Positions 1 to 64,000 of a stretch of DNA of 64,000 bases are shown piece by piece. This DNA comes from Variovorax paradoxus EPS (GTDB lineage Bacteria; Pseudomonadota; Gammaproteobacteria; Burkholderiales; Burkholderiaceae_C). Below the pieces are notes generated by a model. The model made no database searches. It had not been told where the DNA came from and saw only the letters and a list, made by a program, of their open reading frames with translations. How positions within the stretch are numbered: position 1 is the first letter of the stretch; each line of letters opens with the position of its first letter. Position numbers and translations under genes: made by a program. The stretch is from positions 1,178,001 to 1,242,000 of the forward strand of contig NC_014931.1 of the NCBI RefSeq assembly GCF_000184745.1, written 5' to 3'.

Positions 1-990
1 CACCAGCGGCGCCGCATCGAGCTCGCTGCTGCGATGCACATTGCCGTGCTCGCGCGCGACCACCTCGGCCAGTTCGCGGATCTCGACTGGCACGCGCCAG
101 CGGTCGCACACCGCATGCAGCAGGTCGACGCTGCGCTTCTCGTGGCCGATGTGGCGCGGCAGCACATCCGCGGGCGTGGTGCCCTTGCCCAGGTCGTGCA
201 TCAGGCAGGCAAAGCGCACCGGCAAGCTGGCCGAGAGCCGCGCGCTGGTGTCGATGACCATCATCAGGTGCACGCCGGTGTCGATCTCGGGGTGGTGCGC
301 CTCGGGCTGCGGCACGCCCCAGAGGCGGTCGACCTCGGGCAGCAGCACGGCGAGGGCGCCGCATTCGCGCAGCACTTGGAACATGCGGGAGGGGCGCGCT
401 TCCATGAGACCGCGCGCGAGCTCCTGCCAGACGCGCTCGGGCACCAGCGCATCGGCCTCGCCGGCCCGGACCATCTCGCGCATCAGCGCCATGGTTTCCG
501 GGGCGACCGAGAAATCGTCGAAGCGCGCGGCAAAGCGCGCCAGCCGCAGGATGCGCACCGGGTCTTCGCGGAAGGCGTCGGTCACGTGGCGCAGCACCTT
601 GTCTCGCAGGTCGCGCTGGCCGTGGAAGGGGTCGGCGAGGTGATCGGGGTCGGGCTCGAATTGGCCGTCGGCGCTCACCAGTTCGGCCGGCAGCGCGATG
701 GCGTTGATGGTCAGGTCGCGGCGGGCGAGGTCTTGCTCCAGCGTCACGTCGGGCGCGGTGTGGACGGTGAAGCCGCGGTAGCCGGGCGCGCTCTTGCGCT
801 CGGTGCGGGCGAGGGCGTATTCCTCGCGCGTCTTCGGATGCAGGAACACCGGAAAGTCGCGCCCCACGGGCAGGTAGCCGCGCCGGGTCATGTCTTCGGG
901 CGTGGCGCCGACGACCAGCCAGTCATGGTCGGACACCGGCCGCCCGAGCACCCGGTCGCGGACGGCGCCGCCGACGAGAAAGATTTTCAT
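1..990 (-). CDS. cca: CCA-adding enzyme (multifunctional CCA protein), partial
   Basis: Adds or repairs the 3' CCA of tRNAs; the long bacterial form also carries an HD phosphohydrolase domain. The reverse-strand reading opens [12 protein letters not shown], the class II nucleotidyltransferase GG motif, followed by SDHDWLVVG with the metal-binding acidic residues, then [10 protein letters not shown] and [12 protein letters not shown], all diagnostic. Further on, [13 protein letters not shown] is the HD-type motif, so this is the long multifunctional form. 330 codons are present and the frame is still open at base 1; the family usually has about 410 residues, so roughly the last 80 are outside the window. 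The gene is divergent from ompW. The identification is secure. Confidence 0.95.
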
Positions 991-1085
991 GGCCGCAGTG
1001 TAGGGATGAGGAATGCGGGAGATGGCGAATGGGGCGGCGAATGAGGTGGGAGTTAGGGATAGGGATACCCCGCACCCACTAAATA

Positions 1086-1133
1086 GAACGAGCGTTCGAT
1101 AATTTCGAATTGCAAACAGAACGAACGTTCGTT
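1086..1133. promoter_or_regulatory. Two palindromic operator-like sites upstream of ompW
   Basis: AACGAACGTTCGTT at 1120-1133 is a perfect 14-base palindrome. GAACGAGCGTTC at 1086-1097 is an imperfect version of the same site, with centres 35 bases apart. This form is typical of TetR/AcrR-family operators. The sites lie 79-126 bases before the ompW start, in the cca-ompW divergent gap, so they could control either gene. No TetR gene is in the window. The palindromes are seen directly; the regulator family is inferred. Confidence 0.6.
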
Positions 1134-1211
1134 TATTTGTTGGAACGCAGCGCCGACCACGGGCTGGCATCGCGTTCACCGGGATATTTCAACCAAAGGA
1201 GCATTCACATC

Positions 1212-1937
1212 ATGAAGAAAACAATGTTTGCGCTGGCGGCTCTGGGTGCCTTGGCGTCCGGCAGCGCGTTTGCGCAAAACGCCGGCGACTGGGTCGCGGG
1301 GGCAGGCTGGTTCCACCTCGCGCCTCAGGACTCGAGCAAGCCGCTCCAGGTGACGGCGCCGGTGCAGAGCGTGCTGCCGGGTTCGGGCGCCAGCGTCAAG
1401 GACTCGGACACGCTCGGCTTGAGCCTGGCCTACTTCATCGACAGCCACTGGGCTGTGGAAGGCGTCCTGGGCATTCCGCCGAAGTTCAAGCTCGAGGGCC
1501 AGGGCACGCTGGCCCGGGTGGGCGAACTGGGCGAAGCCCGCCAGTGGAGCCCCACGGTCCTGGTGAAGTACAACTTCAACGAAGGCAACGACGCCTTCCG
1601 TCCGTTCGTGGGCCTGGGCGCCACCTACGTCTGGTACAGCGACGTGAAGCTCACCTCGAACCTGCAGGGCGCACTGGCCAGCCAGTTCCGCCAGTCGCCG
1701 TACTCGGTGAACACCACCGCCAAGCTCGACAGCTCGTTCGCGCCGGTGCTCAATGCCGGTGTCTCCTACCAGCTCGACAAGCACTGGGGCATCGCCTTCT
1801 CGGTGTCGTACATCCCGCTGAAGACCAAGGCCAAGCTGACGACGACGTCGATCACCGGCCTGCCGGTTGCCTGCAGCGAAGCGAGCCTGAAGCTGAACCC
1901 GATCGTCACCTTCCTGTCGGCAACCTACAGGTTCTGA
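1212..1937 (+). CDS. ompW: OmpW-family outer membrane protein
   Basis: Small eight-stranded outer-membrane beta-barrel of the OmpW/AlkL family, usually linked to passage of hydrophobic compounds or to stress response. The 241-residue protein starts MKKTMFALAALG, with a Sec signal peptide ending at SAFAQ, then alternating barrel strands such as VAGAGWFHLAPQD and FRPFVGLGATYVWYSDV. It ends in YRF, the usual C-terminal aromatic signal for barrel assembly. The ATG at 1212 is chosen because an AAAGGA ribosome site precedes it by 11 bases and the signal peptide begins there. A longer TTG-started reading from 1110 would run through the operator palindrome and was not used. Confidence 0.9.
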   Translation: MKKTMFALAALGALASGSAFAQNAGDWVAGAGWFHLAPQDSSKPLQVTAPVQSVLPGSGASVKDSDTLGLSLAYFIDSHWAVEGVLGIPPKFKLEGQGTLARVGELGEARQWSPTVLVKYNFNEGNDAFRPFVGLGATYVWYSDVKLTSNLQGALASQFRQSPYSVNTTAKLDSSFAPVLNAGVSYQLDKHWGIAFSVSYIPLKTKAKLTTTSITGLPVACSEASLKLNPIVTFLSATYRF

Positions 1938-1958
1938 TCCCCGCCTGCCGCGCGAGCA

Positions 1959-1985
1959 AGCCCTATCGCGCTGTGCGGTAGGGCT
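1959..1985. terminator. Hairpin between convergent ompW and GST genes
   Basis: AGCCCTATCGC and GCGGTAGGGCT pair over 11 positions (one G-T pair) around a GCTGT loop. The stem lies 22 bases after the ompW stop and includes the last codon of the convergent glutathione transferase gene. There is no clear T-run on either side, so intrinsic termination is only possible; it could equally protect 3' ends. Confidence 0.45.
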
Positions 1986-2646
1986 CTTCGAACTGCAGGA
2001 AATCCTTCTCCGCCAGCGCTTGGTCGATCCAGGCCTTGATGCCCGGCAGCGCCTGCACGCGTTCGATGTAGGCCGAGATGGCCGGCGGCACCGGCAGGCC
2101 ATAGGTCTTGATGCGCGTGCCGATGGGCGCGAAGTACGCGTCGGCGATGGTGAAGTCGCCGAACAGCAGCGGGCCGCCATGGGTGCCGAGCAGGTCGCTC
2201 CACATCTGCACGATGCGGTCGAGGTCGCTGCGCACCTCGGGCTGTTCCTCGAGCAGCCGGGCGCCGACCTCGGGCAGCGACGCCTCGATGTTCATCCCGC
2301 AATGGCCGCGCAGGCCGCCGAAACCCGAGTGCATCTCGGCGCAGATGCTGCGCGCGCGTGCCCGGTCGGCCACAGCCTCGGGCCACAGCTGCTTCTCGGG
2401 AAAGGTCTCGGCCAGGTATTCGGCGATGGCCAGCGTGTCCCACACCACGAGGTCGCCATCGACCAGCACCGGCACCTTGGCCACCGGGTTCAGCGCGGCG
2501 ATGGTGTGCTTGAACTGCGACTCCGCCTCGAAGGAATCGAAGCGCACCATCACCTCGTCGAAAGCGATGCCGGCCTGCTTCATGAGCACCCAGGGGCGCA
2601 TGGACCACGACGAGTAGTTCTTGTTGCCGATGTAGAGCTTGCGCAT
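1963..2646 (-). CDS. Glutathione S-transferase family protein
   Basis: Cytosolic GST-fold protein of 227 residues that would conjugate glutathione or act as a maleylacetoacetate-isomerase-like enzyme; the substrate is unknown. It starts MRKLYIGNKNYSSWSMRPW, a thioredoxin-fold N-terminus with the S-S-W-S-x-R segment typical of the zeta-like/YfcF group, followed by AKVPVLVDGD (the cis-proline loop, V-P) and an all-helical C-terminal domain. The ATG at 2646 is preceded by AAGGAA. An upstream alternative (2679) adds 11 unlikely residues. It stands alone, convergent with ompW. Confidence 0.85.
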   Translation of the reverse strand: MRKLYIGNKNYSSWSMRPWVLMKQAGIAFDEVMVRFDSFEAESQFKHTIAALNPVAKVPVLVDGDLVVWDTLAIAEYLAETFPEKQLWPEAVADRARARSICAEMHSGFGGLRGHCGMNIEASLPEVGARLLEEQPEVRSDLDRIVQMWSDLLGTHGGPLLFGDFTIADAYFAPIGTRIKTYGLPVPPAISAYIERVQALPGIKAWIDQALAEKDFLQFEEPYRTAR

Positions 2647-2744
2647 GAGGGTTCCTTCGGTTCGATTCGGTGAGGGCAAAGCCTTCGATGCTAGCCGCGC
2701 GGCGCGCCGCCATTGATGCCGAACGCGGCGCGAATTGATGCCTG

Positions 2745-3290
2745 TCAGCGGTCGCGGGGCTTGTCGTCCGGCGAGGCGATCACGCGCTGTGCGTCGTCTT
2801 TCGCGATGGTGCGCTCGAGCAGGCTCACCAGCCGCGGCACCAGCGACAGCACGGCCAGCGCCAGCAGCGCGCTCAGCAGGGCGGTGGCTTCGCGGCCGAG
2901 TCCGCAGGCCATGCCGATGGCCGCAGTCATCCAGAGCCCGGCGGCGGTGGTGAGGCCCTGCACGTGCGATTCGTCCTTGCCCTGCTTGAGGATGGTGCCG
3001 GCGCAGAGAAAACCCACGCCCGCCACCAGCCCCTGGATCACCCGGCTCATGTCTGCCGGCACGATGCCGGTCTGCTGCGGGATCAGCACGAACATCGCCG
3101 AGCCGATCGCCACCAGCATGTGCGTGCGCACGCCGGCCGCCTTGCCCTGCTGCTCGCGCTCGAAGCCGAGCATGAAGCCGAGCACGCCGGCGAGCGTGAG
3201 GCGAACGACGATGCGGGTGAGTTGCGCGACATCCGTCACGTCCGAGAACTCGGACGCGATGGTGTCGAGCACCTCGTCGTGCCAGCTCAT
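2745..3290 (-). CDS. MgtC/SapB family membrane protein
   Basis: Inner-membrane protein of 181 residues with the MgtC/SapB signature: about four hydrophobic segments, VLGFMLGFEREQQGKAAGVRTH with the conserved G-x-E-R-E and GVRTH elements, then GAGxGFLCAGTIL-type and GLTTAAGLWMTAAIGMACG segments. The family is linked to magnesium limitation and F-ATPase control, but many members have no proven role. The length matches the short SapB form without the C-terminal ACT-like domain. The start codon sits one base after the slt stop (TGA-C-ATG), so the two are almost certainly co-transcribed and perhaps translationally coupled. Confidence 0.85.
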   Translation of the reverse strand: MSWHDEVLDTIASEFSDVTDVAQLTRIVVRLTLAGVLGFMLGFEREQQGKAAGVRTHMLVAIGSAMFVLIPQQTGIVPADMSRVIQGLVAGVGFLCAGTILKQGKDESHVQGLTTAAGLWMTAAIGMACGLGREATALLSALLALAVLSLVPRLVSLLERTIAKDDAQRVIASPDDKPRDR

Positions 3291-3291
3291 G

Positions 3292-5328
3292 TCAGGGCAG
3301 GTCTTTGTTCGGTTCGGGTTCGGCGGCGTCGCGCGGCCCGATGCGGCCCAGCCGCTCCTTCAGCGACTGCGGCCGGCCGCTGATGATCGCCGCGTAGTTG
3401 GTGGTGTTGGCCAGTACCTTCTTCACGTAGTCGCGGGTCTCGCTGAAGGGCACGTTCTCGGCCCAGATCGCTGCGTCGAGCACCGGGCCGTTGCGCCAGT
3501 TGCGCGGCCGGCCGGGGCCGGCGTTGTAGGCGGCGGCGGCCAGCGCCATCGAACCGTCGAAGTCGTCGAGCGCGAGCTTCAGGTAGTTGGTGCCGATGGT
3601 GATGTTGGTCTCGCGGTCGTTGATCTGGCCGGGCGTGAAGTCGGTCATGCCGATCTTGCGGGCCGTCCAGCGCGCGGTGGCGGGCATGACCTGCATGAGG
3701 CCCGAGGCGCCGACGCCCGAGCGGGCGTCCATGATGAAGCGGCTTTCCTGGCGGATGAGGCCGTACACGTAGGCCGGATCGAGGCCGATGTCCTGGCTCT
3801 TGCGCAGCACGGTGTCGTGGAAGGGCATCGGGAAGCGCTGCTCCACGTCGATGGTGCCCTTGGTGCGTTCGCTGGTGTTGATGCAGCGGTCCCACACCTC
3901 GCGCTGGCAGGCGAAGTCGGCCGCGGCGAGCAGGGCGCGGTCGTCCATGCCGCCCTTGTCGTGCAGGTTGGTGGCGTAGTTCCACTCGCGCGTGCCTTCG
4001 GAGCGCAGGCCGATCGCGATCGCGTAGAGGCCACGGTTGAGCGCGACGTTGCTGCGCGCCGCCGCCTTTTCCTCGGGCGTGAGCGGTGCGGGGCGGGTGG
4101 CCGTGACGACGCGCTGGCCCAGCTCTTCGAGCGCGAGCATTTCATAGAAGCCGCGCGTGCCGGCAATGCTGGTGTAGAGCTCGCGGGCCTGGGCGCGGCG
4201 TTCCTCGCTGCGTTCGCTGGCGAGCGCGCGGGCCTTCCAGTAGACCCAGGTGGGATCGAGCTGGGCGGTTTCGCTCATCGCGTTGATGGCGGGCGCCACG
4301 TCCTTCCACTGGCCGGCGCGCAGCGCGGCGCGCACGCGCCAGCCGAGCATGTCGTCCGACAGGTCGCTGTTCTTCGTCACGTTGCCGAAATAGCCCACGG
4401 CCTGCGGCGAGAGCTTGTTGGCCGAGGCGCGGCCGATGGCGCCCCAGAGCCAGTTGCGCTCCTCGGCCGAGAGCATCGGGCCCCACTTGCTGTCGAGCTG
4501 CGAGGCGGCCATGTCGGGGTCGGCAATCGCGACCTTGATGAGCGCGAGCACCACCAGCTCCTTGCGCGACTTGGCCGCGACGAAGGCACGGCCGACGAGG
4601 AACTTGGCCGAGCTGGCGTTGAGCTCCTCGAAGAGCGGCAGCGCATCGGGCGCTGCGATGGTGACGGCGCCGCGCGCGGCCTGCGGGCGGTTGGCCTCGA
4701 TGGCCAGGCGCGCCTTCTTCCACGCGTCGTTGGTTGACATGAGGCGGGCCGCGACCATGCGGTCGGCGGCGGTGAGGCAACCGTCGTCGGCTTCCTTCTG
4801 GCTGAACCAGTTGCGGCGCACTTCGTCGGCCTGGGCCTGGGTGGCGGTGCCCGAGCGCAGCGTGTCGACCAGCACCGCGTAGCAGCGCACCTGCGCGTCG
4901 TCGCCCATGCGGTAGCCGGCAACGTTGGCCGAGAAGCCGTCCCAGTCGCGGCGCTGGCCAAGCAGCAGCAGCCAGTCGTTGCGGAGACGATCTTCCTGAT
5001 AAGTGCCGGGGTAGCGAGCGTAGAAGTCCTGCACTTCGTTCGGCGCGGCTTCCTGCAGGCGGGCCTTCAGTTCCCAGTAAGCGGCCCAGGGTTCGAGCGC
5101 GTGGCCGCGGGCTTGGGGGAGGAGGGCGGTGAGACGGGCCTTGTCGCCGCGCTGGAAGGCCTGCTTCATCTGCACCAGCACGTCGTCGTTGGTGTTGGTG
5201 TTGGTCTGTGCGCTGGCGGGGGGATGAAAGAGCAGTGCAGCGGCAGTCAGTACGAGGGAAAAAGCAACGGCTGGCGTTGCGTTGCGCGGGCGGTTGCGCA
5301 TGGATGCCAAAATGCTTGGGAACTGCAT
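3292..5328 (-). CDS. slt: Soluble lytic murein transglycosylase
   Basis: Periplasmic enzyme that cleaves the MurNAc-GlcNAc bond in peptidoglycan with formation of a 1,6-anhydro ring. 678 residues: signal peptide ending PPASAQ, a long alpha-helical superhelix (about 45-480) of the Slt70 type, then the catalytic SLT domain. Glu528 in LIRQESRF is the catalytic acid, followed by GASGLMQVMPATA, NITIGTNYL and AAYNAGPGR, all hallmark motifs. Met10 (5301) is an alternative start that gives a cleaner signal peptide. The gene diverges from the cyclo-ligase gene only 9 bases away (36 with the alternative start), so the two promoters must overlap or lie in coding DNA. Confidence 0.92.
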   Translation of the reverse strand: MQFPSILASMRNRPRNATPAVAFSLVLTAAALLFHPPASAQTNTNTNDDVLVQMKQAFQRGDKARLTALLPQARGHALEPWAAYWELKARLQEAAPNEVQDFYARYPGTYQEDRLRNDWLLLLGQRRDWDGFSANVAGYRMGDDAQVRCYAVLVDTLRSGTATQAQADEVRRNWFSQKEADDGCLTAADRMVAARLMSTNDAWKKARLAIEANRPQAARGAVTIAAPDALPLFEELNASSAKFLVGRAFVAAKSRKELVVLALIKVAIADPDMAASQLDSKWGPMLSAEERNWLWGAIGRASANKLSPQAVGYFGNVTKNSDLSDDMLGWRVRAALRAGQWKDVAPAINAMSETAQLDPTWVYWKARALASERSEERRAQARELYTSIAGTRGFYEMLALEELGQRVVTATRPAPLTPEEKAAARSNVALNRGLYAIAIGLRSEGTREWNYATNLHDKGGMDDRALLAAADFACQREVWDRCINTSERTKGTIDVEQRFPMPFHDTVLRKSQDIGLDPAYVYGLIRQESRFIMDARSGVGASGLMQVMPATARWTARKIGMTDFTPGQINDRETNITIGTNYLKLALDDFDGSMALAAAAYNAGPGRPRNWRNGPVLDAAIWAENVPFSETRDYVKKVLANTTNYAAIISGRPQSLKERLGRIGPRDAAEPEPNKDLP

Positions 5329-5337
5329 CGGGGGATT

Positions 5338-5955
5338 ATGGACAAGTCAAAGGGAGCCGACACCTCGGCGACGGCGAGTTTTCTGAAGGATCAGTTGCGC
5401 AAGGCATTGATCGAACAACGTCTGGCGATGCCGGACCGGCTGACACGCGCCGACCTGCTGCAGCGCGTCATGCGCATCTGGCTGGTCGGCCGGCCCGACA
5501 CCGTGATCGGCGCCTATTGGCCGATCAAGGGCGAGTTCGATCCGCTGCCCGCGCTGCACCGCTGGAAGGAAGACGGCGAGCTGATGGAAGAGACGCAGCG
5601 CCGCCGCATCGGACTGCCCGTGATCGACAAGGTTCACAAGACCCTCACCTTCCATGCCTGGTATCCGGGCTGCCAGATGGAAGAAGACGCCTACGGCATT
5701 CCCAAGCCCAAGGACACCGAGCTGATCGTGCCGACCCTGCTGTTCGTGCCCTGCGTGGGCTACAGCGCCGGCGGCTACCGGCTGGGCTACGGCGGCGGTT
5801 TCTACGACCGCACGCTGGCGGCGCTGGAGCCGCGGCCGTTCACGGTGGGTCTGGGCTTCACGCACGGCTTCCTAGAGGACTTCGAACCCGAAGCGCACGA
5901 CCTGCCGCTCGACGCCATCCTCAACGACAACGGCGTCGTCTGGCCGATGTCTTGA
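5338..5955 (+). CDS. fthC: 5-formyltetrahydrofolate cyclo-ligase
   Basis: Converts 5-formyl-THF to 5,10-methenyl-THF using ATP in one-carbon metabolism. The 205-residue protein has the family pattern: basic N-terminus with KDQLRKALIEQR, substrate motif YWPIKGEFDPLP, and the strongly conserved C-terminal GYSAGGYRLGYGGGFYDRTLA containing the GGGFYDR ATP/phosphate loop. The ATG at 5338 gives the usual family length; the open frame extends upstream to 5101 but overlaps slt and has no family resemblance there. Confidence 0.92.
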   Translation: MDKSKGADTSATASFLKDQLRKALIEQRLAMPDRLTRADLLQRVMRIWLVGRPDTVIGAYWPIKGEFDPLPALHRWKEDGELMEETQRRRIGLPVIDKVHKTLTFHAWYPGCQMEEDAYGIPKPKDTELIVPTLLFVPCVGYSAGGYRLGYGGGFYDRTLAALEPRPFTVGLGFTHGFLEDFEPEAHDLPLDAILNDNGVVWPMS

Positions 5956-5960
5956 GCCCC

Positions 5961-6010
5961 CCGGCTTTTCACTTCGTGTAACTCCAGCCCCCAAGGGGGA
6001 GGCGCGGCCC
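5961..6010 (+). repeat. Intergenic ACTTCGTGT / CCCCC-GGGGG repeat, copy 1
   Basis: GGCTTTTCACTTCGTGT is followed by a CCCCCAAGGGGG palindrome (5988-5999) in the gap between the convergent cyclo-ligase and LysR genes. A matching unit lies inverted at 7091-7148. The palindrome could form a hairpin and serve as a terminator here. That it is a dispersed family is inferred from the two copies seen. Confidence 0.5.
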
Positions 6011-6030
6011 GGCGGCGGCCGCATTCCCGA

Positions 6031-7014
6031 TCAATCGATGTCGTCGATGGTGTCCGGATCGGGCACCTCGCCGATGGTCCCGCGCGTGGTGTCGGCCTGC
6101 AGCAGCAGCCAGTCCCAGAAGGCCTTGATCTCGGGCCGCAGCGCGTTGCGCGGGCCGGCGATGAGCCAGTAGGACATCGGTGAATCCATGCGGTGCTGCG
6201 GCAGCACCTCGACCAGGTCGCCGTTGGCCAGGCTTTCGGCGATCAGCGAGCTGCGCGCCAGCACCACGCCCTGTCCGGTGAGCGCGGCCTGCACCATCTG
6301 GTAGGCGTAATTGAAATAGAGCCAGCGCTTGGGCTGCGCGCGCTCCAGGCCATTCACTTCGAACCAGCGCCGCCACGTCAGCCATTCGAGGTGCGTGCGA
6401 TGCGCATCGCCGGCCTCGATCAGCGTGAAGCGCGTGATGTCTTCCGGCGTCTTGATCGGCGGGCTGCTCTTGATGAGCCAGGGGCTCGCCACCGGCGTGA
6501 GGTTTTCGCCGAACAGGCGCACGGCGGTGGGCGGCATGGCCTCGCGGGGGCCGTAGCGCAGGGCGATGTCCACGTCGGCCACCTCGAGGTCCACCGCCAC
6601 GTCGCTGGCGTCGATGCGGATGTCGATCTCGGGGTTGTCGCGCTGGAAGGCCTCCAGCCGCGGGATCAGCCACATCGAGGCAAACGACGCAAACGTGGTG
6701 AGCGACACGCTCTTGCGCCCCGCGCTCTGGCGAATCTGGCGCACCGCCATGTCGATGCGCGGCAGCGACTGCTGCACCGAGAGCAGCAACTGCGCTCCGG
6801 CGCTGGTCAGCTCCACCGCCCGCGTGTGGCGCAGGAACAGCGACACGCCCACTTCCTCTTCCAGCGACTGGATCTGGCGGCTGACCGCCGACTGGGTCAG
6901 CGCCATTTCCTCGGCCGCGGCGCGGAAATTCAGGTGCCGGGCGACGGCCTCGAAGGCGCGCAGATGGCCGGCGGAGATCGGGCGGGAGCGCAGGTGGGTT
7001 TGCGAATGTTGCAT
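6031..7014 (-). CDS. LysR-family transcriptional regulator (GcvA-like)
   Basis: DNA-binding regulator, 327 residues. An N-terminal winged helix-turn-helix (about 17-76: HLRAFEAVARHLNFRAAAEEM, TQSAVSRQIQSLEEEVG) is followed by a periplasmic-binding-protein-like effector domain with the GcvA-type segment DVDIALRYGPRE and the typical LARSSLIAESL element. The ATG at 7014 starts at MQHSQTHL, just before the HTH; an upstream ATG (7182) would add 56 residues unlike the family. It is divergent from the DUF2917 gene and an inverted repeat stands between them, suggesting direct control of that gene. Ligand unknown. Confidence 0.88.
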   Translation of the reverse strand: MQHSQTHLRSRPISAGHLRAFEAVARHLNFRAAAEEMALTQSAVSRQIQSLEEEVGVSLFLRHTRAVELTSAGAQLLLSVQQSLPRIDMAVRQIRQSAGRKSVSLTTFASFASMWLIPRLEAFQRDNPEIDIRIDASDVAVDLEVADVDIALRYGPREAMPPTAVRLFGENLTPVASPWLIKSSPPIKTPEDITRFTLIEAGDAHRTHLEWLTWRRWFEVNGLERAQPKRWLYFNYAYQMVQAALTGQGVVLARSSLIAESLANGDLVEVLPQHRMDSPMSYWLIAGPRNALRPEIKAFWDWLLLQADTTRGTIGEVPDPDTIDDID

Positions 7015-7090
7015 GGAGGTGCCTTTGAAAGGCCGGCTGCATCTGCTTGCGCTGTCCCTTCGGGGAACACCGCGGAACCGGCTTTGCCGG

Positions 7091-7148
7091 GCTGCAGGTG
7101 TTGCCCCCGGCGAGGGGGGAGGAGAAGCGACACGAAGTGCGCGAAGCC
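7091..7148 (-). repeat. Intergenic ACTTCGTGT / CCCCC-GGGGG repeat, copy 2 (inverted)
   Basis: Read on the reverse strand this gives GGCTTCGCGCACTTCGTGT, a short spacer and a CCCCCC...GGGGG stem, matching the unit at 5961-6010 in the other orientation. The two copies bracket the LysR gene. It lies in the LysR/DUF2917 divergent gap, between the LysR start and the operator-like inverted repeat. Confidence 0.5.
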
Positions 7149-7165
7149 TGGGGGAGAGCCTTGAT

Positions 7166-7184
7166 TGATGCGAAACCAGCATCA
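7166..7184. promoter_or_regulatory. Putative LysR binding site
   Basis: TGATGC and GCATCA form a perfect 6-base inverted repeat around GAAACCA. This is a dyad containing the T-N11-A arrangement common to LysR-type boxes. It lies 152 bases upstream of the LysR start and 118 bases upstream of DUF2917, so it is well placed to bind the divergent regulator. The repeat is seen directly; the binding is inferred. Confidence 0.55.
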
Positions 7185-7301
7185 GTAGGCTACTTCGTTT
7201 TCATTGGACCCACAACGCCCGGGAAACGATCATTCATTCCCGAACTGCGCCATTGCCTCCGTCCTGTCAATCGCACTTCGGCAAGCCCAAGGAGTTTCAT
7301 C

Positions 7302-7625
7302 ATGTCCACCGCCGTCTGCACCACCCCATCGCTCGCTTCCCTGTCGATCCCCGCCCGTACCGCTGCCGCCGCCGTGCCCCCGGCCGTACGCCGCGGCGCC
7401 TGGCAGATTGCCCCCGGCGAGGCAATGAGCCTGAAGGCGCGTGCGGCCAGCGTCCTGCGCGTCAAGCAGGGCCGGGTATGGATCACGCCCGATGCCACGC
7501 TGGCCAATCCCAGCGAAGACCTGGTGCTCGCACCGGGCGAATCGATGACGGTGGCCGCCGGCCAGCGCATCGTGATGGAAGCATGGGATGGCTACGGTGC
7601 CACCTACACATGGGATCAGGCCTGA
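7302..7625 (+). CDS. DUF2917 domain-containing protein
   Basis: Small protein of 107 residues with the DUF2917 pattern: GAWQIAPGEAMSLKARAASVLRVKQGRVWIT followed by LVLAPGESMTVAAGQRIVMEAW. This is a cupin-like beta-roll with conserved RVKQGRVWIT and a Pro-Gly-Glu turn. No enzymatic residues are evident and no signal peptide is visible. AAGGAG precedes the ATG by 7 bases. In betaproteobacteria such genes are commonly paired with a divergent LysR gene, as here. Function unknown. Confidence 0.85.
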   Translation: MSTAVCTTPSLASLSIPARTAAAAVPPAVRRGAWQIAPGEAMSLKARAASVLRVKQGRVWITPDATLANPSEDLVLAPGESMTVAAGQRIVMEAWDGYGATYTWDQA

Positions 7626-7650
7626 ACGGTCACCGGTTCCATGGACGCAC

Positions 7651-7680
7651 AAAGGCGGCTTCGGCCGCCTTTTTCTTTTT
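7651..7680 (+). terminator. Intrinsic terminator after DUF2917 gene
   Basis: GGCGGC-TTCG-GCCGCC forms a compact hairpin followed by TTTTTCTTTTT. It is 26 bases after the DUF2917 stop. A near copy follows at once, so termination is doubled. Confidence 0.85.
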
Positions 7681-7682
7681 GT

Positions 7683-7710
7683 CGGCGGCTTCGAGCGCCT
7701 TTTTCTTTTT
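7683..7710 (+). terminator. Second, near-duplicate terminator hairpin
   Basis: CGGCGGCTTCGAGCGCC followed by TTTTTCTTTTT nearly repeats the preceding terminator, with a weaker stem (GGCG/CGCC). It reaches the final base of the convergent BLUF gene. Probably a local tandem duplication of the terminator. Confidence 0.6.
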
Positions 7711-8114
7711 CAGCCGCTGATGTCGAAGCTGGAGCGCAGCGCCAGGAAATGCTTGAACGCGGCTTCCCCTTCCAGGGCGTGCACGCCGGCCATCAGATCA
7801 GGGCCTTCGCTCTCGGCCAGGCCCAGGCCGAAGCCGCTGTAGCGGCGCGATTCCAACTGGCCCTCGTGGACCAGCCGCACCTCGGTGTGCCGGAGGTCTC
7901 GTTCGATGCTCCGCATCAATGCCTTCACCGCATCGCGCGGGCCCTCCAGGTGCTGGCAGAAACGCATGCCGTCGAAGACCAAGAGGCCGGTGATCTTTCG
8001 CTGGGCATTGCGGGCCCGTGCCTGGCCGACGATGGTGCCCACGGCATTGGGGGGCAGGTCTTGCGCGAGTACGCTGCAATAGAAAATTTCGTGGAGCGGC
8101 TGTTCGTCTGTCAT
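7710..8114 (-). CDS. BLUF-domain blue-light sensor protein
   Basis: Single-domain flavin (FAD) photoreceptor of 134 residues. Tyr12, Asn36 and Gln54 have exactly the spacing (24 and 18) of the Tyr-Asn-Gln triad that rearranges hydrogen bonds on blue light in AppA/PixD-type BLUF domains. The surrounding motifs ITGLLVFDG and FCQHLEGP are canonical. There is no GGDEF/EAL or other output domain, so signalling would be through protein-protein contact. It is divergent from a Crp/Fnr regulator 89 bases away. The ATG at 8114 gives a standard N-terminus (LHEIFYCS). Confidence 0.92.
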   Translation of the reverse strand: MTDEQPLHEIFYCSVLAQDLPPNAVGTIVGQARARNAQRKITGLLVFDGMRFCQHLEGPRDAVKALMRSIERDLRHTEVRLVHEGQLESRRYSGFGLGLAESEGPDLMAGVHALEGEAAFKHFLALRSSFDISG

Positions 8115-8203
8115 GCGTCTTGGAAGAAAACGCTGCGGAGTCTAGACAGCGGCGACGGCCGGCGAAATGTAAAAAGACACAGCGCAAAAGCCTATAGTGC
8201 CGC

Positions 8204-8974
8204 GTGAGATTCGATGACTATCCCGTTGCCGCGTCCCCTCCCCAAGGGGTGAATCCTTGCGACGACTGCGCGCTGCGCCGGCTTGAGGCGTTCCTGCCCG
8301 CATCGCCGGAAGAGCTCAAGACCATCCAGTCGTTCCGCGTCGGCGCCCGGCGGGTGGAAGCCGGCGGCTCGATCATCGAAGAGCACCGGCCCAGCACGCA
8401 GCTCTTCACCCTTTATTCGGGGTGGGCGTTTCGCTACAAGACCCTGACCGACGGGCGCCGACAGATCCTGAGTTTTCTGCTGCCCGGCGATTTCATCGGC
8501 CTGCAGGACGAATTCGCCGAAGGCCAGACGCACGGCGTGGAAGCCGTGACCGACGTTTCGCTGTGCGCCTTCTCGCGCGACCGCCTCTGGCCGCTCTTCC
8601 ACGCCCAGCCCAAGCTCGGCTACGACATCACCTGGCTCGCGGCGCGCGAGGAAAAGATGGTGGACGACAACCTCGTCACCACCGGCCGGCGCAACGCGGG
8701 CGAGCGGGTGGCGATGCTGCTCATGCACCTGTACCGCCGGGCCGAACGCGTGGGCATGGTGCGCGACGGCTGGGTGGAGTTTCCGTTCAACCAGCAGCAC
8801 ATCGCCGATGCGCTGGGGCTTTCGCTGGTGCACACCAACAAGACCCTGCGCCGCCTGCAGCGCCTGGGGCTCCACAAGCTCGATGCGGGGTGGCTCCGCA
8901 TCCTGGAGCCGCATGCGCTGGAGGCGCTGGGCGACTATTTCGAGCGGCCGCTGCGGCCCGTTCCGCTGATCTGA
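8204..8974 (+). CDS. Crp/Fnr-family transcriptional regulator
   Basis: 256-residue regulator. A cyclic-nucleotide-binding-like beta-roll spans about 40-150 (GSIIEEHRPSTQLFTLYSGWA, LLPGDFIGLQDEF) and is followed by a long dimer helix. A C-terminal winged HTH around 200-240 (QQHIADALGLSLVHTNKTLRRL) has the usual recognition helix. Cys19, Cys22 and Cys121 recall the FNR cluster, but the fourth FNR cysteine (CxxCx5C) is absent, so a classical 4Fe-4S sensor is unlikely. The start is GTG at 8204; TATAGT lies 5 bases upstream, so the mRNA might be nearly leaderless. Divergent from the BLUF gene. Confidence 0.88.
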   Translation: MRFDDYPVAASPPQGVNPCDDCALRRLEAFLPASPEELKTIQSFRVGARRVEAGGSIIEEHRPSTQLFTLYSGWAFRYKTLTDGRRQILSFLLPGDFIGLQDEFAEGQTHGVEAVTDVSLCAFSRDRLWPLFHAQPKLGYDITWLAAREEKMVDDNLVTTGRRNAGERVAMLLMHLYRRAERVGMVRDGWVEFPFNQQHIADALGLSLVHTNKTLRRLQRLGLHKLDAGWLRILEPHALEALGDYFERPLRPVPLI

Positions 8975-8993
8975 AAGCGCGCCGGCCGCGGCC

Positions 8994-9866
8994 TCAGCGC
9001 GTGGCCACCACCAGTTGCCGCAGGTCGCTCTGGTAGGCCTGCAGCCGGCGCACCGCTTGCTCGCGCTGGCTGGCGCTGGTGCCGTTGTGCAGGGCCGCGA
9101 GATTCCGGCAGCCTTCCTCCAGCAGCGCCTGCTGCTGGTCGCGCCAGGGGCCGGGCGGCGGCTCCGCGATGCGCAGCAGATAGGCATGCAGCGCGGCGCG
9201 CGCCTCGGCCGGCGACGGCTTCTTCGTGGCGAACCCGCGCAGCATCGCCAGCGCCTCCTGCTGGCGCTTGCGGCGCTCGGCATCGGCGAGCTGCGGGCTG
9301 AAGACCGACTGCGCCACCTGCTGCTTCAGCAGATCGCGCTGCTCGGACGTGAGGCGGCCGTAGAAGTCTTCCATGCGGTCGAGGAACTGGTCGTAGCGCT
9401 TTTCCTGCACCTGCGCGGGCGTGCGGTCGAGCCAGTCCTTGCGGTAGTCGTTGTTGAGCTTGGCGTACTTGCGCTCCAGCTGCTGCAACTGCGATTCGCT
9501 CAAAGTGAGTGCCAGGTCGGTGGTGGCCGGCTCGGCGCGCTCGACCGCGGCCAGCAGGCGCTCGCGAATGCTGTCGGCGAATTTGCAGGCCTGTGCCGGC
9601 GTCACCTCGCCCGGCGCCAGGCCTTGCGCTTCCTGCAGCAGGGTGATGACCTTGGGCAGCTCGTTCTGCCGGTGCCAGGCCAGCAACTGGGCGAGTTCGT
9701 CGCGCACCTTGGGTGTCTGGGTGCTGTCGAAATCGAAATACCCGTCGAGCCACCAGTAGCTCACCTCGGGCAGGTTGTTGTAGGCCAGCTTCACCGCGCT
9801 GCAGGCGCCCAGCGCAGAGACCAGCAGCAGCACGCCGATAATTCGCGCCAGTTCCGCGCAACGCAT
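8994..9866 (-). CDS. DUF6279 family lipoprotein
   Basis: Predicted outer-membrane lipoprotein of 290 residues. The N-terminus MRCAELARIIGVLLLVSALGACS has a lipobox LGAC, with the conserved YNNLPEVSYWWLDGYFDFD segment just after it, as in DUF6279 (YXNLP...WLD) proteins. The rest is helical and charged (KLNNDYRKDW, LLKQQVAQSVFSPQLADAERRKRQQ). Biochemical role unknown. Met at 9866 is preferred because it starts the signal peptide directly; a start at 9884 would add six residues and overlap the divergent glmU start codon. Confidence 0.82.
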   Translation of the reverse strand: MRCAELARIIGVLLLVSALGACSAVKLAYNNLPEVSYWWLDGYFDFDSTQTPKVRDELAQLLAWHRQNELPKVITLLQEAQGLAPGEVTPAQACKFADSIRERLLAAVERAEPATTDLALTLSESQLQQLERKYAKLNNDYRKDWLDRTPAQVQEKRYDQFLDRMEDFYGRLTSEQRDLLKQQVAQSVFSPQLADAERRKRQQEALAMLRGFATKKPSPAEARAALHAYLLRIAEPPPGPWRDQQQALLEEGCRNLAALHNGTSASQREQAVRRLQAYQSDLRQLVVATR

Positions 9867-9882
9867 CCGGGAAAACACAAGC

Positions 9883-11319
9883 ATGAATCAGACTCCGCAG
9901 CAGCAAAAGCAAGACATCCAGGGGCCGATCGACGTGGTGATCATGGCGGCCGGCAAAGGCACGCGCATGAAAAGCAGACTGCCCAAAGTGTTGCATCGTT
10001 TGGGCGGCCGCGCGCTGATCGCGCATGTTGCCGACACCGCCGCCCGCATCGGCGCTCGCCATGTGGTGGTCGTGACCGGCCACTGTGCTGCCGAGGTCGA
10101 GGCCGCGATGGCCGGCGCCGTCGGCGGCGCGACGCCCCGTTTCGCACGCCAGGAACCGCAGCTGGGCACCGGCCACGCCGTGCAGCAGGCGACGCCGCTG
10201 CTGCCCGACGACGGCACGGTGGTCGTGCTCTCGGGCGACGTGCCGCTCATCGGCGAAGCCACGCTGCGGGCGCTGGTTGCCGCCAGTGCCGGCGAGCGCC
10301 TGGCGCTGCTGACCATCGAATTCGACGACCCGAGCGGCTACGGCCGCGTGATCCGAAGTGCGGCCGGCGGGGCGGTGACGGCCATCGTCGAGCACAAGGA
10401 CGCCAACGAGGCGCAGCGCGCGGTGCGCGAGATCTACAGCGGCGTGATGGCCGTGCCCGCGCGCCTGCTCAAGGGCTGGCTCGCGCGGCTGGACAACCGC
10501 AATGCGCAGAATGAGTACTACCTGACCGACGTCGTGAAGCTCGCCGCAGCCGACGGCGTGTCGGTGGTGGCGCACATCACGACCGATGCGCTGCAGGTGG
10601 CGGGCATCAACAGCCCGGTGCAGCTCGCGGCGCTCGAGCGCGCCTGGCAACTGCGCCAGGCGAATGCGCTGATGGAGCAGGGCGTGCGCCTGGCCGACCC
10701 GGCGCGCTTCGACCTGCGCGGCACGCTGGCATGCGCGGGGGACGTCGAGATCGACGTCAACTGCGTGTTCGAAGGCGCGGTGTCGCTGGGCGAGGGCGTG
10801 CGCATCGGTGCGAACTGCGTGATCGCCAACGCGCGCATCGAGGCCGGCGCGGTGATCCATCCGTTCACCCACATCGACGGCGAGAAGGCCGGCGTGACGG
10901 TGGGCGAGCGCGCCCTGATCGGCCCGTTCGCGCGCCTGCGCCCCGGCGCGCAACTCGGGACGGAGGTGCACATCGGCAATTTCGTCGAGGTGAAGAACTC
11001 CACGCTCGCGGCCGGCGCCAAGGCCAATCACCTGGCCTACCTGGGCGATGCCACGGTGGGCGAGCGCGTCAACTACGGCGCGGGCAGCATCACCGCCAAC
11101 TACGACGGCGCCAACAAGCACCGCACGGTGATCGAGGCCGACGTGCACATCGGCAGCAACTGCGTGCTGGTGGCGCCGGTCACCATCGGCGCGGGCGGCA
11201 CCATCGGGGGCGGATCGACCGTCAACAAGTCGACCGAACCGGGCGCGCTGACCGTGGCGCGCAGCAAGCCGGTGAGTTTTCCCGACTGGAAGCGGCCGCA
11301 GAAGAAGCCGAAGGCCTGA
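9883..11319 (+). CDS. glmU: Bifunctional GlmU: glucosamine-1-P acetyltransferase / UDP-GlcNAc pyrophosphorylase
   Basis: Makes UDP-GlcNAc from glucosamine-1-phosphate, acetyl-CoA and UTP for peptidoglycan, LPS and exopolysaccharide. 478 residues: N-terminal Rossmann-like uridyltransferase domain with VVIMAAGKGTRMKSRLPK (about 18-35), LGTGHAVQQA and LSGDVPLI; then a left-handed beta-helix of hexapeptide repeats (about 265-450) with GNFVEVKNS, NHLAYLGDATVGERVNYGAGSI and a catalytic His in ANHLAYLGD. The length is slightly above the usual 455 because of a Gln-rich N-terminus. It forms a functional pair with glmS 0.8 kb downstream, although an oppositely oriented regulator separates them. Confidence 0.96.
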   Translation: MNQTPQQQKQDIQGPIDVVIMAAGKGTRMKSRLPKVLHRLGGRALIAHVADTAARIGARHVVVVTGHCAAEVEAAMAGAVGGATPRFARQEPQLGTGHAVQQATPLLPDDGTVVVLSGDVPLIGEATLRALVAASAGERLALLTIEFDDPSGYGRVIRSAAGGAVTAIVEHKDANEAQRAVREIYSGVMAVPARLLKGWLARLDNRNAQNEYYLTDVVKLAAADGVSVVAHITTDALQVAGINSPVQLAALERAWQLRQANALMEQGVRLADPARFDLRGTLACAGDVEIDVNCVFEGAVSLGEGVRIGANCVIANARIEAGAVIHPFTHIDGEKAGVTVGERALIGPFARLRPGAQLGTEVHIGNFVEVKNSTLAAGAKANHLAYLGDATVGERVNYGAGSITANYDGANKHRTVIEADVHIGSNCVLVAPVTIGAGGTIGGGSTVNKSTEPGALTVARSKPVSFPDWKRPQKKPKA

Positions 11320-11326
11320 TATCGCA

Positions 11327-11430
11327 TTGCGTTCGAAAAGACGAATCCGTTCACGCTGAGCTTGTCGAAGCGCCGCGTGAGGCTTCGATCCTTCGACAAG
11401 CTCAGGACAGGCCAAGCTCAGCCCGAACGG
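11327..11430. repeat. REP-like palindromic element (CTGAGCTTGTCGAAGC family), copy 1
   Basis: TTGCGTTCGAAAAGAC, then CCGTTCACGCTGAGCTTGTC and its inverted partner CTTCGACAAGCTCAGGAC, with a further partial arm CAAGCTCAGCCCGAACGG. The same element, including the TTCGAAAAGAC flank, is found inverted at 51717-51800. Both are intergenic, between a stop and the next gene. This CTTCGACAAGCTCAG core is widely dispersed in GC-rich proteobacterial genomes. Confidence 0.8.
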
Positions 11431-11481
11431 TTCTCGTTGATCAAACGCGAGGTCGTATGCGAGGTCGTATGAACGGCTGCC

Positions 11482-11964
11482 TCAGCCCAGCGGCACCGCG
11501 GGTTCGAACTTGGCGCGCTTGAGGCTGAAGAACGCCTTCACGTTGCGCACGTTGGCATCGGCCGTGAACAGGCGCTGGGTCAGCGCGCCGTAGTCCGGCA
11601 TGTCGCGCGCCGCGACCACCAGCACGAAGTCGGGGCCGGGCGAGACGCGCCAGCACTGCTGCACCGCGTCGTCGGCGATCACGCGGGTTTCGAAGGCGTC
11701 GAGCGCGGCGGCGTCCTGCCGGTCCAGCGAAATCTCGACCACCGCCTGCAGTCCGTGGCCCAGCACCGCGGCCAGCCGGTCGGGCGAGAGCAGTGCGACC
11801 TGGCGCTCGATGAGGCCTTCGTCCTTCAGCCGCTGAACCCGTCGGAGGCACGTGGGCGGGGAGATGCCCACGTCGGCGGCGAGGCGCTGGTTGGTCTGCG
11901 AGGCGTCGCGCTGCAGCGCTTCGAGCAGCCGGAGGTCTACTGCATCGAGGGAGATTGATTCCAT
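11482..11964 (-). CDS. Lrp/AsnC-family transcriptional regulator
   Basis: 160 residues: N-terminal HTH (LDAVDLRLLEALQRDASQTN, ISPPTCLRRVQRLKDEGLIE) and C-terminal RAM/ACT-like ligand domain (VVEISLDRQ, CWRVSPGPDFVLVVAARD). The ATG at 11964 is used; the open frame extends to a TTG at 11994 that adds ten unlikely residues. It is divergent from glmS across an unusually AT-rich 138-base gap and may control glmS or itself. The effector is unknown; the family typically senses amino acids. Confidence 0.88.
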   Translation of the reverse strand: MESISLDAVDLRLLEALQRDASQTNQRLAADVGISPPTCLRRVQRLKDEGLIERQVALLSPDRLAAVLGHGLQAVVEISLDRQDAAALDAFETRVIADDAVQQCWRVSPGPDFVLVVAARDMPDYGALTQRLFTADANVRNVKAFFSLKRAKFEPAVPLG

Positions 11965-12102
11965 ATATCGATAAATTATGGAATAAAAATCCAAATAGAA
12001 GAAGTGATGAAATAAAACTCCAAATTCAATGGAATTTCGAGGGCATATTTTCTCTTCACCTCCCTACCATCTGGCCTCTTCTTCATTCAAAGGCAGCTCA
12101 CC

Positions 12103-13983
12103 ATGTGCGGCATCGTCGGGGCAGCGTCCCATCGCAACATCGTTCCGGTCCTCGTCCAGGGCCTCCAGCGGCTCGAGTACCGCGGCTATGACTCCTGCGG
12201 CGTCGCGGTGCATGCGAGCGGCCTCACCCGGGCGCGCACCACCTCGCGCGTGGCGGAGCTCGTCACCCAGGTGCGCGAAGACAAGGTCGAAGGCCTGACC
12301 GGCATCGCCCACACGCGCTGGGCCACGCACGGCGCGCCGGCCGTTCACAACGCGCACCCGCACTTCAGCCACGGTCCCGGCGCCGACGCGCAGGGCGCGC
12401 GCCCCGGCCGCATCGCGCTCGTGCACAACGGCATCATCGAAAACCACGAAGCGCTGCGCGCCGCGCTCGAAGCCAAGGGCTACGTGTTCGAGAGCCAAAC
12501 CGACACCGAGGTCATCGCCCATCTCGTCGACAGCCTCTACAACGGCGACCTGTTCGAGGCCGTGAAGGCCGCGGTGCTGCAACTGCACGGCGCCTACGCC
12601 ATCGCCGTGATCTGCCGCGACGAGCCGCAGCGCGTGGTCGGCGCGCGCGCCGGCTCGCCGCTGATCCTCGGCGCGGGCAAGGACGGCAGCGAGAACTTCC
12701 TCGCGAGCGACGCGATGGCGCTCGCGGGCGTGACCGACCAGATCGTCTATCTCGAAGAAGGCGACGTGGTCGACCTGCAGCCGGGCAAGTACTGGATCGT
12801 CGACAAGAACCACAAGCCCGTGACGCGCCAGGTGCGCACCGTGCTCGCGCACAGCGGCGCGGCCGAACTCGGCCCCTACCGCCACTACATGCAGAAGGAA
12901 ATCTTCGAGCAGCCGCGCGCCATCGGCGACACGCTCGAAGGCGTGGCGGGCATCGTGCCCGAGCTGTTCGACGGCATCGGCCAGGACGGCGCCACGGGCG
13001 CCAGCGCGCATCGCGTTTTCAAGGACATCGACAAGATCCTCATCCTCGCCTGCGGCACCAGCTACTACAGCGGCTGCACCGCCAAGTACTGGCTCGAGAG
13101 CATCGCCAAGATTTCCACCCAGGTCGAGATCGCGAGCGAATACCGCTACCGCGACTCGGTGCCCGACCCCAAGACGCTGGTGGTCACCATCAGCCAGTCG
13201 GGCGAAACGGCCGACACGCTCGCCGCGCTCAAGCACGCCCGCTCGCTCGGCATGGAACAGACGCTGACGATCTGCAACGTCGCGACCAGCGCGATGGTGC
13301 GCGAGTGCAAGCTGGCGTACATCACGCGTGCCGGCGTGGAGATCGGCGTGGCGTCGACCAAGGCCTTCACCACGCAGCTCGCCGGCCTGTTCCTCCTGAC
13401 GCTGGCCATCGCGCAGACCAAGGGCCATCTCACCGAAGCCGACGAGGCGCGCTACCTGAAGGAAATGCGCCATCTGCCGGTCGCGCTGCAATCGGTGCTC
13501 GCGCTGGAGCCGCAGATCATCGGCTGGGCCGAGGACTTCGCGCGCAAGGACAACGCCCTGTTCCTCGGCCGCGGGCTGCACTACCCGATCGCGCTCGAAG
13601 GTGCGCTCAAGCTCAAGGAAGTGACGTACATCCACGCCGAGGCGTACGCGGCCGGCGAGCTCAAGCACGGCCCGCTCGCGCTGGTGACGAGCGAGATGCC
13701 GGTGGTCGCGGTCGCGCCGAACGACGCGCTGCTGGAAAAGCTCAAGAGCAACCTGCAGGAAGTGCGCGCGCGCGGTGGCGTTCTGTATGTGCTGGCCGAC
13801 GGCGACACGAAGATCAAGAGCGGCGAAGGGCTGCATGTGATCCGCATGCCGGAGCACTACGGCCAACTGTCGCCGCTGCTGCACGTGGTGCCGCTGCAGC
13901 TGCTGGCGTATCACACGGCGTGTGCGCGCGGGACCGATGTGGACAAGCCGCGGAATCTGGCGAAGAGCGTGACGGTGGAGTGA
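12103..13983 (+). CDS. glmS: Glutamine--fructose-6-phosphate aminotransferase (isomerizing)
   Basis: First step of UDP-GlcNAc synthesis: fructose-6-P plus glutamine to glucosamine-6-P. 626 residues. It begins MCGIVGAAS, so Met removal exposes the Cys nucleophile of the class II glutaminase domain (1-240: [30 protein letters not shown]). Two SIS isomerase domains follow (about 310-600: [47 protein letters not shown]). The C-terminal [13 protein letters not shown] is the standard ending. No glmS ribozyme is expected in this lineage and none was seen. Confidence 0.97.
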
Positions 13984-14004
13984 GGCGGACAGGGCCCGTT
14001 GGAC

Positions 14005-15327
14005 CTAGCGAAGGCCTGAAACGCCTTCGGCAAGCACCTCGTCCAACCTCGCAAGAAAGATATCCGCGTGCGCTTCGGAGAACGGCAAGGGCGGACGCAC
14101 CTTGAGCACGTTGCCCGCGATGCCTGCAGCCCCGATCAACACGCCGCGCTCGCGCATGGCGTTGACGATCCTTGTCGTTTCGGTCGGGGCCGGCGTCTTG
14201 GCGGCTCTGTCGCGCACGAGCTCGATGCCGACGAACAAGCCCTCGCCGCGTATGTCGCCAATGAGTTCGTGCCGTTCGGCGAGCCGGGCAAGACCGGCCT
14301 TGAGATAGCAACCGACGCGTTTGGCGTTCTCTTGCAAACCTTCCCGCTCGATCACATCCAGCACCGCCGTTCCGACATTGGCCGAAACGGGGTTGCCGCC
14401 GAACGTATTGAAGTACCGGCAGCGCTCGCCGAATTCGCGCAGCAACTGCGAGCGGCAGACCATGCCTGCCATTGGATGCCCATTGCCCATGGGCTTGCCG
14501 AGCGTCACCATGTCAGGCACCACGCCGTGGCGCTGAAAGCCCCACATGTGCGACCCCATGCGTCCGAAACCGGCCTGGACCTCGTCGGCAATGAAGACGG
14601 CGCCCGCAGCACGCATGGTTGCGACCGCCTCCGCCACGAAACCCGCTGGATCTGTGTAGACCCCGTCGCTGGAGAAGGCGGTGTCCAGCAGCAGCGCGGC
14701 CGGCCGAATGCCGGCCTGGCGCATGTCCTCGATCGCCCTGCCGACATGCGCGGCGAAGTCTCGACCGGCTTCGGGCCCTTGCCCGACTGGCATGGGCACG
14801 GTGCGCACATGGCTGCCGAGCGGCGCATGCGCCCCCAGTGAAGGCGAGAGTTCGGCCAGCGCGCTGGTGACGCCGTGGTACGCGAACTGCGTGACGACGA
14901 TGCCGGAGCCACCGGTGCAGGCCCTGGCCACTCGCAAGGCCAGGTCGTTCGCCTCGCTCCCGCTGCAAGTGAACATCACATGCGCGAGCTCCACCGGGAA
15001 AGAAGCGAGCAGGCGTTCGGCATAGTCGACAACGTCTTCGTGCAGGTAGCGCGTATGCGTGTTCAGCTGGGCCGCTTGCCGCGCCAGCGCGGCGACGACT
15101 TCGGGGTGGCAGTGCCCCACGCAGGCGACGTTGTTGTAGGCGTCGAGATAGGGCGTGCCGTGCGCGTCGTACAGCCAAACGCCTTCTCCCCGGACCAGAT
15201 GCACGGGCTTTTCATAGAACAGCCGGTAGGCGGGCCCAAGCAGGCGCCGCCTGCGTTCGAGCAGGGTCTCTTCGGTACGCGCGTCTCTGGCGGATCCGGA
15301 GGTTTCGGAGGTTTCGGCAATCGTCAT
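14005..15327 (-). CDS. Class III PLP-dependent enzyme, phospho-lyase-like (PHYKPL/ETNPPL type)
   Basis: 440 residues of aminotransferase-III fold, the last gene of the operon. AQLNTHTRYLHEDVVDYAERL, SGSEANDLALRVAR, FIADEVQAGFGRMG and VTLGKPMGNGHPMAGMV (Lys278 would hold PLP) match the animal AGXT2L enzymes, which are not transaminases. Those enzymes eliminate phosphate and ammonia from O-phosphoethanolamine or 5-phosphohydroxylysine to give an aldehyde. The stop of the adjacent kinase lies 4 bases before this ATG, so the kinase product is the likely substrate. An ordinary omega-transaminase role is the alternative. Met at 15327 (MTIAETSE) is chosen by coupling to the upstream stop. Confidence 0.85.
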   Translation of the reverse strand: MTIAETSETSGSARDARTEETLLERRRRLLGPAYRLFYEKPVHLVRGEGVWLYDAHGTPYLDAYNNVACVGHCHPEVVAALARQAAQLNTHTRYLHEDVVDYAERLLASFPVELAHVMFTCSGSEANDLALRVARACTGGSGIVVTQFAYHGVTSALAELSPSLGAHAPLGSHVRTVPMPVGQGPEAGRDFAAHVGRAIEDMRQAGIRPAALLLDTAFSSDGVYTDPAGFVAEAVATMRAAGAVFIADEVQAGFGRMGSHMWGFQRHGVVPDMVTLGKPMGNGHPMAGMVCRSQLLREFGERCRYFNTFGGNPVSANVGTAVLDVIEREGLQENAKRVGCYLKAGLARLAERHELIGDIRGEGLFVGIELVRDRAAKTPAPTETTRIVNAMRERGVLIGAAGIAGNVLKVRPPLPFSEAHADIFLARLDEVLAEGVSGLR

Positions 15328-15331
15328 TTCG

Positions 15332-16384
15332 TCATTCCATGTTGCAGGCGCGGCGCAGCGTCTGGCGCGCTTGTGCTCTCGGAAGGGCGCCGCAGCGTTC
15401 CAGGCGAGCCCAGGACTTCGCGTTGTTGCGCAGGATGTAGTCGCGGTTCTCGGGATGCTGCTGCGCACGCCATCCGCCGATGGCCACGACCGAGACCAAC
15501 CGCGTCGCCATGAGGTCGAAGAGCACATCGATTTCCATTGGCTCGAGCGGAAGCACCGCGTGGTAGGCCGCGACGAATTCGGCCACCGTACCGAGCGGAT
15601 CGGAACTGTCCGTCAATTGGTACGAGCTGGCGATCGCGAGGTCGTTGATCAGCGCCGTGTGCACCATGTCGCCGAAATCGAGGATGCCGGCCACGCGGTC
15701 ATGGTGTGCCGGATCCACCAGCACGTTGTAGTCGTTGAGGTCGTTGTGCACGACCTGCGCCCGCAGCCGTGCAAGCTGCGGTCTGGCGTGCTCCTCGAAA
15801 CCGTCCAGGAAGCGTTCGGCCAGGCTGCGCTGCCTCATGTCGGGGATGTGCGCCAACAAATCTCTCAGGTCGCCGGCATGCTTGAGGTCCCATGGCAGGT
15901 CATGTCCCGCGGCCGGATGGAAAAAGCCGCGCAGCGCGATCGCGAGCCGGGCCAATGTCGCGGCCATGTGCTGGCGCAGTGCGGAACTGCGCGGAACCAT
16001 CGGCAGCAGGTCGCCCTGCAGGTACGACAGCAGCCGCACGATGCGAGGTGCATGGCCGCCGATGGCGAGGAATTTCTCGGATTCGCCATCGCGGGTCTCG
16101 ATCACATGAGGAACCGGCAGCGTCGGGTCGGTGCGCATGATGTGCAGCAACGCCTGGGTCTGGAATTCGGTCATGGACCGGTCTTCCGCAGGGTGCGAAA
16201 TCTTCAACAGGTAATCGTGTCCCTGCCCGGACCGGATGCGGAAGTTCTGGTCGCGTTCGCCGGTCAACCGCTGCACCACACCGCTGATGCCGTAGTGATC
16301 GTGAACGAGCCGCTGCGCGGTCTCCACGTCGATTGCCGGGGCCGGCAGCGTGAACGCATCGCCGATGTTCGACAGACTATGCAT
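15332..16384 (-). CDS. APH-fold kinase, hydroxylysine-kinase-like
   Basis: 350 residues with the aminoglycoside/choline kinase fold: nucleotide strand GERDQNFRIRSG, catalytic loop HNDLNDYN (His213, Asp215, Asn220) and metal-binding DFGD (Asp236). The DQNF segment and catalytic loop resemble hydroxylysine kinase (HYKK) and the kinase portion of bacterial and plant proteins in which this domain is fused to a class III aminotransferase. That natural fusion supports the reading that this protein phosphorylates an amino alcohol which the next gene product then cleaves. Not an antibiotic-resistance gene by context. Substrate inferred, fold secure. Confidence 0.85.
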   Translation of the reverse strand: MHSLSNIGDAFTLPAPAIDVETAQRLVHDHYGISGVVQRLTGERDQNFRIRSGQGHDYLLKISHPAEDRSMTEFQTQALLHIMRTDPTLPVPHVIETRDGESEKFLAIGGHAPRIVRLLSYLQGDLLPMVPRSSALRQHMAATLARLAIALRGFFHPAAGHDLPWDLKHAGDLRDLLAHIPDMRQRSLAERFLDGFEEHARPQLARLRAQVVHNDLNDYNVLVDPAHHDRVAGILDFGDMVHTALINDLAIASSYQLTDSSDPLGTVAEFVAAYHAVLPLEPMEIDVLFDLMATRLVSVVAIGGWRAQQHPENRDYILRNNAKSWARLERCGALPRAQARQTLRRACNME

Positions 16385-16417
16385 GCTGATGGAATTCCAT
16401 GTGAGTTGAGAAGGCCC

Positions 16418-17239
16418 TCATGCCGCCACGCCGCGCAGTCGTGCGCTGCGCCGCCGCAGCCACTCCAGGGTGAGCAGCAAAAGGACAGCCAGGCCGATCA
16501 GCAGCGTCGCGGCTGCCGTGATGGTCAAGCTGATGTTGTCGTTGATGCCGGCGAACATCTGGCGCGGCAGCGTGCGTTGGTCCGGTCCCGTCAGCAGCAT
16601 CGCCACCACGACTTCGTCGAAGGAGATGGCGAAGGCGAACAGCGCGCCCGAGAAGATGCCCGGCGCCAGCATGGGCAAGGCCACGCGAAAGAACGCGCGC
16701 AGCGGCGATGCGCCCAGATTCGCTGCGGCGCGCAGCAGGTTGACATCGAATCCGGCCAGTGAAGCGCTGACGCTGACCAGCACGAAAGGTACGCCGAGGG
16801 CCGCATGCGCGAGGGTCAGGCCGATGAGGCTGTTGGCCAGACCCACGCGCGCAAAGGCGAAGTACATCCCCACCGCCACGATGATGACCGGCACGACCAT
16901 CGGAGAAAGCAGGAGTGCGAAGACGAAGGCCCGTCCGCGGAACCGGGTGCGCCAGAAGCCGAAGGCAGCCAACGTTCCCAGAACGGTCGCCAGCACCGTC
17001 GCACCGACACCCACGAGCAGGCTGTTCTTCAGCGTGGGCAGCCAATTGCCGGAGGTGAAGAAATCTTCATACCAGCGCAATGAAAAGCCGGGCAGCGGGT
17101 AGTAGAAAAAGGAGCCGCTGGAAAACGACAACGGCATGATGACCAGGATCGGCGCCATCAGGAAGACAAGCACCGCGATCGCGTACGCCCACAACAAGAG
17201 GCGGCAGCTTCGCTGGAGGGGGGATGCGTTCGGGTTCAT
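16418..17239 (-). CDS. ABC transporter permease, PotC-like
   Basis: Inner-membrane permease of 273 residues with six predicted helices and the EAA-type loop NLGASPLRAFFRVALPMLAPGI that contacts the ATPase. Resembles polyamine/spermidine PotC (FSLRWYEDFF, FDEVVVAMLLTG). The start overlaps the stop of the preceding permease by 4 bases (ATGA). It forms a heterodimeric channel with that protein for the operon's cationic or amino-alcohol solute. Confidence 0.92.
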   Translation of the reverse strand: MNPNASPLQRSCRLLLWAYAIAVLVFLMAPILVIMPLSFSSGSFFYYPLPGFSLRWYEDFFTSGNWLPTLKNSLLVGVGATVLATVLGTLAAFGFWRTRFRGRAFVFALLLSPMVVPVIIVAVGMYFAFARVGLANSLIGLTLAHAALGVPFVLVSVSASLAGFDVNLLRAAANLGASPLRAFFRVALPMLAPGIFSGALFAFAISFDEVVVAMLLTGPDQRTLPRQMFAGINDNISLTITAAATLLIGLAVLLLLTLEWLRRRSARLRGVAA

Positions 17240-18486
17240 GCCGCTTTCATCCTGTCGACGCCAACGAGGCGCGCGTAGGCCGCATAGAGAACAGTGGTCG
17301 CCATGAGCAGCAGCAGAGACAGCGCCGCGGCCATGCCCCAGTTGATGGTCTTGGTCGCGTAGAAGGCGATGAAGTAGCTGATCATCTGGTCCCCGGCACC
17401 GCCGACCAGCGCCGGCGTGATGTAGTAGCCCAGCGCCTGGATGAACACCATCAGGCCGCCGGCGCCCACGCCCGGGAGTGTCTGCGGCAGGTACACGCGG
17501 CGAAACGCCGTCCAGGGCGTCGCGCCCAGCGACCCGGCGGCCCGCATGTGCGAGGGCGGAATGCTCTTCATCACTGCGTAGAGCGGCAGCACGACGAACG
17601 GCAGGAGCACGTGCACCATCGCCGCGTAGACCGCAAAGCGCGTGTAGAGCATCGCGAGCGGCTCTTTGATGAGGTGGAACTGGAGCAAGGCCGAGTTCAC
17701 GACGCCCTCGTTCTGCAACAGGACGACCCAGGCGGTCGTTCGCACGAGCAGCGAGACCCAGAAAGGCAGCAGCACGCAGATCATCAGCAGGTTCGCCTTG
17801 CGCTCAGGCAGGCTGGCCAGCAGGTACGCCAGCGGATAGCCGAACAGCAGGCAGGCCAACGTGACGCCGCCCGCAATCGACAAGGTGCGCCAGAGGATCG
17901 GCACGAAGACCGCCTGGTCCGGCGGCATCGCTTCGACGCCGCCGCCCGGCGACGAACGCAGGTCGAGCGCGCCGAGAACGAACAGCGAAGTCGCGGGACC
18001 CTTGGCACGCGCCAGGGCTCCCCAGGTATCGAGCTCGCCCCATTTCGGATCGATGCCGACAAGCACCTCGCGCGCACTGGGCTCCAACGGCCCGTCCGGC
18101 AGGCGCCGGGCCGTGGAGAACATCAGCGAGCGGAACCCGTTCACGTCGTAGTTCAGGCGCGTGGCGGCCGACGCGAGCCGGCCGGCGCTGCGCGCCGCGC
18201 GCACGTCGGTTGCCAGGGCGGCGAACACGGCGTCGTCCGGCAACGCGGTCCCGTTCCACGACTGCAGCCGTGCAGACACCGTCGGCAGGATCTCGGCCAC
18301 TTCGGTGTCCACGACGGATCGGCTCAAGAGGGCGCCGATCGGCACGAGGAACGTGAGCAGGAGGAACAGTGCGAGCGGCGCGATCAGGAGCAGGGCCTTC
18401 GTGCGGTGACGGCGGGAAGCCCGTCTCAGATCGCTCTTCAGGCCCCTGGCGGCGGCCGTCGGACAGGTCGCGCCGTCTGCGGTCAC
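17236..18486 (-). CDS. ABC transporter permease, PotB-like, with enlarged periplasmic loop
   Basis: 416 residues. After the first helix (ALLLIAPLALFLLLTFLVPIG) comes about 140 residues of non-membrane sequence before the second helix (SIAGGVTLACLLFGYPLAYLL). The remaining five helices and the EAA loop SLGATPWTAFRRVYLPQTLPGV are typical PotB. Classical PotB is about 280 residues, so the extra loop is a distinguishing feature and might contact the binding protein. The start is GTG at 18486, overlapping the binding-protein stop by 4 bases (GTGA). Confidence 0.9.
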   Translation of the reverse strand: MTADGATCPTAAARGLKSDLRRASRRHRTKALLLIAPLALFLLLTFLVPIGALLSRSVVDTEVAEILPTVSARLQSWNGTALPDDAVFAALATDVRAARSAGRLASAATRLNYDVNGFRSLMFSTARRLPDGPLEPSAREVLVGIDPKWGELDTWGALARAKGPATSLFVLGALDLRSSPGGGVEAMPPDQAVFVPILWRTLSIAGGVTLACLLFGYPLAYLLASLPERKANLLMICVLLPFWVSLLVRTTAWVVLLQNEGVVNSALLQFHLIKEPLAMLYTRFAVYAAMVHVLLPFVVLPLYAVMKSIPPSHMRAAGSLGATPWTAFRRVYLPQTLPGVGAGGLMVFIQALGYYITPALVGGAGDQMISYFIAFYATKTINWGMAAALSLLLLMATTVLYAAYARLVGVDRMKAA

Positions 18487-19541
18487 TTCGACACCCAGCT
18501 ATTGAAGCGCTGCGTCAGGCGGTCGAGGTTCTCGAGCCAGAACTTGTCGCTGATGAGCAGGGCGCTCGCCATGTACTCCGGGTTCGTCGGGAGGTCGGGC
18601 AGAACGGACTTGGCGACCAGCTCGGTGCTGCGCTTGTTGGTCACGCCGTAGGGAATGAGGGGAGGGAGGTCCTTCTGCACCGACGGCGCTCCGGCGAAGA
18701 CAAGGTACTGCTCGGCCTGCGCCTTGTTCGGCGATCCCTTCATGATGGCCCACGAGTCGATGGTGTAGAGGCTGTTCTTCCAGGTGATCCGGAAGTTCTT
18801 CTTGTCGGTCTTGTTGGCCGCGGCGATGCGGCCGTTGTAGGCCGACACCATCGCCACTTCGCCCGAGGCCAGCAGCTGAGGCGGTTGCGCGCCCTTCTCC
18901 CACCAGACGATGCTGCTCTTGATGGTGTCGAGCTTCTTGAATGCGCGGTCCACGCCCGCTGGCGTCGACAGCACCTGATAGACATCCGCCGGCTTCACGC
19001 CGTCCGCGATCAGCGCGAACTCGAGGTTGGTCTTTGCGCCCTTGCGCAGGCTGCGCTTGCCCGGAAACTTCTGCAGATCGAAGAAGTCCGCCCACGACTG
19101 CGGCCCCGCGCCCTTGAACTTGTCGCCGTCGTAAGCCAGCACGAAGTTGTAGAGGATGGCGCCGACGCCGCAATCGTTCGCGGCCTCCGGCATGTAGGCA
19201 TCGCGCCCGCCGAGCTTGGCCCAGTCGATCTTCTCGAAGAGGCCTTCCTCGCAACCCAGTTGCAGTTCCTCGGATTCGACCTGCACCAGGTCCCAGTTGT
19301 TCGCACCGCCCTGGAGCTTGGCGCGCAGCACGCCGATGCCACCGTCCCACGATTCGTCGACCAGCTTGACGCCGGTCTTGGCAGTGAAGGGCTTGAAGTA
19401 CACCTCGCGTTGCGCGTCCTGGTATGCGCCTCCCCACGACACGACGGTGAGCGGACGGCCTTGGGACCAGGCGTTGGTTGCAAGGCCTGCGGCGCCGAGC
19501 GTCGCAACGAGCAGCAATGTGGCCGAACGAAAGATGGACAT
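18483..19541 (-). CDS. ABC transporter substrate-binding protein, PotD-like
   Basis: Periplasmic solute-binding protein of 352 residues. Signal peptide MSIFRSATLLLVATLGAAGLATNAWSQ is followed by LTVVSWGGAYQDAQREVYFKPF, the spermidine/putrescine-binding (SBP type 1/8) entry, and typical internal elements GAILYNFVLAYD, FFDLQKFPGKRSLRKG and WEKGAQPPQLLASGEVAMVSAYNGR. The Met at 19541 is preferred over an upstream alternative (19634) because the signal peptide begins there. The ligand is unknown; the operon's kinase and lyase suggest an amino alcohol or hydroxylysine-like compound. Confidence 0.92.
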   Translation of the reverse strand: MSIFRSATLLLVATLGAAGLATNAWSQGRPLTVVSWGGAYQDAQREVYFKPFTAKTGVKLVDESWDGGIGVLRAKLQGGANNWDLVQVESEELQLGCEEGLFEKIDWAKLGGRDAYMPEAANDCGVGAILYNFVLAYDGDKFKGAGPQSWADFFDLQKFPGKRSLRKGAKTNLEFALIADGVKPADVYQVLSTPAGVDRAFKKLDTIKSSIVWWEKGAQPPQLLASGEVAMVSAYNGRIAAANKTDKKNFRITWKNSLYTIDSWAIMKGSPNKAQAEQYLVFAGAPSVQKDLPPLIPYGVTNKRSTELVAKSVLPDLPTNPEYMASALLISDKFWLENLDRLTQRFNSWVSK

Positions 19542-19594
19542 GAGCGATTCCTCTATCTGTGGGGTTGAACTACGGGCGGGGAAGAAGAGCACCC

Positions 19595-20677
19595 TCAGGG
19601 TGCGACGAAGATCCGGGCGTGTTCGATGCGCCATGTCACGCAGAGGCGTGAGCCGGGCGTGGGCAGCGTGTCGAACTGATCGGGGCTGCGGCAGGCGATC
19701 ATTTCCTGGCCGTCGCTGGTGCGAAGACGGGCGCGCATCTTGTCGCCGACGAAGATGGCCTCCTCGAGCGTCGCGGCCACGCCCACGCCTTCAGCGCTCC
19801 TGGACGTGGACAGCTCGGCGCGTTCCGGGCGCAGCGTGAAGACGCCCTCGCCGCCGACACGCAAGCCATCGCCTGCAACGGCCTGCAGGAGCGAGCCGCC
19901 TTCGGTGCGCAGAACGGCGACGCCGTCCACCAGCGCTTCGACCGTGCCCGACAGGCGATTGCTCTCTCCGACAAATGTGGCGACGAAAGCACTGGACGGC
20001 TGCTCGTACATCTCGCGCGGTCCGCACAGTTGCTGGATCTTTCCCTGGTGAAACACCGCGATGCGGTCCGACATGGTCAGCGCCTCTGCCTGGTCGTGCG
20101 TCACATACACCATGGTCACGCCGAGGCGCCGGTGCAGTTGCCGAATCTCGAACTGCATTTGTTCCCGCAGGTTCTTGTCCAGCGCACCCAGCGGTTCGTC
20201 CATCAACACCAGCTTGGGCTCGAACACCAGCGCCCGGGCCACGGCGACGCGCTGCTGCTGGCCTCCGGACAACTGAGCCGGCAATCGTTGTGCCGCATGC
20301 GACAACTGCACCATGTCCAGCGCGAGCTTCACCCGGCGTGCCTGCTCATCGCGTCCGACGTTGCGGACCTGCAATGGAAAGGCGACGTTCTCGCCAACGG
20401 TCATGTGGGGAAACAACGCGTAGTTCTGGAACACCATGCCGATGTCCCGCTTGTATGCGGGCACCGCGCGCAGCGATCGACCCGCCAGGCGGATGTCCCC
20501 GCTGGTCGGCGTCTCGAAGCCGGCCAGCATCATCAGGGTTGTCGTCTTGCCCGATCCGGAGGGGCCGAGCAGCGAGAGGAATTCGCCTTCCTGCACTGCG
20601 AGGTCGAGGTGATCGACGACCTGCGACAAGCCGTCGTAGGACTTGCAGACTTGATCGAAGGTGGCAATGACGGACAT
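19595..20677 (-). CDS. ABC transporter ATP-binding protein, PotA-like
   Basis: ATPase of 360 residues, first gene of the leftward uptake/catabolic operon. Walker A LLGPSGSGKTT, Q-loop VFQNYALFPH, signature LSGGQQQRVAVARAL, Walker B LVLMDEPLGALD and H-switch VTHDQAEALT are intact. A C-terminal TOBE domain (about 285-360) follows, as in polyamine and Fbp-type importers. Met at 20677 gives MSVIATFDQV, directly before the nucleotide-binding fold. A 53-base gap separates it from the binding protein. Confidence 0.94.
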   Translation of the reverse strand: MSVIATFDQVCKSYDGLSQVVDHLDLAVQEGEFLSLLGPSGSGKTTTLMMLAGFETPTSGDIRLAGRSLRAVPAYKRDIGMVFQNYALFPHMTVGENVAFPLQVRNVGRDEQARRVKLALDMVQLSHAAQRLPAQLSGGQQQRVAVARALVFEPKLVLMDEPLGALDKNLREQMQFEIRQLHRRLGVTMVYVTHDQAEALTMSDRIAVFHQGKIQQLCGPREMYEQPSSAFVATFVGESNRLSGTVEALVDGVAVLRTEGGSLLQAVAGDGLRVGGEGVFTLRPERAELSTSRSAEGVGVAATLEEAIFVGDKMRARLRTSDGQEMIACRSPDQFDTLPTPGSRLCVTWRIEHARIFVAP

Positions 20678-20904
20678 GACTATTTCTTCTCTCGTGGTTG
20701 ATCTGATTTGTCTTTTGCAGCACCCCGGCTCCATCGCCCAGATCGGACAAGAAGCCTTCGCAGCCGTTTCTATGCCCCGGCGACGCAATCATCCAGCGGA
20801 ATAACCAGAAAAGGCTACGGAAATTGGCTGTCTGCGGCGAATCCTGTAGGGCGCACGCCATCGCTACGGCAGAATCTGCTGGACACACAAAAAGGCAGAT
20901 CAAG
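20678..20904. promoter_or_regulatory. Divergent promoter region between uptake operon and Lrp regulator
   Basis: 227 bases with no convincing gene. It must carry the promoters of the leftward ABC/kinase/lyase operon and of the rightward Lrp gene. I see no strong -35/-10 pair and no long perfect palindrome; a weak Lrp-type site is likely but cannot be placed by eye. Confidence 0.5.
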
Positions 20905-21426
20905 ATGGCAGATGAAGCAGCGTCCAGGCCACTCAAGCTGGATCGCATCGACCTGCAGATCCTCGCAATCATTCAGCAAGATGCTCGATTGACGAACGTG
21001 ATGCTGGCCGAGCGAATAGGCCTCTCCGCCAGCCCATGCCTTGAAAGGGTTCGTCGGCTCGAGAAGGGAAAGCTCGTGACCGCCTATCGCGCGGTGCTCA
21101 ATCTCGAGAAGCTCATTCCGCATCTCTACACCTACATGGAGGTCACGCTGAAGAGCCACCATGCGCAGGATTTCATGCGGTTCGAGAAGTACGTCCTCAA
21201 GCAGCCCGAGATGCTGACCTGCAGCCTGATCAGCGGCGACTTCGATTACCTGATTCGGGTCATCTCCACCGACATCGCGCATCTGCATGCAATTTCGGAG
21301 CGCATGTTCAATGCGGAAGTCGGCGTCGAAAAGCACTTCACCTACATCTGCGTGAAAACGGTGAAGGACACGACCGAAGTCCCCATCGATGCCCTGCTGG
21401 CTGCTCGACAGCGCACAGCGCTCTGA
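20905..21426 (+). CDS. Lrp/AsnC-family regulator, probable controller of the uptake operon
   Basis: 173 residues with HTH (LDRIDLQILAIIQQDARLTN, LSASPCLERVRRLEKGKLV) and a RAM ligand-binding domain (YTYMEVTLKSHHAQDF, CSLISGDFDYLIRVISTD). The ATG at 20905 is chosen because the HTH begins just after it; the frame is open from 20824. Divergent orientation to the six-gene uptake operon is the classic arrangement for a local regulator sensing the amino-acid-like substrate. The effector is inferred only. Confidence 0.88.
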   Translation: MADEAASRPLKLDRIDLQILAIIQQDARLTNVMLAERIGLSASPCLERVRRLEKGKLVTAYRAVLNLEKLIPHLYTYMEVTLKSHHAQDFMRFEKYVLKQPEMLTCSLISGDFDYLIRVISTDIAHLHAISERMFNAEVGVEKHFTYICVKTVKDTTEVPIDALLAARQRTAL

Positions 21427-21564
21427 TCGGGGGGGCGCGACGAGGTCAGCGCGAGGTTGGCCTCGGAAGGGCGGTTGGTGCCGGGCGCATCCGGCTCGGA
21501 TCGTTGGGCTGAAATCTGCCTGCGCGGGCAGCCACCGCAGCCGGAGCGCTTCGCCCGACGGGGC

Positions 21565-22116
21565 TCACCGAAAGGCGATGCCTCGGGGCCAGCGATGGCG
21601 CGTGCCGCCCGAGCGGCGGTCGGCCTTCTCGGGCACCGCGCCATTCGCGTTCAACTCGCAGCCTCGCAATTCGAGCCTGTGCAGGCACGAGAGAAAGAGT
21701 TCGTGATGCGTTTCGTCGAGCCCATCGAGAAGATCGATGTTCAGGCGAGCGATGCGGGGGAACAGCTCGTCGAAGAGCGCTCGGCCCGCCGCGCTCAGCT
21801 GCACATAAACCCTTCGGCGATCGTCGACGTCCTGGCGTCTCTCGATCAGCCGTTTTTCGAAAAGACTGTTCAGTCCGCGCGACGTGCGCACCCGGTCCAG
21901 CAGCATTCGCTCGGCGAGTTCCGATGAACCAAGCTCGCCGGCCTGCGCGAGCATGCCGATCATTCCCCACTCGCGGTGCGTGATGCCGAAGCCCCCTTCG
22001 ACCATGCGCGTGGTCATGGTGCTGCAAGCGCGCATGCAGCGCCAGACTCGATAGAGAAGGAGATCGTCCAATGCGCACGGTGCGAGCGCTGCGGTGATGT
22101 CGGAAGAGGCTTGCAA
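21565..22116 (-). CDS. MarR-family transcriptional regulator
   Basis: 183 residues. Winged-HTH MarR core at about 38-120: FGITHREWGMIGMLAQAGELGSS, LLDRVRTSRGLNSLFEKRLIER and the wing DVDDRRRVYVQLS. The only in-frame start available is TTG at 22116, with a purine-rich site before it; a TGA stands in frame five codons upstream. The C-terminal tail is basic (KADRRSGGTRHRWPRG). It lies 42 bases after the SDR gene in the same orientation, so it is probably co-transcribed and self-regulating. Confidence 0.85.
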   Translation of the reverse strand: MQASSDITAALAPCALDDLLLYRVWRCMRACSTMTTRMVEGGFGITHREWGMIGMLAQAGELGSSELAERMLLDRVRTSRGLNSLFEKRLIERRQDVDDRRRVYVQLSAAGRALFDELFPRIARLNIDLLDGLDETHHELFLSCLHRLELRGCELNANGAVPEKADRRSGGTRHRWPRGIAFR

Positions 22117-22158
22117 GTGGATCCGCCTTCAGTGAGGACAGGGAAGACCTGATTCGCC

Positions 22159-22896
22159 TCAAATGCGTTGGCCGCCGTCGATCGGGATTTCCGTCCCGGT
22201 GATATAGGACGCCTTCTCGCTGCAGAGAAACTCGATCAGGTCGGCCACTTCTTCCACGGTGCCGAGGCGGCGCATCGGAATGTCGTTCTCCACGATCTGC
22301 GAGGTGCCGGGCGAAAGAATGTCTGTGTCGATCTCGCCGGGCGCAATCGCATTCACCCGCACGTTCAGGGGCGCCATGTCGTTCGCCATCTCCCGGGTCA
22401 ATGCGGCCAGGGCCGACTTGGAGGTCGCGTAGGCCGAGCCGGCGAAGGGGTGCACGCGGCTGCCCGCGATCGAACACAGGTTGACCACGGAACCGCCCGC
22501 ATTGGAGAGCTCCTGTGCAAATCCGCGCGTCAACACCAACGGTGCGTAGAAGTTGGTGTTGTACATCGACTGCCACACGTCCAGGTCGGTCGTGAGCGAG
22601 TTGACGCGGGTGCCTCCCGGGCCCTTCGGCGAGATGCCCGCGTTGTTGATCAGCGCGTGCAGCTTGGCTCCGCCCAACAAGGGCCGCAATGCCTCCACCG
22701 TCTTGAGGATCTGCTGCAGATCGGAAAGGTCCAGCGAGATGTGGGTGTTGCCCCCCTGGCTCCACGGGCACGCGTCGGGCGGCGGCGTGCGGGACACCGT
22801 GATCACTCGCCATCCCAGGTCCCGAAAGCGCTGGGCGGTGGCATGGCCAATTCCGCGGCTGGCACCCGTAACGATTGCGGTCTTGGTTTCTAGCAT
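22159..22896 (-). CDS. SDR-family oxidoreductase
   Basis: NAD(P)-dependent short-chain dehydrogenase/reductase of 245 residues. TGASRGIG (10-17) binds the cofactor, NNAG stabilises the sheet, and a Ser with the YATSK (YxxxK) motif forms the active site; the C-terminus ITGTEIPIDGGQRI is classical. Ser/Thr-Arg after strand 2 (ITVSRTPP) hints at NADP preference. Substrate unknown. Its partner is the MarR regulator downstream. It could reduce an aldehyde made by the neighbouring lyase operon, but there is no direct evidence for that. Confidence 0.88.
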   Translation of the reverse strand: MLETKTAIVTGASRGIGHATAQRFRDLGWRVITVSRTPPPDACPWSQGGNTHISLDLSDLQQILKTVEALRPLLGGAKLHALINNAGISPKGPGGTRVNSLTTDLDVWQSMYNTNFYAPLVLTRGFAQELSNAGGSVVNLCSIAGSRVHPFAGSAYATSKSALAALTREMANDMAPLNVRVNAIAPGEIDTDILSPGTSQIVENDIPMRRLGTVEEVADLIEFLCSEKASYITGTEIPIDGGQRI

Positions 22897-23234
22897 TTGC
22901 AGTCCTTCAATGGTTCAGAAGAGGCACGCGCTCATCGGCGATCAGGCGAGGTCTTTGCGGGCGCCGCATCGAATCTTTCCTGCGACATGTCGCGGATCCC
23001 GTCCTGGATGATGTCGAGAACTGCTGGACGATTACATTGAACCTGTCGGTATGGACAGGATTTTTTCCCTCGAGAAGATCGATCCGCCGCAGGTTCTTCT
23101 GTGACGCCGGCGATGCCGCCCGAATCGAAGGATCCGTAAGAAACGCGAAGACGCCGGGACGAAAAACATCCCGGCATGCATCGGACCACAGCGGTCGGCT
23201 GCGCGTCGGCCCTCTGCCGAGGGGCCAGGGAACC
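22897..23234. other. Intergenic region, no gene recognised
   Basis: 338 bases between the SDR gene and the sugar transporter permease, both leftward. It presumably holds the SDR-MarR promoter and the end of the transporter operon. A reverse-strand frame of 85 codons (22932-23189) has no recognisable composition or motif and was not called. No clear terminator hairpin was found. Confidence 0.5.
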
Positions 23235-24293
23235 TCAGCCCTGCTTGCGCATCGCGAAGCAGGCCCCCGCCACCAGGATGAACGCCCCGATGATCACCTT
23301 CTGCCAGGTGCTCGGCACGCCCGCGAGGATCAGCACGTTGTTGATCAGCGTGACCAGCACCACGCCCAGCAGCGTGCCGCCCACGGTGCCGCTGCCGCCG
23401 GTGATGCGCGCGCCGCCGAGGATCACGGCGGCGATCACGTCCAGCTCGTTGCCGACGAGGTCGAAGGGGTTCGCCAGCCGCGTGCTCGAGACGTGCACGA
23501 TGCCCGCCAGTCCCGAGAGGAATCCCGCGTACGCGAACACGAAGATGTGCACTGTGCGGAGGTTATAGCCCAGCCGTTCGGCGATCGCGAGGCTGCCGCC
23601 GATGGCGTACACCGCGCGGCCGATGAGCGTGCGGTTCAGCAGCCACCATGTCAGCACCGCCGCGCCGGCCAGCACCAGCACCGTGGCGGGCAGCACCACG
23701 TGCAGGCCCTGCGCGGTGTCGAAGCGCCAGAGCGCCAGCTTGCCGAACGCGTCCATCGGCGCGGGCACGTTCATGAAGAACACGGTCCCGACGAAGGTCA
23801 GCAGGATGCCGCGGTACAGGTACTGCGTGCCGATGGTCACGATCAGCGACGGTGCCTTGAGCCAGTGCACCAGCAGGCCGTTGAACACGCCCAGCACCGC
23901 GCCGCTCACCGCGCCCGCGGCCAGCAACAGCGCGATGGGCGCTTCGGGAAAGTAGTTCAGCACCAGCTTCGTGATGCTGTACATCGTGAGCGCGGCAATG
24001 GCGGCGAACGACACGTCGATGCCGCCGGCCGCCAGCACGATCAGCACGCCCAGCGCAAAGAGCCCGAGCACGGTGCAGGCCCGCACGATGTCGATCAACA
24101 CCGGCAACTGGAAGAAGCCCGGGTTGATGGCGCCGACCGCCAGGCACACCAGCACGATCAGCGCGAGCGTGAAGACCGAGGGGCGCTGCGCGAGCCAGCT
24201 GCGCCAGGAGGCCGTTGCCTTGGGAGCCGCTTGCGCAGCCGAAGCCGGCGTGGGCGCGGTCGTGGAATGCGCTTGCATGGTGGAAGCCGTCAT
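23235..24293 (-). CDS. Sugar ABC transporter permease, RbsC-like (second permease)
   Basis: 352-residue inner-membrane permease of the ribose/AI-2 (BPD_transp_2) family with about nine hydrophobic segments. LFALGVLIVLAAGGIDVSFAAIAALTMY contains the conserved GGIDxS motif, and NPFDLVGNELDVIAAVILGGARITGGSGTVGGT is the conserved NExDxIAAxxLGG region. The ATG at 24293 overlaps the ATPase stop by 4 bases. It is last in the operon and pairs with the other permease at 26915-27967. Confidence 0.92.
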   Translation of the reverse strand: MTASTMQAHSTTAPTPASAAQAAPKATASWRSWLAQRPSVFTLALIVLVCLAVGAINPGFFQLPVLIDIVRACTVLGLFALGVLIVLAAGGIDVSFAAIAALTMYSITKLVLNYFPEAPIALLLAAGAVSGAVLGVFNGLLVHWLKAPSLIVTIGTQYLYRGILLTFVGTVFFMNVPAPMDAFGKLALWRFDTAQGLHVVLPATVLVLAGAAVLTWWLLNRTLIGRAVYAIGGSLAIAERLGYNLRTVHIFVFAYAGFLSGLAGIVHVSSTRLANPFDLVGNELDVIAAVILGGARITGGSGTVGGTLLGVVLVTLINNVLILAGVPSTWQKVIIGAFILVAGACFAMRKQG

Positions 24294-25876
24294 GAGAATG
24301 CGGGGGAAGCAGAAGAGGGGGAGTCGGAAACCAGCGCGTGGTAGAGCTCGCTTTCGGCGAGGCCCTCGGCGTCGAAGTCGTTGGCGATGCGGCCCTTGCG
24401 CATCAGCAGGATGCGGTCGCAGTTCTGCAGCAGCTCCTGCAGGTCGTCGCTGACGAGGATCACACCGAGGCCCTGCTCGGCCAGCCGCTGCACGATGCGA
24501 TAGATGGTGTCCTTGGAGCCGACGTCCACGCCCACGGTGGGGCCGTGGAGGATCAGCACGCGCGGATCGATGGCCAGCCAGCGGCCGATGAGCACGCGCT
24601 GCTGGTTGCCGCCCGAGAGCGACTGCACCGGCCGGTCGACATCGGGCGTGGCGATCTGCAACTCGCTCACGGTGCGTTCGGCCAGCGCCTGGCACTGCTT
24701 GCCGTCGAGCGCGCCGAAGCGCCCGCGCAGGCGACCGAGCACGGCCGTGACGATGTTGTCGCGAATCGGCTTGTCGAGAAAAAGGCCCTCGCTCAGCCGG
24801 TCTTCCGGCACGTAGCCGATGCCCTGGCGGATGCCGTCGCTCGGCGTCTTCAGCGTGACCTGCTGGCCGTCGAGCGAAATGCGCCCGCGGTCGGCGGCCT
24901 GCACGCCGGCCAGGGCCAGCGCCAGTTCGTTGCGGCCCGAGTCGAGCAGCCCGGTGATGCCCAGGATCTCGCCCTTGTGCAGCGTGAAATTCACATCGCT
25001 GAACTGCGCGCCGCGGCCGAGCGCCTCGACCTTGAGCAGCGTGTCGCCGCCGTGCGTCCGGTGGCGGTAGCGCGCGCCGTCGAGTTGCTTGCCCGTCATC
25101 CAGTGCGCGAGCTCGGCCTTGGTGAAGTCGCGGATCGGCCCCTGTGCCACCTTCGTGCCGTCACGGAACACGATGGCCTGGCCGCCCATGGCCATGCACT
25201 CGTCGAGCTTGTGGCTCACGAACAGCACGGCCACGCCCTGCGCGCGCAGGTGCTCGACCACGTGCACGAGGTTGTCGACTTCCTTCTGCGTGAGCGAGGT
25301 GGTGGGCTCGTCCATGATGACCATGCGTGCGCGCGTGGCCACGGCGCGTGCGATGGCCACGAGCTGCCGCGTGGCGATGGGCAGCTCGTCGACGCGGCGC
25401 GCCAGAAAGGCCGCGTCGGTCGGCAGCTTCACCGTTTCGAGCGCGCGCACGGCCGTGGCGGCCACCGCCTTGCGGTCGAAGCGCCGCGCGAGCTTGCCGC
25501 CGGTGGCGACCAGCTGCTCGCTGAGCGCGACGTTCTCGGCCACGCTCATGTTCGGCAGCAGCGAGAGGTCTTGATAGACCGTCTCGATGCCCAGCGTGAG
25601 CGCCTCCAGCGGCGACAGCGATTCGTGCGGATGGCCATCGATCACGATGCGCCCCTGGCTCGGCGGCTGCGCGCCCGAGATGATCTTGATGAGCGTGCTC
25701 TTGCCGCAGCCGTTCTCGCCGAGCAGGTGGTAGATCTCGCCGGCTTCGATCGTGAGGTCGATGCCGCGCAGCGCGTGCACGCCCGCGAAGCGCTTGTGCA
25801 CGTCCTGCACTTCGAGGAAGACACGGCGCCCGGTGCCGGGCACCGGGGCTTGCGTGGAAGGCGCGGTAAGGGTCAT
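24290..25876 (-). CDS. Sugar ABC transporter ATP-binding protein, RbsA-like (double NBD)
   Basis: 528 residues with two tandem ATPase domains, as in RbsA/LsrA. The first has Walker A LLGENGCGKST, Walker B MVIMDEPTTSLT and a degenerate signature (LPIATRQLVAIARAV). The second has the usual modified P-loop ITGLLDSGRNELALALAG and a good signature LSGGNQQRVLIGRWLAIDP. The domain asymmetry is normal for the family. It lies between the binding protein (21-base gap) and the second permease (4-base overlap). Confidence 0.93.
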   Translation of the reverse strand: MTLTAPSTQAPVPGTGRRVFLEVQDVHKRFAGVHALRGIDLTIEAGEIYHLLGENGCGKSTLIKIISGAQPPSQGRIVIDGHPHESLSPLEALTLGIETVYQDLSLLPNMSVAENVALSEQLVATGGKLARRFDRKAVAATAVRALETVKLPTDAAFLARRVDELPIATRQLVAIARAVATRARMVIMDEPTTSLTQKEVDNLVHVVEHLRAQGVAVLFVSHKLDECMAMGGQAIVFRDGTKVAQGPIRDFTKAELAHWMTGKQLDGARYRHRTHGGDTLLKVEALGRGAQFSDVNFTLHKGEILGITGLLDSGRNELALALAGVQAADRGRISLDGQQVTLKTPSDGIRQGIGYVPEDRLSEGLFLDKPIRDNIVTAVLGRLRGRFGALDGKQCQALAERTVSELQIATPDVDRPVQSLSGGNQQRVLIGRWLAIDPRVLILHGPTVGVDVGSKDTIYRIVQRLAEQGLGVILVSDDLQELLQNCDRILLMRKGRIANDFDAEGLAESELYHALVSDSPSSASPAFS

Positions 25877-25897
25877 ACGCTCAAGAGGTCCGGAAGA

Positions 25898-26902
25898 TCA
25901 GAAGGCGTACTTCTTGTAGTTCTGCTTGTCGACCTCGACCCAGGCCTGGCCCGTGACGATGACGCCGACGCCCGGACCCTTCTTCACCGAGACCTTGTTG
26001 TAGCCCTGCACGCCCATGTCGGTGCCGTCGGTGATGGTCTTGCCGTCCAGCAGCATCTTGGCGGCCTTGTTCATGACGATGCCGGCGTCCTTCGGGTCCC
26101 AGAAGGCGATGCCGCCGACCGCGCCCGATTCGAGGAACTTGGCCGCCTCGCTCGGCAGGCCCGTGCCGTACACGCAGACCTTGCCCTGCAGGCCGGCTTC
26201 TTCCACCGCGCGGCCGATGCCCAGCACGTCGAGCGACGAGGAGCCCTGGAAGCCCTTCAGGTCGGGGTGCTTGCGCAGCATTTCCTTGGCCTTGCCGTAG
26301 GCCTTTTCCGCGTCGTTGAGCGACTCGTTCTTGGCGTCGACCAGCTGCATCTTGGGGTACTTCTTCGCGTTGTTGGCGCCGCCGTCGGCCCACTGCACCT
26401 GCGACTGGCTGCCCAGCGAGCCGACCAGCGAGGTCCATTTGCCCTGCTGGCCCATGCAGGCGGCCAGGCGTTCGTTGATGCGCGCACCGTAGGCCGTGTT
26501 GTCGAAGGCCTCGATGTCGACCATGGTGTTCTTCTGGTTGTCGGCCTCGTGCGTCACGACCTTGATGCCGCGTTCCATGGCGCGCTTGAGCACCGGCTCA
26601 AGCGTGGGCGGGTCCATCGAGACCACGGCGATGGCGTCGACCTTCTTGGCCACCAGGTCTTCGATCAGGCGCTGCTGCTGCGCGGCGTCCGACTGGGCCG
26701 GGCCGATCTGGCGCGTGGCCACGCCGGGGGTGCTGGCGCCGAATTCCTTCACGCCCACTTCCATGCGGTTGAACCAGCTGATGCCGGTGATCTTCACCAC
26801 GGTGACGATGTCCTGCGGCTTGCCCTGCGCGTGCAGCGCGGAGGCGAAGGCCACGGTGCCCAGTGCGAGCACGGTGCAGGCGATCTTTGTTTTCTTCAGC
26901 AT
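25898..26902 (-). CDS. Sugar/AI-2-type ABC transporter substrate-binding protein
   Basis: 334-residue periplasmic binding protein (type I fold, RhaS/LsrB group) with signal peptide ending ASALHAQG. Typical elements are ITGISWFNRMEVGVKEF, VDAIAVVSMDPPTLEPVLKRAMERGIKVVTHEAD and the Asp/Asn-containing ligand loop SSLDVLGIGRAVEEAGL. Such proteins bind rhamnose, autoinducer-2 or related pentoses. With fucU and rbsK upstream, a pentose or deoxy-sugar is more likely here than AI-2, since no lsrK/lsrF/lsrG genes are present. Confidence 0.9.
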   Translation of the reverse strand: MLKKTKIACTVLALGTVAFASALHAQGKPQDIVTVVKITGISWFNRMEVGVKEFGASTPGVATRQIGPAQSDAAQQQRLIEDLVAKKVDAIAVVSMDPPTLEPVLKRAMERGIKVVTHEADNQKNTMVDIEAFDNTAYGARINERLAACMGQQGKWTSLVGSLGSQSQVQWADGGANNAKKYPKMQLVDAKNESLNDAEKAYGKAKEMLRKHPDLKGFQGSSSLDVLGIGRAVEEAGLQGKVCVYGTGLPSEAAKFLESGAVGGIAFWDPKDAGIVMNKAAKMLLDGKTITDGTDMGVQGYNKVSVKKGPGVGVIVTGQAWVEVDKQNYKKYAF

Positions 26903-26914
26903 GTCTTTTGTCTC

Positions 26915-27967
26915 CTAGCCCTCGGTGGTTCTTTGCGTCGCGCCAGGAGGGGACTGGTGCGGCGGTGCGCTGGAGCGCGTAATCGAAACGAAGCTGCGCA
27001 GGTCGGCCAGGCTGAGCCGTGCCGATGCGAGGAAGAACAGCAGCAAGAGGCCCCAGGCGCAATCGCGGAAGAAGTTGGAAATGCCCAGCAGGTTGAAGGT
27101 GCTGGACAAAAGCTGCAGCGCCACGGCCGAGAAGAACAGGCAGGTCATGCGCCCGTAGCCGCCCTGCGGACGCACGCCCGCCATCACGGTGATGAGGATG
27201 GCGATGAGCAGGTAGGAGTTGCCGTAGTCGGACTTCACGCTGGCCGTGCGCGCCGCGATGATCACGCCCGCCACCGCGGCGAGCACGCCGCACAGCGCAT
27301 AGGTCGCCACCAGCATGCGGTTCTGCGAAATGCCCGCGTAGCGCGCCGCCTTGGCGTTGGTGCCCAGCAGGAAGAGGCGGATGCCGAACGGGCTCTGCTT
27401 CAGAAGCCAGCCCACGCCCAGCAGCATCGCCACGAAGATGACGAAGGGAATCGGCACGCCCAGCACCATCTCGTTGCCGATGGCCGAGAGCGGCTCGGCA
27501 TCGCCTACACGCAGGCTCGAGCCGCCGGTGAGCACCACGGCGAAGCCGGTGTAGAGCAACTGCGTGCCCAGCGTGCAAAGAATGGGCGTGAGGCCGGCGC
27601 GCGCGATCAACAGCCCGTTGAGCAGCCCGCCCACCAGGCCCACCGCCAGCGCGATCACGGCGAACCATGCCGTGTAGATCCAGGGCGAAGCATCGGGCGC
27701 CGCGAGCATCGGTGCCACCGTGGCGGCAACCACGCCGGCCAGGTTGGCGAGCGCCACGCCCGACAGGTCGATGCCGCCGTTGCCCGAGATCATCGACAGC
27801 GCCACGCCCATGGCCAGCAGGCCGAGCTCGGGCAGTTGGCCGCCCATCGACTGGAAGTTGTAGACGTCGAGGAAGTCGCCCTTGGACAGCACCGTCGCGA
27901 CCACGAGGATCACCACGTTGATGGCGACCAGGAAGTTGAGTTCGCGGTCTGAAAACCTGGAGGTCAT
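26915..27967 (-). CDS. Sugar ABC transporter permease, RbsC-like (first permease)
   Basis: 350 residues, multi-spanning membrane permease of the BPD_transp_2 family: LGLLAMGVALSMISGNGGIDLSGVALANLAG carries the GGIDLS motif, and IRLFLLGTNAKAARYAGIS and AGVRPQGGYG are family elements. The short hydrophilic tail (SSAPPHQSPPGATQRTTEG) is unremarkable. It lies between rbsK and the binding protein. Two different permeases in one operon imply a heterodimeric channel, as in LsrC/LsrD. Confidence 0.92.
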   Translation of the reverse strand: MTSRFSDRELNFLVAINVVILVVATVLSKGDFLDVYNFQSMGGQLPELGLLAMGVALSMISGNGGIDLSGVALANLAGVVAATVAPMLAAPDASPWIYTAWFAVIALAVGLVGGLLNGLLIARAGLTPILCTLGTQLLYTGFAVVLTGGSSLRVGDAEPLSAIGNEMVLGVPIPFVIFVAMLLGVGWLLKQSPFGIRLFLLGTNAKAARYAGISQNRMLVATYALCGVLAAVAGVIIAARTASVKSDYGNSYLLIAILITVMAGVRPQGGYGRMTCLFFSAVALQLLSSTFNLLGISNFFRDCAWGLLLLFFLASARLSLADLRSFVSITRSSAPPHQSPPGATQRTTEG

Positions 27968-27977
27968 GCGGGCTCCT

Positions 27978-28928
27978 TCAGTGGGTGCGGTGCATCAGCG
28001 CATCGACTTCGGCGCGCCTGGGCATCGAGGGCGCGGTGCCGGCGCGCGTGACCGAGATGGCGGCCACCGCCGAGCCGAAGCGCGCGGCTTCCAGCGGCGA
28101 GGCGCCTTCGGCCAAGGCCGCCGCGAAGCCGCCGTTGAAGGCGTCGCCCGCGCCGGTCGTTTCCTTCACGGCACCGGCGTTGAACACGGGGATGTGCACC
28201 GAGCCGCTCGCGCTGTGCAGCAGCGCACCCTTGTCGCCGAGCGTGATGAGCGCACAGCCCACGCCCTTGGCCAGGAAGAAGTCGCCCGCGCGGCGCGCGT
28301 CGTCGATGGTTTCGACCGTCATGCCGCTCAGCGCCGCGGCCTCGTGCTCGTTCGGCGTGATGTAGTCGCACAGGGCGTACAGCGCGTCGTCGAAGGGCAG
28401 GGCGGGCGCGGGGTTGAACACCGTCACCGTGCCGGCGGCGCGCGCCAGTTCCAGCCCGCGCTGCGCGGCGCCGGCGGGCTGTTCGAGTTGGGTGACGAAC
28501 ACGCGCGCACCGCGGATGGCGTCGGCCGCCGCATCCACGTCGGCCGCGTCGATCAGGGCTGCCGCGCCCGGCACCACGATGATCGCGTTGGCGCCCGTGA
28601 CCTCGTGCACGTAGATGAAGGCTGCGCCGGTCGGCTGGTCCGCCACCTGCGGGGTGCGCGGCGTGATGCCTTCCTCGGCCCAGAGCGCGAGCGCGTTGGC
28701 GGCGAAGGCGTCCTGCCCGAGCTTGGAGATGAACGTGACCCCCGCGCCTGCGCGCGCTGCCGCCACCGCCTGGTTCGAGCCCTTGCCGCCCGGGCCCATG
28801 GCGAAGCCCGAGCCCGCGATGGTCTGGCCGACGCCGGGAAGTTGGGCCGCGCGGAAGGCGAGGTCGGCCACGAAGATGCCGAGCACGGCGACGCCGCGCT
28901 GCTGTGAAGAGACGGGGATGGCGGTCAT
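27978..28928 (-). CDS. rbsK: Ribokinase-family sugar kinase (PfkB)
   Basis: 316 residues. N-terminal VLGIFVADLAFRAAQLPGVGQTI and MGPGGKGSNQAVAAARAGA match PfkB signature 1 with the substrate-binding GGKGxNQAVAAARLG region. The C-terminal ETTGAGDAFNGGFAAAL is signature 2 with catalytic Asp262. It would phosphorylate ribose or 2-deoxyribose at O5. With deoC in the adjacent operon a deoxyribokinase role is attractive but unproven. The ATG at 28928 is 4 bases after the fucU stop. Confidence 0.9.
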   Translation of the reverse strand: MTAIPVSSQQRGVAVLGIFVADLAFRAAQLPGVGQTIAGSGFAMGPGGKGSNQAVAAARAGAGVTFISKLGQDAFAANALALWAEEGITPRTPQVADQPTGAAFIYVHEVTGANAIIVVPGAAALIDAADVDAAADAIRGARVFVTQLEQPAGAAQRGLELARAAGTVTVFNPAPALPFDDALYALCDYITPNEHEAAALSGMTVETIDDARRAGDFFLAKGVGCALITLGDKGALLHSASGSVHIPVFNAGAVKETTGAGDAFNGGFAAALAEGASPLEAARFGSAVAAISVTRAGTAPSMPRRAEVDALMHRTH

Positions 28929-28932
28929 GCGA

Positions 28933-29385
28933 TCAGGCCTCGGGTGCGAGGACGCCCTTCTTGAAGATGAAGCAGCCGTAGAAACGGCGCTCGCCCGTGG
29001 CGATGACGCAGTAGGCGCGGCGCGCGGCTTCGTAGAAGGCGAAGCGCTCGATGGAGCCCAGCGGGCGGGCGCGTCCCTCGGCCGCATCGATCTCGCGCTG
29101 CATCTCCTGCTGCACCGGCGGGATCTCGTTCGGCTCGCCCATGATCTCCATGCGCCGCGCGGGATCGTCCACCGCGTTGTCCAGCGGCAGCACCGAAAGA
29201 ATGGCGCGCGCCGCCTCGGTGGTGCCCACGCCGTCGATGCGCAGCAGCCGGCCCAAGGTGGTCTGGCGTGCGACCGAATCGGCCGGGAAGTTGGCGTCGC
29301 ACAGCACCAGTTCGTCGCCATGGCCCATGGCGCGCAGGGCGTAAAGCACGTCCGCATTGAGCAGCGGATGGATGGACTTCAGCAT
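28933..29385 (-). CDS. fucU: RbsD/FucU-family sugar mutarotase
   Basis: 150 residues of the RbsD/FucU fold, closest in pattern to L-fucose mutarotase: MLKSIHPLLNADVLYALRAMGHGDELVLCDANFP opens with the HPLL, GHGD and DANFPA motifs, and FAFYEAARRAYCVIATGERRFYG provides the C-terminal active-site Tyr. It interconverts alpha and beta anomers so that the transporter or kinase gets the right form. First gene of the six-gene sugar operon; the LacI-type palindrome lies 52 bases upstream of its start. Confidence 0.9.
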   Translation of the reverse strand: MLKSIHPLLNADVLYALRAMGHGDELVLCDANFPADSVARQTTLGRLLRIDGVGTTEAARAILSVLPLDNAVDDPARRMEIMGEPNEIPPVQQEMQREIDAAEGRARPLGSIERFAFYEAARRAYCVIATGERRFYGCFIFKKGVLAPEA

Positions 29386-29436
29386 GTTTGTCTCCGTGAA
29401 GGATTTGTCGTTCTTTCGACGTATCTTAGAGAAAGA

Positions 29437-29456
29437 AAACGTTTGCGCAAACGTTT
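29437..29456. promoter_or_regulatory. Perfect LacI-type operator upstream of the sugar operon
   Basis: AAACGTTTGCGCAAACGTTT is a perfect 20-base palindrome in the gap between the ALDH stop and the fucU start. It contains the central TTTGCGCAAA and flanking AAACGTTT typical of LacI/GalR-family operators, with the central CpG. No LacI-family gene is in the window, so the repressor would be encoded elsewhere. Confidence 0.8.
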
Positions 29457-29507
29457 GCTATTCGGGGATTTCCCTTGGTTTCCTTGATTCGGTTGGACAC
29501 CGGGCGC

Positions 29508-31937
29508 TCATTCGCCATAGGGAATCCAGATGTTCTTGACCTGGGTGGCATGCCGCAGGAACAGCGCGCCTTCGGCCGAGGCGGCGTCGTGCCAGTTGGT
29601 GGCCAGGCCTTGGTCGACCAGCGTGCGCTTGAGGTTGCCCACCGACAGCCGCTCGGCGTTGCGCGAGAGCGCCTTCGCGCCGAAGACCCAGAGCGCATCG
29701 ACGTCGTCGTGCTCGGCGAGCGTCTGCACGAGGCTGGCCGCGTGGCCGGTCACGAGGTTGATCACGCCGGCCGGCAGGTCGGAGGTTTCGAGCACTTGAT
29801 AGAAGTCGGTCGCCACCAGCGGGTGCTTCTCGCTCGGCACGATCACCGTGCGGTTGCCCATGGCCATGAGCGGCGCGAACAGGCTCACGAAGGACAGCAG
29901 CGGTGCCTCGTCAGGGCACACCACGCCGACCACGCCGATGGGCTCGACGGTGGCCAGCGCTACGCCGCGCAACGGGGGCACGTGCACCGTGCCTTCGTAC
30001 TTGTCGGCCCAGGCGCCGTAGGCGAAGAGGCGGCTCACGGAGGCATCGACCTCGGACTCTGCCGCCGGCGCGCCCACGCCGGTCAGGCTGGCGATGCGCC
30101 CGGCGAATTCGTCGGCGCGGGCCGCGAGGTTTTCCGCGAGGTAGTAGAGCGCCTGCGCGCGGCGGTGCGGAGTGGCGCTCGACCAGCTCGCGGCAGAGCG
30201 CGCGGCGGCGACGGCGTTGCGGATGTCCTTGCGGTTGCCGGTGCCGACCTCGCCCACGCGTTGCCCGTTCGCCGCGAGCACCGGGTGCGAGAGCTCGCCG
30301 TCAGGGCGCACCTGCTTGCCGCCGACGAACAACTTGGCGGTGCGGTCGATGGGCGGCAATACAGACGAAGGCTTGGCCTGCGTCTTCGAGGCTTCGTTCG
30401 CCGCGTTCGTCGCAACGGCGGCTGTACGCGGCTTGCGCTCGGCCCATGCGCGCGGCTTCAGGTACTCGTAGCAGCCCTCGCGCCCGCCTTCGCGGCCGTA
30501 GCCCGATTCGCGGTAGCCGCCGAAGCCCACGCCCGCATCGAACAGGTTGGTCGCGTTGACCCACACCACGCCGGCCTGCAGTTGCGGCGCGACGCCCAGC
30601 GCCAGCCCGATGGTCTCGCTCCACACGCTCGCGGCCAGGCCGTAGCGCGTGTTGTTGGCGAGGGCGACCGCTTCGTCGGGCGTGCGGAAGGTCATCGTCA
30701 CCAGCACCGGGCCGAAGATCTCCTCGGTCGCCACGGTCGATGCGGGATGCACGTTGGTCAGCAAGGTCGGCGGGAAGAAGCTGCCGCCCGGCGGCAGTGC
30801 GCCCGGCGCCTGGTAGCAGTTCGCGCCTTCGCGCACGCCGGTGGCCACCAGTGTGCGCACGCGCTCGAGCTGGGTGGGATCGATCAGGCTGCCCATGTCG
30901 ATCGCCTTGTCCAGCGGCGAACCCACGCGCAGGCTCTGCATGCGGCGCTTCAGGCGCTCGATGAAGTCGGCCGCAATGCCTTCCTGCAGCAGCAGCCGCG
31001 AACCGGCGCAGCACACCTGGCCCTGGTTGAACCAGATGGCATCGACCACGCCTTCGACGGCCGCGTCGATGTCCGCGTCGTCGAACACGATGAAGGGCGA
31101 CTTGCCGCCCAGCTCCAGCGTGAGCGACTTGCCCGAGCCGGCGGTGGCTTCGCGGATGAGGCGGCCCACGTCGGTCGAGCCGGTGAAGGCGATCTTGTCG
31201 ACGCCTTCGTGCGCGACCAGCGCCGCGCCGGTGGCGCCGTCGCCGGTCACCACGTTCAGCACGCCCGGCGGCAGGCCGGCCTCCGCGGCCAGTTCGGCGA
31301 AGAGCAGCGCGCTCAGCGGCGTGAGCTCGGCGGGCTTGAGCACCACCGTGTTGCCCAGGGCGAGCGCGGGCGCGATCTTCCACGCGAGCATCAGCAGCGG
31401 GAAGTTCCACGGAATGATCTGGCCGACGACGCCCAGCGGCACCTGGTCGGCGAACTCGCGTTCCTGCAATTGCGCCCAGCCGGCATGGTGATAGAAGTGG
31501 CGCGCCACCAGCGGCACGTCCAGGTCGCGCGTCTCGCGGATCGGCTTGCCGTTGTCCAGTGCCTCGACCACCGCGAGCAGGCGTGCATGGCGCTGCACCA
31601 TGCGCGCCAGGGCGTAGAGATGGCGAGCGCGGCCGTGGCCGCCGAGCGCGAGCCAGCCGGGCTGCGCGGCGCGCGCCGCAGCAACGGCCGCGTCCACGTC
31701 CTGCGCGGCACCCTGCGCGATACCGGCCAGGCACTGGCCGGTCGCGGGCTCGGTGGTGTCGAACTGCGCGCCGGCCGATGCCGCGGTGAAGCGCCCGTCG
31801 ATGAAGTGGCCGAAGCCTTCGGCATGGCGTGCGAGCCATTGGCGCGCGTCGGTGTCGCTCTCTGGCGCGGGGCCGTAGTCCATGGTGTCGAAATAGCGTG
31901 CGACGCTGCTGTTGCTGTGGTTCTGGCTGCTGCTCAT
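29508..31937 (-). CDS. ALDH16-type aldehyde dehydrogenase with second, incomplete ALDH domain
   Basis: 809 residues. The first ALDH domain (about 40-505) is complete: VGQIIPWNFPLLML, FTGSTDVGRLI, general base in LELGGKS and catalytic Cys309 in GQVCCAGSR. After a linker (PRTAAVATNAANEASKTQ) a second region (about 530-809) resembles the N-terminal part of ALDH again (LFVGGKQV, GVVGVVCPDEAPLLSFV, VIVPSEKHPL) but has no catalytic cysteine. This two-domain plan is that of ALDH16. It follows deoC by 4 bases, so acetaldehyde released by DeoC is a sensible substrate. Confidence 0.88.
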   Translation of the reverse strand: MSSSQNHSNSSVARYFDTMDYGPAPESDTDARQWLARHAEGFGHFIDGRFTAASAGAQFDTTEPATGQCLAGIAQGAAQDVDAAVAAARAAQPGWLALGGHGRARHLYALARMVQRHARLLAVVEALDNGKPIRETRDLDVPLVARHFYHHAGWAQLQEREFADQVPLGVVGQIIPWNFPLLMLAWKIAPALALGNTVVLKPAELTPLSALLFAELAAEAGLPPGVLNVVTGDGATGAALVAHEGVDKIAFTGSTDVGRLIREATAGSGKSLTLELGGKSPFIVFDDADIDAAVEGVVDAIWFNQGQVCCAGSRLLLQEGIAADFIERLKRRMQSLRVGSPLDKAIDMGSLIDPTQLERVRTLVATGVREGANCYQAPGALPPGGSFFPPTLLTNVHPASTVATEEIFGPVLVTMTFRTPDEAVALANNTRYGLAASVWSETIGLALGVAPQLQAGVVWVNATNLFDAGVGFGGYRESGYGREGGREGCYEYLKPRAWAERKPRTAAVATNAANEASKTQAKPSSVLPPIDRTAKLFVGGKQVRPDGELSHPVLAANGQRVGEVGTGNRKDIRNAVAAARSAASWSSATPHRRAQALYYLAENLAARADEFAGRIASLTGVGAPAAESEVDASVSRLFAYGAWADKYEGTVHVPPLRGVALATVEPIGVVGVVCPDEAPLLSFVSLFAPLMAMGNRTVIVPSEKHPLVATDFYQVLETSDLPAGVINLVTGHAASLVQTLAEHDDVDALWVFGAKALSRNAERLSVGNLKRTLVDQGLATNWHDAASAEGALFLRHATQVKNIWIPYGE

Positions 31938-31941
31938 CGGG

Positions 31942-33021
31942 TCATCCGATCGGGTGGCGGTTGAAGGCCGAGTAGCGGCCGGTGACGTGGTGCTCCAGCT
32001 GGCGCTCGATGTCGGCCAGCAGCGTGGAGGCGCCGATGCGGAACAGGTCGGGCTCGAGCCAGGCGCGGCCCAGCTCCTCCTTCATGAGCACCTGGTAGTC
32101 GAGCGCGGTCTTGGCGGTGGAGACGCCGCCCGCGGGCTTGTAGCCCACGCGAAATCCGGTGCGGGCTTCATACTGGCGGATCATGCGCAGCATCACCAGC
32201 GTGACCAGCGGCGTGGCGTTCACGCCTTCCTTGCCGGTGGAGGTCTTGATGAAATCCGCGCCGGCCATCATGCAGACCATCGAGGCCTTGGCCACGTTGC
32301 GCAGCGTCTTCAGTTCGCCCGTGGCGAGGATGGCCTTGACGTGCGCGTTGCCGGCTGCGCTGCGGAAGTCGCGCATCTCGTCGTAGAGCTTCTGCCACTG
32401 ACCGGTGAGCACTTGTTCGCGGGTGATGACGATGTCGATCTCCGCCGCGCCATCGCGCACCGAGGCTTCGATTTCCTTGAGCTTGAGCTCATGCGGAATC
32501 AACCCCGCCGGGAAGCCCGTGGACACCGCGGCCACCGGGATGCCGGTGCCCGCGAGCGCCTCGACCGCGGTCGACACGAAGCGGTGGTACACGCACACCG
32601 CGCCCGTGTGCAGCGTGCGGTCGGCAAAGCCCAGCGCGGCCAGCAGGTCGGCGCGCACGGGCGTGACTGCCTTGGCGCAGAGCCGGCGCACGCGCTCGGC
32701 CGTGTCGTCGCCGTTGAGCGTGGTCAGGTCGATGCAGGTGATGGCCTTGAGCAGCCAGCCGGCCTGCGCATCCTTCTTGACCGAGCGGCGCCCCGGCAGC
32801 GTGGCCACGCGGCGCTCCGCAGCGGAGAGATTGATGCGGATGCCTTCGAACCAGCCGCTGTCGAAAGGCTGCGCGGTGTTGCGCGCGGCGGCGTGCGGCT
32901 GCGCTGGTGCTTCAGTGGTTGCGACAGGGGTCGCTGGCGTGAGCGCTGCGACGGCACTGGCGGGCGGCGCCGGCCGCGAGCGCACGGCGCCGCTGCTGCG
33001 AACGAGGGAGGTGGATGTCAT
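31942..33021 (-). CDS. deoC: Deoxyribose-phosphate aldolase
   Basis: 359-residue class I aldolase that splits 2-deoxyribose-5-P into acetaldehyde and glyceraldehyde-3-P. A TIM barrel contains CIDLTTLNGDDT, the Schiff-base Lys259 in ADFIKTSTGKEGVNAT, and GYKPAGGVSTAKTAL with the second conserved Lys. The first roughly 55 residues are Ala/Pro-rich and not conserved, so a later start is possible, though the annotated ATG is directly open. First gene of the deoC-ALDH pair, divergent from a DeoR regulator. Confidence 0.93.
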   Translation of the reverse strand: MTSTSLVRSSGAVRSRPAPPASAVAALTPATPVATTEAPAQPHAAARNTAQPFDSGWFEGIRINLSAAERRVATLPGRRSVKKDAQAGWLLKAITCIDLTTLNGDDTAERVRRLCAKAVTPVRADLLAALGFADRTLHTGAVCVYHRFVSTAVEALAGTGIPVAAVSTGFPAGLIPHELKLKEIEASVRDGAAEIDIVITREQVLTGQWQKLYDEMRDFRSAAGNAHVKAILATGELKTLRNVAKASMVCMMAGADFIKTSTGKEGVNATPLVTLVMLRMIRQYEARTGFRVGYKPAGGVSTAKTALDYQVLMKEELGRAWLEPDLFRIGASTLLADIERQLEHHVTGRYSAFNRHPIG

Positions 33022-33176
33022 GGCGTGAGGGGCGCCGTGGCGCGCAGGGGCCGCAGGTGCGGCGGGCAGGCAAAGGGCATGTCTTGTGTGTCTCCGGTGC
33101 TGCGTCGCGCGGCGGCGCAGCGGTGGTGTCGTTCGTCGTGCGTGCCGTCGTGCAGGGCCGGCGGCGTGTTGATGTG

Positions 33177-33227
33177 AATGTTAGAACAACAACATTTAGT
33201 CAGGCAAGATGTTTTTGAAATAACATT
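33177..33227. promoter_or_regulatory. Paired operator-like inverted repeats between deoC and deoR-type gene
   Basis: AATGTT-N8-AACATT at 33177-33196 and GATGTT-N8-AACATT at 33208-33227 share arm sequence and spacer length; their centres are 31 bases (about three helical turns) apart. They lie in a 258-base AT-richer gap between the divergent deoC and DeoR-type genes. A dimer or tetramer of the DeoR-type protein is the obvious candidate ligand. Confidence 0.65.
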
Positions 33228-33279
33228 TAAAAACCTGCGATGACCGATACTCGGGCGCTTGGAACAGAGGAACCCGAAC

Positions 33280-34062
33280 ATGCGAAAGACCGCAGGAGCC
33301 GAGGCCCGGGCCGTGCGCCTGGCGAAGATGCAGGAACTCGTCGAGGCCGGCGGCCCGCTGCCCATCAAGCAGGCGGCCCAGCGGCTCGACGTGACCGAGA
33401 TGACCATCCGCCGCGACCTGTCGTCGGCCGATTCGCCGCTCTCCGTGTTGGGCGGCTACGTGCTGGCGACCACGCTGCCGGGCGCCGAGCGCTACTCGCT
33501 CGACGAGGCCAGCGACCAGCACGCCGCCAACAAGCGCCTGGCCTGCGAGCGCGCGGCCGAGTGGGTGCAACCGCACGACAGCCTGTTCATCGACTGCGGG
33601 ACCACGATGGTCCACTTCGCGGAAGCGTTGCCGCCCGACATGCCGTTGAGCGTCGTGTGTTACTCCACGAACATTGCAGCGGTGCTCAGCCGCCGGCCGA
33701 ATACGCAACTGATGCTGATGGGCGGGCTGTATCACCCCTCATCGGCCACTTTCTTTTCCGACGAAGGGCTGCAGTACCTCGACAAGTTGGGCGTGAACAA
33801 GGCCTTCATCTCGGCCGGCGGGCTGGACGTTGCGCGCGGCGCGAGCTGCTCCAACTTTCACGAGGTGCCGGTGAAGCAGGCGGCCATCCGCAGCGCGTCG
33901 GAGAGTTTTCTCATCGTCGACGAAAGCAAGCTGGGCACGCTGAGGCCTGCGTTCTTCAGCCCGCTGCAGGCCTTCGCGCGGATCGTGGTGGGCGGCGCGC
34001 CGGCTGCGGCCGTCAAGAAGCAATTCAAGGAACTGCCGGTGGAGTTCGCGCGGGCTGATTGA
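33280..34062 (+). CDS. DeoR/GlpR-family transcriptional regulator
   Basis: 260 residues: N-terminal DeoR HTH (LAKMQELVEAGGPLPIKQAA, VTEMTIRRDLS with the MTIRRDL recognition helix) and a C-terminal sugar-phosphate sensor domain (DSLFIDCGTTMVHFAEALP, ANKRLACERAA, KAFISAGGLDV). ATG 33280 is chosen over TTG 33259 because AGAGGAA precedes it by 7 bases. Divergent from deoC-ALDH, so probably a repressor relieved by deoxyribose-5-P or a related phosphate. Confidence 0.92.
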   Translation: MRKTAGAEARAVRLAKMQELVEAGGPLPIKQAAQRLDVTEMTIRRDLSSADSPLSVLGGYVLATTLPGAERYSLDEASDQHAANKRLACERAAEWVQPHDSLFIDCGTTMVHFAEALPPDMPLSVVCYSTNIAAVLSRRPNTQLMLMGGLYHPSSATFFSDEGLQYLDKLGVNKAFISAGGLDVARGASCSNFHEVPVKQAAIRSASESFLIVDESKLGTLRPAFFSPLQAFARIVVGGAPAAAVKKQFKELPVEFARAD

Positions 34063-34141
34063 AGTCGCCTGAAGGCGCTCTGACGTCGTCCGCCATGCGC
34101 GCTCTTTCCGGCGCTCCGCCGGGCCGCATGGATGCAAAGGC

Positions 34142-34702
34142 TCAGATGCGGTTTCCGGCCTTGCCTTTGTCTGCCGAGACCAGCCGCGACGACGCGGCAC
34201 CCGCCTTCGCCTTGGCCCCCGTCAGGTGCCCGAGCGGCAGCGCCACCTCCGACTTGATCTCGCGCAGCACGATGCTCGACCGCACGTGCGTCACGCCCGG
34301 CAGGCTGAAAAGCACCTCGTGCAGAAAGCGCTCGTAATGCTTCATGTCGGGCACCGTCACGTGGAGGATGTAGTCCGCCGGCCCGGTGGCCGACACGCAG
34401 CGGATGATCTGCGGGCTCGCGGCCACCACCTCCTCGAAGCGCTGCACCATCGCCTCGCTGTGGCGATCCAGGTTCACCTCGGCCACGGCCGAGACGTGCA
34501 GGCCCACGAGTTCGGGATCGATCATGGCCGTGTAGCCGCGGATCACGCCAGCCGCCTCCATGTCCTTGATGCGCTTCCAGCAGGGTGTGGGCGAGAGCCC
34601 GACGGCCTCTGAAATCTGCTGCACCGTCTGCCGGCCGTCGTGCTGCAGCGCGGAAAGGATCTTGAGGCAATGCTCATCAAGAGAAACAGAATCGACGTTC
34701 AT
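34142..34702 (-). CDS. Lrp/AsnC-family regulator, divergent from indolepyruvate oxidoreductase
   Basis: 186 residues: HTH (LDEHCLKILSALQHDGRQTV, LSPTPCWKRIKDMEAAGVI) and RAM domain (AVAEVNLDRHSEAMVQRFEEVV, VSATGPADYILHVTVPDM), plus a basic tail of about 30 residues (GAKAKAGAASSRLVSADKGK). It stands 92 bases from the divergent ferredoxin oxidoreductase gene. Lrp-type regulators beside this enzyme commonly respond to aromatic amino acids; here the link is by position. Confidence 0.88.
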   Translation of the reverse strand: MNVDSVSLDEHCLKILSALQHDGRQTVQQISEAVGLSPTPCWKRIKDMEAAGVIRGYTAMIDPELVGLHVSAVAEVNLDRHSEAMVQRFEEVVAASPQIIRCVSATGPADYILHVTVPDMKHYERFLHEVLFSLPGVTHVRSSIVLREIKSEVALPLGHLTGAKAKAGAASSRLVSADKGKAGNRI

Positions 34703-34794
34703 GACGGTTTCCGAGAGGATTCTTCTTCAAACAAGGGTCTGCGCCAGTGTATTGAAGAAACACTTACTCGGGGTGCGGCAGAACAATTCCGGGC

Positions 34795-37700
34795 ATGAAC
34801 GCCCCACACAAGACGGCCGCGCTTCGACGGCCCGACTACCAGCTCTCCGACAACCTCTGGGCCGATGCCGGCTCGGTCTTCATCACCGGCACGCAGGCGC
34901 TGATTCGCATCCTGGCGATGCAGAAACAGCGCGACGCGGCGCGCGGCCTCAACACGCAGGGCTTCGTGAGCGGCTACCGCGGCTCGCCGCTGGGCATGGT
35001 CGATCAGGCCATCTGGAAGGCGGGTGATCGCTTCAAGCAGACCGGCATCCGTTTCGTGCCCGCGGTGAACGAAGAGCTCGCGGCCACGCAGGTGCTTGGC
35101 ACGCAGCGTGTGGAGTCCGACCCCGAGCGCACCGTCGATGGCGTGTTTGCCATGTGGTACGGCAAGGGCCCGGGCGTGGACCGCGCGGGCGATGCGCTCA
35201 AGCACGGCAATGCGTATGGCTCGTCGCCGCACGGCGGCGTGCTGGTGGTGGCGGGCGACGACCACGGCTGCGTGTCGTCGTCGATGCCGCACCAGAGCGA
35301 TCACGCCTTCATGGCCTGGCGCATGCCGGTGATGCAGCCCGCGAGCGTGGCCGAGTACCTGGAGTTCGGCCTGTACGGCTACGAGCTCTCGCGCTATTCG
35401 GGCGCGTGGGTCGGCATGGCGGCGCTGTCGGAAATCGTCGAGAGCGCGGGCACCGTGGACCTCGACGCGGTGAACGCGCGCGTGGCCGCCTGGGAAGACG
35501 CCGATGCCGTGCGCGCCGCCACCGGCCACGCCGCACCGCCCGACGGGCTGCACTACCGCTGGCCCGACCTGCCCTCGCTGCGCATCGAGTCGCGGCTGGA
35601 AGACAAGCTGGCGGCCGTGGCCGCATTCACGAAACGCAACAGCATCGACCGCCACGTCATCGTGAGCCCGCATGCGAAGGTCGGCATCGTCACCTGCGGC
35701 AAGGCGCACCACGATTTGATGGAGGTGCTGCGGCGCCTTGAACTCTCGCCCGAGCAACTCGCGCGCGTCGGCGTGCGCCTCTACAAGGTGGGGCTGAGTT
35801 TTCCGGTCGAGCAGACGCGCCTGAAGGAATTCGCGCGCGGGCTCGACGAGATCCTCGTGGTGGAAGAGAAGGGCGCGGTCGTCGAGACGCAGCTGCGCGA
35901 CATCTTCTACAACGCACCGCCCGATGCGCGCCCCGTGCTCGTGGGCAAGCACGACCGCGACGGCCAGCCGCTGGTGTCGGCGCTCGGCGAGCTGCGGCCC
36001 TCGCGCCTCATCGAGCTGGTCGCGCACTGGCTGGCCGTGCACTTCCCCGACAACCACGACCTTGGCGATCACCTGCAGCATGTGCGCGACTTCACGCCGC
36101 CCGACCTGCTCGGCAATGCGAGCGATGCCGTCAAGCGCCTGCCGTACTTCTGCGCCGGCTGCCCGCACAACACCAGCACCAAGGTGCCCGAAGGCTCGAC
36201 CGCGCGCGCCGGCATCGGCTGCCACTTCATGGCCAACTGGATGGACCGCAGCACCGCGGGCCTGATCCAGATGGGCGGCGAGGGCGTCGACTGGATCTCG
36301 CACGCGATGTTCACGAAGACGCCGCATGTGTTCCAGAACCTGGGCGACGGCACCTACTACCACTCGGGCTACCTCGCGATCCGCCAGGCCGTCGCGGCCA
36401 AGGCCACGCTCACCTACAAGATCCTCTTCAACGACGCGGTCGCGATGACCGGCGGACAGCCGGTGGACGGCGTCATCAGCGTGGACGCGATCGCGCGGCA
36501 GGTCGAATCGGAAGGCGTCACCAAGGTGGTGGTCGTGAGCGATGCCATCGACAAGTACGACGCCATCAAGAACCGCTTTCCCCAGGGCACCGAGTTCCAC
36601 GACCGCGCCGCGCTCGACGAGGTGCAGCGCCGCCTGCGCGAAATGCCCGGCGTGACCGTGCTCATCTACGAACAGACCTGCGCCGCCGAAAAACGCCGCC
36701 GCCGCAAGAAGGGCGAGCTCGCCGATCCGCCCAAGCGCCTCTACATCAACGAGGCCGTGTGCGAAGGCTGCGGCGACTGCACCGTGCAGAGCAACTGCGT
36801 GGCCGTGCTCCCGCAGGAAACGCCGATGGGCCGCAAACGCAAGATCGACCAGACCAGCTGCAACAAGGACTATTCCTGTGCCAAGGGCTTCTGCCCGAGC
36901 TTCGTGGGCGTCACCGGCGGCAAGCTGCGCCGAAAGAGCGGCGCGCTCGCCGCCGGGCGCCATGCCTTCCTGCACCGCGTGGCCGCGCTCGCGCATCCCG
37001 CGCCGCATGCGTGGACCGGCCCCTACGACCTGCTGGTGACCGGCGTGGGCGGCACCGGCGTGGTGACGGTGGGCGCGGTCATCGCGATGGCCGCGCACCT
37101 CGAAGGCAAATCGGCCAGCGTGCTCGACTTCATGGGCTTCGCGCAGAAGGGCGGCTCGGTGCTGAGCTTCGTGCGCCTTGCCGACACGCCCGAGCGGCTG
37201 AACCAGGTGCGCATCGACACGCAGCAGGCCGACGCCATCCTCGCGTGCGACGTGGTGGTGGGCGCCTCGCCCGACGCGCTGCAGACCGTGCGGCACGGGC
37301 GCACGCGCGTGCTCGCGAACATCCACGAGATTCCAGTGGCCGAATCGCTGCGCAACCCCGATGCCGATCTGCACGTCGATCTGCTGCTGGAGAAGATGCG
37401 CTTCGTCGCGGGCGAGGAGCAGGTCGAGACCTTCGATGCGCAGAGCCTGGCCGAGGAGTTCCTCGGCGACACGCTGGCCGCGAACATCGTCGCGACCGGC
37501 TACGCGTGGCAGCGCGGGCTGGTGCCGTTGAGCCTGGAGGCGCTGATGCACGCGATCGAACTCAACGGCGTGGCCGTGGCGGCGAACCAGTCGGCGTTTT
37601 CGCTGGGGCGGCTCGCGGCGGGCGATGCGGCCGCGCTCGACCAATTGCGTGCGGCGCCCCTGCAAGCGCAGGCGCAGCAGCAAGCCGACGAGCGCCCGCT

Positions 37701-38403
37701 GGACGCGCTGCTCGCCGATGCGCGCCGCCATCTCACCGGCTACCAGAACGCGGCGTGGGCCGATCGCTTCGACCAGCGCATCCGCGCGCTGCAGGCGGCC
37801 GAATCCGCGCTGCCGGGCGGCGATGCGCGCCTGCCCTTCACGCGCAACGCGGCGCGCAGCCTGTTGAAGCTCATGAGCTACAAGGACGAGTACGAGGTCG
37901 CGCGCCTCTACACAGACGGCGCGTTCCTGCAGAAGCTGAAGGACCAGTTCGAGGGCGACCTGAAGCTCGAATTTCACATGGCCCCGCCGCTGCTCGCGCG
38001 CCCCGCGAACGGCCAGGCGCCCGCCAAGATTCGCCTTGGCGCGTGGATGCTGCCGGCAATGAAATGGCTGGCCCACGGCAAGCGGCTGCGCGGCACGGGC
38101 TTGGACCTGTTCGGCTACACGCAGGAGCGCCGGACGGAGCGCGCACTGATCGCGCAGTTCGACAAGCGGCTGGGCGAACTGGCGGCAGATCTTTCAGCGG
38201 CCAACCAGCAGCTTGCTGCGCAGATCGCGGCACTGCCGCTCTCGATCCGCGGCTTCGGGCATGTGAAGCTGGCCAACCTCGCGCTCGCCACCGGGCGCGA
38301 GGCGGAACTGCTGCACCGCTTCTCGCCGCAGCGCTATCCGAGACCCGAGAAGAACGCGAAGGCGGGGCAGTTCCGCGGGATTGCGGTCGTGTCGTCGCAC
38401 TGA
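34795..38403 (+). CDS. Fused indolepyruvate ferredoxin oxidoreductase
   Basis: 1202-residue single-chain 2-oxoacid:acceptor oxidoreductase for aryl-pyruvates from aromatic amino acid breakdown. N-terminal pyrimidine-binding-like part (about 15-330: NTQGFVSGYRGSPLGMVDQ, SSMPHQSDHAFMAW); TPP-binding part (about 430-640: CAGCPHNTSTKVPEGS, NLGDGTYYHSGYLA); Fe-S ligands CEGCGDC (Cys656, 659, 662) and SCAKGFCPSF; gamma-type domain (about 740-930: VTGVGGTGVVTVGAVIAMAA); C-terminal DUF6537-like region to the end. Proteobacteria often carry this fused form in place of separate iorA and iorB. No ferredoxin gene is adjacent. Confidence 0.94.
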   Translation: MNAPHKTAALRRPDYQLSDNLWADAGSVFITGTQALIRILAMQKQRDAARGLNTQGFVSGYRGSPLGMVDQAIWKAGDRFKQTGIRFVPAVNEELAATQVLGTQRVESDPERTVDGVFAMWYGKGPGVDRAGDALKHGNAYGSSPHGGVLVVAGDDHGCVSSSMPHQSDHAFMAWRMPVMQPASVAEYLEFGLYGYELSRYSGAWVGMAALSEIVESAGTVDLDAVNARVAAWEDADAVRAATGHAAPPDGLHYRWPDLPSLRIESRLEDKLAAVAAFTKRNSIDRHVIVSPHAKVGIVTCGKAHHDLMEVLRRLELSPEQLARVGVRLYKVGLSFPVEQTRLKEFARGLDEILVVEEKGAVVETQLRDIFYNAPPDARPVLVGKHDRDGQPLVSALGELRPSRLIELVAHWLAVHFPDNHDLGDHLQHVRDFTPPDLLGNASDAVKRLPYFCAGCPHNTSTKVPEGSTARAGIGCHFMANWMDRSTAGLIQMGGEGVDWISHAMFTKTPHVFQNLGDGTYYHSGYLAIRQAVAAKATLTYKILFNDAVAMTGGQPVDGVISVDAIARQVESEGVTKVVVVSDAIDKYDAIKNRFPQGTEFHDRAALDEVQRRLREMPGVTVLIYEQTCAAEKRRRRKKGELADPPKRLYINEAVCEGCGDCTVQSNCVAVLPQETPMGRKRKIDQTSCNKDYSCAKGFCPSFVGVTGGKLRRKSGALAAGRHAFLHRVAALAHPAPHAWTGPYDLLVTGVGGTGVVTVGAVIAMAAHLEGKSASVLDFMGFAQKGGSVLSFVRLADTPERLNQVRIDTQQADAILACDVVVGASPDALQTVRHGRTRVLANIHEIPVAESLRNPDADLHVDLLLEKMRFVAGEEQVETFDAQSLAEEFLGDTLAANIVATGYAWQRGLVPLSLEALMHAIELNGVAVAANQSAFSLGRLAAGDAAALDQLRAAPLQAQAQQQADERPLDALLADARRHLTGYQNAAWADRFDQRIRALQAAESALPGGDARLPFTRNAARSLLKLMSYKDEYEVARLYTDGAFLQKLKDQFEGDLKLEFHMAPPLLARPANGQAPAKIRLGAWMLPAMKWLAHGKRLRGTGLDLFGYTQERRTERALIAQFDKRLGELAADLSAANQQLAAQIAALPLSIRGFGHVKLANLALATGREAELLHRFSPQRYPRPEKNAKAGQFRGIAVVSSH

Positions 38404-38688
38404 GCGGTCATCCGCGCGGCGACCGCGCGCCTGCTTTCGGCTGCGGGCCGCGAAAGACCGCCTTTCCCTTCGCGCGTCCCGCCTCGGCACAGCCGGCGAA
38501 CAACGACCGCAAGCGGAGGAAAAAACACGGTCAGCCCCTGCACAGGTTCAGCACAAATACTCTCTATGCAGCGCCCGGGGACCTGCATATCCTCGGCTTT
38601 TCTTGGGCTATCCTCTCGCCCGACGCGCGTAGCGATTTTTTACACATCCATGGGGCTGACGCGTGCCCGAGCGAAGGGAGAGAGACAA

Positions 38689-38892
38689 ATGCGCTTGATC
38701 GTCATCGAACTGCTGTTGGCCTTGGTGCTGCTGCCGTTGAGCGGCCTTTTCTGGTGGTGGGCCTTCGGCATGGGCGGTTGGGCGCTCGCCGGTTTTCTCG
38801 TTCTCGTCGGCATCGCCTTGTTCCTCGTGCTGCGCGGCGTTCGCGCCACCAAGGACAAGCTGGGCCAGCCCGGCGACGACCAGGAGCAGTAG
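38689..38892 (+). CDS. Small two-helix membrane protein
   Basis: 67 residues, MRLIVIELLLALVLLPLSG then WALAGFLVLVGIALFLVLRGV: two hydrophobic helices joined by a Trp/Gly-rich turn (FWWWAFGMGGW) and a charged tail (RATKDKLGQPGDDQEQ). The ATG at 38689 follows a purine-rich AGGGAGAGAGA tract, and a strong terminator follows the stop, both supporting a real gene. No family recognised. Confidence 0.7.
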   Translation: MRLIVIELLLALVLLPLSGLFWWWAFGMGGWALAGFLVLVGIALFLVLRGVRATKDKLGQPGDDQEQ

Positions 38893-38936
38893 GCTCCGCG
38901 CCGGCAGGCCCTGCGGGCCCTGCATCGATCACTGAC

Positions 38937-38960
38937 AGGCCTCCTTTTGGAGGCCTTTTT
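38937..38960 (+). terminator. Intrinsic terminator after the small membrane protein gene
   Basis: AGGCCTCC-TTTT-GGAGGCCT is a perfect stem of eight pairs ending in TTTTT. It lies 45 bases after the stop and isolates the downstream exopolysaccharide region from upstream transcription. Confidence 0.92.
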
Positions 38961-39805
38961 CATTTAATTTCCCACGCGGCGCGATATATCCCAATTCCCG
39001 ATACCCCTTATCGCGGAATTCGTATGCCCATATTCGTCCTGAATTCTTTTTTCTCATTCGCTCTGCCGTTGAATGATTAAAGCGGATTCGCATGACCGAA
39101 AAGCGAAGAATCCATGGCATATGGATGACCGAAATTGAAAAACAATGCAAAAGTTTTAGCTCGAAATGAATGTGAAATTATTCATTTAGCTTTGTGAGTA
39201 ATGGTTGCACGGTCTTGGTGCCATCTTCGTGTGCAGCGAGAAGAATTTCAGGTAAATCGAAAAACCTACAACCATTCAAATCGGGGCATGGATCCTTGGC
39301 GCAGTGCCCCTTTCAGGTGCTGCCGCATGCCCGTTTGAAGGATGTGGTAAGGGTTCTCCATTCGGGAAGTTCTCGTACACTGCACTCGAACACAAAATCT
39401 TACAAATAGGCGCGCAATATCAAAAACCCTCAAAAAATCCATTTCGTGGCACAGGCGCCACGATCTCCCTGTGCAGCGGGGTAATTAATAAGTCGCCATT
39501 TCAATGCCAGAAATGGCATTCCGGAATGCTGTTCCAAAGGCGGTTTTCCCAATGAAAACATCGTTCCAGAGAGTGCGATGACAGATGACCCTGCATGGCA
39601 CAGGGTTGCACCACGAATAGACACGATTTTTTCGCCTGTGCGACGAAAAAATGCGTCTTCGGGCGCAGCGACAATTCAGTTTTCGACCTGCGCACCGGTA
39701 AATCCCGGGCTGCGCTTTGTGGTGCGCCGCGATCAAAGGGCCGACCCGTTTCAACCGGGCTCGACCTTTGCATAGGCCGCAGTTGAAGAAGAAATCAGAT
39801 TTGCA
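38961..39805 (+). promoter_or_regulatory. Long AT-richer, hairpin-rich leader of the exopolysaccharide operon
   Basis: 845 bases with no convincing gene, clearly less GC-rich than its surroundings. Inverted repeats seen: TCCAT-N5-ATGGA at 39111-39125; AAATGAAT-N8-ATTCATTT at 39164-39187; an imperfect arm pair at 39275-39290 and 39326-39339; CGTGGC/GCCACG at 39445-39462 overlapping CACAGG/CCTGTG at 39450-39473; GCCATTT/AAATGGC at 39495-39517; AATGCCA/TGGCATT at 39503-39520 overlapping the palindrome GCATTCCGGAATGC at 39516-39529; CCCTG/CAGGG at 39589-39605. Several are mutually exclusive, as in RNA switches or attenuators. No ops/JUMPstart element was found. Confidence 0.6.
39164..39187. promoter_or_regulatory. 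Perfect 24-base operator-like inverted repeat
   Basis: AAATGAAT, an 8-base spacer, then ATTCATTT. The arms are perfect, AT-rich and 620 bases before wza. This is the size of a typical dimeric regulator site; the protein that would bind is unknown. Confidence 0.55.
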
Positions 39806-40960
39806 ATGGAGATCAATTTGACACGCTACGTGTACCTGATGGGGTGGAGCGCTGCCCTGGCCGGCGCGATGTTGCTCCAGGGCTGTGCGCCGGGCTTCGG
39901 CAGGATGGCCGCTTCCGAGCCCGACCTCGGCCCGGCGCCCGCCCTGTCCGCGGACGGCTCGCCCGAAGGCGCGCTCACGCCGATTTCGCCGTCGCTCATC
40001 CGCGCGATGGCCGATGCGCAACCGACCGCGGTGCCGGCCGACGTGAAGGCGCTGTTCGGCGAGGCCGCCCCGTACACCATCGGGCCGGGCGATGTCGTGG
40101 GCGTCATCGTCTACGACCACCCCGAGCTGCTCCCGAACGCCGGCGCCGTCATTTCCCAGCAGGTCGATCCGACCGGCATCAGCGTGGCGCCGGGCTTCAT
40201 CGTCGGCGCCAACGGGGAGATCAGCTTTCCCTACATCGGCCGCGTGAAGATGCAGGGGCTCACCGAAATCGAGGCCTCCGACCTCATCACCAAGCGCATC
40301 GCGCGCTACATCAAGGAGCCGCAGGTCACGGTGCGCATCCAGTCGTTCCGCAGCCGCCGCGCGTTCGTCGAAGGCGAGGTGCGCTCGCCGGGGCTGCAGA
40401 TCTTCACCGACGTGCCGATGACGCTGGCCGAAGCGCTCAACCGCGCCGGCGGCATCACGCCCAACGGCGACCGCTCGTTCGTCACGCTCACGCGCGGCGA
40501 CCGCACCACGCTCATCGACCTCACGCGCCTGCAGGACCTGGGCAGCGGCGCCGGCAGCATTCCGCTGCAGAACGGCGACGTGGTGCTGGTGCGCAACCGC
40601 GACGAGAACAAGGTGGTGGTGATGGGCGAGGTGCTGCGGCCTTCGGCGCTGCTCATGCACAACGGGCGCCTGAGCCTGAACGAAGCGCTCGGCGAAGCCG
40701 GCAGCGCGAGCCTGGGCACCGCGAACACGGGGCAGATCTACGTCGTGCGCAACACCGCCAAGGGCACGCCGGCCGTGTTCCACCTGAATGCGAAGAACCC
40801 CGCCGCGCTCGCGCTGGCCGATCGCTTTCCGCTGCAGCCGCGCGACGTCGTCTACATCGACTCGGTGCCGCTCGTGAGCTGGAACCGCGTGGCCAGCCTG
40901 ATCCTGCCGGCCGCCCAGGTGCTGGACATCGGCGACCGCGTCTACATGAACCACCGATGA
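39806..40960 (+). CDS. wza: Polysaccharide export outer-membrane lipoprotein (Wza-like)
   Basis: Forms the outer-membrane export channel for capsule/exopolysaccharide. 384 residues: lipoprotein signal with lipobox LLQGC (Cys27), Poly_export domain (about 90-190: YTIGPGDVVGVIVYDHPEL, ANGEISFPYIGRVKMQGLT), then two SLBB domains (RAFVEGEVRSPGLQIFTDVPMTLAEALNRAGG, and KVVVMGEVLRPSALLM). A C-terminal helix LILPAAQVLDIGDRVYMNHR is plausible for the Wza pore. The stop overlaps the next start by 4 bases (ATGA). First gene of the cluster. Confidence 0.93.
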   Translation: MEINLTRYVYLMGWSAALAGAMLLQGCAPGFGRMAASEPDLGPAPALSADGSPEGALTPISPSLIRAMADAQPTAVPADVKALFGEAAPYTIGPGDVVGVIVYDHPELLPNAGAVISQQVDPTGISVAPGFIVGANGEISFPYIGRVKMQGLTEIEASDLITKRIARYIKEPQVTVRIQSFRSRRAFVEGEVRSPGLQIFTDVPMTLAEALNRAGGITPNGDRSFVTLTRGDRTTLIDLTRLQDLGSGAGSIPLQNGDVVLVRNRDENKVVVMGEVLRPSALLMHNGRLSLNEALGEAGSASLGTANTGQIYVVRNTAKGTPAVFHLNAKNPAALALADRFPLQPRDVVYIDSVPLVSWNRVASLILPAAQVLDIGDRVYMNHR

Positions 40961-41412
40961 AATCCGTGCTCACTGTCTGCATCGGCAACATCTGCCGAAG
41001 CCCGATGGCGGAAGGCCTGCTCGCGGCGGGCCTGCCGCACCTGCGCGTGGTGTCCGCGGGCACCGGCGCGCTCATCGGCCAGCCGGCCGACGCGACCGCG
41101 CAGAAGCTCATGCGGGCGCGCGGCATCGACATCTCGGGCCACGTCGCGCAGCAGGTGAGCCAACTCCTGTGCCGCCAGGCCGACCTGATTCTGGTGATGG
41201 ACCTCGCGCAGCGCCGCCACCTCGAGTCGACCTACCCCTTCGTGCGCGGCAAGGTGTTCCGCATTGCCGACACGCTGGCGCAAGACGTGCCCGATCCCTA
41301 TCGCCAAGGCGAAGCCGCATTCACCGATGCGCTGGCGCTCATCGAGGCCGGCGCCCGCTCGTGGATCGAGCGCGTCCTGAAGATCACAAAACCCGAGCAT
41401 CAACTCACATGA
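40957..41412 (+). CDS. wzb: Low-molecular-weight protein-tyrosine phosphatase (Wzb-like)
   Basis: 151-residue cytosolic phosphatase that dephosphorylates the tyrosine autokinase Wzc to let polymer export cycle. The P-loop CIGNICRS gives nucleophile Cys8 and Arg14 (CX5R-S), and the general acid lies in VPDPYR. The length is standard. It overlaps both neighbours by 4 bases (ATGA), so the wza-wzb-wzc trio is translationally coupled. Confidence 0.94.
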   Translation: MKSVLTVCIGNICRSPMAEGLLAAGLPHLRVVSAGTGALIGQPADATAQKLMRARGIDISGHVAQQVSQLLCRQADLILVMDLAQRRHLESTYPFVRGKVFRIADTLAQDVPDPYRQGEAAFTDALALIEAGARSWIERVLKITKPEHQLT

Positions 41413-43670
41413 ATGCATCCACGCAAGCCGCCCCGCCGATGCAAGCGCCCGACGACGAAAGCGAAGGCATCAATCCCGCGGAGTACTGGGACATCCTGGT
41501 CGACAACCGCTGGCTCGTCGCAGCCGTGGTGGCCGTTTTCCTGTTCCTCGGCACGGCCTACGCGCTGCTGGGCAAGCCGGTCTACGAAGCCAACCTCGCG
41601 GTGCAGGTGGAAGACTCGGGCAACTCCGCCGGCAGCTTTCTCGGCGATGCGGCCTCGTCGCTCCTGAGCGTGAAGACGCCGGCCGCGGGCGAGATCGAAA
41701 TCCTGCGTTCGCGCGCCATCCTGGGCAAGGCGGTGGAGAACACCAAGCTCTACATCAGCGCGCGCCCGCGCTACGCGCCCTTCGTGGGCAGCTACCTCGC
41801 GCGCCGCGCCACCGATCTTTCGGAGCCGGGCTTCATGGGGCTCGCGGGCTACGTCACCGGCACCGAGAAGATCCTCGTGCCGCGCTTCGACGTGCCGCCC
41901 GATTTCGAAGACAAGCCCTTCACGCTGACCGTCGGCACCAACGGCCAGTACGAGCTGAGCAGCCCCGACATCGACACGCCGATGAAAGGCACCGTCGGCA
42001 CGCTGCTCTCGGCGAACGTGCCGAATGTCGTGAACGGCAGCGTGAGCCTGATGGTCACCAGCATCGAAGGCAAGCCGGGCGCGCAGTTCCAGCTCGTGCG
42101 CTCGTCCACGCAGAAGACGCTGCTCGCGCTGCAGGATGCGCTGAAGGTCGTCGAAAAGGGCAAGCAGTCGGGCGTGCTCGACGTGAGCTGGAAGAGCGCC
42201 GATCCCGAGAAGCTCACGCAGCTGCTCAACGAGATCGGCACGCTCTACGTGCGCCAGAACATGGAGCGCAAGGCCGCCGAGGCCGAGAAGACGCTGGGCT
42301 TCCTCGACACCGCGCTGCCGCAGTTCAAGAAGCAGCTCGAGCAGTCCGAAGACACCTACAACCGCTACCGCAACCAGAACGGCACGGTGAGCCTGGACGA
42401 CGAAGCCAAGAACGCGCTCACGCAAACCGTCGACCTGCAATCCAAGCTGCTCGAAGCCGAGCAGAAGCGGCGCGAGCTCGCCGCGCGTTTCACCGACGAG
42501 CACCCCGCGGTGCAGACGCTCGACACCCAGGTCGTCGCATGGAAGGCGGCGCTGGCCAGCATCGATGCGCGCATCCGCAAGATGCCCGAGTTGCAGCAGA
42601 ACACCGTGCGCATGCAGCGCGACATCAAGGTCAACACCGACCTGTACGTGTCGCTGCTCAACAGCTCGCTGCAGATGCGGCTGGCCAAGGAAGGCAAGGT
42701 CGGCAACGTGCGCCTGCTCGACGAGGCCATCGTTCCCGAAGAGGCGGTGTGGCCCAAGCGCCCGCTGGTCATTGCGCTCGCGCTCATCCTCGGGCTCGCC
42801 GCGGGCGTGGCGGCCGCGGTGGCGCGCAGTTCGTTCTTCGGCGGCATCCGCAACCCGGGCGAGATCGAGACCCACACCGGGCTCAACGTCTACAGCAGCA
42901 TTCCGCTGAGCGCGGCACAGCGCGCGATCGACCGGAGCATCGAGAACAAGGCGGCCGGCCTGCACGTGCTCGCGCACCAGCAGCCCGAAGACCCGGCGGT
43001 CGAGAGCCTCCGGAGCCTGCGCACCGCGCTGCAGTTCGCGATGCTGGAAGCGACCAACAACCGCCTGCTCATTTCCGGTGCAACGCCCGGTGTAGGCAAA
43101 ACGTTTATTTCGGTCAATTTCGCGGCCATTTCCGCCGCCGCCGGAAAAAGAGTTCTTTTGATTGACGCGGATTTGCGAAAAGGCCGGGTCAATCAATTCC
43201 TGTCGATTCCCCGTTCTTCGGGATTGTCGGAATTGATCGCAGGGACCCTCAGTTTTGAAAAGGCGGTGCGCCCGTCGGTGCTGCCGAACCTGGACATCAT
43301 CACCACCGGCGTGCTGCCGCCCAATCCGGCCGAATTGCTGATGAGCGAATCCTTCGTGCAGGTGCTGGACAGGCTCTCGCCCGCTTATGACCTGGTGATC
43401 ATCGACACGGCACCCGTGCTCGTGGCCGCCGATACCGCCTCGGTGGCGCCGCTGGCAAGCACCTTCCTTCTGGTCGCGCGGGCCGAAAAAACCCAGCTCG
43501 GCGAATTGAATGAAAGCGTCCGGCGCCTCGCGCATGCCGGTCGATCGGTAAATGGCGTAATTCTGAATGCTATTGACCTATCGCGCCGCCATGCGGGCAG
43601 TGGGGGCTATAAGTATGGCGCTTACAAGCATTTACAATACACATACAAAGCCAACAGGGATTCCACCTAG
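41409..43670 (+). CDS. wzc: Polysaccharide co-polymerase / tyrosine autokinase (Wzc-like)
   Basis: 753-residue inner-membrane protein controlling chain length and export. Wzz domain with two helices (about 33-52 VVAVVAVFLFLGTAYALL, and about 451-473 PLVIALALILGLAAGVAAAVA) flanks a large periplasmic coiled-coil part (RKAAEAEKTLGFLDTALPQFKKQ). The cytoplasmic BY-kinase has Walker A PGVGKT (Lys564), Walker A' LLIDADLRKG and Walker B LVIIDTAPVL, with a Tyr-rich tail (YKYGAYKHLQYTYK) for autophosphorylation. Bases 43090-43260, around Walker A, use distinctly AT-richer codons than the rest of the gene. Confidence 0.94.
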   Translation: MNASTQAAPPMQAPDDESEGINPAEYWDILVDNRWLVAAVVAVFLFLGTAYALLGKPVYEANLAVQVEDSGNSAGSFLGDAASSLLSVKTPAAGEIEILRSRAILGKAVENTKLYISARPRYAPFVGSYLARRATDLSEPGFMGLAGYVTGTEKILVPRFDVPPDFEDKPFTLTVGTNGQYELSSPDIDTPMKGTVGTLLSANVPNVVNGSVSLMVTSIEGKPGAQFQLVRSSTQKTLLALQDALKVVEKGKQSGVLDVSWKSADPEKLTQLLNEIGTLYVRQNMERKAAEAEKTLGFLDTALPQFKKQLEQSEDTYNRYRNQNGTVSLDDEAKNALTQTVDLQSKLLEAEQKRRELAARFTDEHPAVQTLDTQVVAWKAALASIDARIRKMPELQQNTVRMQRDIKVNTDLYVSLLNSSLQMRLAKEGKVGNVRLLDEAIVPEEAVWPKRPLVIALALILGLAAGVAAAVARSSFFGGIRNPGEIETHTGLNVYSSIPLSAAQRAIDRSIENKAAGLHVLAHQQPEDPAVESLRSLRTALQFAMLEATNNRLLISGATPGVGKTFISVNFAAISAAAGKRVLLIDADLRKGRVNQFLSIPRSSGLSELIAGTLSFEKAVRPSVLPNLDIITTGVLPPNPAELLMSESFVQVLDRLSPAYDLVIIDTAPVLVAADTASVAPLASTFLLVARAEKTQLGELNESVRRLAHAGRSVNGVILNAIDLSRRHAGSGGYKYGAYKHLQYTYKANRDST

Positions 43671-44000
43671 ACCGTGAAAAATTGGAGTTAAATTCATCTT
43701 GATGCGCTTGACATTCAGGCAGTCGCATTGAGTTCATACTCAATTTGTATTCAGTCAAAACTTATGTAGTACCAATGAGCAGCAGTTCATTTTTACTACT
43801 TCTATCGAGTCCGTTGACCGCGCAATAGTTTTTGCACTGCAGAAGCTACGGGGCATTTGCGCGGGTTCTGTCGGCCAAAAAAATCAAGGGCCATAACCGA
43901 AGAGATGCGGGCGTTTTGCCCGCATGTGGAAAGGTGCGTCGCCAATGAAATACCTTGCTAAAGAAATTCTTTCGCGTTTCACCTCTGGATGGAGAAAACC
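43671..44000 (+). other. AT-rich intergenic region between wzc and sugar transferase
   Basis: 330 bases without a gene. TTGACA at 43708-43713 could be a -35 element but no good -10 stands at 17 bases. A perfect hairpin is near the 3' end (listed separately). Composition is much less GC-rich than the flanking genes, continuing into the transferase and polymerase genes. Confidence 0.5.
43905..43925 (+). terminator. Perfect hairpin inside the exopolysaccharide operon
   Basis: ATGCGGGC-GTTTT-GCCCGCAT: eight perfect pairs with a five-base loop, 75 bases before the sugar transferase start. No T-run follows on either strand, so it is more likely an RNA processing or stability element than a full terminator; it could uncouple wza-wzb-wzc from the downstream genes. 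Confidence 0.45.
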
Positions 44001-44726
44001 ATGAGAAACCTCCGACCCGAAGAATCGATGGTCCCGCAAGGTTGGGACAATTCGGAACATTCGCACAGCCAATCGCCCTATGACATCGGGCAAAACCGGG
44101 TGAATCATCCGGCCCTGCTTCGAATTGGAAAAAGATCGGTGGACATTACCGCCGCGCTTTTCTTTTTCCTCGCATTCGGCTGGGTGTTCGTATTGATCGG
44201 CCTTTGCGTCATGATCAGCTCCGGCGCGCCCGTCTTCTATTCGCAGCCGCGCTATGGAAAAGACGGGCGGGTGTTCCGCTTCTGGAAATTCCGCTCGATG
44301 ACCGCCAATTCGGCGCAGGTGCTCGAAGAGCATCTGAAAAACAATCCGGAAGCGCGCCGGCAATGGGACGAATACCAGAAGCTGGAAAACGATCCGCGGA
44401 TCACGCCTTTCGGCAAATTCATCCGCAAGACCAGCCTCGATGAATTGCCGCAATTCTGGAACGTGCTCATCGGGGAGATGAGCCTCATCGGCCCGCGCCC
44501 CTGCATGCTCGAGCAGAAGGCGCTGTACGGCCACGACTGGGTCCACTACTGCGCCGTGCGCCCGGGCATCACGGGCCTTTGGCAAGTGAGTGGCCGCAAT
44601 CAGCTCACCTACAACGCACGCGTCGCATTGGACGTGAGGTATGTCGAGACGCTTTCCGTCACGAAAGACGTCGATATCTTCCTCCGGACGATATGGGTGG
44701 TCGCAGTCGGGCACGGGTCGCGGTGA
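44001..44726 (+). CDS. Initiating sugar transferase (undecaprenyl-phosphate glycosylphosphotransferase)
   Basis: Transfers the first sugar-1-phosphate to undecaprenyl phosphate at the inner membrane. 241 residues: one N-terminal hydrophobic helix (ITAALFFFLAFGWVFVLIGL), then the bacterial sugar transferase domain with GAPVFYSQPRYGKDGRVF, FWKFRSMT, KTSLDELPQFWNVL (catalytic Asp-Glu) and MSLIGPRP. It lacks the extra four N-terminal helices of WbaP, so it is a short PssY/PglC-like form. ATG 44001 is preferred over 43989 because GGAG lies 6 bases before it. Confidence 0.92.
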   Translation: MRNLRPEESMVPQGWDNSEHSHSQSPYDIGQNRVNHPALLRIGKRSVDITAALFFFLAFGWVFVLIGLCVMISSGAPVFYSQPRYGKDGRVFRFWKFRSMTANSAQVLEEHLKNNPEARRQWDEYQKLENDPRITPFGKFIRKTSLDELPQFWNVLIGEMSLIGPRPCMLEQKALYGHDWVHYCAVRPGITGLWQVSGRNQLTYNARVALDVRYVETLSVTKDVDIFLRTIWVVAVGHGSR

Positions 44727-45802
44727 GCCACGCCATTCAGCAGGGATATCCAGCCACGACGACAAAAAGAACAAAAAAGAATTCGGGGCGCGTCAACCCG
44801 TATTCGATTGCCGGGATTTCGATCGTGTTCATCTACACGGTCATCTACTTCTATTTTCGGGATTTGCTTCCCGATAAATGGAGCGTCGATTCGGCAAAGA
44901 TCATCGAGATCCTGAATTACGGCGGCGCGGGCGGTGATCTGGACAATTCGTTCGCCGTCACCGCGGCATTGTTCGGCCTCATCGGCGTGGACAACCTGGA
45001 TGTCTTTACCTGCAGCGTGAGCGCGCTGTTCCTGCTGTTTGCGACCCACGATATTCGCCGGGCCGGCGATTTTTTTACGCGATTGCTCCTGATTGCGCCG
45101 TGCATCATGCTCAACATGTTTGCGCCGTCGAAAGAAACGGTGGTGCTCATCATGACGATGTTCATCACCGTGTCGGCGATCTATTTCCGCACTTCGAAGA
45201 GATACACCTTCATTTCTTTTCTGTTCCTGTATGCGGTCTATGGCGTATTCGTTCGTCAATATTATTTGCTGATCGTCGGTGTGTTCTTTTTGGTCTACTG
45301 GCTCTGGCGGCGGCCGCTTAAATACCACGTGCTGGCGGCCATTGTGGCGGCCGGTGCAATCATGGCAGCGCCATCCAGTGTATTGCAGACGTTGCAATCG
45401 CCAAGAGATACATCCAACGCCTATGCGGAGCAAATCGGCAGCGACAACCGGACGGCCTTTACCAATATCGCGTCGCCGGCCACCGGCCCGGGGTTTTTGG
45501 TCAATTACGCCTATGCCGGCACGGTATTGATTACGCCGGTACTGTATTTCCAGACGGCCAGTGATTTCTTCATGCAATTGATGATCGGCGCGATGCTGGT
45601 CATTCTTTACCGGGCCCGAAAGAAAGCCCGGCGCGGGCATGACCGCTACGAAACCAGATTCTTCGCCAGCCTTTTCATTGCCCACATCCTGGTGCAATTG
45701 ATATTCGAACCCGATCTCGGAAGCTTTACCCGCCATTTGACCTCGGTGCTGCTCTATCTCATTGCCATCAAGGTTGCCGAGAGAAAACAATTCCTCAGAT
45801 GA
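44723..45802 (+). CDS. Polytopic membrane protein, probable polysaccharide polymerase (Wzy/EpsG-like)
   Basis: 359 residues with roughly nine to ten hydrophobic segments (ISIVFIYTVIYFYF, VSALFLLFATHDI, LLLIAPCIMLNMFAP, FISFLFLYAVYGVFV, HVLAAIVAAGAIMAA) and a long periplasmic loop containing PRDTSNAYAEQIGSDNRTAF. Wzy polymerases are poorly conserved, so the call is from topology and position between the initiating transferase and the pyruvyl transferase. The GTG at 44723 overlaps the previous stop by 4 bases (GTGA); an ATG at 44693 is the alternative. Low-GC codon use suggests transfer. Confidence 0.65.
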   Translation: MSHAIQQGYPATTTKRTKKNSGRVNPYSIAGISIVFIYTVIYFYFRDLLPDKWSVDSAKIIEILNYGGAGGDLDNSFAVTAALFGLIGVDNLDVFTCSVSALFLLFATHDIRRAGDFFTRLLLIAPCIMLNMFAPSKETVVLIMTMFITVSAIYFRTSKRYTFISFLFLYAVYGVFVRQYYLLIVGVFFLVYWLWRRPLKYHVLAAIVAAGAIMAAPSSVLQTLQSPRDTSNAYAEQIGSDNRTAFTNIASPATGPGFLVNYAYAGTVLITPVLYFQTASDFFMQLMIGAMLVILYRARKKARRGHDRYETRFFASLFIAHILVQLIFEPDLGSFTRHLTSVLLYLIAIKVAERKQFLR

Positions 45803-46962
45803 AAAAAATCCTGATTTGCGCCGTGCCATTCAGCGACAACCTCGGCGATGGGGTCATTGCCGCGTCGCTGGCGCACATTGCCGGCCTCAAATACCCGGAC
45901 GCCACAGTCGAATTCCTCGACATTGCCGGGCGCCACGGATTCGACGAGCAAAACCTGCGCGGCGGCGGCGCATTCGGCGTTTTCCAGAAGCTGCCGGCGC
46001 TGCTGCGCTCGGCCATCGTGTTTGCGTATTGCCTCAAGAACTACTTCCAGCGCTGGCGCCCGCACTGGAAGGCGGCCGTGAGCGATGCCGACCTTGTCAT
46101 CGTCGGCGGCGGCCAGCTCTTCTGCGACGTGGCGCTCAACTTCCCGGCCAAGCTCTTCCTCTTGAGCCGGCTCCTCCGCGGCAAGCGGGTGGCGGTGGTG
46201 TCTGTCGGCGTCACGGCCAAGTGGTCGTACTGGGGCAAGGTGCTCGTGGGCAAGTTCTTCAAGAACGCCGCGCCCGTGTTCTTCGCGACCCGCGATGCGG
46301 AGTCGGCGAAGAACCTGCACGACATCTTTCGCATTCCCCGGCCCGACATCCGCGTGGTGCCCGACCCGGCGCTGGTCTGCGAGAGCGCGTTCTCCAGCGA
46401 GCTTTCGCCCGACAAGAAATGGGACGTGGGCATCTGCGTGAGCAGCCTCGATGCGCTGGTCATGAATTCGGAGTACGGCGAATCGAACGCCATCGGCTCG
46501 GCGGATTTCTTCGCGAACCTCGCCGAGGCGCTGCAGCAGGAGGGCGCGCGCGTTCTCTACTTCACGAACGGCGCGGCCGAAGACAACCGCGTGATGGCCG
46601 AGATCTCGTCGCGCCCGGCCAGTGCGAGCGCGAACGCCGCGGACACCACTTTTCTCGTGCCCAAGCGCCCGGACGATCTGGTCGCGCTCATCAGCGCGTG
46701 CTCGTGCATCGCGGCGCACCGGTTGCACGCAAATATCGTGGCCTACAGCCTGAACATTCCCTCGGTGGGGATGAACTGGGACAAGAAGGTCGAATCGTTC
46801 TTCCGCCTCACCGGCCGCACGCAGTACCTGTTCGACCTGTCGCCGCGCCCGGACCAGCTCAAGGCCTCGGTGCTGCAGCTGCTGCGCGAGAAGAACGCCG
46901 ACCGCGAACGGCTCGACGTGCTGCAGGGCGAAGTCATCGCCGGCACGCACGCGCTGATCTGA
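45799..46962 (+). CDS. Polysaccharide pyruvyl transferase family protein
   Basis: 387 residues of the PS_pyruv_trans family, which adds ketal-linked pyruvate from PEP to sugars of exopolysaccharides and gives the polymer negative charge. N-terminal FSDNLGDGVIAASLAHIAG is the conserved N-x-G-D element, and ADLVIVGGGQLFCD (GGG), VSVGVTAKWSYWGK and SCIAAHRLHANIVAYSLNIPSVGMNWDKK (conserved His-Arg-x-His) follow. The start overlaps the polymerase stop by 4 bases. Confidence 0.88.
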   Translation: MKKILICAVPFSDNLGDGVIAASLAHIAGLKYPDATVEFLDIAGRHGFDEQNLRGGGAFGVFQKLPALLRSAIVFAYCLKNYFQRWRPHWKAAVSDADLVIVGGGQLFCDVALNFPAKLFLLSRLLRGKRVAVVSVGVTAKWSYWGKVLVGKFFKNAAPVFFATRDAESAKNLHDIFRIPRPDIRVVPDPALVCESAFSSELSPDKKWDVGICVSSLDALVMNSEYGESNAIGSADFFANLAEALQQEGARVLYFTNGAAEDNRVMAEISSRPASASANAADTTFLVPKRPDDLVALISACSCIAAHRLHANIVAYSLNIPSVGMNWDKKVESFFRLTGRTQYLFDLSPRPDQLKASVLQLLREKNADRERLDVLQGEVIAGTHALI

Positions 46963-46985
46963 CCGACCGCGGAGCGCGCCTCACC

Positions 46986-48056
46986 ATGAAAGTACTGCAC
47001 GTTGCCGAGACGCTCAAGGGCGGGCTGGAGACGTATCTCCGCACCGTCGCGCGCCACCAGACCACGTCGCCCGACATCAGCCAGGTGAAGTTCGTGCTGC
47101 CGGGGCAGGTCGACTGGCTGGGCGCGGAGAACACCCACGTCGTGCCGACCGCGCGCAAGGCCTCGGCGCTGCTCGGGTATGCGAAGAGCGTGCGCAAGAT
47201 CATCGCGGCGGAGCGGCCGGCGATTCTTCATCTGCACAGCTCGATTGCCGGTGGTGTGGTGCGCGCCATGGCGCTCGCCGGGCAGGTGCCGCTCGGCGTG
47301 AAGATCGTCTATTGCTCGCACGGCTGGGCATTCGACCAGACCGGCCCCGCGTACAAGAACATCGCCTACCGCTGGATCGAGCGGCTGCTCTCCTGGCGCA
47401 GCGACGCGATCATCTGCATCAGCAAGCACGAGATCCGCATCGCCGAGAAATTCGGCATCCTGCGCTGCCGGTGCATTCCGAACGGCATCGACCGCATCGA
47501 GCAATCGATGGTGCAGCAGAGCGCGCCGGCGAGCGGCATCGAGCCACGCAAGGTGCTCTTCGTCGGCCGGCTCGACAAGCAGAAAGGCATCGACGCGCTG
47601 CTCGATGCCTACGCAAGGGTGCGGCCGAACTTCAAGCTCATCGTGGTCGGCGATTCCGTGCGCAAGGACCTGCAGCTCGCGCAGCCCGAGCACGTGGAGT
47701 TCAAGGGCTGGCTCGAGAAAGACGCGCTCGATGCCGTCTACCGCGCCTCTGACGCCACGATCGTTCCGTCGCGGTGGGAAGGCTTCGGCCTCGTCGCGGT
47801 GGAAGCCATGGCGCGCGGCAAGCCCGTGTTCGCCTCGGCCGTCGGCGGCCTTGTCGACATCGTGGAGCACGGTACCAGCGGCCGGCTCTTTTCCCTCGAC
47901 CAGATGGACCAGGCGCTGCGCGACATCGATGGCCTCTCCGACGCGGCCCTGCAGCAGATGGGGCAGGCCGGGCGGCGGATCTTCGAGGAGAAGTTCACCT
48001 CGCAGCGCATGAACACGGCCATCGTCAACCTGTACAAGGAGTCGGTTCTCCGATGA
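46986..48056 (+). CDS. Glycosyltransferase family 4
   Basis: 356-residue GT-B glycosyltransferase. N-terminal acceptor domain MKVLHVAETLKGGLETYL; C-terminal donor domain with VLFVGRLDKQKGIDALLDAY, VPSRWEGFGLVAVEAMARGKPVFAS (the E-x7-E nucleotide-sugar motif) and GGLVDIVEHGTSGRLF. It is the only glycosyltransferase besides the initiating enzyme in the cluster, so the repeat unit may be small or other transferases may act from elsewhere. Gap of 23 bases from the pyruvyl transferase; 4-base overlap with the next gene. Confidence 0.92.
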   Translation: MKVLHVAETLKGGLETYLRTVARHQTTSPDISQVKFVLPGQVDWLGAENTHVVPTARKASALLGYAKSVRKIIAAERPAILHLHSSIAGGVVRAMALAGQVPLGVKIVYCSHGWAFDQTGPAYKNIAYRWIERLLSWRSDAIICISKHEIRIAEKFGILRCRCIPNGIDRIEQSMVQQSAPASGIEPRKVLFVGRLDKQKGIDALLDAYARVRPNFKLIVVGDSVRKDLQLAQPEHVEFKGWLEKDALDAVYRASDATIVPSRWEGFGLVAVEAMARGKPVFASAVGGLVDIVEHGTSGRLFSLDQMDQALRDIDGLSDAALQQMGQAGRRIFEEKFTSQRMNTAIVNLYKESVLR

Positions 48057-49318
48057 AGATTTTTTCCTGCCGCGCCCGACGTTTCCTGCAGGTCCTTGCG
48101 TTGCTGAGCGTGTGGATGTTCGCTGGACATGCCGCGCAAGCCCGGGGCGTGAGCGGCATCGACACGGACTACCCGGTCGCGCTGAGCGTGCAGATCGACC
48201 CCGCCACCATCACCGACGCCGACCTCAATGAGATCCGCGCGGCCGGTTTCGAGTTCGTGCGCTTCGGCGTGCGCCCGCCGCTCAAGAGCGTGAACCCCGG
48301 CCTCATCGACTACTCGCGCCTCATCAAGCGCGTGCGCAACGCCAAGCTCGACGCGATCGTGACGCTGTTCGGCGGCAACGCAATCTGGGGCGCGAAGCCC
48401 GAAGAGCTGCGCGCGGGCGCCCGCAAGGAGAGCCTGTTCTCCGATTTCGCGGTCGGCTTCATGAAGGCGCACACCGACGACGTGGCCGTGTGGGAAGTGT
48501 GGAACGAGCCCGACCACAAGACCTTTTTGAACCCCGCGATGCTGTCGGATTTCGAAGCCGCATCGTCGGAGCTCTGCGCCAACATGGCCAAACAGAAGGT
48601 GCAGCCGAACATCGTCGTCGGCTTCGGTTTCGCGAACCTGCCGTTCGTGGGCGGCAAGGTGCCAAGGCAGTTGGAGAACGCCTTCGTCGCGGCCGCCAAG
48701 TCCGATTGCCTGACCGACATTTCGATCCACCCGTACCGACCGGTGCCCGAGACCGCCTTCGGCGACTACGAAAAGCTGCGCGCGCAGCTCGACCAGCGGC
48801 AACTGCAGAAGACCGGCATCGCCATTTCCGAATGGGGCTACGCCTCGTACCTGCCGGTGCGCAGCCAGAGCACGCAGGCCTCGCTGGTGTTTCGCGAATA
48901 CCTCATCAACGCGGCAGCCGGCATCAAGCTGCTGAACCTCTACGCCTGGCGCGACCGCGGCCGCTCGTCGTTCTCGAAGGAAGACAACTTCGGGATCATG
49001 TCGAACGCGGGCGAAAAGAAAGAGGCGTTCTCCGCGCTCACCGAATTCCTGAAGATCGCCAGGCACTCGAAGAAAGTCTCGTACGACGACGCGAAGGGCG
49101 TGAACCAGTTGGTGCTCAAGCGCAGCGACGCGCTGCTGCACGTGCTGTGGACACCCGGCTCCGAAAAAGACGTGACCGTCCCCGTCGCCGAAGGCAAGAA
49201 GTGCACGCGCGTCGACTTCTTCCCAGAGATGCGCCGCGGCAGCTGCGGGCCCCGCGCGGGCGGCGGGTTCTCCGCGAAGGCCTCGGCCTATCCCGTGCTG
49301 CTGTCGATCTCGGACTAG
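48053..49318 (+). CDS. Secreted glycoside hydrolase, PslG/GH39-like
   Basis: 421 residues with a Sec signal peptide (FLQVLALLSVWMFAGHAAQA) and a clan-A TIM barrel. IRAAGFEFVRFGVRPPLK begins the barrel; WEVWNEPD provides acid/base Glu152, and ISEWGY provides nucleophile Glu260. A C-terminal beta-sandwich-like part (QLVLKRSDALLHVLWTPG) follows. Such periplasmic hydrolases in Wzx/Wzy or Psl clusters trim the polymer or clear mislocalised chains. Family assignment GH39 versus GH5 cannot be settled by eye. Confidence 0.82.
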   Translation: MKIFSCRARRFLQVLALLSVWMFAGHAAQARGVSGIDTDYPVALSVQIDPATITDADLNEIRAAGFEFVRFGVRPPLKSVNPGLIDYSRLIKRVRNAKLDAIVTLFGGNAIWGAKPEELRAGARKESLFSDFAVGFMKAHTDDVAVWEVWNEPDHKTFLNPAMLSDFEAASSELCANMAKQKVQPNIVVGFGFANLPFVGGKVPRQLENAFVAAAKSDCLTDISIHPYRPVPETAFGDYEKLRAQLDQRQLQKTGIAISEWGYASYLPVRSQSTQASLVFREYLINAAAGIKLLNLYAWRDRGRSSFSKEDNFGIMSNAGEKKEAFSALTEFLKIARHSKKVSYDDAKGVNQLVLKRSDALLHVLWTPGSEKDVTVPVAEGKKCTRVDFFPEMRRGSCGPRAGGGFSAKASAYPVLLSISD

Positions 49319-49323
49319 ACGCG

Positions 49324-50550
49324 ATGGCGCGTCTTTCAGGTATCAGGAAACGTCTCGGCGGCCCGGTCTTCGCGATTGCCGACCAGTGCATCTACAGCGC
49401 GAGCCAGCTGTTGCTGAGCTTTGCGCTCGCGCGCGTGCTGTCGCCTTCGGAGTTCGGCATCGCCTCCGCATTCCTGGCGGTCGTGAGCTTCCAGTACATC
49501 CTGCACACGGCGATGGTGCACGAGCCCTTGCTGATCCGGCGCTTCTATGTGAGCCGGTCCGCGGCATGGACGAGCTGGGGGCTCGTCGCTCTCTTCTCGC
49601 TCGTGGGTTACCTGTGCTGGCAGCTCATCGTGTTTCCCGGGCAACTGCGCTGGGTGGGCGTGGCGCTCATCGTCGGCTACGAGATCTTCTGGCTCTCGCG
49701 CAGCCTGCTGCTCACCGGGCGGCGCTACGCGATGCTGTGCATCACCGGCGTGCTGATCTGCGCGGGGTATGTCGCGGTGCTCGGTGTCGAAAAGCCCGCG
49801 ACATGGGGCGAGGCGCTGCTGCTGGTCTCGGCGTTGCAGTTGCCTTTCCTGATCCTGGTGCTGCTGAACCTGCGCAACGTCATGCCCGCATTGCCCGCTG
49901 CAAAAGATGCGCAAGGCCTCACCGTGAAGGAATCGATGGCCTACGGCTGGAAGGCCAGCCTCTCGCAGTTCATGAGCTGGATCATGACGGGCGGCGCCAT
50001 CCTGCTCCTGGGCTCGTCGGCCGATTCGGAGCAGGGCGGCCTGCTCAAGATCTACATCACCTTCTTGCTGCCGATGCAGTACGTGCTCGCGGCGCTGGGC
50101 TACTACCTGCTGCCGCAACTGGCGGCCCGCTGGCATGCCGAAGACCGCAGGAGCGTGCACCGGCTCTTCGTGATGTTCGTGCTGATGGGGTTCCTCATCG
50201 CCGAACTCGCCGGCGTGGTGCTGGGCCTGCTCGGGCCGCACCTCGTGGTGCTGGCCTTCGGCGAGAACTACCGGCACATGGATTTCTCGCCCTTCTATTA
50301 CGCGCCGGCCATCTTCGGTCTCACCATGTGTTTGCGCACGGGCTTCCGTGCCGCGGCGCAGCCGGGCGCGCTGTTGTTCTGCTCGGTCGTGGGGGCGGTG
50401 GTGTTCGGCATCGCGATGCTCGCGGCCAAAGCCCCGGTCTCGTACATCCAGACCATCCACGCGATGACGCTGGGCTTTGCCTGCATGGCCGCGCTGATGA
50501 TCGGCTGGCTGTTCGTGTTCATGCGGGCGCCGAGGCTGCAGGGCGCCTGA
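49324..50550 (+). CDS. Oligosaccharide flippase (Wzx-like)
   Basis: 408 residues, about eleven to twelve predicted helices, with the polysaccharide-biosynthesis/MOP N-terminal element QCIYSASQLLLSFALARVLSPSEFGIAS and mid-region YGWKASLSQFMSWIMTGGAILLLGS. It would flip the undecaprenyl-linked repeat unit across the inner membrane. It starts 5 bases after the hydrolase stop. Together with the upstream polymerase it defines a Wzx/Wzy-type pathway. Confidence 0.85.
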   Translation: MARLSGIRKRLGGPVFAIADQCIYSASQLLLSFALARVLSPSEFGIASAFLAVVSFQYILHTAMVHEPLLIRRFYVSRSAAWTSWGLVALFSLVGYLCWQLIVFPGQLRWVGVALIVGYEIFWLSRSLLLTGRRYAMLCITGVLICAGYVAVLGVEKPATWGEALLLVSALQLPFLILVLLNLRNVMPALPAAKDAQGLTVKESMAYGWKASLSQFMSWIMTGGAILLLGSSADSEQGGLLKIYITFLLPMQYVLAALGYYLLPQLAARWHAEDRRSVHRLFVMFVLMGFLIAELAGVVLGLLGPHLVVLAFGENYRHMDFSPFYYAPAIFGLTMCLRTGFRAAAQPGALLFCSVVGAVVFGIAMLAAKAPVSYIQTIHAMTLGFACMAALMIGWLFVFMRAPRLQGA

Positions 50551-50571
50551 GGGGCTGAGAAGCAACCTGCC

Positions 50572-51222
50572 ATGAACAACAACAACATCAACCCCTTGCT
50601 CCGCGATGTCCGCCTGGACGAGCGCCTGCGGTTCCTCCGGGACGGCGTGGTGTGCCTGCGCCAGATCATCTCGCCCGAGTGGGTGCGGCGCGCGCAGGAC
50701 GGCGTCGAGCACGAGCAGGTGATGTTCGAGTCGGGCGCAGGCGAGGTCGCGCGGCAGCTCACCGTGACGCGGCGTCTGCGCTGGATCTACGACCAGCTCT
50801 TCGACAGCGACCCGATGGCGGCCGGCACCCCCTGGCAGCAGGACACCTCATACGGCCTCGCCGACAGCCACCGCATCGTGCGCGTGTGGATGCCGGTGGA
50901 CCATGTGCCGCGCGAAACCGGCATCGAGGTCGTGCGCGGCTCGCATCTCTGGAAGGCGGAGCGCGGCTGGGCCGGCCGCATCGAGGTGCGCGACATCGAG
51001 GCCAACCGCCGCGCCTTCGACATCGTCGGCTACGAGGTCGACGCGGGCGACGTGGTGGCCTTCAACTACCGCTCGCTGCACCATGCGGGCGCGAGCGGCG
51101 TGAACTTCAACGAGAAGCGCAGGGCGTTCGCGATCCTCTATGCGGACGACGCGCTCGCGTTGAGGCAGCGGCCGCCGCTGATGCCGCCGGCCGTTAGAGA
51201 CCACGGGCCTCGCCTGGCATGA
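50572..51222 (+). CDS. Phytanoyl-CoA dioxygenase-family protein with altered metal motif
   Basis: 216 residues of double-stranded beta-helix fold: FLRDGVVCLRQIISPEWV, TPWQQDTSYGLAD, ETGIEVVRGSHLWKAE and AFNYRSLHHAGASG. In the family the iron is held by H-x-D and a distal His; here the first ligand position is Gln (Q89-x-D91), while the distal His (170 or 171) and the Gly-Ser-His segment are kept. It may be an inactive or metal-independent derivative, or use an unusual site. It lies 21 bases after the flippase gene, so a role in tailoring the polysaccharide is possible but unproven. Confidence 0.8.
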   Translation: MNNNNINPLLRDVRLDERLRFLRDGVVCLRQIISPEWVRRAQDGVEHEQVMFESGAGEVARQLTVTRRLRWIYDQLFDSDPMAAGTPWQQDTSYGLADSHRIVRVWMPVDHVPRETGIEVVRGSHLWKAERGWAGRIEVRDIEANRRAFDIVGYEVDAGDVVAFNYRSLHHAGASGVNFNEKRRAFAILYADDALALRQRPPLMPPAVRDHGPRLA

Positions 51223-51270
51223 GGGGCGGACTATCCTTGTGCGCGGCACACCGCTGACCTAGGAGACCCG

Positions 51271-51663
51271 ATGAAACCCCAACCGATCAACTACGAAGAC
51301 GCTTCGGCCGAAGTGAAGGCCGTGTTCGACGACATCAAGACATCGCGCAAAGTGCCCGACGTCAACAACTTCTGGAAGTACCTGGCGAACGACCCCGTGA
51401 CGCTCAAGCGCACCTGGTCGAGCCTCAAGGAAGTGATGGCGCCCGGCGCGCTCGACCCGGTGGTCAAGGAAATGATCTACCTCGCGGTGAGCGTCAGCAA
51501 CGGCTGCGGCTACTGCATCGCGAGCCATCACGCGGGTGCGGAAAAAGCCGGCATGACGCCCGAGATGTTTGGCGAGCTCATGGGCGTGGTGGGGATGGCG
51601 AACGAGACGAACCGGCTGGTCAACGGGTATCGGGTGCCTATTGATCCGGCGTTCGACAAGTAA
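51271..51663 (+). CDS. AhpD-like carboxymuconolactone decarboxylase-family protein
   Basis: 130 residues, all-helical AhpD/CMD fold. NGCGYCIASHHAGAEKAGM contains the redox-active Cys79 and Cys82 (CxxC) and His86, the peroxidase-linked motif, with EMIYLAVSVS before it. It may reduce peroxides as part of an alkylhydroperoxidase system. AGGAGA precedes the ATG by 6 bases. A single gene with no peroxiredoxin partner nearby. Confidence 0.88.
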   Translation: MKPQPINYEDASAEVKAVFDDIKTSRKVPDVNNFWKYLANDPVTLKRTWSSLKEVMAPGALDPVVKEMIYLAVSVSNGCGYCIASHHAGAEKAGMTPEMFGELMGVVGMANETNRLVNGYRVPIDPAFDK

Positions 51664-51716
51664 GGCCGTTGCGGTTCGGGGCGAGCGCTCCATTCGAATT
51701 GGCTGGTCGATCCAAA

Positions 51717-51800
51717 GCAAACCGTTCAGGCTGAGCTTGTCGAAGCCTCGCGCGGCGCTTCGACAAGCTCAGCGTGAACGGTTTGTCTTTTCGAACGCAA
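51717..51800. repeat. REP-like palindromic element, copy 2
   Basis: GCAAACCGTTCAGGCTGAGC and the inverted GCTCAGCGTGAACGGTTTG form long arms around CTTGTCGAAGC and GCTTCGACAAG, ending with GTCTTTTCGAACGCAA. It is the inverted counterpart of the element at 11327-11430 and more symmetric. It sits between the AhpD-like gene and the end of putA; with near-perfect arms it could act as a bidirectional terminator for these convergent genes. Confidence 0.85.
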
Positions 51801-51960
51801 CTTGGCGTCAGAGCGGTCGTTGATAGGCCGCACACCAGCAGCGCGTCCATGTGCGCAGGGCGTCGGGTGCTCCCCGCAGCGAAATCAAGGAGGAGCGAAG
51901 CGGGGGACATTCGCGGAGGGGAGTACCCGGCGGCCTGTGCACGCGCCCTGAATGACGGCA

Positions 51961-54900
51961 TCAACCGATCGTCATCAAGCTCGCGTTGCCACCAGCAGCA
52001 GCGGTATTCACGCTCAACGCACGCTCAACCACAAGGCTTTCAAGCGGAATGCCCACATCCCCCGGAGCGAACGCGCGCACGCCGACGATCGGCCCCGACC
52101 GCGATGCGACGCGATGCACGACGCCCATGAGACCCGTCGCATCGCCGTGATGAAGAACGGCATCGAAGACCACGGTCTCCGAAGTCCAGTCGCTCGCAAC
52201 GGCAACCGACTGCTGCACCTCGGCCGGCAGCGATGCGCGCAGACTTTGCGCGCCCGCATTCGCGGGCCATATCGCCGTGCTGCCCACCGAGAGCACGGCT
52301 GCCAGTTGCACCAGCCGATCAGTTTCCGCATCGGCAAGGCACAACACGGCTTCGCGTGGCTGCAGCGTGTAGACGTTGCGCTCGCCCGTGGGGCCGGACA
52401 GCGTGCGCGAACTGCCCGAGCGCGAGAGTTCTCCAAAGCGTCGGCATTGGGTTGCCAGTGCATCGCGGTTCGTTTCGTTAGCCCAACGGGTCAAAGCCGA
52501 CAGCGCGACTTGTGGTGCTCCGGCTTGTGTGGTCGGCGATGCGTTTCCCGGGTCCGCATCCGCAATGGCGCGCACCAATATATCGTCCGGCCGCTTCGAC
52601 AGCATGCGGTACATGTACAGCGGCCCGCCCGCCTTCGGCCCCGTGCCCGACAGGCCTTCGCCGCCGAACGGCTGCACGCCCACGACCGCGCCGACGATGT
52701 TCCGGTTCACATAAACGTTGCCCGCCTTCGCGTGCTCCACGATCTGCGCAATGGTTTCGTCGATGCGCGTGTGCACGCCCAGCGTGAGCCCGTAGCCCGT
52801 GCCGTTGATCTGCCCGACCAGCGCGCCCAGGTCGCGGCGGCGATAGCGCACCAGATGAAGCACCGGTCCGAACACTTCGCGTTGCAGCTCCGCGATGTTG
52901 TCGAGCTCGATGAGCGTCGGCATCACGTAGGTGCCCTGGCGCGTGTCGTGCGCGTACTCGCGGCCTTGCCGGTAGACGCGGCGGCCGCGGCTGCGCATGG
53001 TGGCGATGTGGCGCTCGATGTTGTCGCGCGCTTCGGCGTCGATCACCGGGCCTACGTCGACGGCCAGCCGCGCGGGGTTGCCGATGCAGCTCTCGGCCAT
53101 CGCGCCTTTGAGCATCTCGATGAGGCGGTCGGCTGCTTCCTCTTGCACGCACAGCACGCGCAGTGCCGAGCATCGCTGGCCGGCGCTGTCGAAAGCCGAG
53201 GCCATCACGTCGGTGACGACCTGTTCGATCAGCGCGGACGAGTCCACGATCATTGCGTTCTGGCCGCCGGTCTCGGCGATGAGCGGCACGGGCGCGCCGT
53301 TAGCGCCGAGCCTTGCCGACAGCGTCTTCTGCAGGATGCGTGCGACCTCGGTCGAGCCGGTGAACATCACGCCCTGCACGCGCGCATCGGCGACCAGTGC
53401 GGCGCCCACGATTTCGCCGCGGCCCGGCAGCAGTTGAACGGCCGCGTGCGGAACACCTGCTTGCCACAGCACGCGGATCGCCTCGGCGGCGACGAGCGGC
53501 GTCTGCTCCGCGGGCTTGGCCAGCACCGGATTGCCGGCCGCGAGCGCGGCGGCCACCTGGCCGGTGAAGATCGCGAGCGGAAAATTCCACGGGCTGATGC
53601 ACACCATCGGCCCGAGCGCGCGGTGCGTGTCGTTGGAGAAATCGATGCGTGCCTGTGCGGCGTAGTAGCGCAGGAAGTCGACTGCCTCGCGCACTTCGGC
53701 GATGGCGTTGGCGTACGTCTTTCCGGCTTCGCGGGCGAGCAGGCCGAGCAGGCGCGGCTGTTGGGCTTCGAGCAGATCGGCCGCGCGGTCGAGCAAGGCT
53801 GCGCGTTCCGCCGACGGTGTCGCAGCCCATGTCGTTGCGATGCCTTTGGCTTGCGTCACGGCCGATTCGACATCGGCCAGTGTGGCTTCGCGCACCTGCC
53901 CGACGACATCGCGATGGTCCGCGGGGTTCAGCACATCGGCCCAACTGCTGGAGGCTTCGCGGTCCTCCGCGAGCAGCGGTTCTGAGCGCCACTGTTCGGT
54001 GGCCGTGGCGCGGAGCGTTTCGCCCAGCAGGCGCAGGCTGTCGTCGTTCGCGAGGTTGATGCCTTGCGAGTTCTTGCGTTGCTCGCCGTAGAGCGCCGCG
54101 GGCAATGGAATGGCCGGGTGCGGCAATCCGACCGCGCCTTCCTTCGCCGCCATGTGCTCCACCGTCGCGACCGGGTCTTCCACCAGCGCTTCGAGCGGAA
54201 TCGTCGGGTCCGCGATGCGGTTGACGAACGAGGTGTTCGCGCCGTTCTCCAGCAGTCGCCGCACCAGGTATGCGAGCAGCGTCTCGTGCGTGCCCACCGG
54301 CGCGTAGATGCGGCACGGCCGACCGAGCGGCCCGACCACCTGCTCGTACAGCGGCTCGCCCATGCCATGCAGGCATTGGAACTCGTACTGCCCCGGCTGA
54401 TAACGCGACGGGTCCGCCATCGTGTAGATCGCGGCGAGCGTGTGGGCGTTGTGCGTGGCGAACTGCGGGTAGATCGCCTCGGGCGCATCGAGCAGCTTGC
54501 GCGCGCAGGCGAGGTACGACACGTCGGTGTAGGCCTTGCGCGTGTAGACGGGGTAGCCCTCGAGGCCTTCGATCTGCGCGCGCTTGATCTCGCTGTCCCA
54601 GTACGCGCCTTTCACAAGGCGCACCATGAGCCGGTGGCGGCTGCGGCGCGCAAGGTCGATCACGAAATCGATCACGAAGGGGCAGCGCTTTTGATACCCC
54701 TGGATCACGAAGCCGATGCCGTTCCAGCCCGCGAGCGCCGGCTCGAAGCACAGGCGCTCCAGCAGGTCGAGCGAGAGCTCGAGGCGGTCGGCTTCTTCCG
54801 CGTCGATGTTGATGCCGATGTCGTACTGCTGCGCGAGCAGCGTGAGCGCGCGCAGCACCGGGTACAGCTCGTCCATCACGCGCGCGTGCTGTGCGCGGCT

Positions 54901-55716
54901 GTAGCGCGGGTGCAGCGCCGAGAGCTTGATGGAGATGCCCGGGCCCGCATACACGCCGCGGTGGTTCGAGGCCTTGCCGATCGCGTGGATGGCGTCTTCG
55001 TACGCGATGCGATAGCGCTTCGCATCTTCGGTGGTGAGCGCCGCTTCGCCGAGCATGTCGTACGAATAGCGGAAGCCCTCGGCCTCCAACTCGCGTGCGT
55101 TGTCCAGCGCCTGCGCGATGGTCTCGCCGGTGACGAACTGCTCGCCCATCATGCGCATCGCCATGTCCACGCCCTTGCGGATCAGCGGCTCGCCGCCCTT
55201 GCCGATGAGGCGCGTGAGCACCGTCGAAAGGCCCGTCTCGCTGTGCGTGGCCACCAGCTTGCCGGTGAGCAGGAGGCCCCAGGTCGCGGCGTTGACGAAC
55301 ACCGAGGGGCTGCGCCCCGCATGCGACTGCCACTGGCCATGCGCGATCTTGTCGCGGATGAGGGCGTTGCGCGTTTCGGCATCGGGAATGCGCAGCAGCG
55401 CTTCGGCCAGGCACATCAGCGCGACGCCTTCCTGCGAGGAGAGCGCGTATTCCTGCAGCAGGCCTTGCACGAGGCCGGCGCGGCCGGCGGCGTTCTTGCG
55501 GTTGCGCAGTTGTTCTGCGATGCGATGGGCGAGGGCGTGCGCTTCTTCGGCTTGGCCGGCCGGCAAGCGGGCCTGCTCGAGCAGGGGCGGCAATGCCTCG
55601 GGTTCGGGGCGCCGGTAAGCGGCGGTGATCTGCGCACGCAAGGCCGAAGGCGCGGTGAGGCCGTCGGCGAAATCGATGAACGAGGAGGGCAGAGGGTCGG
55701 GGTTGTTGGCGCTCAT
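51961..55716 (-). CDS. putA: Bifunctional proline dehydrogenase / glutamate semialdehyde dehydrogenase PutA
   Basis: 1251 residues converting proline to glutamate. FAD-dependent PRODH barrel (about 170-470: GISIKLSALHPRYSRAQHARV, RLVKGAYWDSEIKRAQIEGL, PVGTHETLLAYLVRRLLENG) and NAD-dependent P5C dehydrogenase domain (about 560-1040: CISPWNFPLAIFTGQVAAAL, ETGGQNAMI with the general base, catalytic Cys849 in GQRCSALRV). A C-terminal region (about 1060-1251) follows. No ribbon-helix-helix DNA-binding segment precedes the PRODH part, so it should be a catalytic form that is not self-regulating; the divergent XRE-cupin protein may be the regulator. Confidence 0.95.
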   Translation of the reverse strand: MSANNPDPLPSSFIDFADGLTAPSALRAQITAAYRRPEPEALPPLLEQARLPAGQAEEAHALAHRIAEQLRNRKNAAGRAGLVQGLLQEYALSSQEGVALMCLAEALLRIPDAETRNALIRDKIAHGQWQSHAGRSPSVFVNAATWGLLLTGKLVATHSETGLSTVLTRLIGKGGEPLIRKGVDMAMRMMGEQFVTGETIAQALDNARELEAEGFRYSYDMLGEAALTTEDAKRYRIAYEDAIHAIGKASNHRGVYAGPGISIKLSALHPRYSRAQHARVMDELYPVLRALTLLAQQYDIGINIDAEEADRLELSLDLLERLCFEPALAGWNGIGFVIQGYQKRCPFVIDFVIDLARRSRHRLMVRLVKGAYWDSEIKRAQIEGLEGYPVYTRKAYTDVSYLACARKLLDAPEAIYPQFATHNAHTLAAIYTMADPSRYQPGQYEFQCLHGMGEPLYEQVVGPLGRPCRIYAPVGTHETLLAYLVRRLLENGANTSFVNRIADPTIPLEALVEDPVATVEHMAAKEGAVGLPHPAIPLPAALYGEQRKNSQGINLANDDSLRLLGETLRATATEQWRSEPLLAEDREASSSWADVLNPADHRDVVGQVREATLADVESAVTQAKGIATTWAATPSAERAALLDRAADLLEAQQPRLLGLLAREAGKTYANAIAEVREAVDFLRYYAAQARIDFSNDTHRALGPMVCISPWNFPLAIFTGQVAAALAAGNPVLAKPAEQTPLVAAEAIRVLWQAGVPHAAVQLLPGRGEIVGAALVADARVQGVMFTGSTEVARILQKTLSARLGANGAPVPLIAETGGQNAMIVDSSALIEQVVTDVMASAFDSAGQRCSALRVLCVQEEAADRLIEMLKGAMAESCIGNPARLAVDVGPVIDAEARDNIERHIATMRSRGRRVYRQGREYAHDTRQGTYVMPTLIELDNIAELQREVFGPVLHLVRYRRRDLGALVGQINGTGYGLTLGVHTRIDETIAQIVEHAKAGNVYVNRNIVGAVVGVQPFGGEGLSGTGPKAGGPLYMYRMLSKRPDDILVRAIADADPGNASPTTQAGAPQVALSALTRWANETNRDALATQCRRFGELSRSGSSRTLSGPTGERNVYTLQPREAVLCLADAETDRLVQLAAVLSVGSTAIWPANAGAQSLRASLPAEVQQSVAVASDWTSETVVFDAVLHHGDATGLMGVVHRVASRSGPIVGVRAFAPGDVGIPLESLVVERALSVNTAAAGGNASLMTIG

Positions 55717-55762
55717 GTCGAATCCGTGCTGGTGAGTTGTTGAATGATCTCAATCTCTTTGA

Positions 55763-55844
55763 CGAATATTTCTTCGAAGAATGGCCGTATCGCCGAACAA
55801 ATGACGGGTTGACGGAGATTCTTATTTGATGGATATTTCATCCA
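55763..55844. promoter_or_regulatory. Two ATATTTC(T/A)TC operator-like repeats between putA and XRE-cupin gene
   Basis: GAATATTTCTTCGA (55764-55777), containing the inverted arms CGAA-N6-TTCG and abutting the palindrome TTCTTCGAAGAA at 55770-55781, and GGATATTTCATCCA (55831-55844), containing TGGAT-N5-ATCCA, match at 11 of 14 positions and are 67 bases apart. The second overlaps the first codons of the XRE gene if it starts at 55829. Likely autoregulation plus putA control by the XRE-cupin protein. Confidence 0.55.
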
Positions 55845-56449
55845 ATATGACGGAATCAACGCCAGCCCCGGCTACCACCTCTCTCAACGACCGCATCGCC
55901 CAGCGCGTGCGCGACCTTCGCGCCTCCCGCAGCCTGTCGCTCGATGCACTGGCCACGCACTGCGGCGTCAGCCGCTCGATGATCTCTCTGATCGAGCGCG
56001 GAGAGAGCAGTCCGACCGCAGTGCTGCTCGAAAAGCTCGCCACCGGCCTCGGCGTTCCGCTCGCCTCGCTGTTCGACGATGCCGAGCCCGTCGCCAGCCC
56101 CGTGTCGCGGCTGGCCGACCAGTTGCAATGGCGCGATCCGCACTCCGGCTATGTGCGCCGCAATGTCTCGCCCGGCGGTGCCATCTCGCCGATACAGATC
56201 GTCGAGGTCAACTTTCCACCCAAGGCCCGCGTGGCCTACGAGACCGGCGCGCGCGAGCCACGCATCCACCAGCAGGTGTGGGTGCTCGAAGGGCGCATCG
56301 AAGTCACCGTGGGTGACGACCTCCACCGGCTCGATGCGGGCGACTGTCTTGCGCTCACGCTCGACCAGCCGATGAGCTACTACAACCCCACGCGCAAAAC
56401 CGCGCGCTATGCCGTTGTGATCACCACGGCACCCACCTCCTGGAGATGA
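55829..56449 (+). CDS. XRE-family regulator with C-terminal cupin domain
   Basis: 206 residues: HTH-XRE (about 23-77: RIAQRVRDLRASRSLSLDAL, GVSRSMISLIERGESSPTAV) then a cupin sensor (about 110-200: IQIVEVNFPPKARVAYE, IHQQVWVLEGRIEVTVGDDLHRLDAGDCLAL). Proteins of this class often control amino-acid or amine catabolism. Start ATG 55829 has GGAG 11 bases before it; ATG 55847 (MTESTPAP) is an alternative that would put an operator-like repeat outside the coding region. Divergent from putA and overlapping the GNAT gene by 4 bases. Confidence 0.88.
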   Translation: MDISSNMTESTPAPATTSLNDRIAQRVRDLRASRSLSLDALATHCGVSRSMISLIERGESSPTAVLLEKLATGLGVPLASLFDDAEPVASPVSRLADQLQWRDPHSGYVRRNVSPGGAISPIQIVEVNFPPKARVAYETGAREPRIHQQVWVLEGRIEVTVGDDLHRLDAGDCLALTLDQPMSYYNPTRKTARYAVVITTAPTSWR

Positions 56450-57000
56450 ACGACATGACGACAACGACGACCGAGGAAGCACCCCGCATCCGTGCCCTTG
56501 CGGCGGTGAGCGATGCGGAGGTGCACGCACTGGCCGATCTGCTGATCGATTGCGTGGAGGGCGGCGCGTCGGTGAGCTTCATGCTGCCGATCACGCGCGA
56601 ACGCGCCCTCGCGTTCTGGTGCAAGGTGGCCGAGGGCGTGGCGCGCGGCGAACGCGTGCTGCTGGTGGCCGAGGACGCCGAGGGCTTGCTGGGCACGGTG
56701 CAGCTCGTTCTGGATCAGCCCGAGAACCAGCCGCACCGCGCCGAGGTCTCGAAGATGCTCGTGTACCGCCGCGCGCGGCGCCGGGGCATCGGCGCGCTGC
56801 TGATGGGCGCGGCCGAGGACGCGGCACAAGAACATCGCAAGACGCTGCTGGTGCTCGACACATCGAGTGCCGAGGCCGAGCGGCTCTATGAACGAATGGG
56901 CTGGCTGCGCGTGGGCGTGATTCCTGGGTTCGCGCTGCTGCCGGAGGGCGAGCCGTGTGGCACCACGTTCTTCTATCGCGCGTTGGCGGCGCGCGCATGA
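56446..57000 (+). CDS. GNAT-family N-acetyltransferase
   Basis: 184 residues with the acetyl-CoA-binding core: LLVAEDAEGLLGTVQLVLD, then SKMLVYRRARRRGIGALLMGAAED (motif A, R-R-x-G-I-G) and TLLVLDTSSAEAERLYERMGWLRVG (motif B). Resembles phosphinothricin/amine acetyltransferases, with substrate unknown. It overlaps the XRE-cupin gene by 4 bases (ATGA) and so is co-expressed with that regulator. Confidence 0.88.
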   Translation: MNDMTTTTTEEAPRIRALAAVSDAEVHALADLLIDCVEGGASVSFMLPITRERALAFWCKVAEGVARGERVLLVAEDAEGLLGTVQLVLDQPENQPHRAEVSKMLVYRRARRRGIGALLMGAAEDAAQEHRKTLLVLDTSSAEAERLYERMGWLRVGVIPGFALLPEGEPCGTTFFYRALAARA

Positions 57001-57168
57001 GCGGTTCGTTGGTCACCGCGGCCGCCTGAGCGGCACGGATTTTTGTATCGCACCGTGTCTGGGGCCGCGCCGGATACGCAGCGCGACGAATCGGCAGGCG
57101 AACCGAAACACATGAAGGCGCGTGCCGCGATGGAATGAGCGCCTCATCCACTCGACACGAAGTCCGCC

Positions 57169-57666
57169 ATGACCCTGCTCTCGCTCCACCATCGTTCAGG
57201 CCGCGCGTTTGCCGCCGTCCTGTTGTTCGCTACAGCTTTCACCGCGCAGGCCCAGCCTTCATCCGCCGCCGCCGATCCGCGCGGCCGTTGGATCACCGCG
57301 AACGGCAACCTCGAAGTCGAAGTCGCGCCCTGCGGCGCCGCGCTGTGCGGCACCGTCACCAAGGTGTTGGGCAACCGCTCGATGGCACCCGGCGGCGGCG
57401 ACATGCAAGCCGCCGACAAACGCCCGGCGCTCGGCATGACGCTGCTGAAGGACTTCGCGCCCGTCGATGCAACCGCCGACCCCGCGCGGCCGCCCACCGA
57501 ATGGGCCGGCGAGATCTACAACCGCGAGAACGGGAAGACCTATCGCTGCAACATGTCGGTCAGCACCGCTGGCAATGCGGCGGGGGAGTTGCTGCTGCAT
57601 GCGTATGTCGGACTGCCGCTGTTCGGGAAGACGCAGCGATGGGTGCGGGTTGCGTCGAACGATTGA
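57169..57666 (+). CDS. DUF2147 family secreted protein
   Basis: 165 residues: signal peptide (FAAVLLFATAFTAQAQP) then a lipocalin-like DUF2147 domain with DPRGRWITANGNLEVEVAPCGAALCGTVTKVLG, WAGEIYNRENGKTYRCNMSV and LLLHAYVGLPLFGKTQRWVR, all typical. The paired Cys in PCGAALCG probably form a disulphide. Periplasmic, function unknown; related proteins accompany organic-compound metabolism in several proteobacteria. Confidence 0.87.
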   Translation: MTLLSLHHRSGRAFAAVLLFATAFTAQAQPSSAAADPRGRWITANGNLEVEVAPCGAALCGTVTKVLGNRSMAPGGGDMQAADKRPALGMTLLKDFAPVDATADPARPPTEWAGEIYNRENGKTYRCNMSVSTAGNAAGELLLHAYVGLPLFGKTQRWVRVASND

Positions 57667-57678
57667 CGTGGTCGTCGA

Positions 57679-58725
57679 TCAACGCGCCCCGAACGCCGCA
57701 CTCTCGAACAGGTCCTTGAACTCCCGCGGCTGCGAGCGCCAGTACTGGTGCGGCGCCTTCACCTGCGCGCCCAGTTCGGCGGCCGCATGCCACGGCCAGC
57801 GCGGGTCGTACAGGATCGCGCGTGCGAGCGACACCGCATCGGCCTGTCCCTTCGCGATGATCTCTTCGGCCTGCCGCGGCTCGGTGATGAGGCCCACCGC
57901 GATGACCGGCATGCCGACTTCGGATTTCACGCGTTCGGCGAACGGCACCTGGTAGCCCGCGCCGAGCGCGATGGCCTGCTTGGGCGATACGCCGCCGCTG
58001 GACACGTGAATCGCCGCACAGCCGCGCGCTTCGAGCGCTTTGGCGAACGCGACGGTGCCTTCGAGGTCCCATCCGTCCGGCACCCAGTCAATGGCCGACA
58101 CGCGCACCCACACCGGCCTGTCGGCGGGGAAGGCTTCGCGCACCGCATCGAATACCTCGAGCGGAAAACGCATGCGGTTCTCCAGGCTGCCGCCGTATTC
58201 GTCGTCGCGGTGATTGGCCAGCGGCGAGAGGAACTGGTGCAGCAGGTAGCCGTGCGCCGCGTGGATCTCCAGGCCATCGAGACCCAATCTCGCCGCGCGC
58301 CGTGCGGCATCGACAAAAGCATTGCGGATGCGCGTGAGGCCCGCGGCATCGAGTGCGATGGGTGCATCTTCCGTCGGTGCATGCGGCACGGCCGAGGGCG
58401 CATATGCCTTCCATCCGCCGGGCTCGCCCGGTGGGATCTGCTTGCCGCCTTCCCATGGCGCGCGGCTCGATGCCTTGCGCCCTGCGTGCCCGAGCTGCAT
58501 CGCGATCTTGATGGGAGAGTGGGCCCGCGTCGCCGCGAGCACGCGGGCCAGGCCCTCTTCGTTGGCATCGGAGTAAAGCCCGAGGTCGCCCGGCGAGATG
58601 CGCCCCTCGGCCTCCACCGCCGTCGCCTCCAGGATCATCAGCCCCGCGCCCGAAAGCGCGAGGTGGCCGAGGTGGATCAGGTGCCAGTCGCCTGGCGTGC
58701 CCTCGGTGGCGGAGTACTGGCACAT
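57679..58725 (-). CDS. Old Yellow Enzyme-family NADH:flavin oxidoreductase, 5' end abnormal
   Basis: FMN-dependent ene-reductase of the YqjM-like class: MCQYSATEGTPGDWHLIH (with the Cys of this class), AMQLGHAGRKASSRAPWEGG, IHAAHGYLLHQFLSPLANHRDDEYGG and the FMN-phosphate region. The first normal start is ATG 58725, giving 348 residues. However, 25 in-frame codons upstream (58726-58800) encode the conserved family N-terminus (HLFTPLQLG, LRLDNRIVIAP), closed by a TGA at 58801-58803 and lacking ATG, GTG or TTG. An ATG at 58799 is one base out of frame. So this is either a single-base frameshift near the start (possible pseudogene or sequence error), a rare CTG start, or a truncated enzyme. Confidence 0.8.
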   Translation of the reverse strand: MCQYSATEGTPGDWHLIHLGHLALSGAGLMILEATAVEAEGRISPGDLGLYSDANEEGLARVLAATRAHSPIKIAMQLGHAGRKASSRAPWEGGKQIPPGEPGGWKAYAPSAVPHAPTEDAPIALDAAGLTRIRNAFVDAARRAARLGLDGLEIHAAHGYLLHQFLSPLANHRDDEYGGSLENRMRFPLEVFDAVREAFPADRPVWVRVSAIDWVPDGWDLEGTVAFAKALEARGCAAIHVSSGGVSPKQAIALGAGYQVPFAERVKSEVGMPVIAVGLITEPRQAEEIIAKGQADAVSLARAILYDPRWPWHAAAELGAQVKAPHQYWRSQPREFKDLFESAAFGAR

Positions 58726-59086
58726 CGGCGCGATGACGATGCGGTTGTCCAGGCGAAGCGTTCCGAGTTGCAGGGGTGTGAAGAGGTGGGCTTGGTCATG
58801 TCATGTCATGAAGTGGCTGCGCAGGTGCCGCGATTCTGGAGCGGCGGCGCGGCCTGTGCTGCCGGCGCCGCAGAAGCCTTGCGGCCGGCCGCAGTATGGA
58901 TAGCAGTGCGCCGATCACCATCGCCAGGAGGCGTGGGCCTGAGCTTCGCGACCCCTTGCGCAGGGTGCGCAGGCCTAGACCCGCTACCTGAGCACGACCT
59001 GAATAAATGGCACCCCGAACAGCGGCCCACGTCCCGGGTTATCGGGATGGCAGGCTGCGTCGTGCCCTGTCATCATTCGCGGTGGA
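58726..59086. other. Intergenic region with orphaned OYE N-terminal codons and pentamer repeats
   Basis: 58726-58800 encodes, on the reverse strand, the missing N-terminus of the ene-reductase. Three CATGT/ACATG-type pentamers (ATGAC repeated three times on the reverse strand, 58795-58809) follow at its 5' side. The remaining 280 bases are GC-rich with no recognised gene. The promoter of the large CapA-Mur fusion must lie here; no clear -35/-10 was seen. A weak GGTGG precedes the fusion's ATG. Confidence 0.5.
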
Positions 59087-62000
59087 ATGACGCACGAACC
59101 GAACTCTCTCTCCGATCTGTTGAACCGTGCCAGGCTTGCCCTGGCGGATGCCGAGGGCGCATTGCCCCCCGCATCGCCCGCCACCGCGGAGGCCGGATGC
59201 GTGGTGTTCTTCGCCATGGGCGAAGGCGAGAGCCGGGCCCGTGTGGTGTCCGGACGCGGACCTGACATCGAGGCCGCATGGACGCGGGGCGCCGATGCGG
59301 CGGCCGTTCAGGCCAGGCGCGGCGACCGGCCTTTCGAGCGCCTGCGCGCGGAGATCGTCGATACGGTCACGGCCATGAGCTGGGGGGAGTTGAAGGCGAA
59401 GCTGGCGCAAACCAAGCGCAACTACTTCAACCTCGGCATCGCCTTCGACGCGCACTTCAAGCACGCGATGCTCGCGCAGGAGATGCAGGGCGCGGCGGTG
59501 CTCTACAGCGGCGAGGTCGAGCACGCACTGCCCAACCTCGCGAACCTGCGGCTGCACGCCAAGCGCCGCTTCGGCACGGAGATCGACTTTCCCTCTGACG
59601 ACACCGCGCCGGTCTGGTGCTTCACCACCCGCGCGGTGTATGTCGATGCCCAGGGCGCCTGGCCGATCACCGCCGAAGGCCAGGCCGCAGGCTTTCGCCG
59701 GCTGGACGACTGGAACGCGCGGCAGGTGCGCACCCTGATCGATTCGGCAAGCGACTACCTCGCCGAACAGGTCAAGCCCACGGGCGAATTCCACTACGGC
59801 TGGTTCCCCTGCTTCGACCGCGCCATTCCCACCTACAACACCCTGCGCCACGCCAGCACCACCTACGCGATGCTCGAAGCCTGGGAGCTCACGCGCAGCG
59901 CCACGCAGAAGGCGGCCATCGACCGCTCGCTGGGCATCCTCACGCAGAAGCTGATCCGGCAGGTGCCGCTGCCCGACGGCGCGCGGGCGGCGCTGCTGGT
60001 GGACGTGGGCAACGAGGTCAAGCTCGGCGGCAACGCGGTCTGCCTGCTTGCGCTGGTGAAGTACACCGAGCTCACCGGCGACCGGCAGTACATGACGCTG
60101 ATGGAGCAGTTGGCTCTCGGCATCCGCGCCATGCAGGACACGAAGACCGGGCGCTTCGTCCACGTGCTCAACTTTCCCAAGCTCGACATCAAGGATGCGT
60201 TCCGCGTCATTTATTACGACGGCGAGGCCGCGTTCGGGCTGATGCGCCTCTACGGGCTCACGCGCGACGAGCGCTGGCTCGCGGTGGTCGAAAAAGCCTT
60301 CGACCATTTCATCGCGGCCAAGCACTGGCAGGCGCACGACCACTGGCTGAGCTACTGCGTCAACGAGCTCACGCGCTACAGGCCCGAGACGCGCTACTAC
60401 CAGTTCGGCTTGCAGAACGTGGCCGGGTACCTGGACTTCGTGCTGGAGCGCATCACCACCTTCCCGACGCTGCTCGAACTGATGATGGCGGCGCGCGAGA
60501 TGGTGCTGCGCATCGATGCCGACCCGGCGCTGCGCCCGCTGCTCGACGGCCTGGACCGCGAGAAGTTCGACCGCGCGCTGGAGCACCGCGCGCGGTATCT
60601 GGCCAACGGCCACTTCTGGCCCGAGCTGGCGATGTTCTTTCGCAATCCGGACCGCATCGCGGGCTCGTTCTTCATCAAGCACCACAGCTTTCGGGTGCGC
60701 ATCGACGATGTGGAGCACTACCTCTCGGGCTACGTCGCGTACCACCGGATGCTGCGCAACCGCGAGGCGCAGCAGGCCGAAGCCGGCGCCGCGGAGACGG
60801 GCGCCGCACCGGGCCCGCGCGGCCCGAGCGGCGTGGTGGCCTGGGGCGGCGACGTGAACCTCGGCCGGCGCCAGCACTACCGGATGGCCGAGCTGGGCGG
60901 ACCGCAGGCGATGCTCGGCAACATCGCCGCGCTGCGCGATGCGGACCTGCGCATCGTCAACCTCGAATGCGTGGTCGCGACCACCGGCGAGCAGGGCGCC
61001 GACAAGGACGAGACCGGCGCTTATTACTACCGCGCGCGGCCCGAGATGATCGACGTGCTGACGGCCGCGCGCATCGACCTCGTGAGCACCGCCAACAACC
61101 ACAGCGGCGACTACGGCCCGCAGGCCCTGCTGGAACAGAAGACGCTGCTGGACGCCGCGGGCATCGGCTCGGCGGGCACCGGGCCCGACCTCGAGGCCGC
61201 GCTGCAGCCGGTGATGGCCCTTGCCGGCGAGGTGCGGGTGGCGCTGTTCTCGCTCGATGCCACGCAGCCGAAATTCGCGGCGACCGCCTGGCATCCGGGC
61301 GGCGCCTACCTGCCGTTGAGCGACCCCGCCGAATGGACCGCGACGCTCGCGCCGCGCATCGCCCGGGCGCGGTCGCACGCCGACGTGGTGCTGGTGGCGG
61401 TGCACTGGGGCGACAACCTGGAGACCGTGCCCTCGCGCGCCGAGGTCGCGGTGGGCCACGCGATCATCGATGCGGGTGCCGACGCCATCCTCGGCACCTC
61501 GGCGCATGTGCTGCAGGGCATCGAGGTCTATCGCGGGCGGCCGATCATCCATGACGCGGGCGACCTGCTGTTCGATGCGATGCGCGGCGATGCGTGGAAC
61601 GCGGGCGTCTTCTCGCTCACGCTCCATGCGCATGGCGTCGAGCGGGTGCAGTTCACGCCCATCCGCGTCGATTTCGGCTTCTCCGAACAATACGAAGGCG
61701 ACCGTGCGCGCGCCGCGAGCGAGCACTTCGCCGCCCAATGCCGCGCGCTGGGCACGCAGGTCTTTCCGACGCCCGAGGGTGGCTGCGTGCTGCACCTGGC
61801 GCCGCCTGTGCGGGAGGTGCTGCCGCAACAACCGCTGCAACCAGCGACGGCCGATGCGGCGGTGGCTCGCCCAGCCTCGCCGCCCCTGCGCACCGCAAGA
61901 CCCGGCTGGGTCGTCGATGCCGTGCCCGCGGATGCGGCCATGGCGCCGCTGAAGATCGGGCCGCTGCGCCTCGTGGGCATGCGCTGCATGCCCAACCAGG

Positions 62001-63865
62001 TCTTCGGCCGGCAACTGCTGTGGGTCGAGTCGTTCTGGACGGTCGATGCGCCCGTCGAGGCCGACCTGCGGCTGCAGTTCCGTGCGCTGCCCGTGCGCAG
62101 CAAGACCATGCCGGCGTGGGGCGACGGCATGGACCACGACCCCTGCGACTGGATGTGGCCGACCAGCCGCTGGACGCCCGGGCGCATCTACCGCGACCGC
62201 TACGGCCTGCGGCCGCCGCTCACGCGCCAGATGGAAAGCGACGTGCTGCAGCTCGAAGTGCGCCTGCGCGGCGCACCCGAGCTGCCCGCGGCGCGGCGGC
62301 TTCCCGTGTGGTGCGGTCTGCGCATGCCCGGCGTGCCGGCGCCGCTGCCCGAGACCCGCGCGCCGGTGCTGTCGGTCAACCTGCCGGGCGCGAGCCGCGA
62401 CCCGGGGCCCGTGTGGACGGCCGATCAGCTCGCGCAGATCACCGGCGGGCAGTGGCTGGTGCCGCCGCCCGCGGGCTGGTCGGTGCAGTCGGTGGTGCGC
62501 CTTCCGATGCACCTGAAGGTGCGGCCGGGGCCGGCGCTGTTCGTCGCATCGGACTACCGCACGCTGGCCGCGCACGAGAACTTCAGCCACGCGCCGGAAG
62601 ACTGGGACCAGCACGACGACCTGCCGCGCCTGCACACCCAGTGCGCGGGCGCGATCGTGCAGCACGCGGTCGAAGGGCTGCCGCCGGACTTTCCGCTGCT
62701 GCAGGTGCCCGACCCGATCCGTGCGCTGCTCTCGCTCGGCGCCGCCGCGCGGGCGCGCTACAAGGGGCTGGTGGTGGGCGTCACCGGCACGGTGGGCAAG
62801 TCGTCCACCATCGCCATGGTGCGCGACCTGCTGCCGCCGGGCGCGCGCGTGCTCACCACGGTGGAGAACAACAACTCGCGCGTCGGTGTGCCCGGCGCCA
62901 TGGCGAGCCTCGGGCCCGACGTGGACGTGTGCATCCTCGAGATGGCGCAGAGCGCGCTGTGGATGGACCGCGGACCGATCTCGCTGGAGGCGCGCCCGCA
63001 TGTGGCGATCCTCACCGAGGTCGGGCTCTCGCAGACCGCCAAGACCAACACGCTGGAGAAGACGGCCGAGTACAAGTCGCGCGCCTTCCTCGGGCTGGAG
63101 CCGGGCGGCATCGCCGTCGTGAGCGGGCACATTCCCCACCTTGCGAAGGTCGTGAAGGCCGCGATGCGCACGGCCGCGAAGGTGTGGACCGTGGGCACCG
63201 GGCCGGGCGACAACATCCGCCTGCTCGATGCGCGCCCCGAATCCTCGGGCTGCCGCGTGCGGCTCTCGTTCAAGGGGCGCATCCACGAATATCTGTTTCC
63301 GGTCGCGAGCATCGGGCTGGTGCGCAACTCGGCGCTGGCCTTCGCCGCGATCGTGGCGATGGGCTTCGATGCCGAGGAAGCCAGCGCGCGCATGCCCAAT
63401 GTGCGGCTGCCCGCCTCGGTGATGCAGGTGGAGCCGCTGCGCACCCGCAGCGGCGCGCTGGTCACGCTGGTCGACGACAGCTGGAACGCCGAGGTCATGT
63501 CGATGCGCAACGCGATGAGCTTCGTGCGCAGCTACCGCGCGCCGTCCGGCAACGCGCCGGTCGCACGCAAGGTCGGCGTGCTCGGGCGCATCGTGAACCT
63601 GGGCGAGCAGGCCGAGGCGATGCACCGCGGGCTGGCCGAGCCGCTGCTGGCCTCGGGCATCGCGCACCTGGTGACGCACGGCGACGAGATGCGCTGGCTG
63701 CGCGAAGAGGTGCCCACCAGCCTGCTCGGCCCGCATTTCGACAACGCGGCCGAGCTGACCCTGTACCTCGGCGAGTACCTGCGCGACGGCGACCTGCTGC
63801 TGGTGAAGGGCGACCGCGACCGCTCGGATTTCGGCACCATTCCCTCGCTGTTGAAGAAGCTGTGA
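59087..63865 (+). CDS. 1592-residue fusion: alpha/alpha-barrel region + CapA-type phosphatase + Mur ligase
   Basis: No signal peptide or membrane helix is visible. Residues 1-225 are unrecognised (YFNLGIAFDAHFKHAM). About 225-570 looks like a six-hairpin/alpha-toroid repeat region (EFHYGWFPCFDRAIPTYNTL, RHASTTYAMLEAWE). About 582-895 is a PgsA/CapA calcineurin-like fold with GGDVNLGRR (Asp589), NLECVV (Glu627), TANNHSGDYG (His672), VHWGD (His773) and GTSAHVLQG (His807). About 920-1090 is probably beta-rich. About 1200-1592 is a Mur-ligase fold with GVTGTVGKSST (Lys1238), TVENNNSRVGVPGAM and LTEVGLSQTAKTNTLEKTAEYKSR. In poly-gamma-glutamate systems CapB/PgsB (Mur-like) and CapA/PgsA are separate, with CapA outside the membrane; here both are joined and apparently cytoplasmic. 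Product unknown. Confidence 0.85.
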   Translation: MTHEPNSLSDLLNRARLALADAEGALPPASPATAEAGCVVFFAMGEGESRARVVSGRGPDIEAAWTRGADAAAVQARRGDRPFERLRAEIVDTVTAMSWGELKAKLAQTKRNYFNLGIAFDAHFKHAMLAQEMQGAAVLYSGEVEHALPNLANLRLHAKRRFGTEIDFPSDDTAPVWCFTTRAVYVDAQGAWPITAEGQAAGFRRLDDWNARQVRTLIDSASDYLAEQVKPTGEFHYGWFPCFDRAIPTYNTLRHASTTYAMLEAWELTRSATQKAAIDRSLGILTQKLIRQVPLPDGARAALLVDVGNEVKLGGNAVCLLALVKYTELTGDRQYMTLMEQLALGIRAMQDTKTGRFVHVLNFPKLDIKDAFRVIYYDGEAAFGLMRLYGLTRDERWLAVVEKAFDHFIAAKHWQAHDHWLSYCVNELTRYRPETRYYQFGLQNVAGYLDFVLERITTFPTLLELMMAAREMVLRIDADPALRPLLDGLDREKFDRALEHRARYLANGHFWPELAMFFRNPDRIAGSFFIKHHSFRVRIDDVEHYLSGYVAYHRMLRNREAQQAEAGAAETGAAPGPRGPSGVVAWGGDVNLGRRQHYRMAELGGPQAMLGNIAALRDADLRIVNLECVVATTGEQGADKDETGAYYYRARPEMIDVLTAARIDLVSTANNHSGDYGPQALLEQKTLLDAAGIGSAGTGPDLEAALQPVMALAGEVRVALFSLDATQPKFAATAWHPGGAYLPLSDPAEWTATLAPRIARARSHADVVLVAVHWGDNLETVPSRAEVAVGHAIIDAGADAILGTSAHVLQGIEVYRGRPIIHDAGDLLFDAMRGDAWNAGVFSLTLHAHGVERVQFTPIRVDFGFSEQYEGDRARAASEHFAAQCRALGTQVFPTPEGGCVLHLAPPVREVLPQQPLQPATADAAVARPASPPLRTARPGWVVDAVPADAAMAPLKIGPLRLVGMRCMPNQVFGRQLLWVESFWTVDAPVEADLRLQFRALPVRSKTMPAWGDGMDHDPCDWMWPTSRWTPGRIYRDRYGLRPPLTRQMESDVLQLEVRLRGAPELPAARRLPVWCGLRMPGVPAPLPETRAPVLSVNLPGASRDPGPVWTADQLAQITGGQWLVPPPAGWSVQSVVRLPMHLKVRPGPALFVASDYRTLAAHENFSHAPEDWDQHDDLPRLHTQCAGAIVQHAVEGLPPDFPLLQVPDPIRALLSLGAAARARYKGLVVGVTGTVGKSSTIAMVRDLLPPGARVLTTVENNNSRVGVPGAMASLGPDVDVCILEMAQSALWMDRGPISLEARPHVAILTEVGLSQTAKTNTLEKTAEYKSRAFLGLEPGGIAVVSGHIPHLAKVVKAAMRTAAKVWTVGTGPGDNIRLLDARPESSGCRVRLSFKGRIHEYLFPVASIGLVRNSALAFAAIVAMGFDAEEASARMPNVRLPASVMQVEPLRTRSGALVTLVDDSWNAEVMSMRNAMSFVRSYRAPSGNAPVARKVGVLGRIVNLGEQAEAMHRGLAEPLLASGIAHLVTHGDEMRWLREEVPTSLLGPHFDNAAELTLYLGEYLRDGDLLLVKGDRDRSDFGTIPSLLKKL

Positions 63866-64000
63866 CCACGCTGCCTTTCATGCCTGCCCTCTGGCGACAT
63901 CGGCGCCTCGCATTCGTGCTGATCGCGTTGATGCAGGCCGCCTGTGCGCAGCGCGCCGGTGCCGATCTGCGCGCGCCGGGCACACCGACTGCACGCGCGA
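63862..64000 (+). CDS. Partial gene: probable lipoprotein or exported protein following the fusion
   Basis: GTG at 63862 overlaps the fusion stop by 4 bases (GTGA); ATG at 63880 is an in-frame alternative. It encodes WRHRRLAFVLIALMQAACAQ, a signal sequence ending in an AAC or CAQ context: a weak lipobox (QAAC) or ordinary signal peptidase site. About 46 codons are present, then the window ends. The overlap implies co-translation with the fusion protein and a shared task. Identity not determinable. Confidence 0.6.
   Translation, partial: MTTLPFMPALWRHRRLAFVLIALMQAACAQRAGADLRAPGTPTARA

Follow-up and report, generated by a model that had tools for sequence, protein, structure and literature searches.

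We propose that the 1592-residue protein encoded in the window (the whole 64,000-nucleotide stretch of DNA that was analysed) represents the T-CapA-Mur architecture within a widespread and probably cytoplasmic family that modifies surface adhesins bearing Asp-X runs, mostly (Asp-Ala)n. We hold this reading with moderate confidence. The protein joins a T module, a CapA domain and a MurF-like ligase with their conserved motifs, and the family is associated with Asp-X adhesins and secretion genes. A sequence-only reading had taken the protein for a candidate polymer-synthesis enzyme, which is not the best reading: relatives with several different architectures adjoin type I secretion genes and adhesins bearing long Asp-Ala or Asp-Ser runs, so the substrate is more probably a protein made on ribosomes.

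The locus encodes a single polypeptide, as that reading had claimed. The gene caller, whose training set included this gene, also calls the 59087-63865 frame, and relatives among the matches listed span the full length at 95% down to 47% identity. Pfam placed PGA_cap at residues 584-830, Mur_ligase_M at 1232-1421 and Mur_ligase_C at 1459-1576. The proposed combination of CapA, Mur ligase and alpha/alpha barrel was confirmed by the agreement of Pfam, NCBIfam, structure models and fold search. Structure prediction and structure search, suggested earlier as a check, recovered the barrel, the CapA domain and the MurF-like ligase; the Foldseek rows cover T residues 208-563 and, for a second model, mainly the ligase and CapA. 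The residues singled out from the sequence (Asp589, Glu627, His672, His773, His807 and Lys1238) are all present and invariant in 33/33 aligned relatives. In the beta-rich linker, an MDHDPCDW motif is strongly conserved in the alignment of relatives. A PHROGs search gave no match.

Features of the fusion locus (window positions)
Feature	Coordinates	Strand	Basis or remark
Fusion gene: T + CapA + beta-rich linker + MurF-like ligase	59087..63865	+	1592 aa, single frame
T module, N-terminal alpha/beta part (residues 1-205)	59087..59701	+	structure model
T barrel (residues 208-563), cellobiose 2-epimerase-like (alpha/alpha)6	59708..60775	+	structure model + fold search
CapA (PGA_cap) domain, residues 584-830	60836..61576	+	Pfam + structure model + fold search
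Beta-rich domain separating CapA and ligase (residues 951-1079)	61937..62323	+	structure model + conservation
MurF-like ligase, residues about 1105-1592	62399..63862	+	NCBIfam + alignment + fold search
P-loop GVTGTVGKSST including K1238	62777..62809	+	sequence + alignment of relatives
Downstream alpha/beta hydrolase gene, start	63862..64000, continuing outside the window to L025:1352	+	GTG overlaps the fusion gene's stop

The predicted model and fold search assigned the T barrel to the AGE/cellobiose 2-epimerase superfamily. These epimerases use a catalytic His pair; H255 and H544 of T, candidate counterparts judged from the sequence alignment, are invariant in 42/42 sequences, and so are the polar residues R254, E380, D418, E427, R538 and D540. 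The T profile found one match among PDB sequences (E 0.1) and the Listeria T profile found 0. Searched alone, the T region gave 751 matches among 7,997 scored candidates (120 listed); many of those listed are about 555 aa, and some are named 'Mur ligase' though they have no listed Pfam domain. T is found by itself or combined with CapA, Mur, ATP-grasp or glycosyltransferase domains, the last two in a few of the listed matches. One Agrobacterium protein fuses T to CphA-like ATP-grasp domains, and an SdgB-like domain is fused to T in Klebsiella aerogenes; a glycosyltransferase domain is present in the T relatives L121 and L160 (GT4 in L160), and T-GT4 occurs in 3 of 5,426 genomes. A Pseudomonas T protein (P0226), itself giving no Pfam match at E 0.01, carries a fused domain that shares 57% identity with a small protein encoded near a T-only gene of the window's genome. 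This small protein weakly matches an aspartyl/asparaginyl hydroxylase model (23.9 vs a cut-off of 22.6 bits). Such a hydroxylase-like partner, a lead only, would fit Asp as the target.

The ligase scores nearest to the MurF models of NCBIfam, at 170 of 544 bits and 169 of 288.6 bits against the curated cut-offs, and the MurF fold, P-loop, conserved Lys and ligase motifs are all present. Judged from sequence, the fusion is plausibly a soluble ligase. The PgsB/CapB model, which we take to be part of the NCBIfam library, was absent among the 12 matches (E <=1) of the window protein. CapC/PgsC (PF14102), earlier reported missing from the vicinity of the gene, had 0 matches across the whole genome, while the B. 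subtilis positive control was detected. Pfam found neither an ATP-grasp domain nor a glycosyltransferase domain (GT-B, SdgA/SdgB type) in the window protein. A second Mur-ligase-like locus in the window's genome (1088273-1089454, 27% identical) is presumably the usual MurF. The CapA domain matches PF09587 (CapA/PgsA) at E 2.4e-58, and the nearest solved structure found for it is the lasso-peptide epimerase MslH, although the window protein reaches only 83 of the 700 bits of the MslH model cut-off. Among the key residues of MslH named in the part of the source available to us (D11, E44, N87, H88, D91, H259, H261 and H295; PMC10406935), 7/8 are kept and H261 corresponds to G775; these equivalences were read from the alignment except D11=D589, which was set by motif and model range.

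The fusion had been regarded as a marked change of plan. That claim was too strong: the fusion forms a common family, with 791 homologs at E <=1e-3 in a scored set of 7,988 candidates (120 listed). The earlier proviso that it might be a common family with an assigned product therefore held for the first half only: it is common, and Pfam and NCBIfam matches and the literature search assigned no product to it. Most of the listed homologs that have a name are called 'CapA family protein' or 'UDP-N-acetylmuramyl pentapeptide synthase'; 'Mur ligase' is also used. Fusion carriers include Variovorax, Microbulbifer and others, and some homologs carry extra ATP-grasp and acylphosphatase domains. T was carried by 14/398 genomes of a phylum sample and 18/240 genomes of a two-family sample. 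One 2391-aa relative (L082:10004-17179) combines the fusion with an acylphosphatase, a VanY-type carboxypeptidase and a second Mur ligase. An older study reportedly analysed amidoligase gene neighbourhoods. Our literature search, with most subscription papers outside it, found no work that connects Asp-Ala adhesins with CapA or with a Mur ligase, and no experiment on the system. The component parts are of known kinds, and the system as such was not found described in that search, in Pfam or in NCBIfam names.

Gene neighbourhoods were compared in 75 loci from named genomes, taken from the best 80 matches of 233 kept (41 non-Variovorax and 34 Variovorax); genes were called by a custom script in 70/75 and then clustered. 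Type I secretion genes lie beside the family in 20/41 non-Variovorax loci. BapA-type adhesins and LapG- and LapD-like proteins also recur as neighbours, as do ATP-grasp/acylphosphatase proteins, which in Microbulbifer lie near the fusion. Gene order on plasmids is similar: in Agrobacterium, adhesin, TolC, ABC and HlyD genes precede T-Mur or T-ATP-grasp and then an alpha/beta hydrolase; in Nitratireductor, a repeat protein, TolC, ABC and HlyD precede T and a MurF-like gene; and in Klebsiella aerogenes, 'clumping factor' pieces, TolC, ABC and HlyD precede T-glycosyltransferase. In Listeria, the T gene lies directly 3' of the LPXTG protein Lmo1799, without a ligase. In Staphylococcus plasmids, T directly follows an SdrD-/Rib-like protein or an unlisted run-bearing frame, with a Mur ligase gene next; the annotated Mur of the S. 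lugdunensis plasmid consists of short pieces only. On a Staphylococcus simulans plasmid (L197:2254-12618), an adhesin with a run of 602 Asp-Ala/Asp-Ser dipeptides, T and a Mur ligase follow one another in the same direction. At L168:5853-10738, a T-only gene comes immediately after an autotransporter whose 89 Asp-X dipeptides are nearly all Asp-Gly; here the association extends to a third export route and to a third kind of X. At L166:4199-10934, a T-Mur type protein adjoins nucleotidyltransferase-like and aminotransferase-like genes (labelled by eye), which might indicate that another group is attached.

The association with Asp-X runs was counted, a run being at least 10 consecutive D[ASVGT] dipeptides in any frame. 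Among loci fetched by name, runs were found at 18/41 non-Variovorax vs 0/34 Variovorax T loci. The phylum sample of 398 genomes gave 4/12, two of its 14 carriers, from the window's genus, being left out. The two-family sample gave 11/17 further loci; it was centred on two genomes with run-bearing T loci, and those two loci belong to the count of the phylum sample and are excluded from the 17. Plasmid loci, hand-picked for reading from 54 records, gave 9/9. In one comparison, 43/91 T loci had a run vs 0/43 random 20-kb controls, the 91 excluding 21 of the 34 Variovorax loci. The controls were picked by position in 8 and 9 related genomes (0/26 and 0/17), and 951,902 bases including the window also contained 0 runs. 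When the threshold was lowered to 6 dipeptides, the contrast was 11/17 T loci vs 1/43 controls. Besides Variovorax, 14 named genera showed a run: Celeribacter, Microbulbifer, Roseobacter, Roseovarius, Sphingobium, Wenzhouxiangella, Xylophilus, Zobellella, Klebsiella, Agrobacterium, Sulfitobacter, Listeria, Staphylococcus and Nitratireductor. Within the window's genus, 37 genomes were compared, and the adhesin N-terminus was present in 17/20 with T and 0/17 without T; the three T genomes lacking it are drafts of 240 to 1,310 contigs. All these counts are of loci, not independent events: the 91 include close strains (e.g. L111/L112) and at least one locus counted twice (L067 = L163, the same genes, neither with a run), and Fisher values are a guide only, loci and genomes being related. 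About half of the T loci had no run in the DNA read. Codons vary inside the four runs in which they were counted; therefore, these are not simple DNA repeats.

The type of repeat follows the partner enzyme. An SdgB-like GT4 match lies within 3.5 kb of T in 7 of the 43 T loci with a run, and 6/7 are Ser-majority (the exception is L199); GT4 is fused to T in both loci examined by Pfam. The remaining 36 are Ala-majority in 34/36, with the exceptions L125 (Ser-majority) and L168 (Asp-Gly). A T-GT4 locus on an E. coli plasmid, found later, also has long Asp-Ser runs. There (L233:1-4074), the annotated genes are 'hypothetical proteins', and the other strand holds a frame at least 2,326 codons long, with one Asp-Ser run of 864 residues and another of 206; the adhesin thus seems to have been overlooked in the annotation. 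A Ser side chain can take a sugar and an Ala side chain takes nothing; therefore, Asp is the only modifiable side chain in Asp-Ala runs. The substrates of Mur ligases and ATP-grasp enzymes are carboxylates. In the parts of two papers available to us, the Mur-like domain of cyanophycin synthetase attaches Arg to Asp side chains (PMC9262961), and SdgB binds and glycosylates Ser-Asp repeats (PMC8561734). Taken as a whole, these points support a division of labour in which T handles Asp-X tracts and the partner enzyme writes on them.

The window's own locus carries no Asp-X run, in the window or in adjoining L025. The genome encodes three adhesins with Asp-Ala runs elsewhere, and the substrate of the window fusion could be one of these or something else. 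Two other T genes are present, T-only at 2.026 Mb and T-Mur at 5.618 Mb. The T-Mur copy is the one that adjoins an exporter: its neighbours are ABC, HlyD, OmpA-like and outer-membrane secretion-like genes (the last by eye), and beside it a 1369-aa protein has an 81-dipeptide Asp-X run, of which 80 are Asp-Ala. In the region of the T-only gene (L026:2166-9784, about 2.02 Mb), a nucleotidyltransferase and an APH-type kinase are encoded along with the aspartyl-hydroxylase-like protein. The hydrolase downstream of the fusion has a signal-like N-terminus (by eye), and a relative of it lies near the family in 10/41 non-Variovorax and 26/34 Variovorax loci (genes called in 70/75). About 22 kb downstream of the fusion, an ATP-grasp query matches two adjacent genes (L120:6943-9510 and 9549-11840, both on the minus strand), which from their N-termini and size we take to look like cyanophycin synthetase (CphA). 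A link to this pair was rejected; many unrelated genes lie between, and there is no operon. Within the window, positions 39806-50550 hold a gene run that, from its N-termini, we presume to resemble an exopolysaccharide export and glycosyltransferase locus.

From these data we infer the adhesin as substrate, Asp as the residue on which the ligase would act, an attached group, and candidate roles for T and CapA. T would engage the alternating-Asp run of a newly made adhesin in the cytoplasm, as the genomic association suggests. The MurF-like domain, with ATP, may then activate Asp side-chain carboxylates, to judge from the kind of ligase and of repeat, and by analogy with the action of the CphA Mur-like domain on poly-Asp it would form amide bonds to an amino acid or another amine. 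The CapA domain, whose modelled metal site resembles that of MslH, might edit or epimerise, a speculation from its fold. The adhesin would leave the cell afterwards, usually via type I secretion, in keeping with the neighbours of relatives.

Alternatively, T proteins may be chaperones or export factors that hold acidic Asp-X runs, with the fused enzymes acting on small molecules or being accessory. T alone suffices beside Lmo1799, and in many loci HlyD/ABC genes are close to T; however, T also accompanies LPXTG-anchored and autotransporter substrates and is thus not bound to one exporter, the barrel has many polar residues invariant in 42/42, and a pure chaperone would not explain why repeat type tracks the partner enzyme. 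We consider this explanation unlikely. That the fusion makes a separate peptide, poly-amino acid or glycopeptide, capsule-like and exported or attached beside the adhesin, with adhesin and enzyme being neighbours since both would contribute to the biofilm matrix, seems to us about as unlikely. It would suit the variants with CphA-like ATP-grasp and acylphosphatase domains and the separation of the Variovorax fusion from the adhesins found, and CapA and a Mur-like ligase do belong to poly-gamma-glutamate systems, but CapC is absent from the genome, and T-SdgB-like fusions lie beside Asp-Ser adhesins, where SdgB is described in the part of the source available to us as targeting the protein repeat itself (PMC8561734). 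Free poly-gamma-glutamate synthesis was rejected as the main reading, given the lack of CapC and the adhesin context. A divergent MurF/CapA enzyme of peptidoglycan type with a cell-wall role is very improbable, and peptidoglycan MurF was rejected, since scores fall far under the curated cut-offs, another Mur-ligase-like locus exists, and the family is patchy (14/398 genomes), unlike cell-wall genes.

Taken together, modification of the adhesins by the T-CapA-Mur family can be placed, tentatively and with somewhat less confidence, in a general system by which ribosomally made (Asp-Ala)n and (Asp-Ser)n stretches of giant adhesins would become, while still in the cytoplasm, glycans or branched polyamides of the cyanophycin kind. 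It would use one repeat-reading T and exchangeable writers (Mur ligase, ATP-grasp, glycosyltransferase and possibly Asp hydroxylase), in Gram-negative and Gram-positive bacteria and independently of the export route. If a Mur ligase does decorate the Asp side chains of these tracts, this would be an unusual protein modification; it would help to explain the upkeep of long runs of a single acidic dipeptide, and a large family now only called 'CapA family protein' or 'Mur ligase' would gain a function.

Modification of repeat adhesins is already a known kind of system, to which the proposed one may belong; modification of Asp-Ala was not found reported in our literature search. BapA of Paracoccus denitrificans is an adhesin of the same kind as those adjacent to T, and represents the proposed type of substrate, not the enzyme. 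According to the part of the source available to us, it has 891 Asp-Ala repeats, is type I secreted and is needed for biofilm; its gel size exceeds its true mass, for which the authors suspected its unusual composition, mentioning a post-translational modification only as a possibility (PMC5588039). The CapA domain differs from MslH at the position of H261 and in scoring far under its model cut-off. PgsBCA/CapBCA shares a CapA domain and a Mur-type ligase with the window protein, whose ligase is instead MurF-like and fused to CapA in a genome without CapC. CphA1 uses a Mur-like domain to form isopeptide bonds on the Asp side chains of poly-Asp, and relatives of the window protein share the ATP-grasp link; in contrast, the window protein lacks ATP-grasp and its proposed backbone is ribosomal. 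SdgA/SdgB of Staphylococcus likewise have long Asp-X dipeptide repeats in surface adhesins as their targets, but these are Ser-Asp repeats, whereas the adhesins of the window protein's relatives are mostly Asp-Ala and the window protein has a Mur ligase and CapA in place of a glycosyltransferase.
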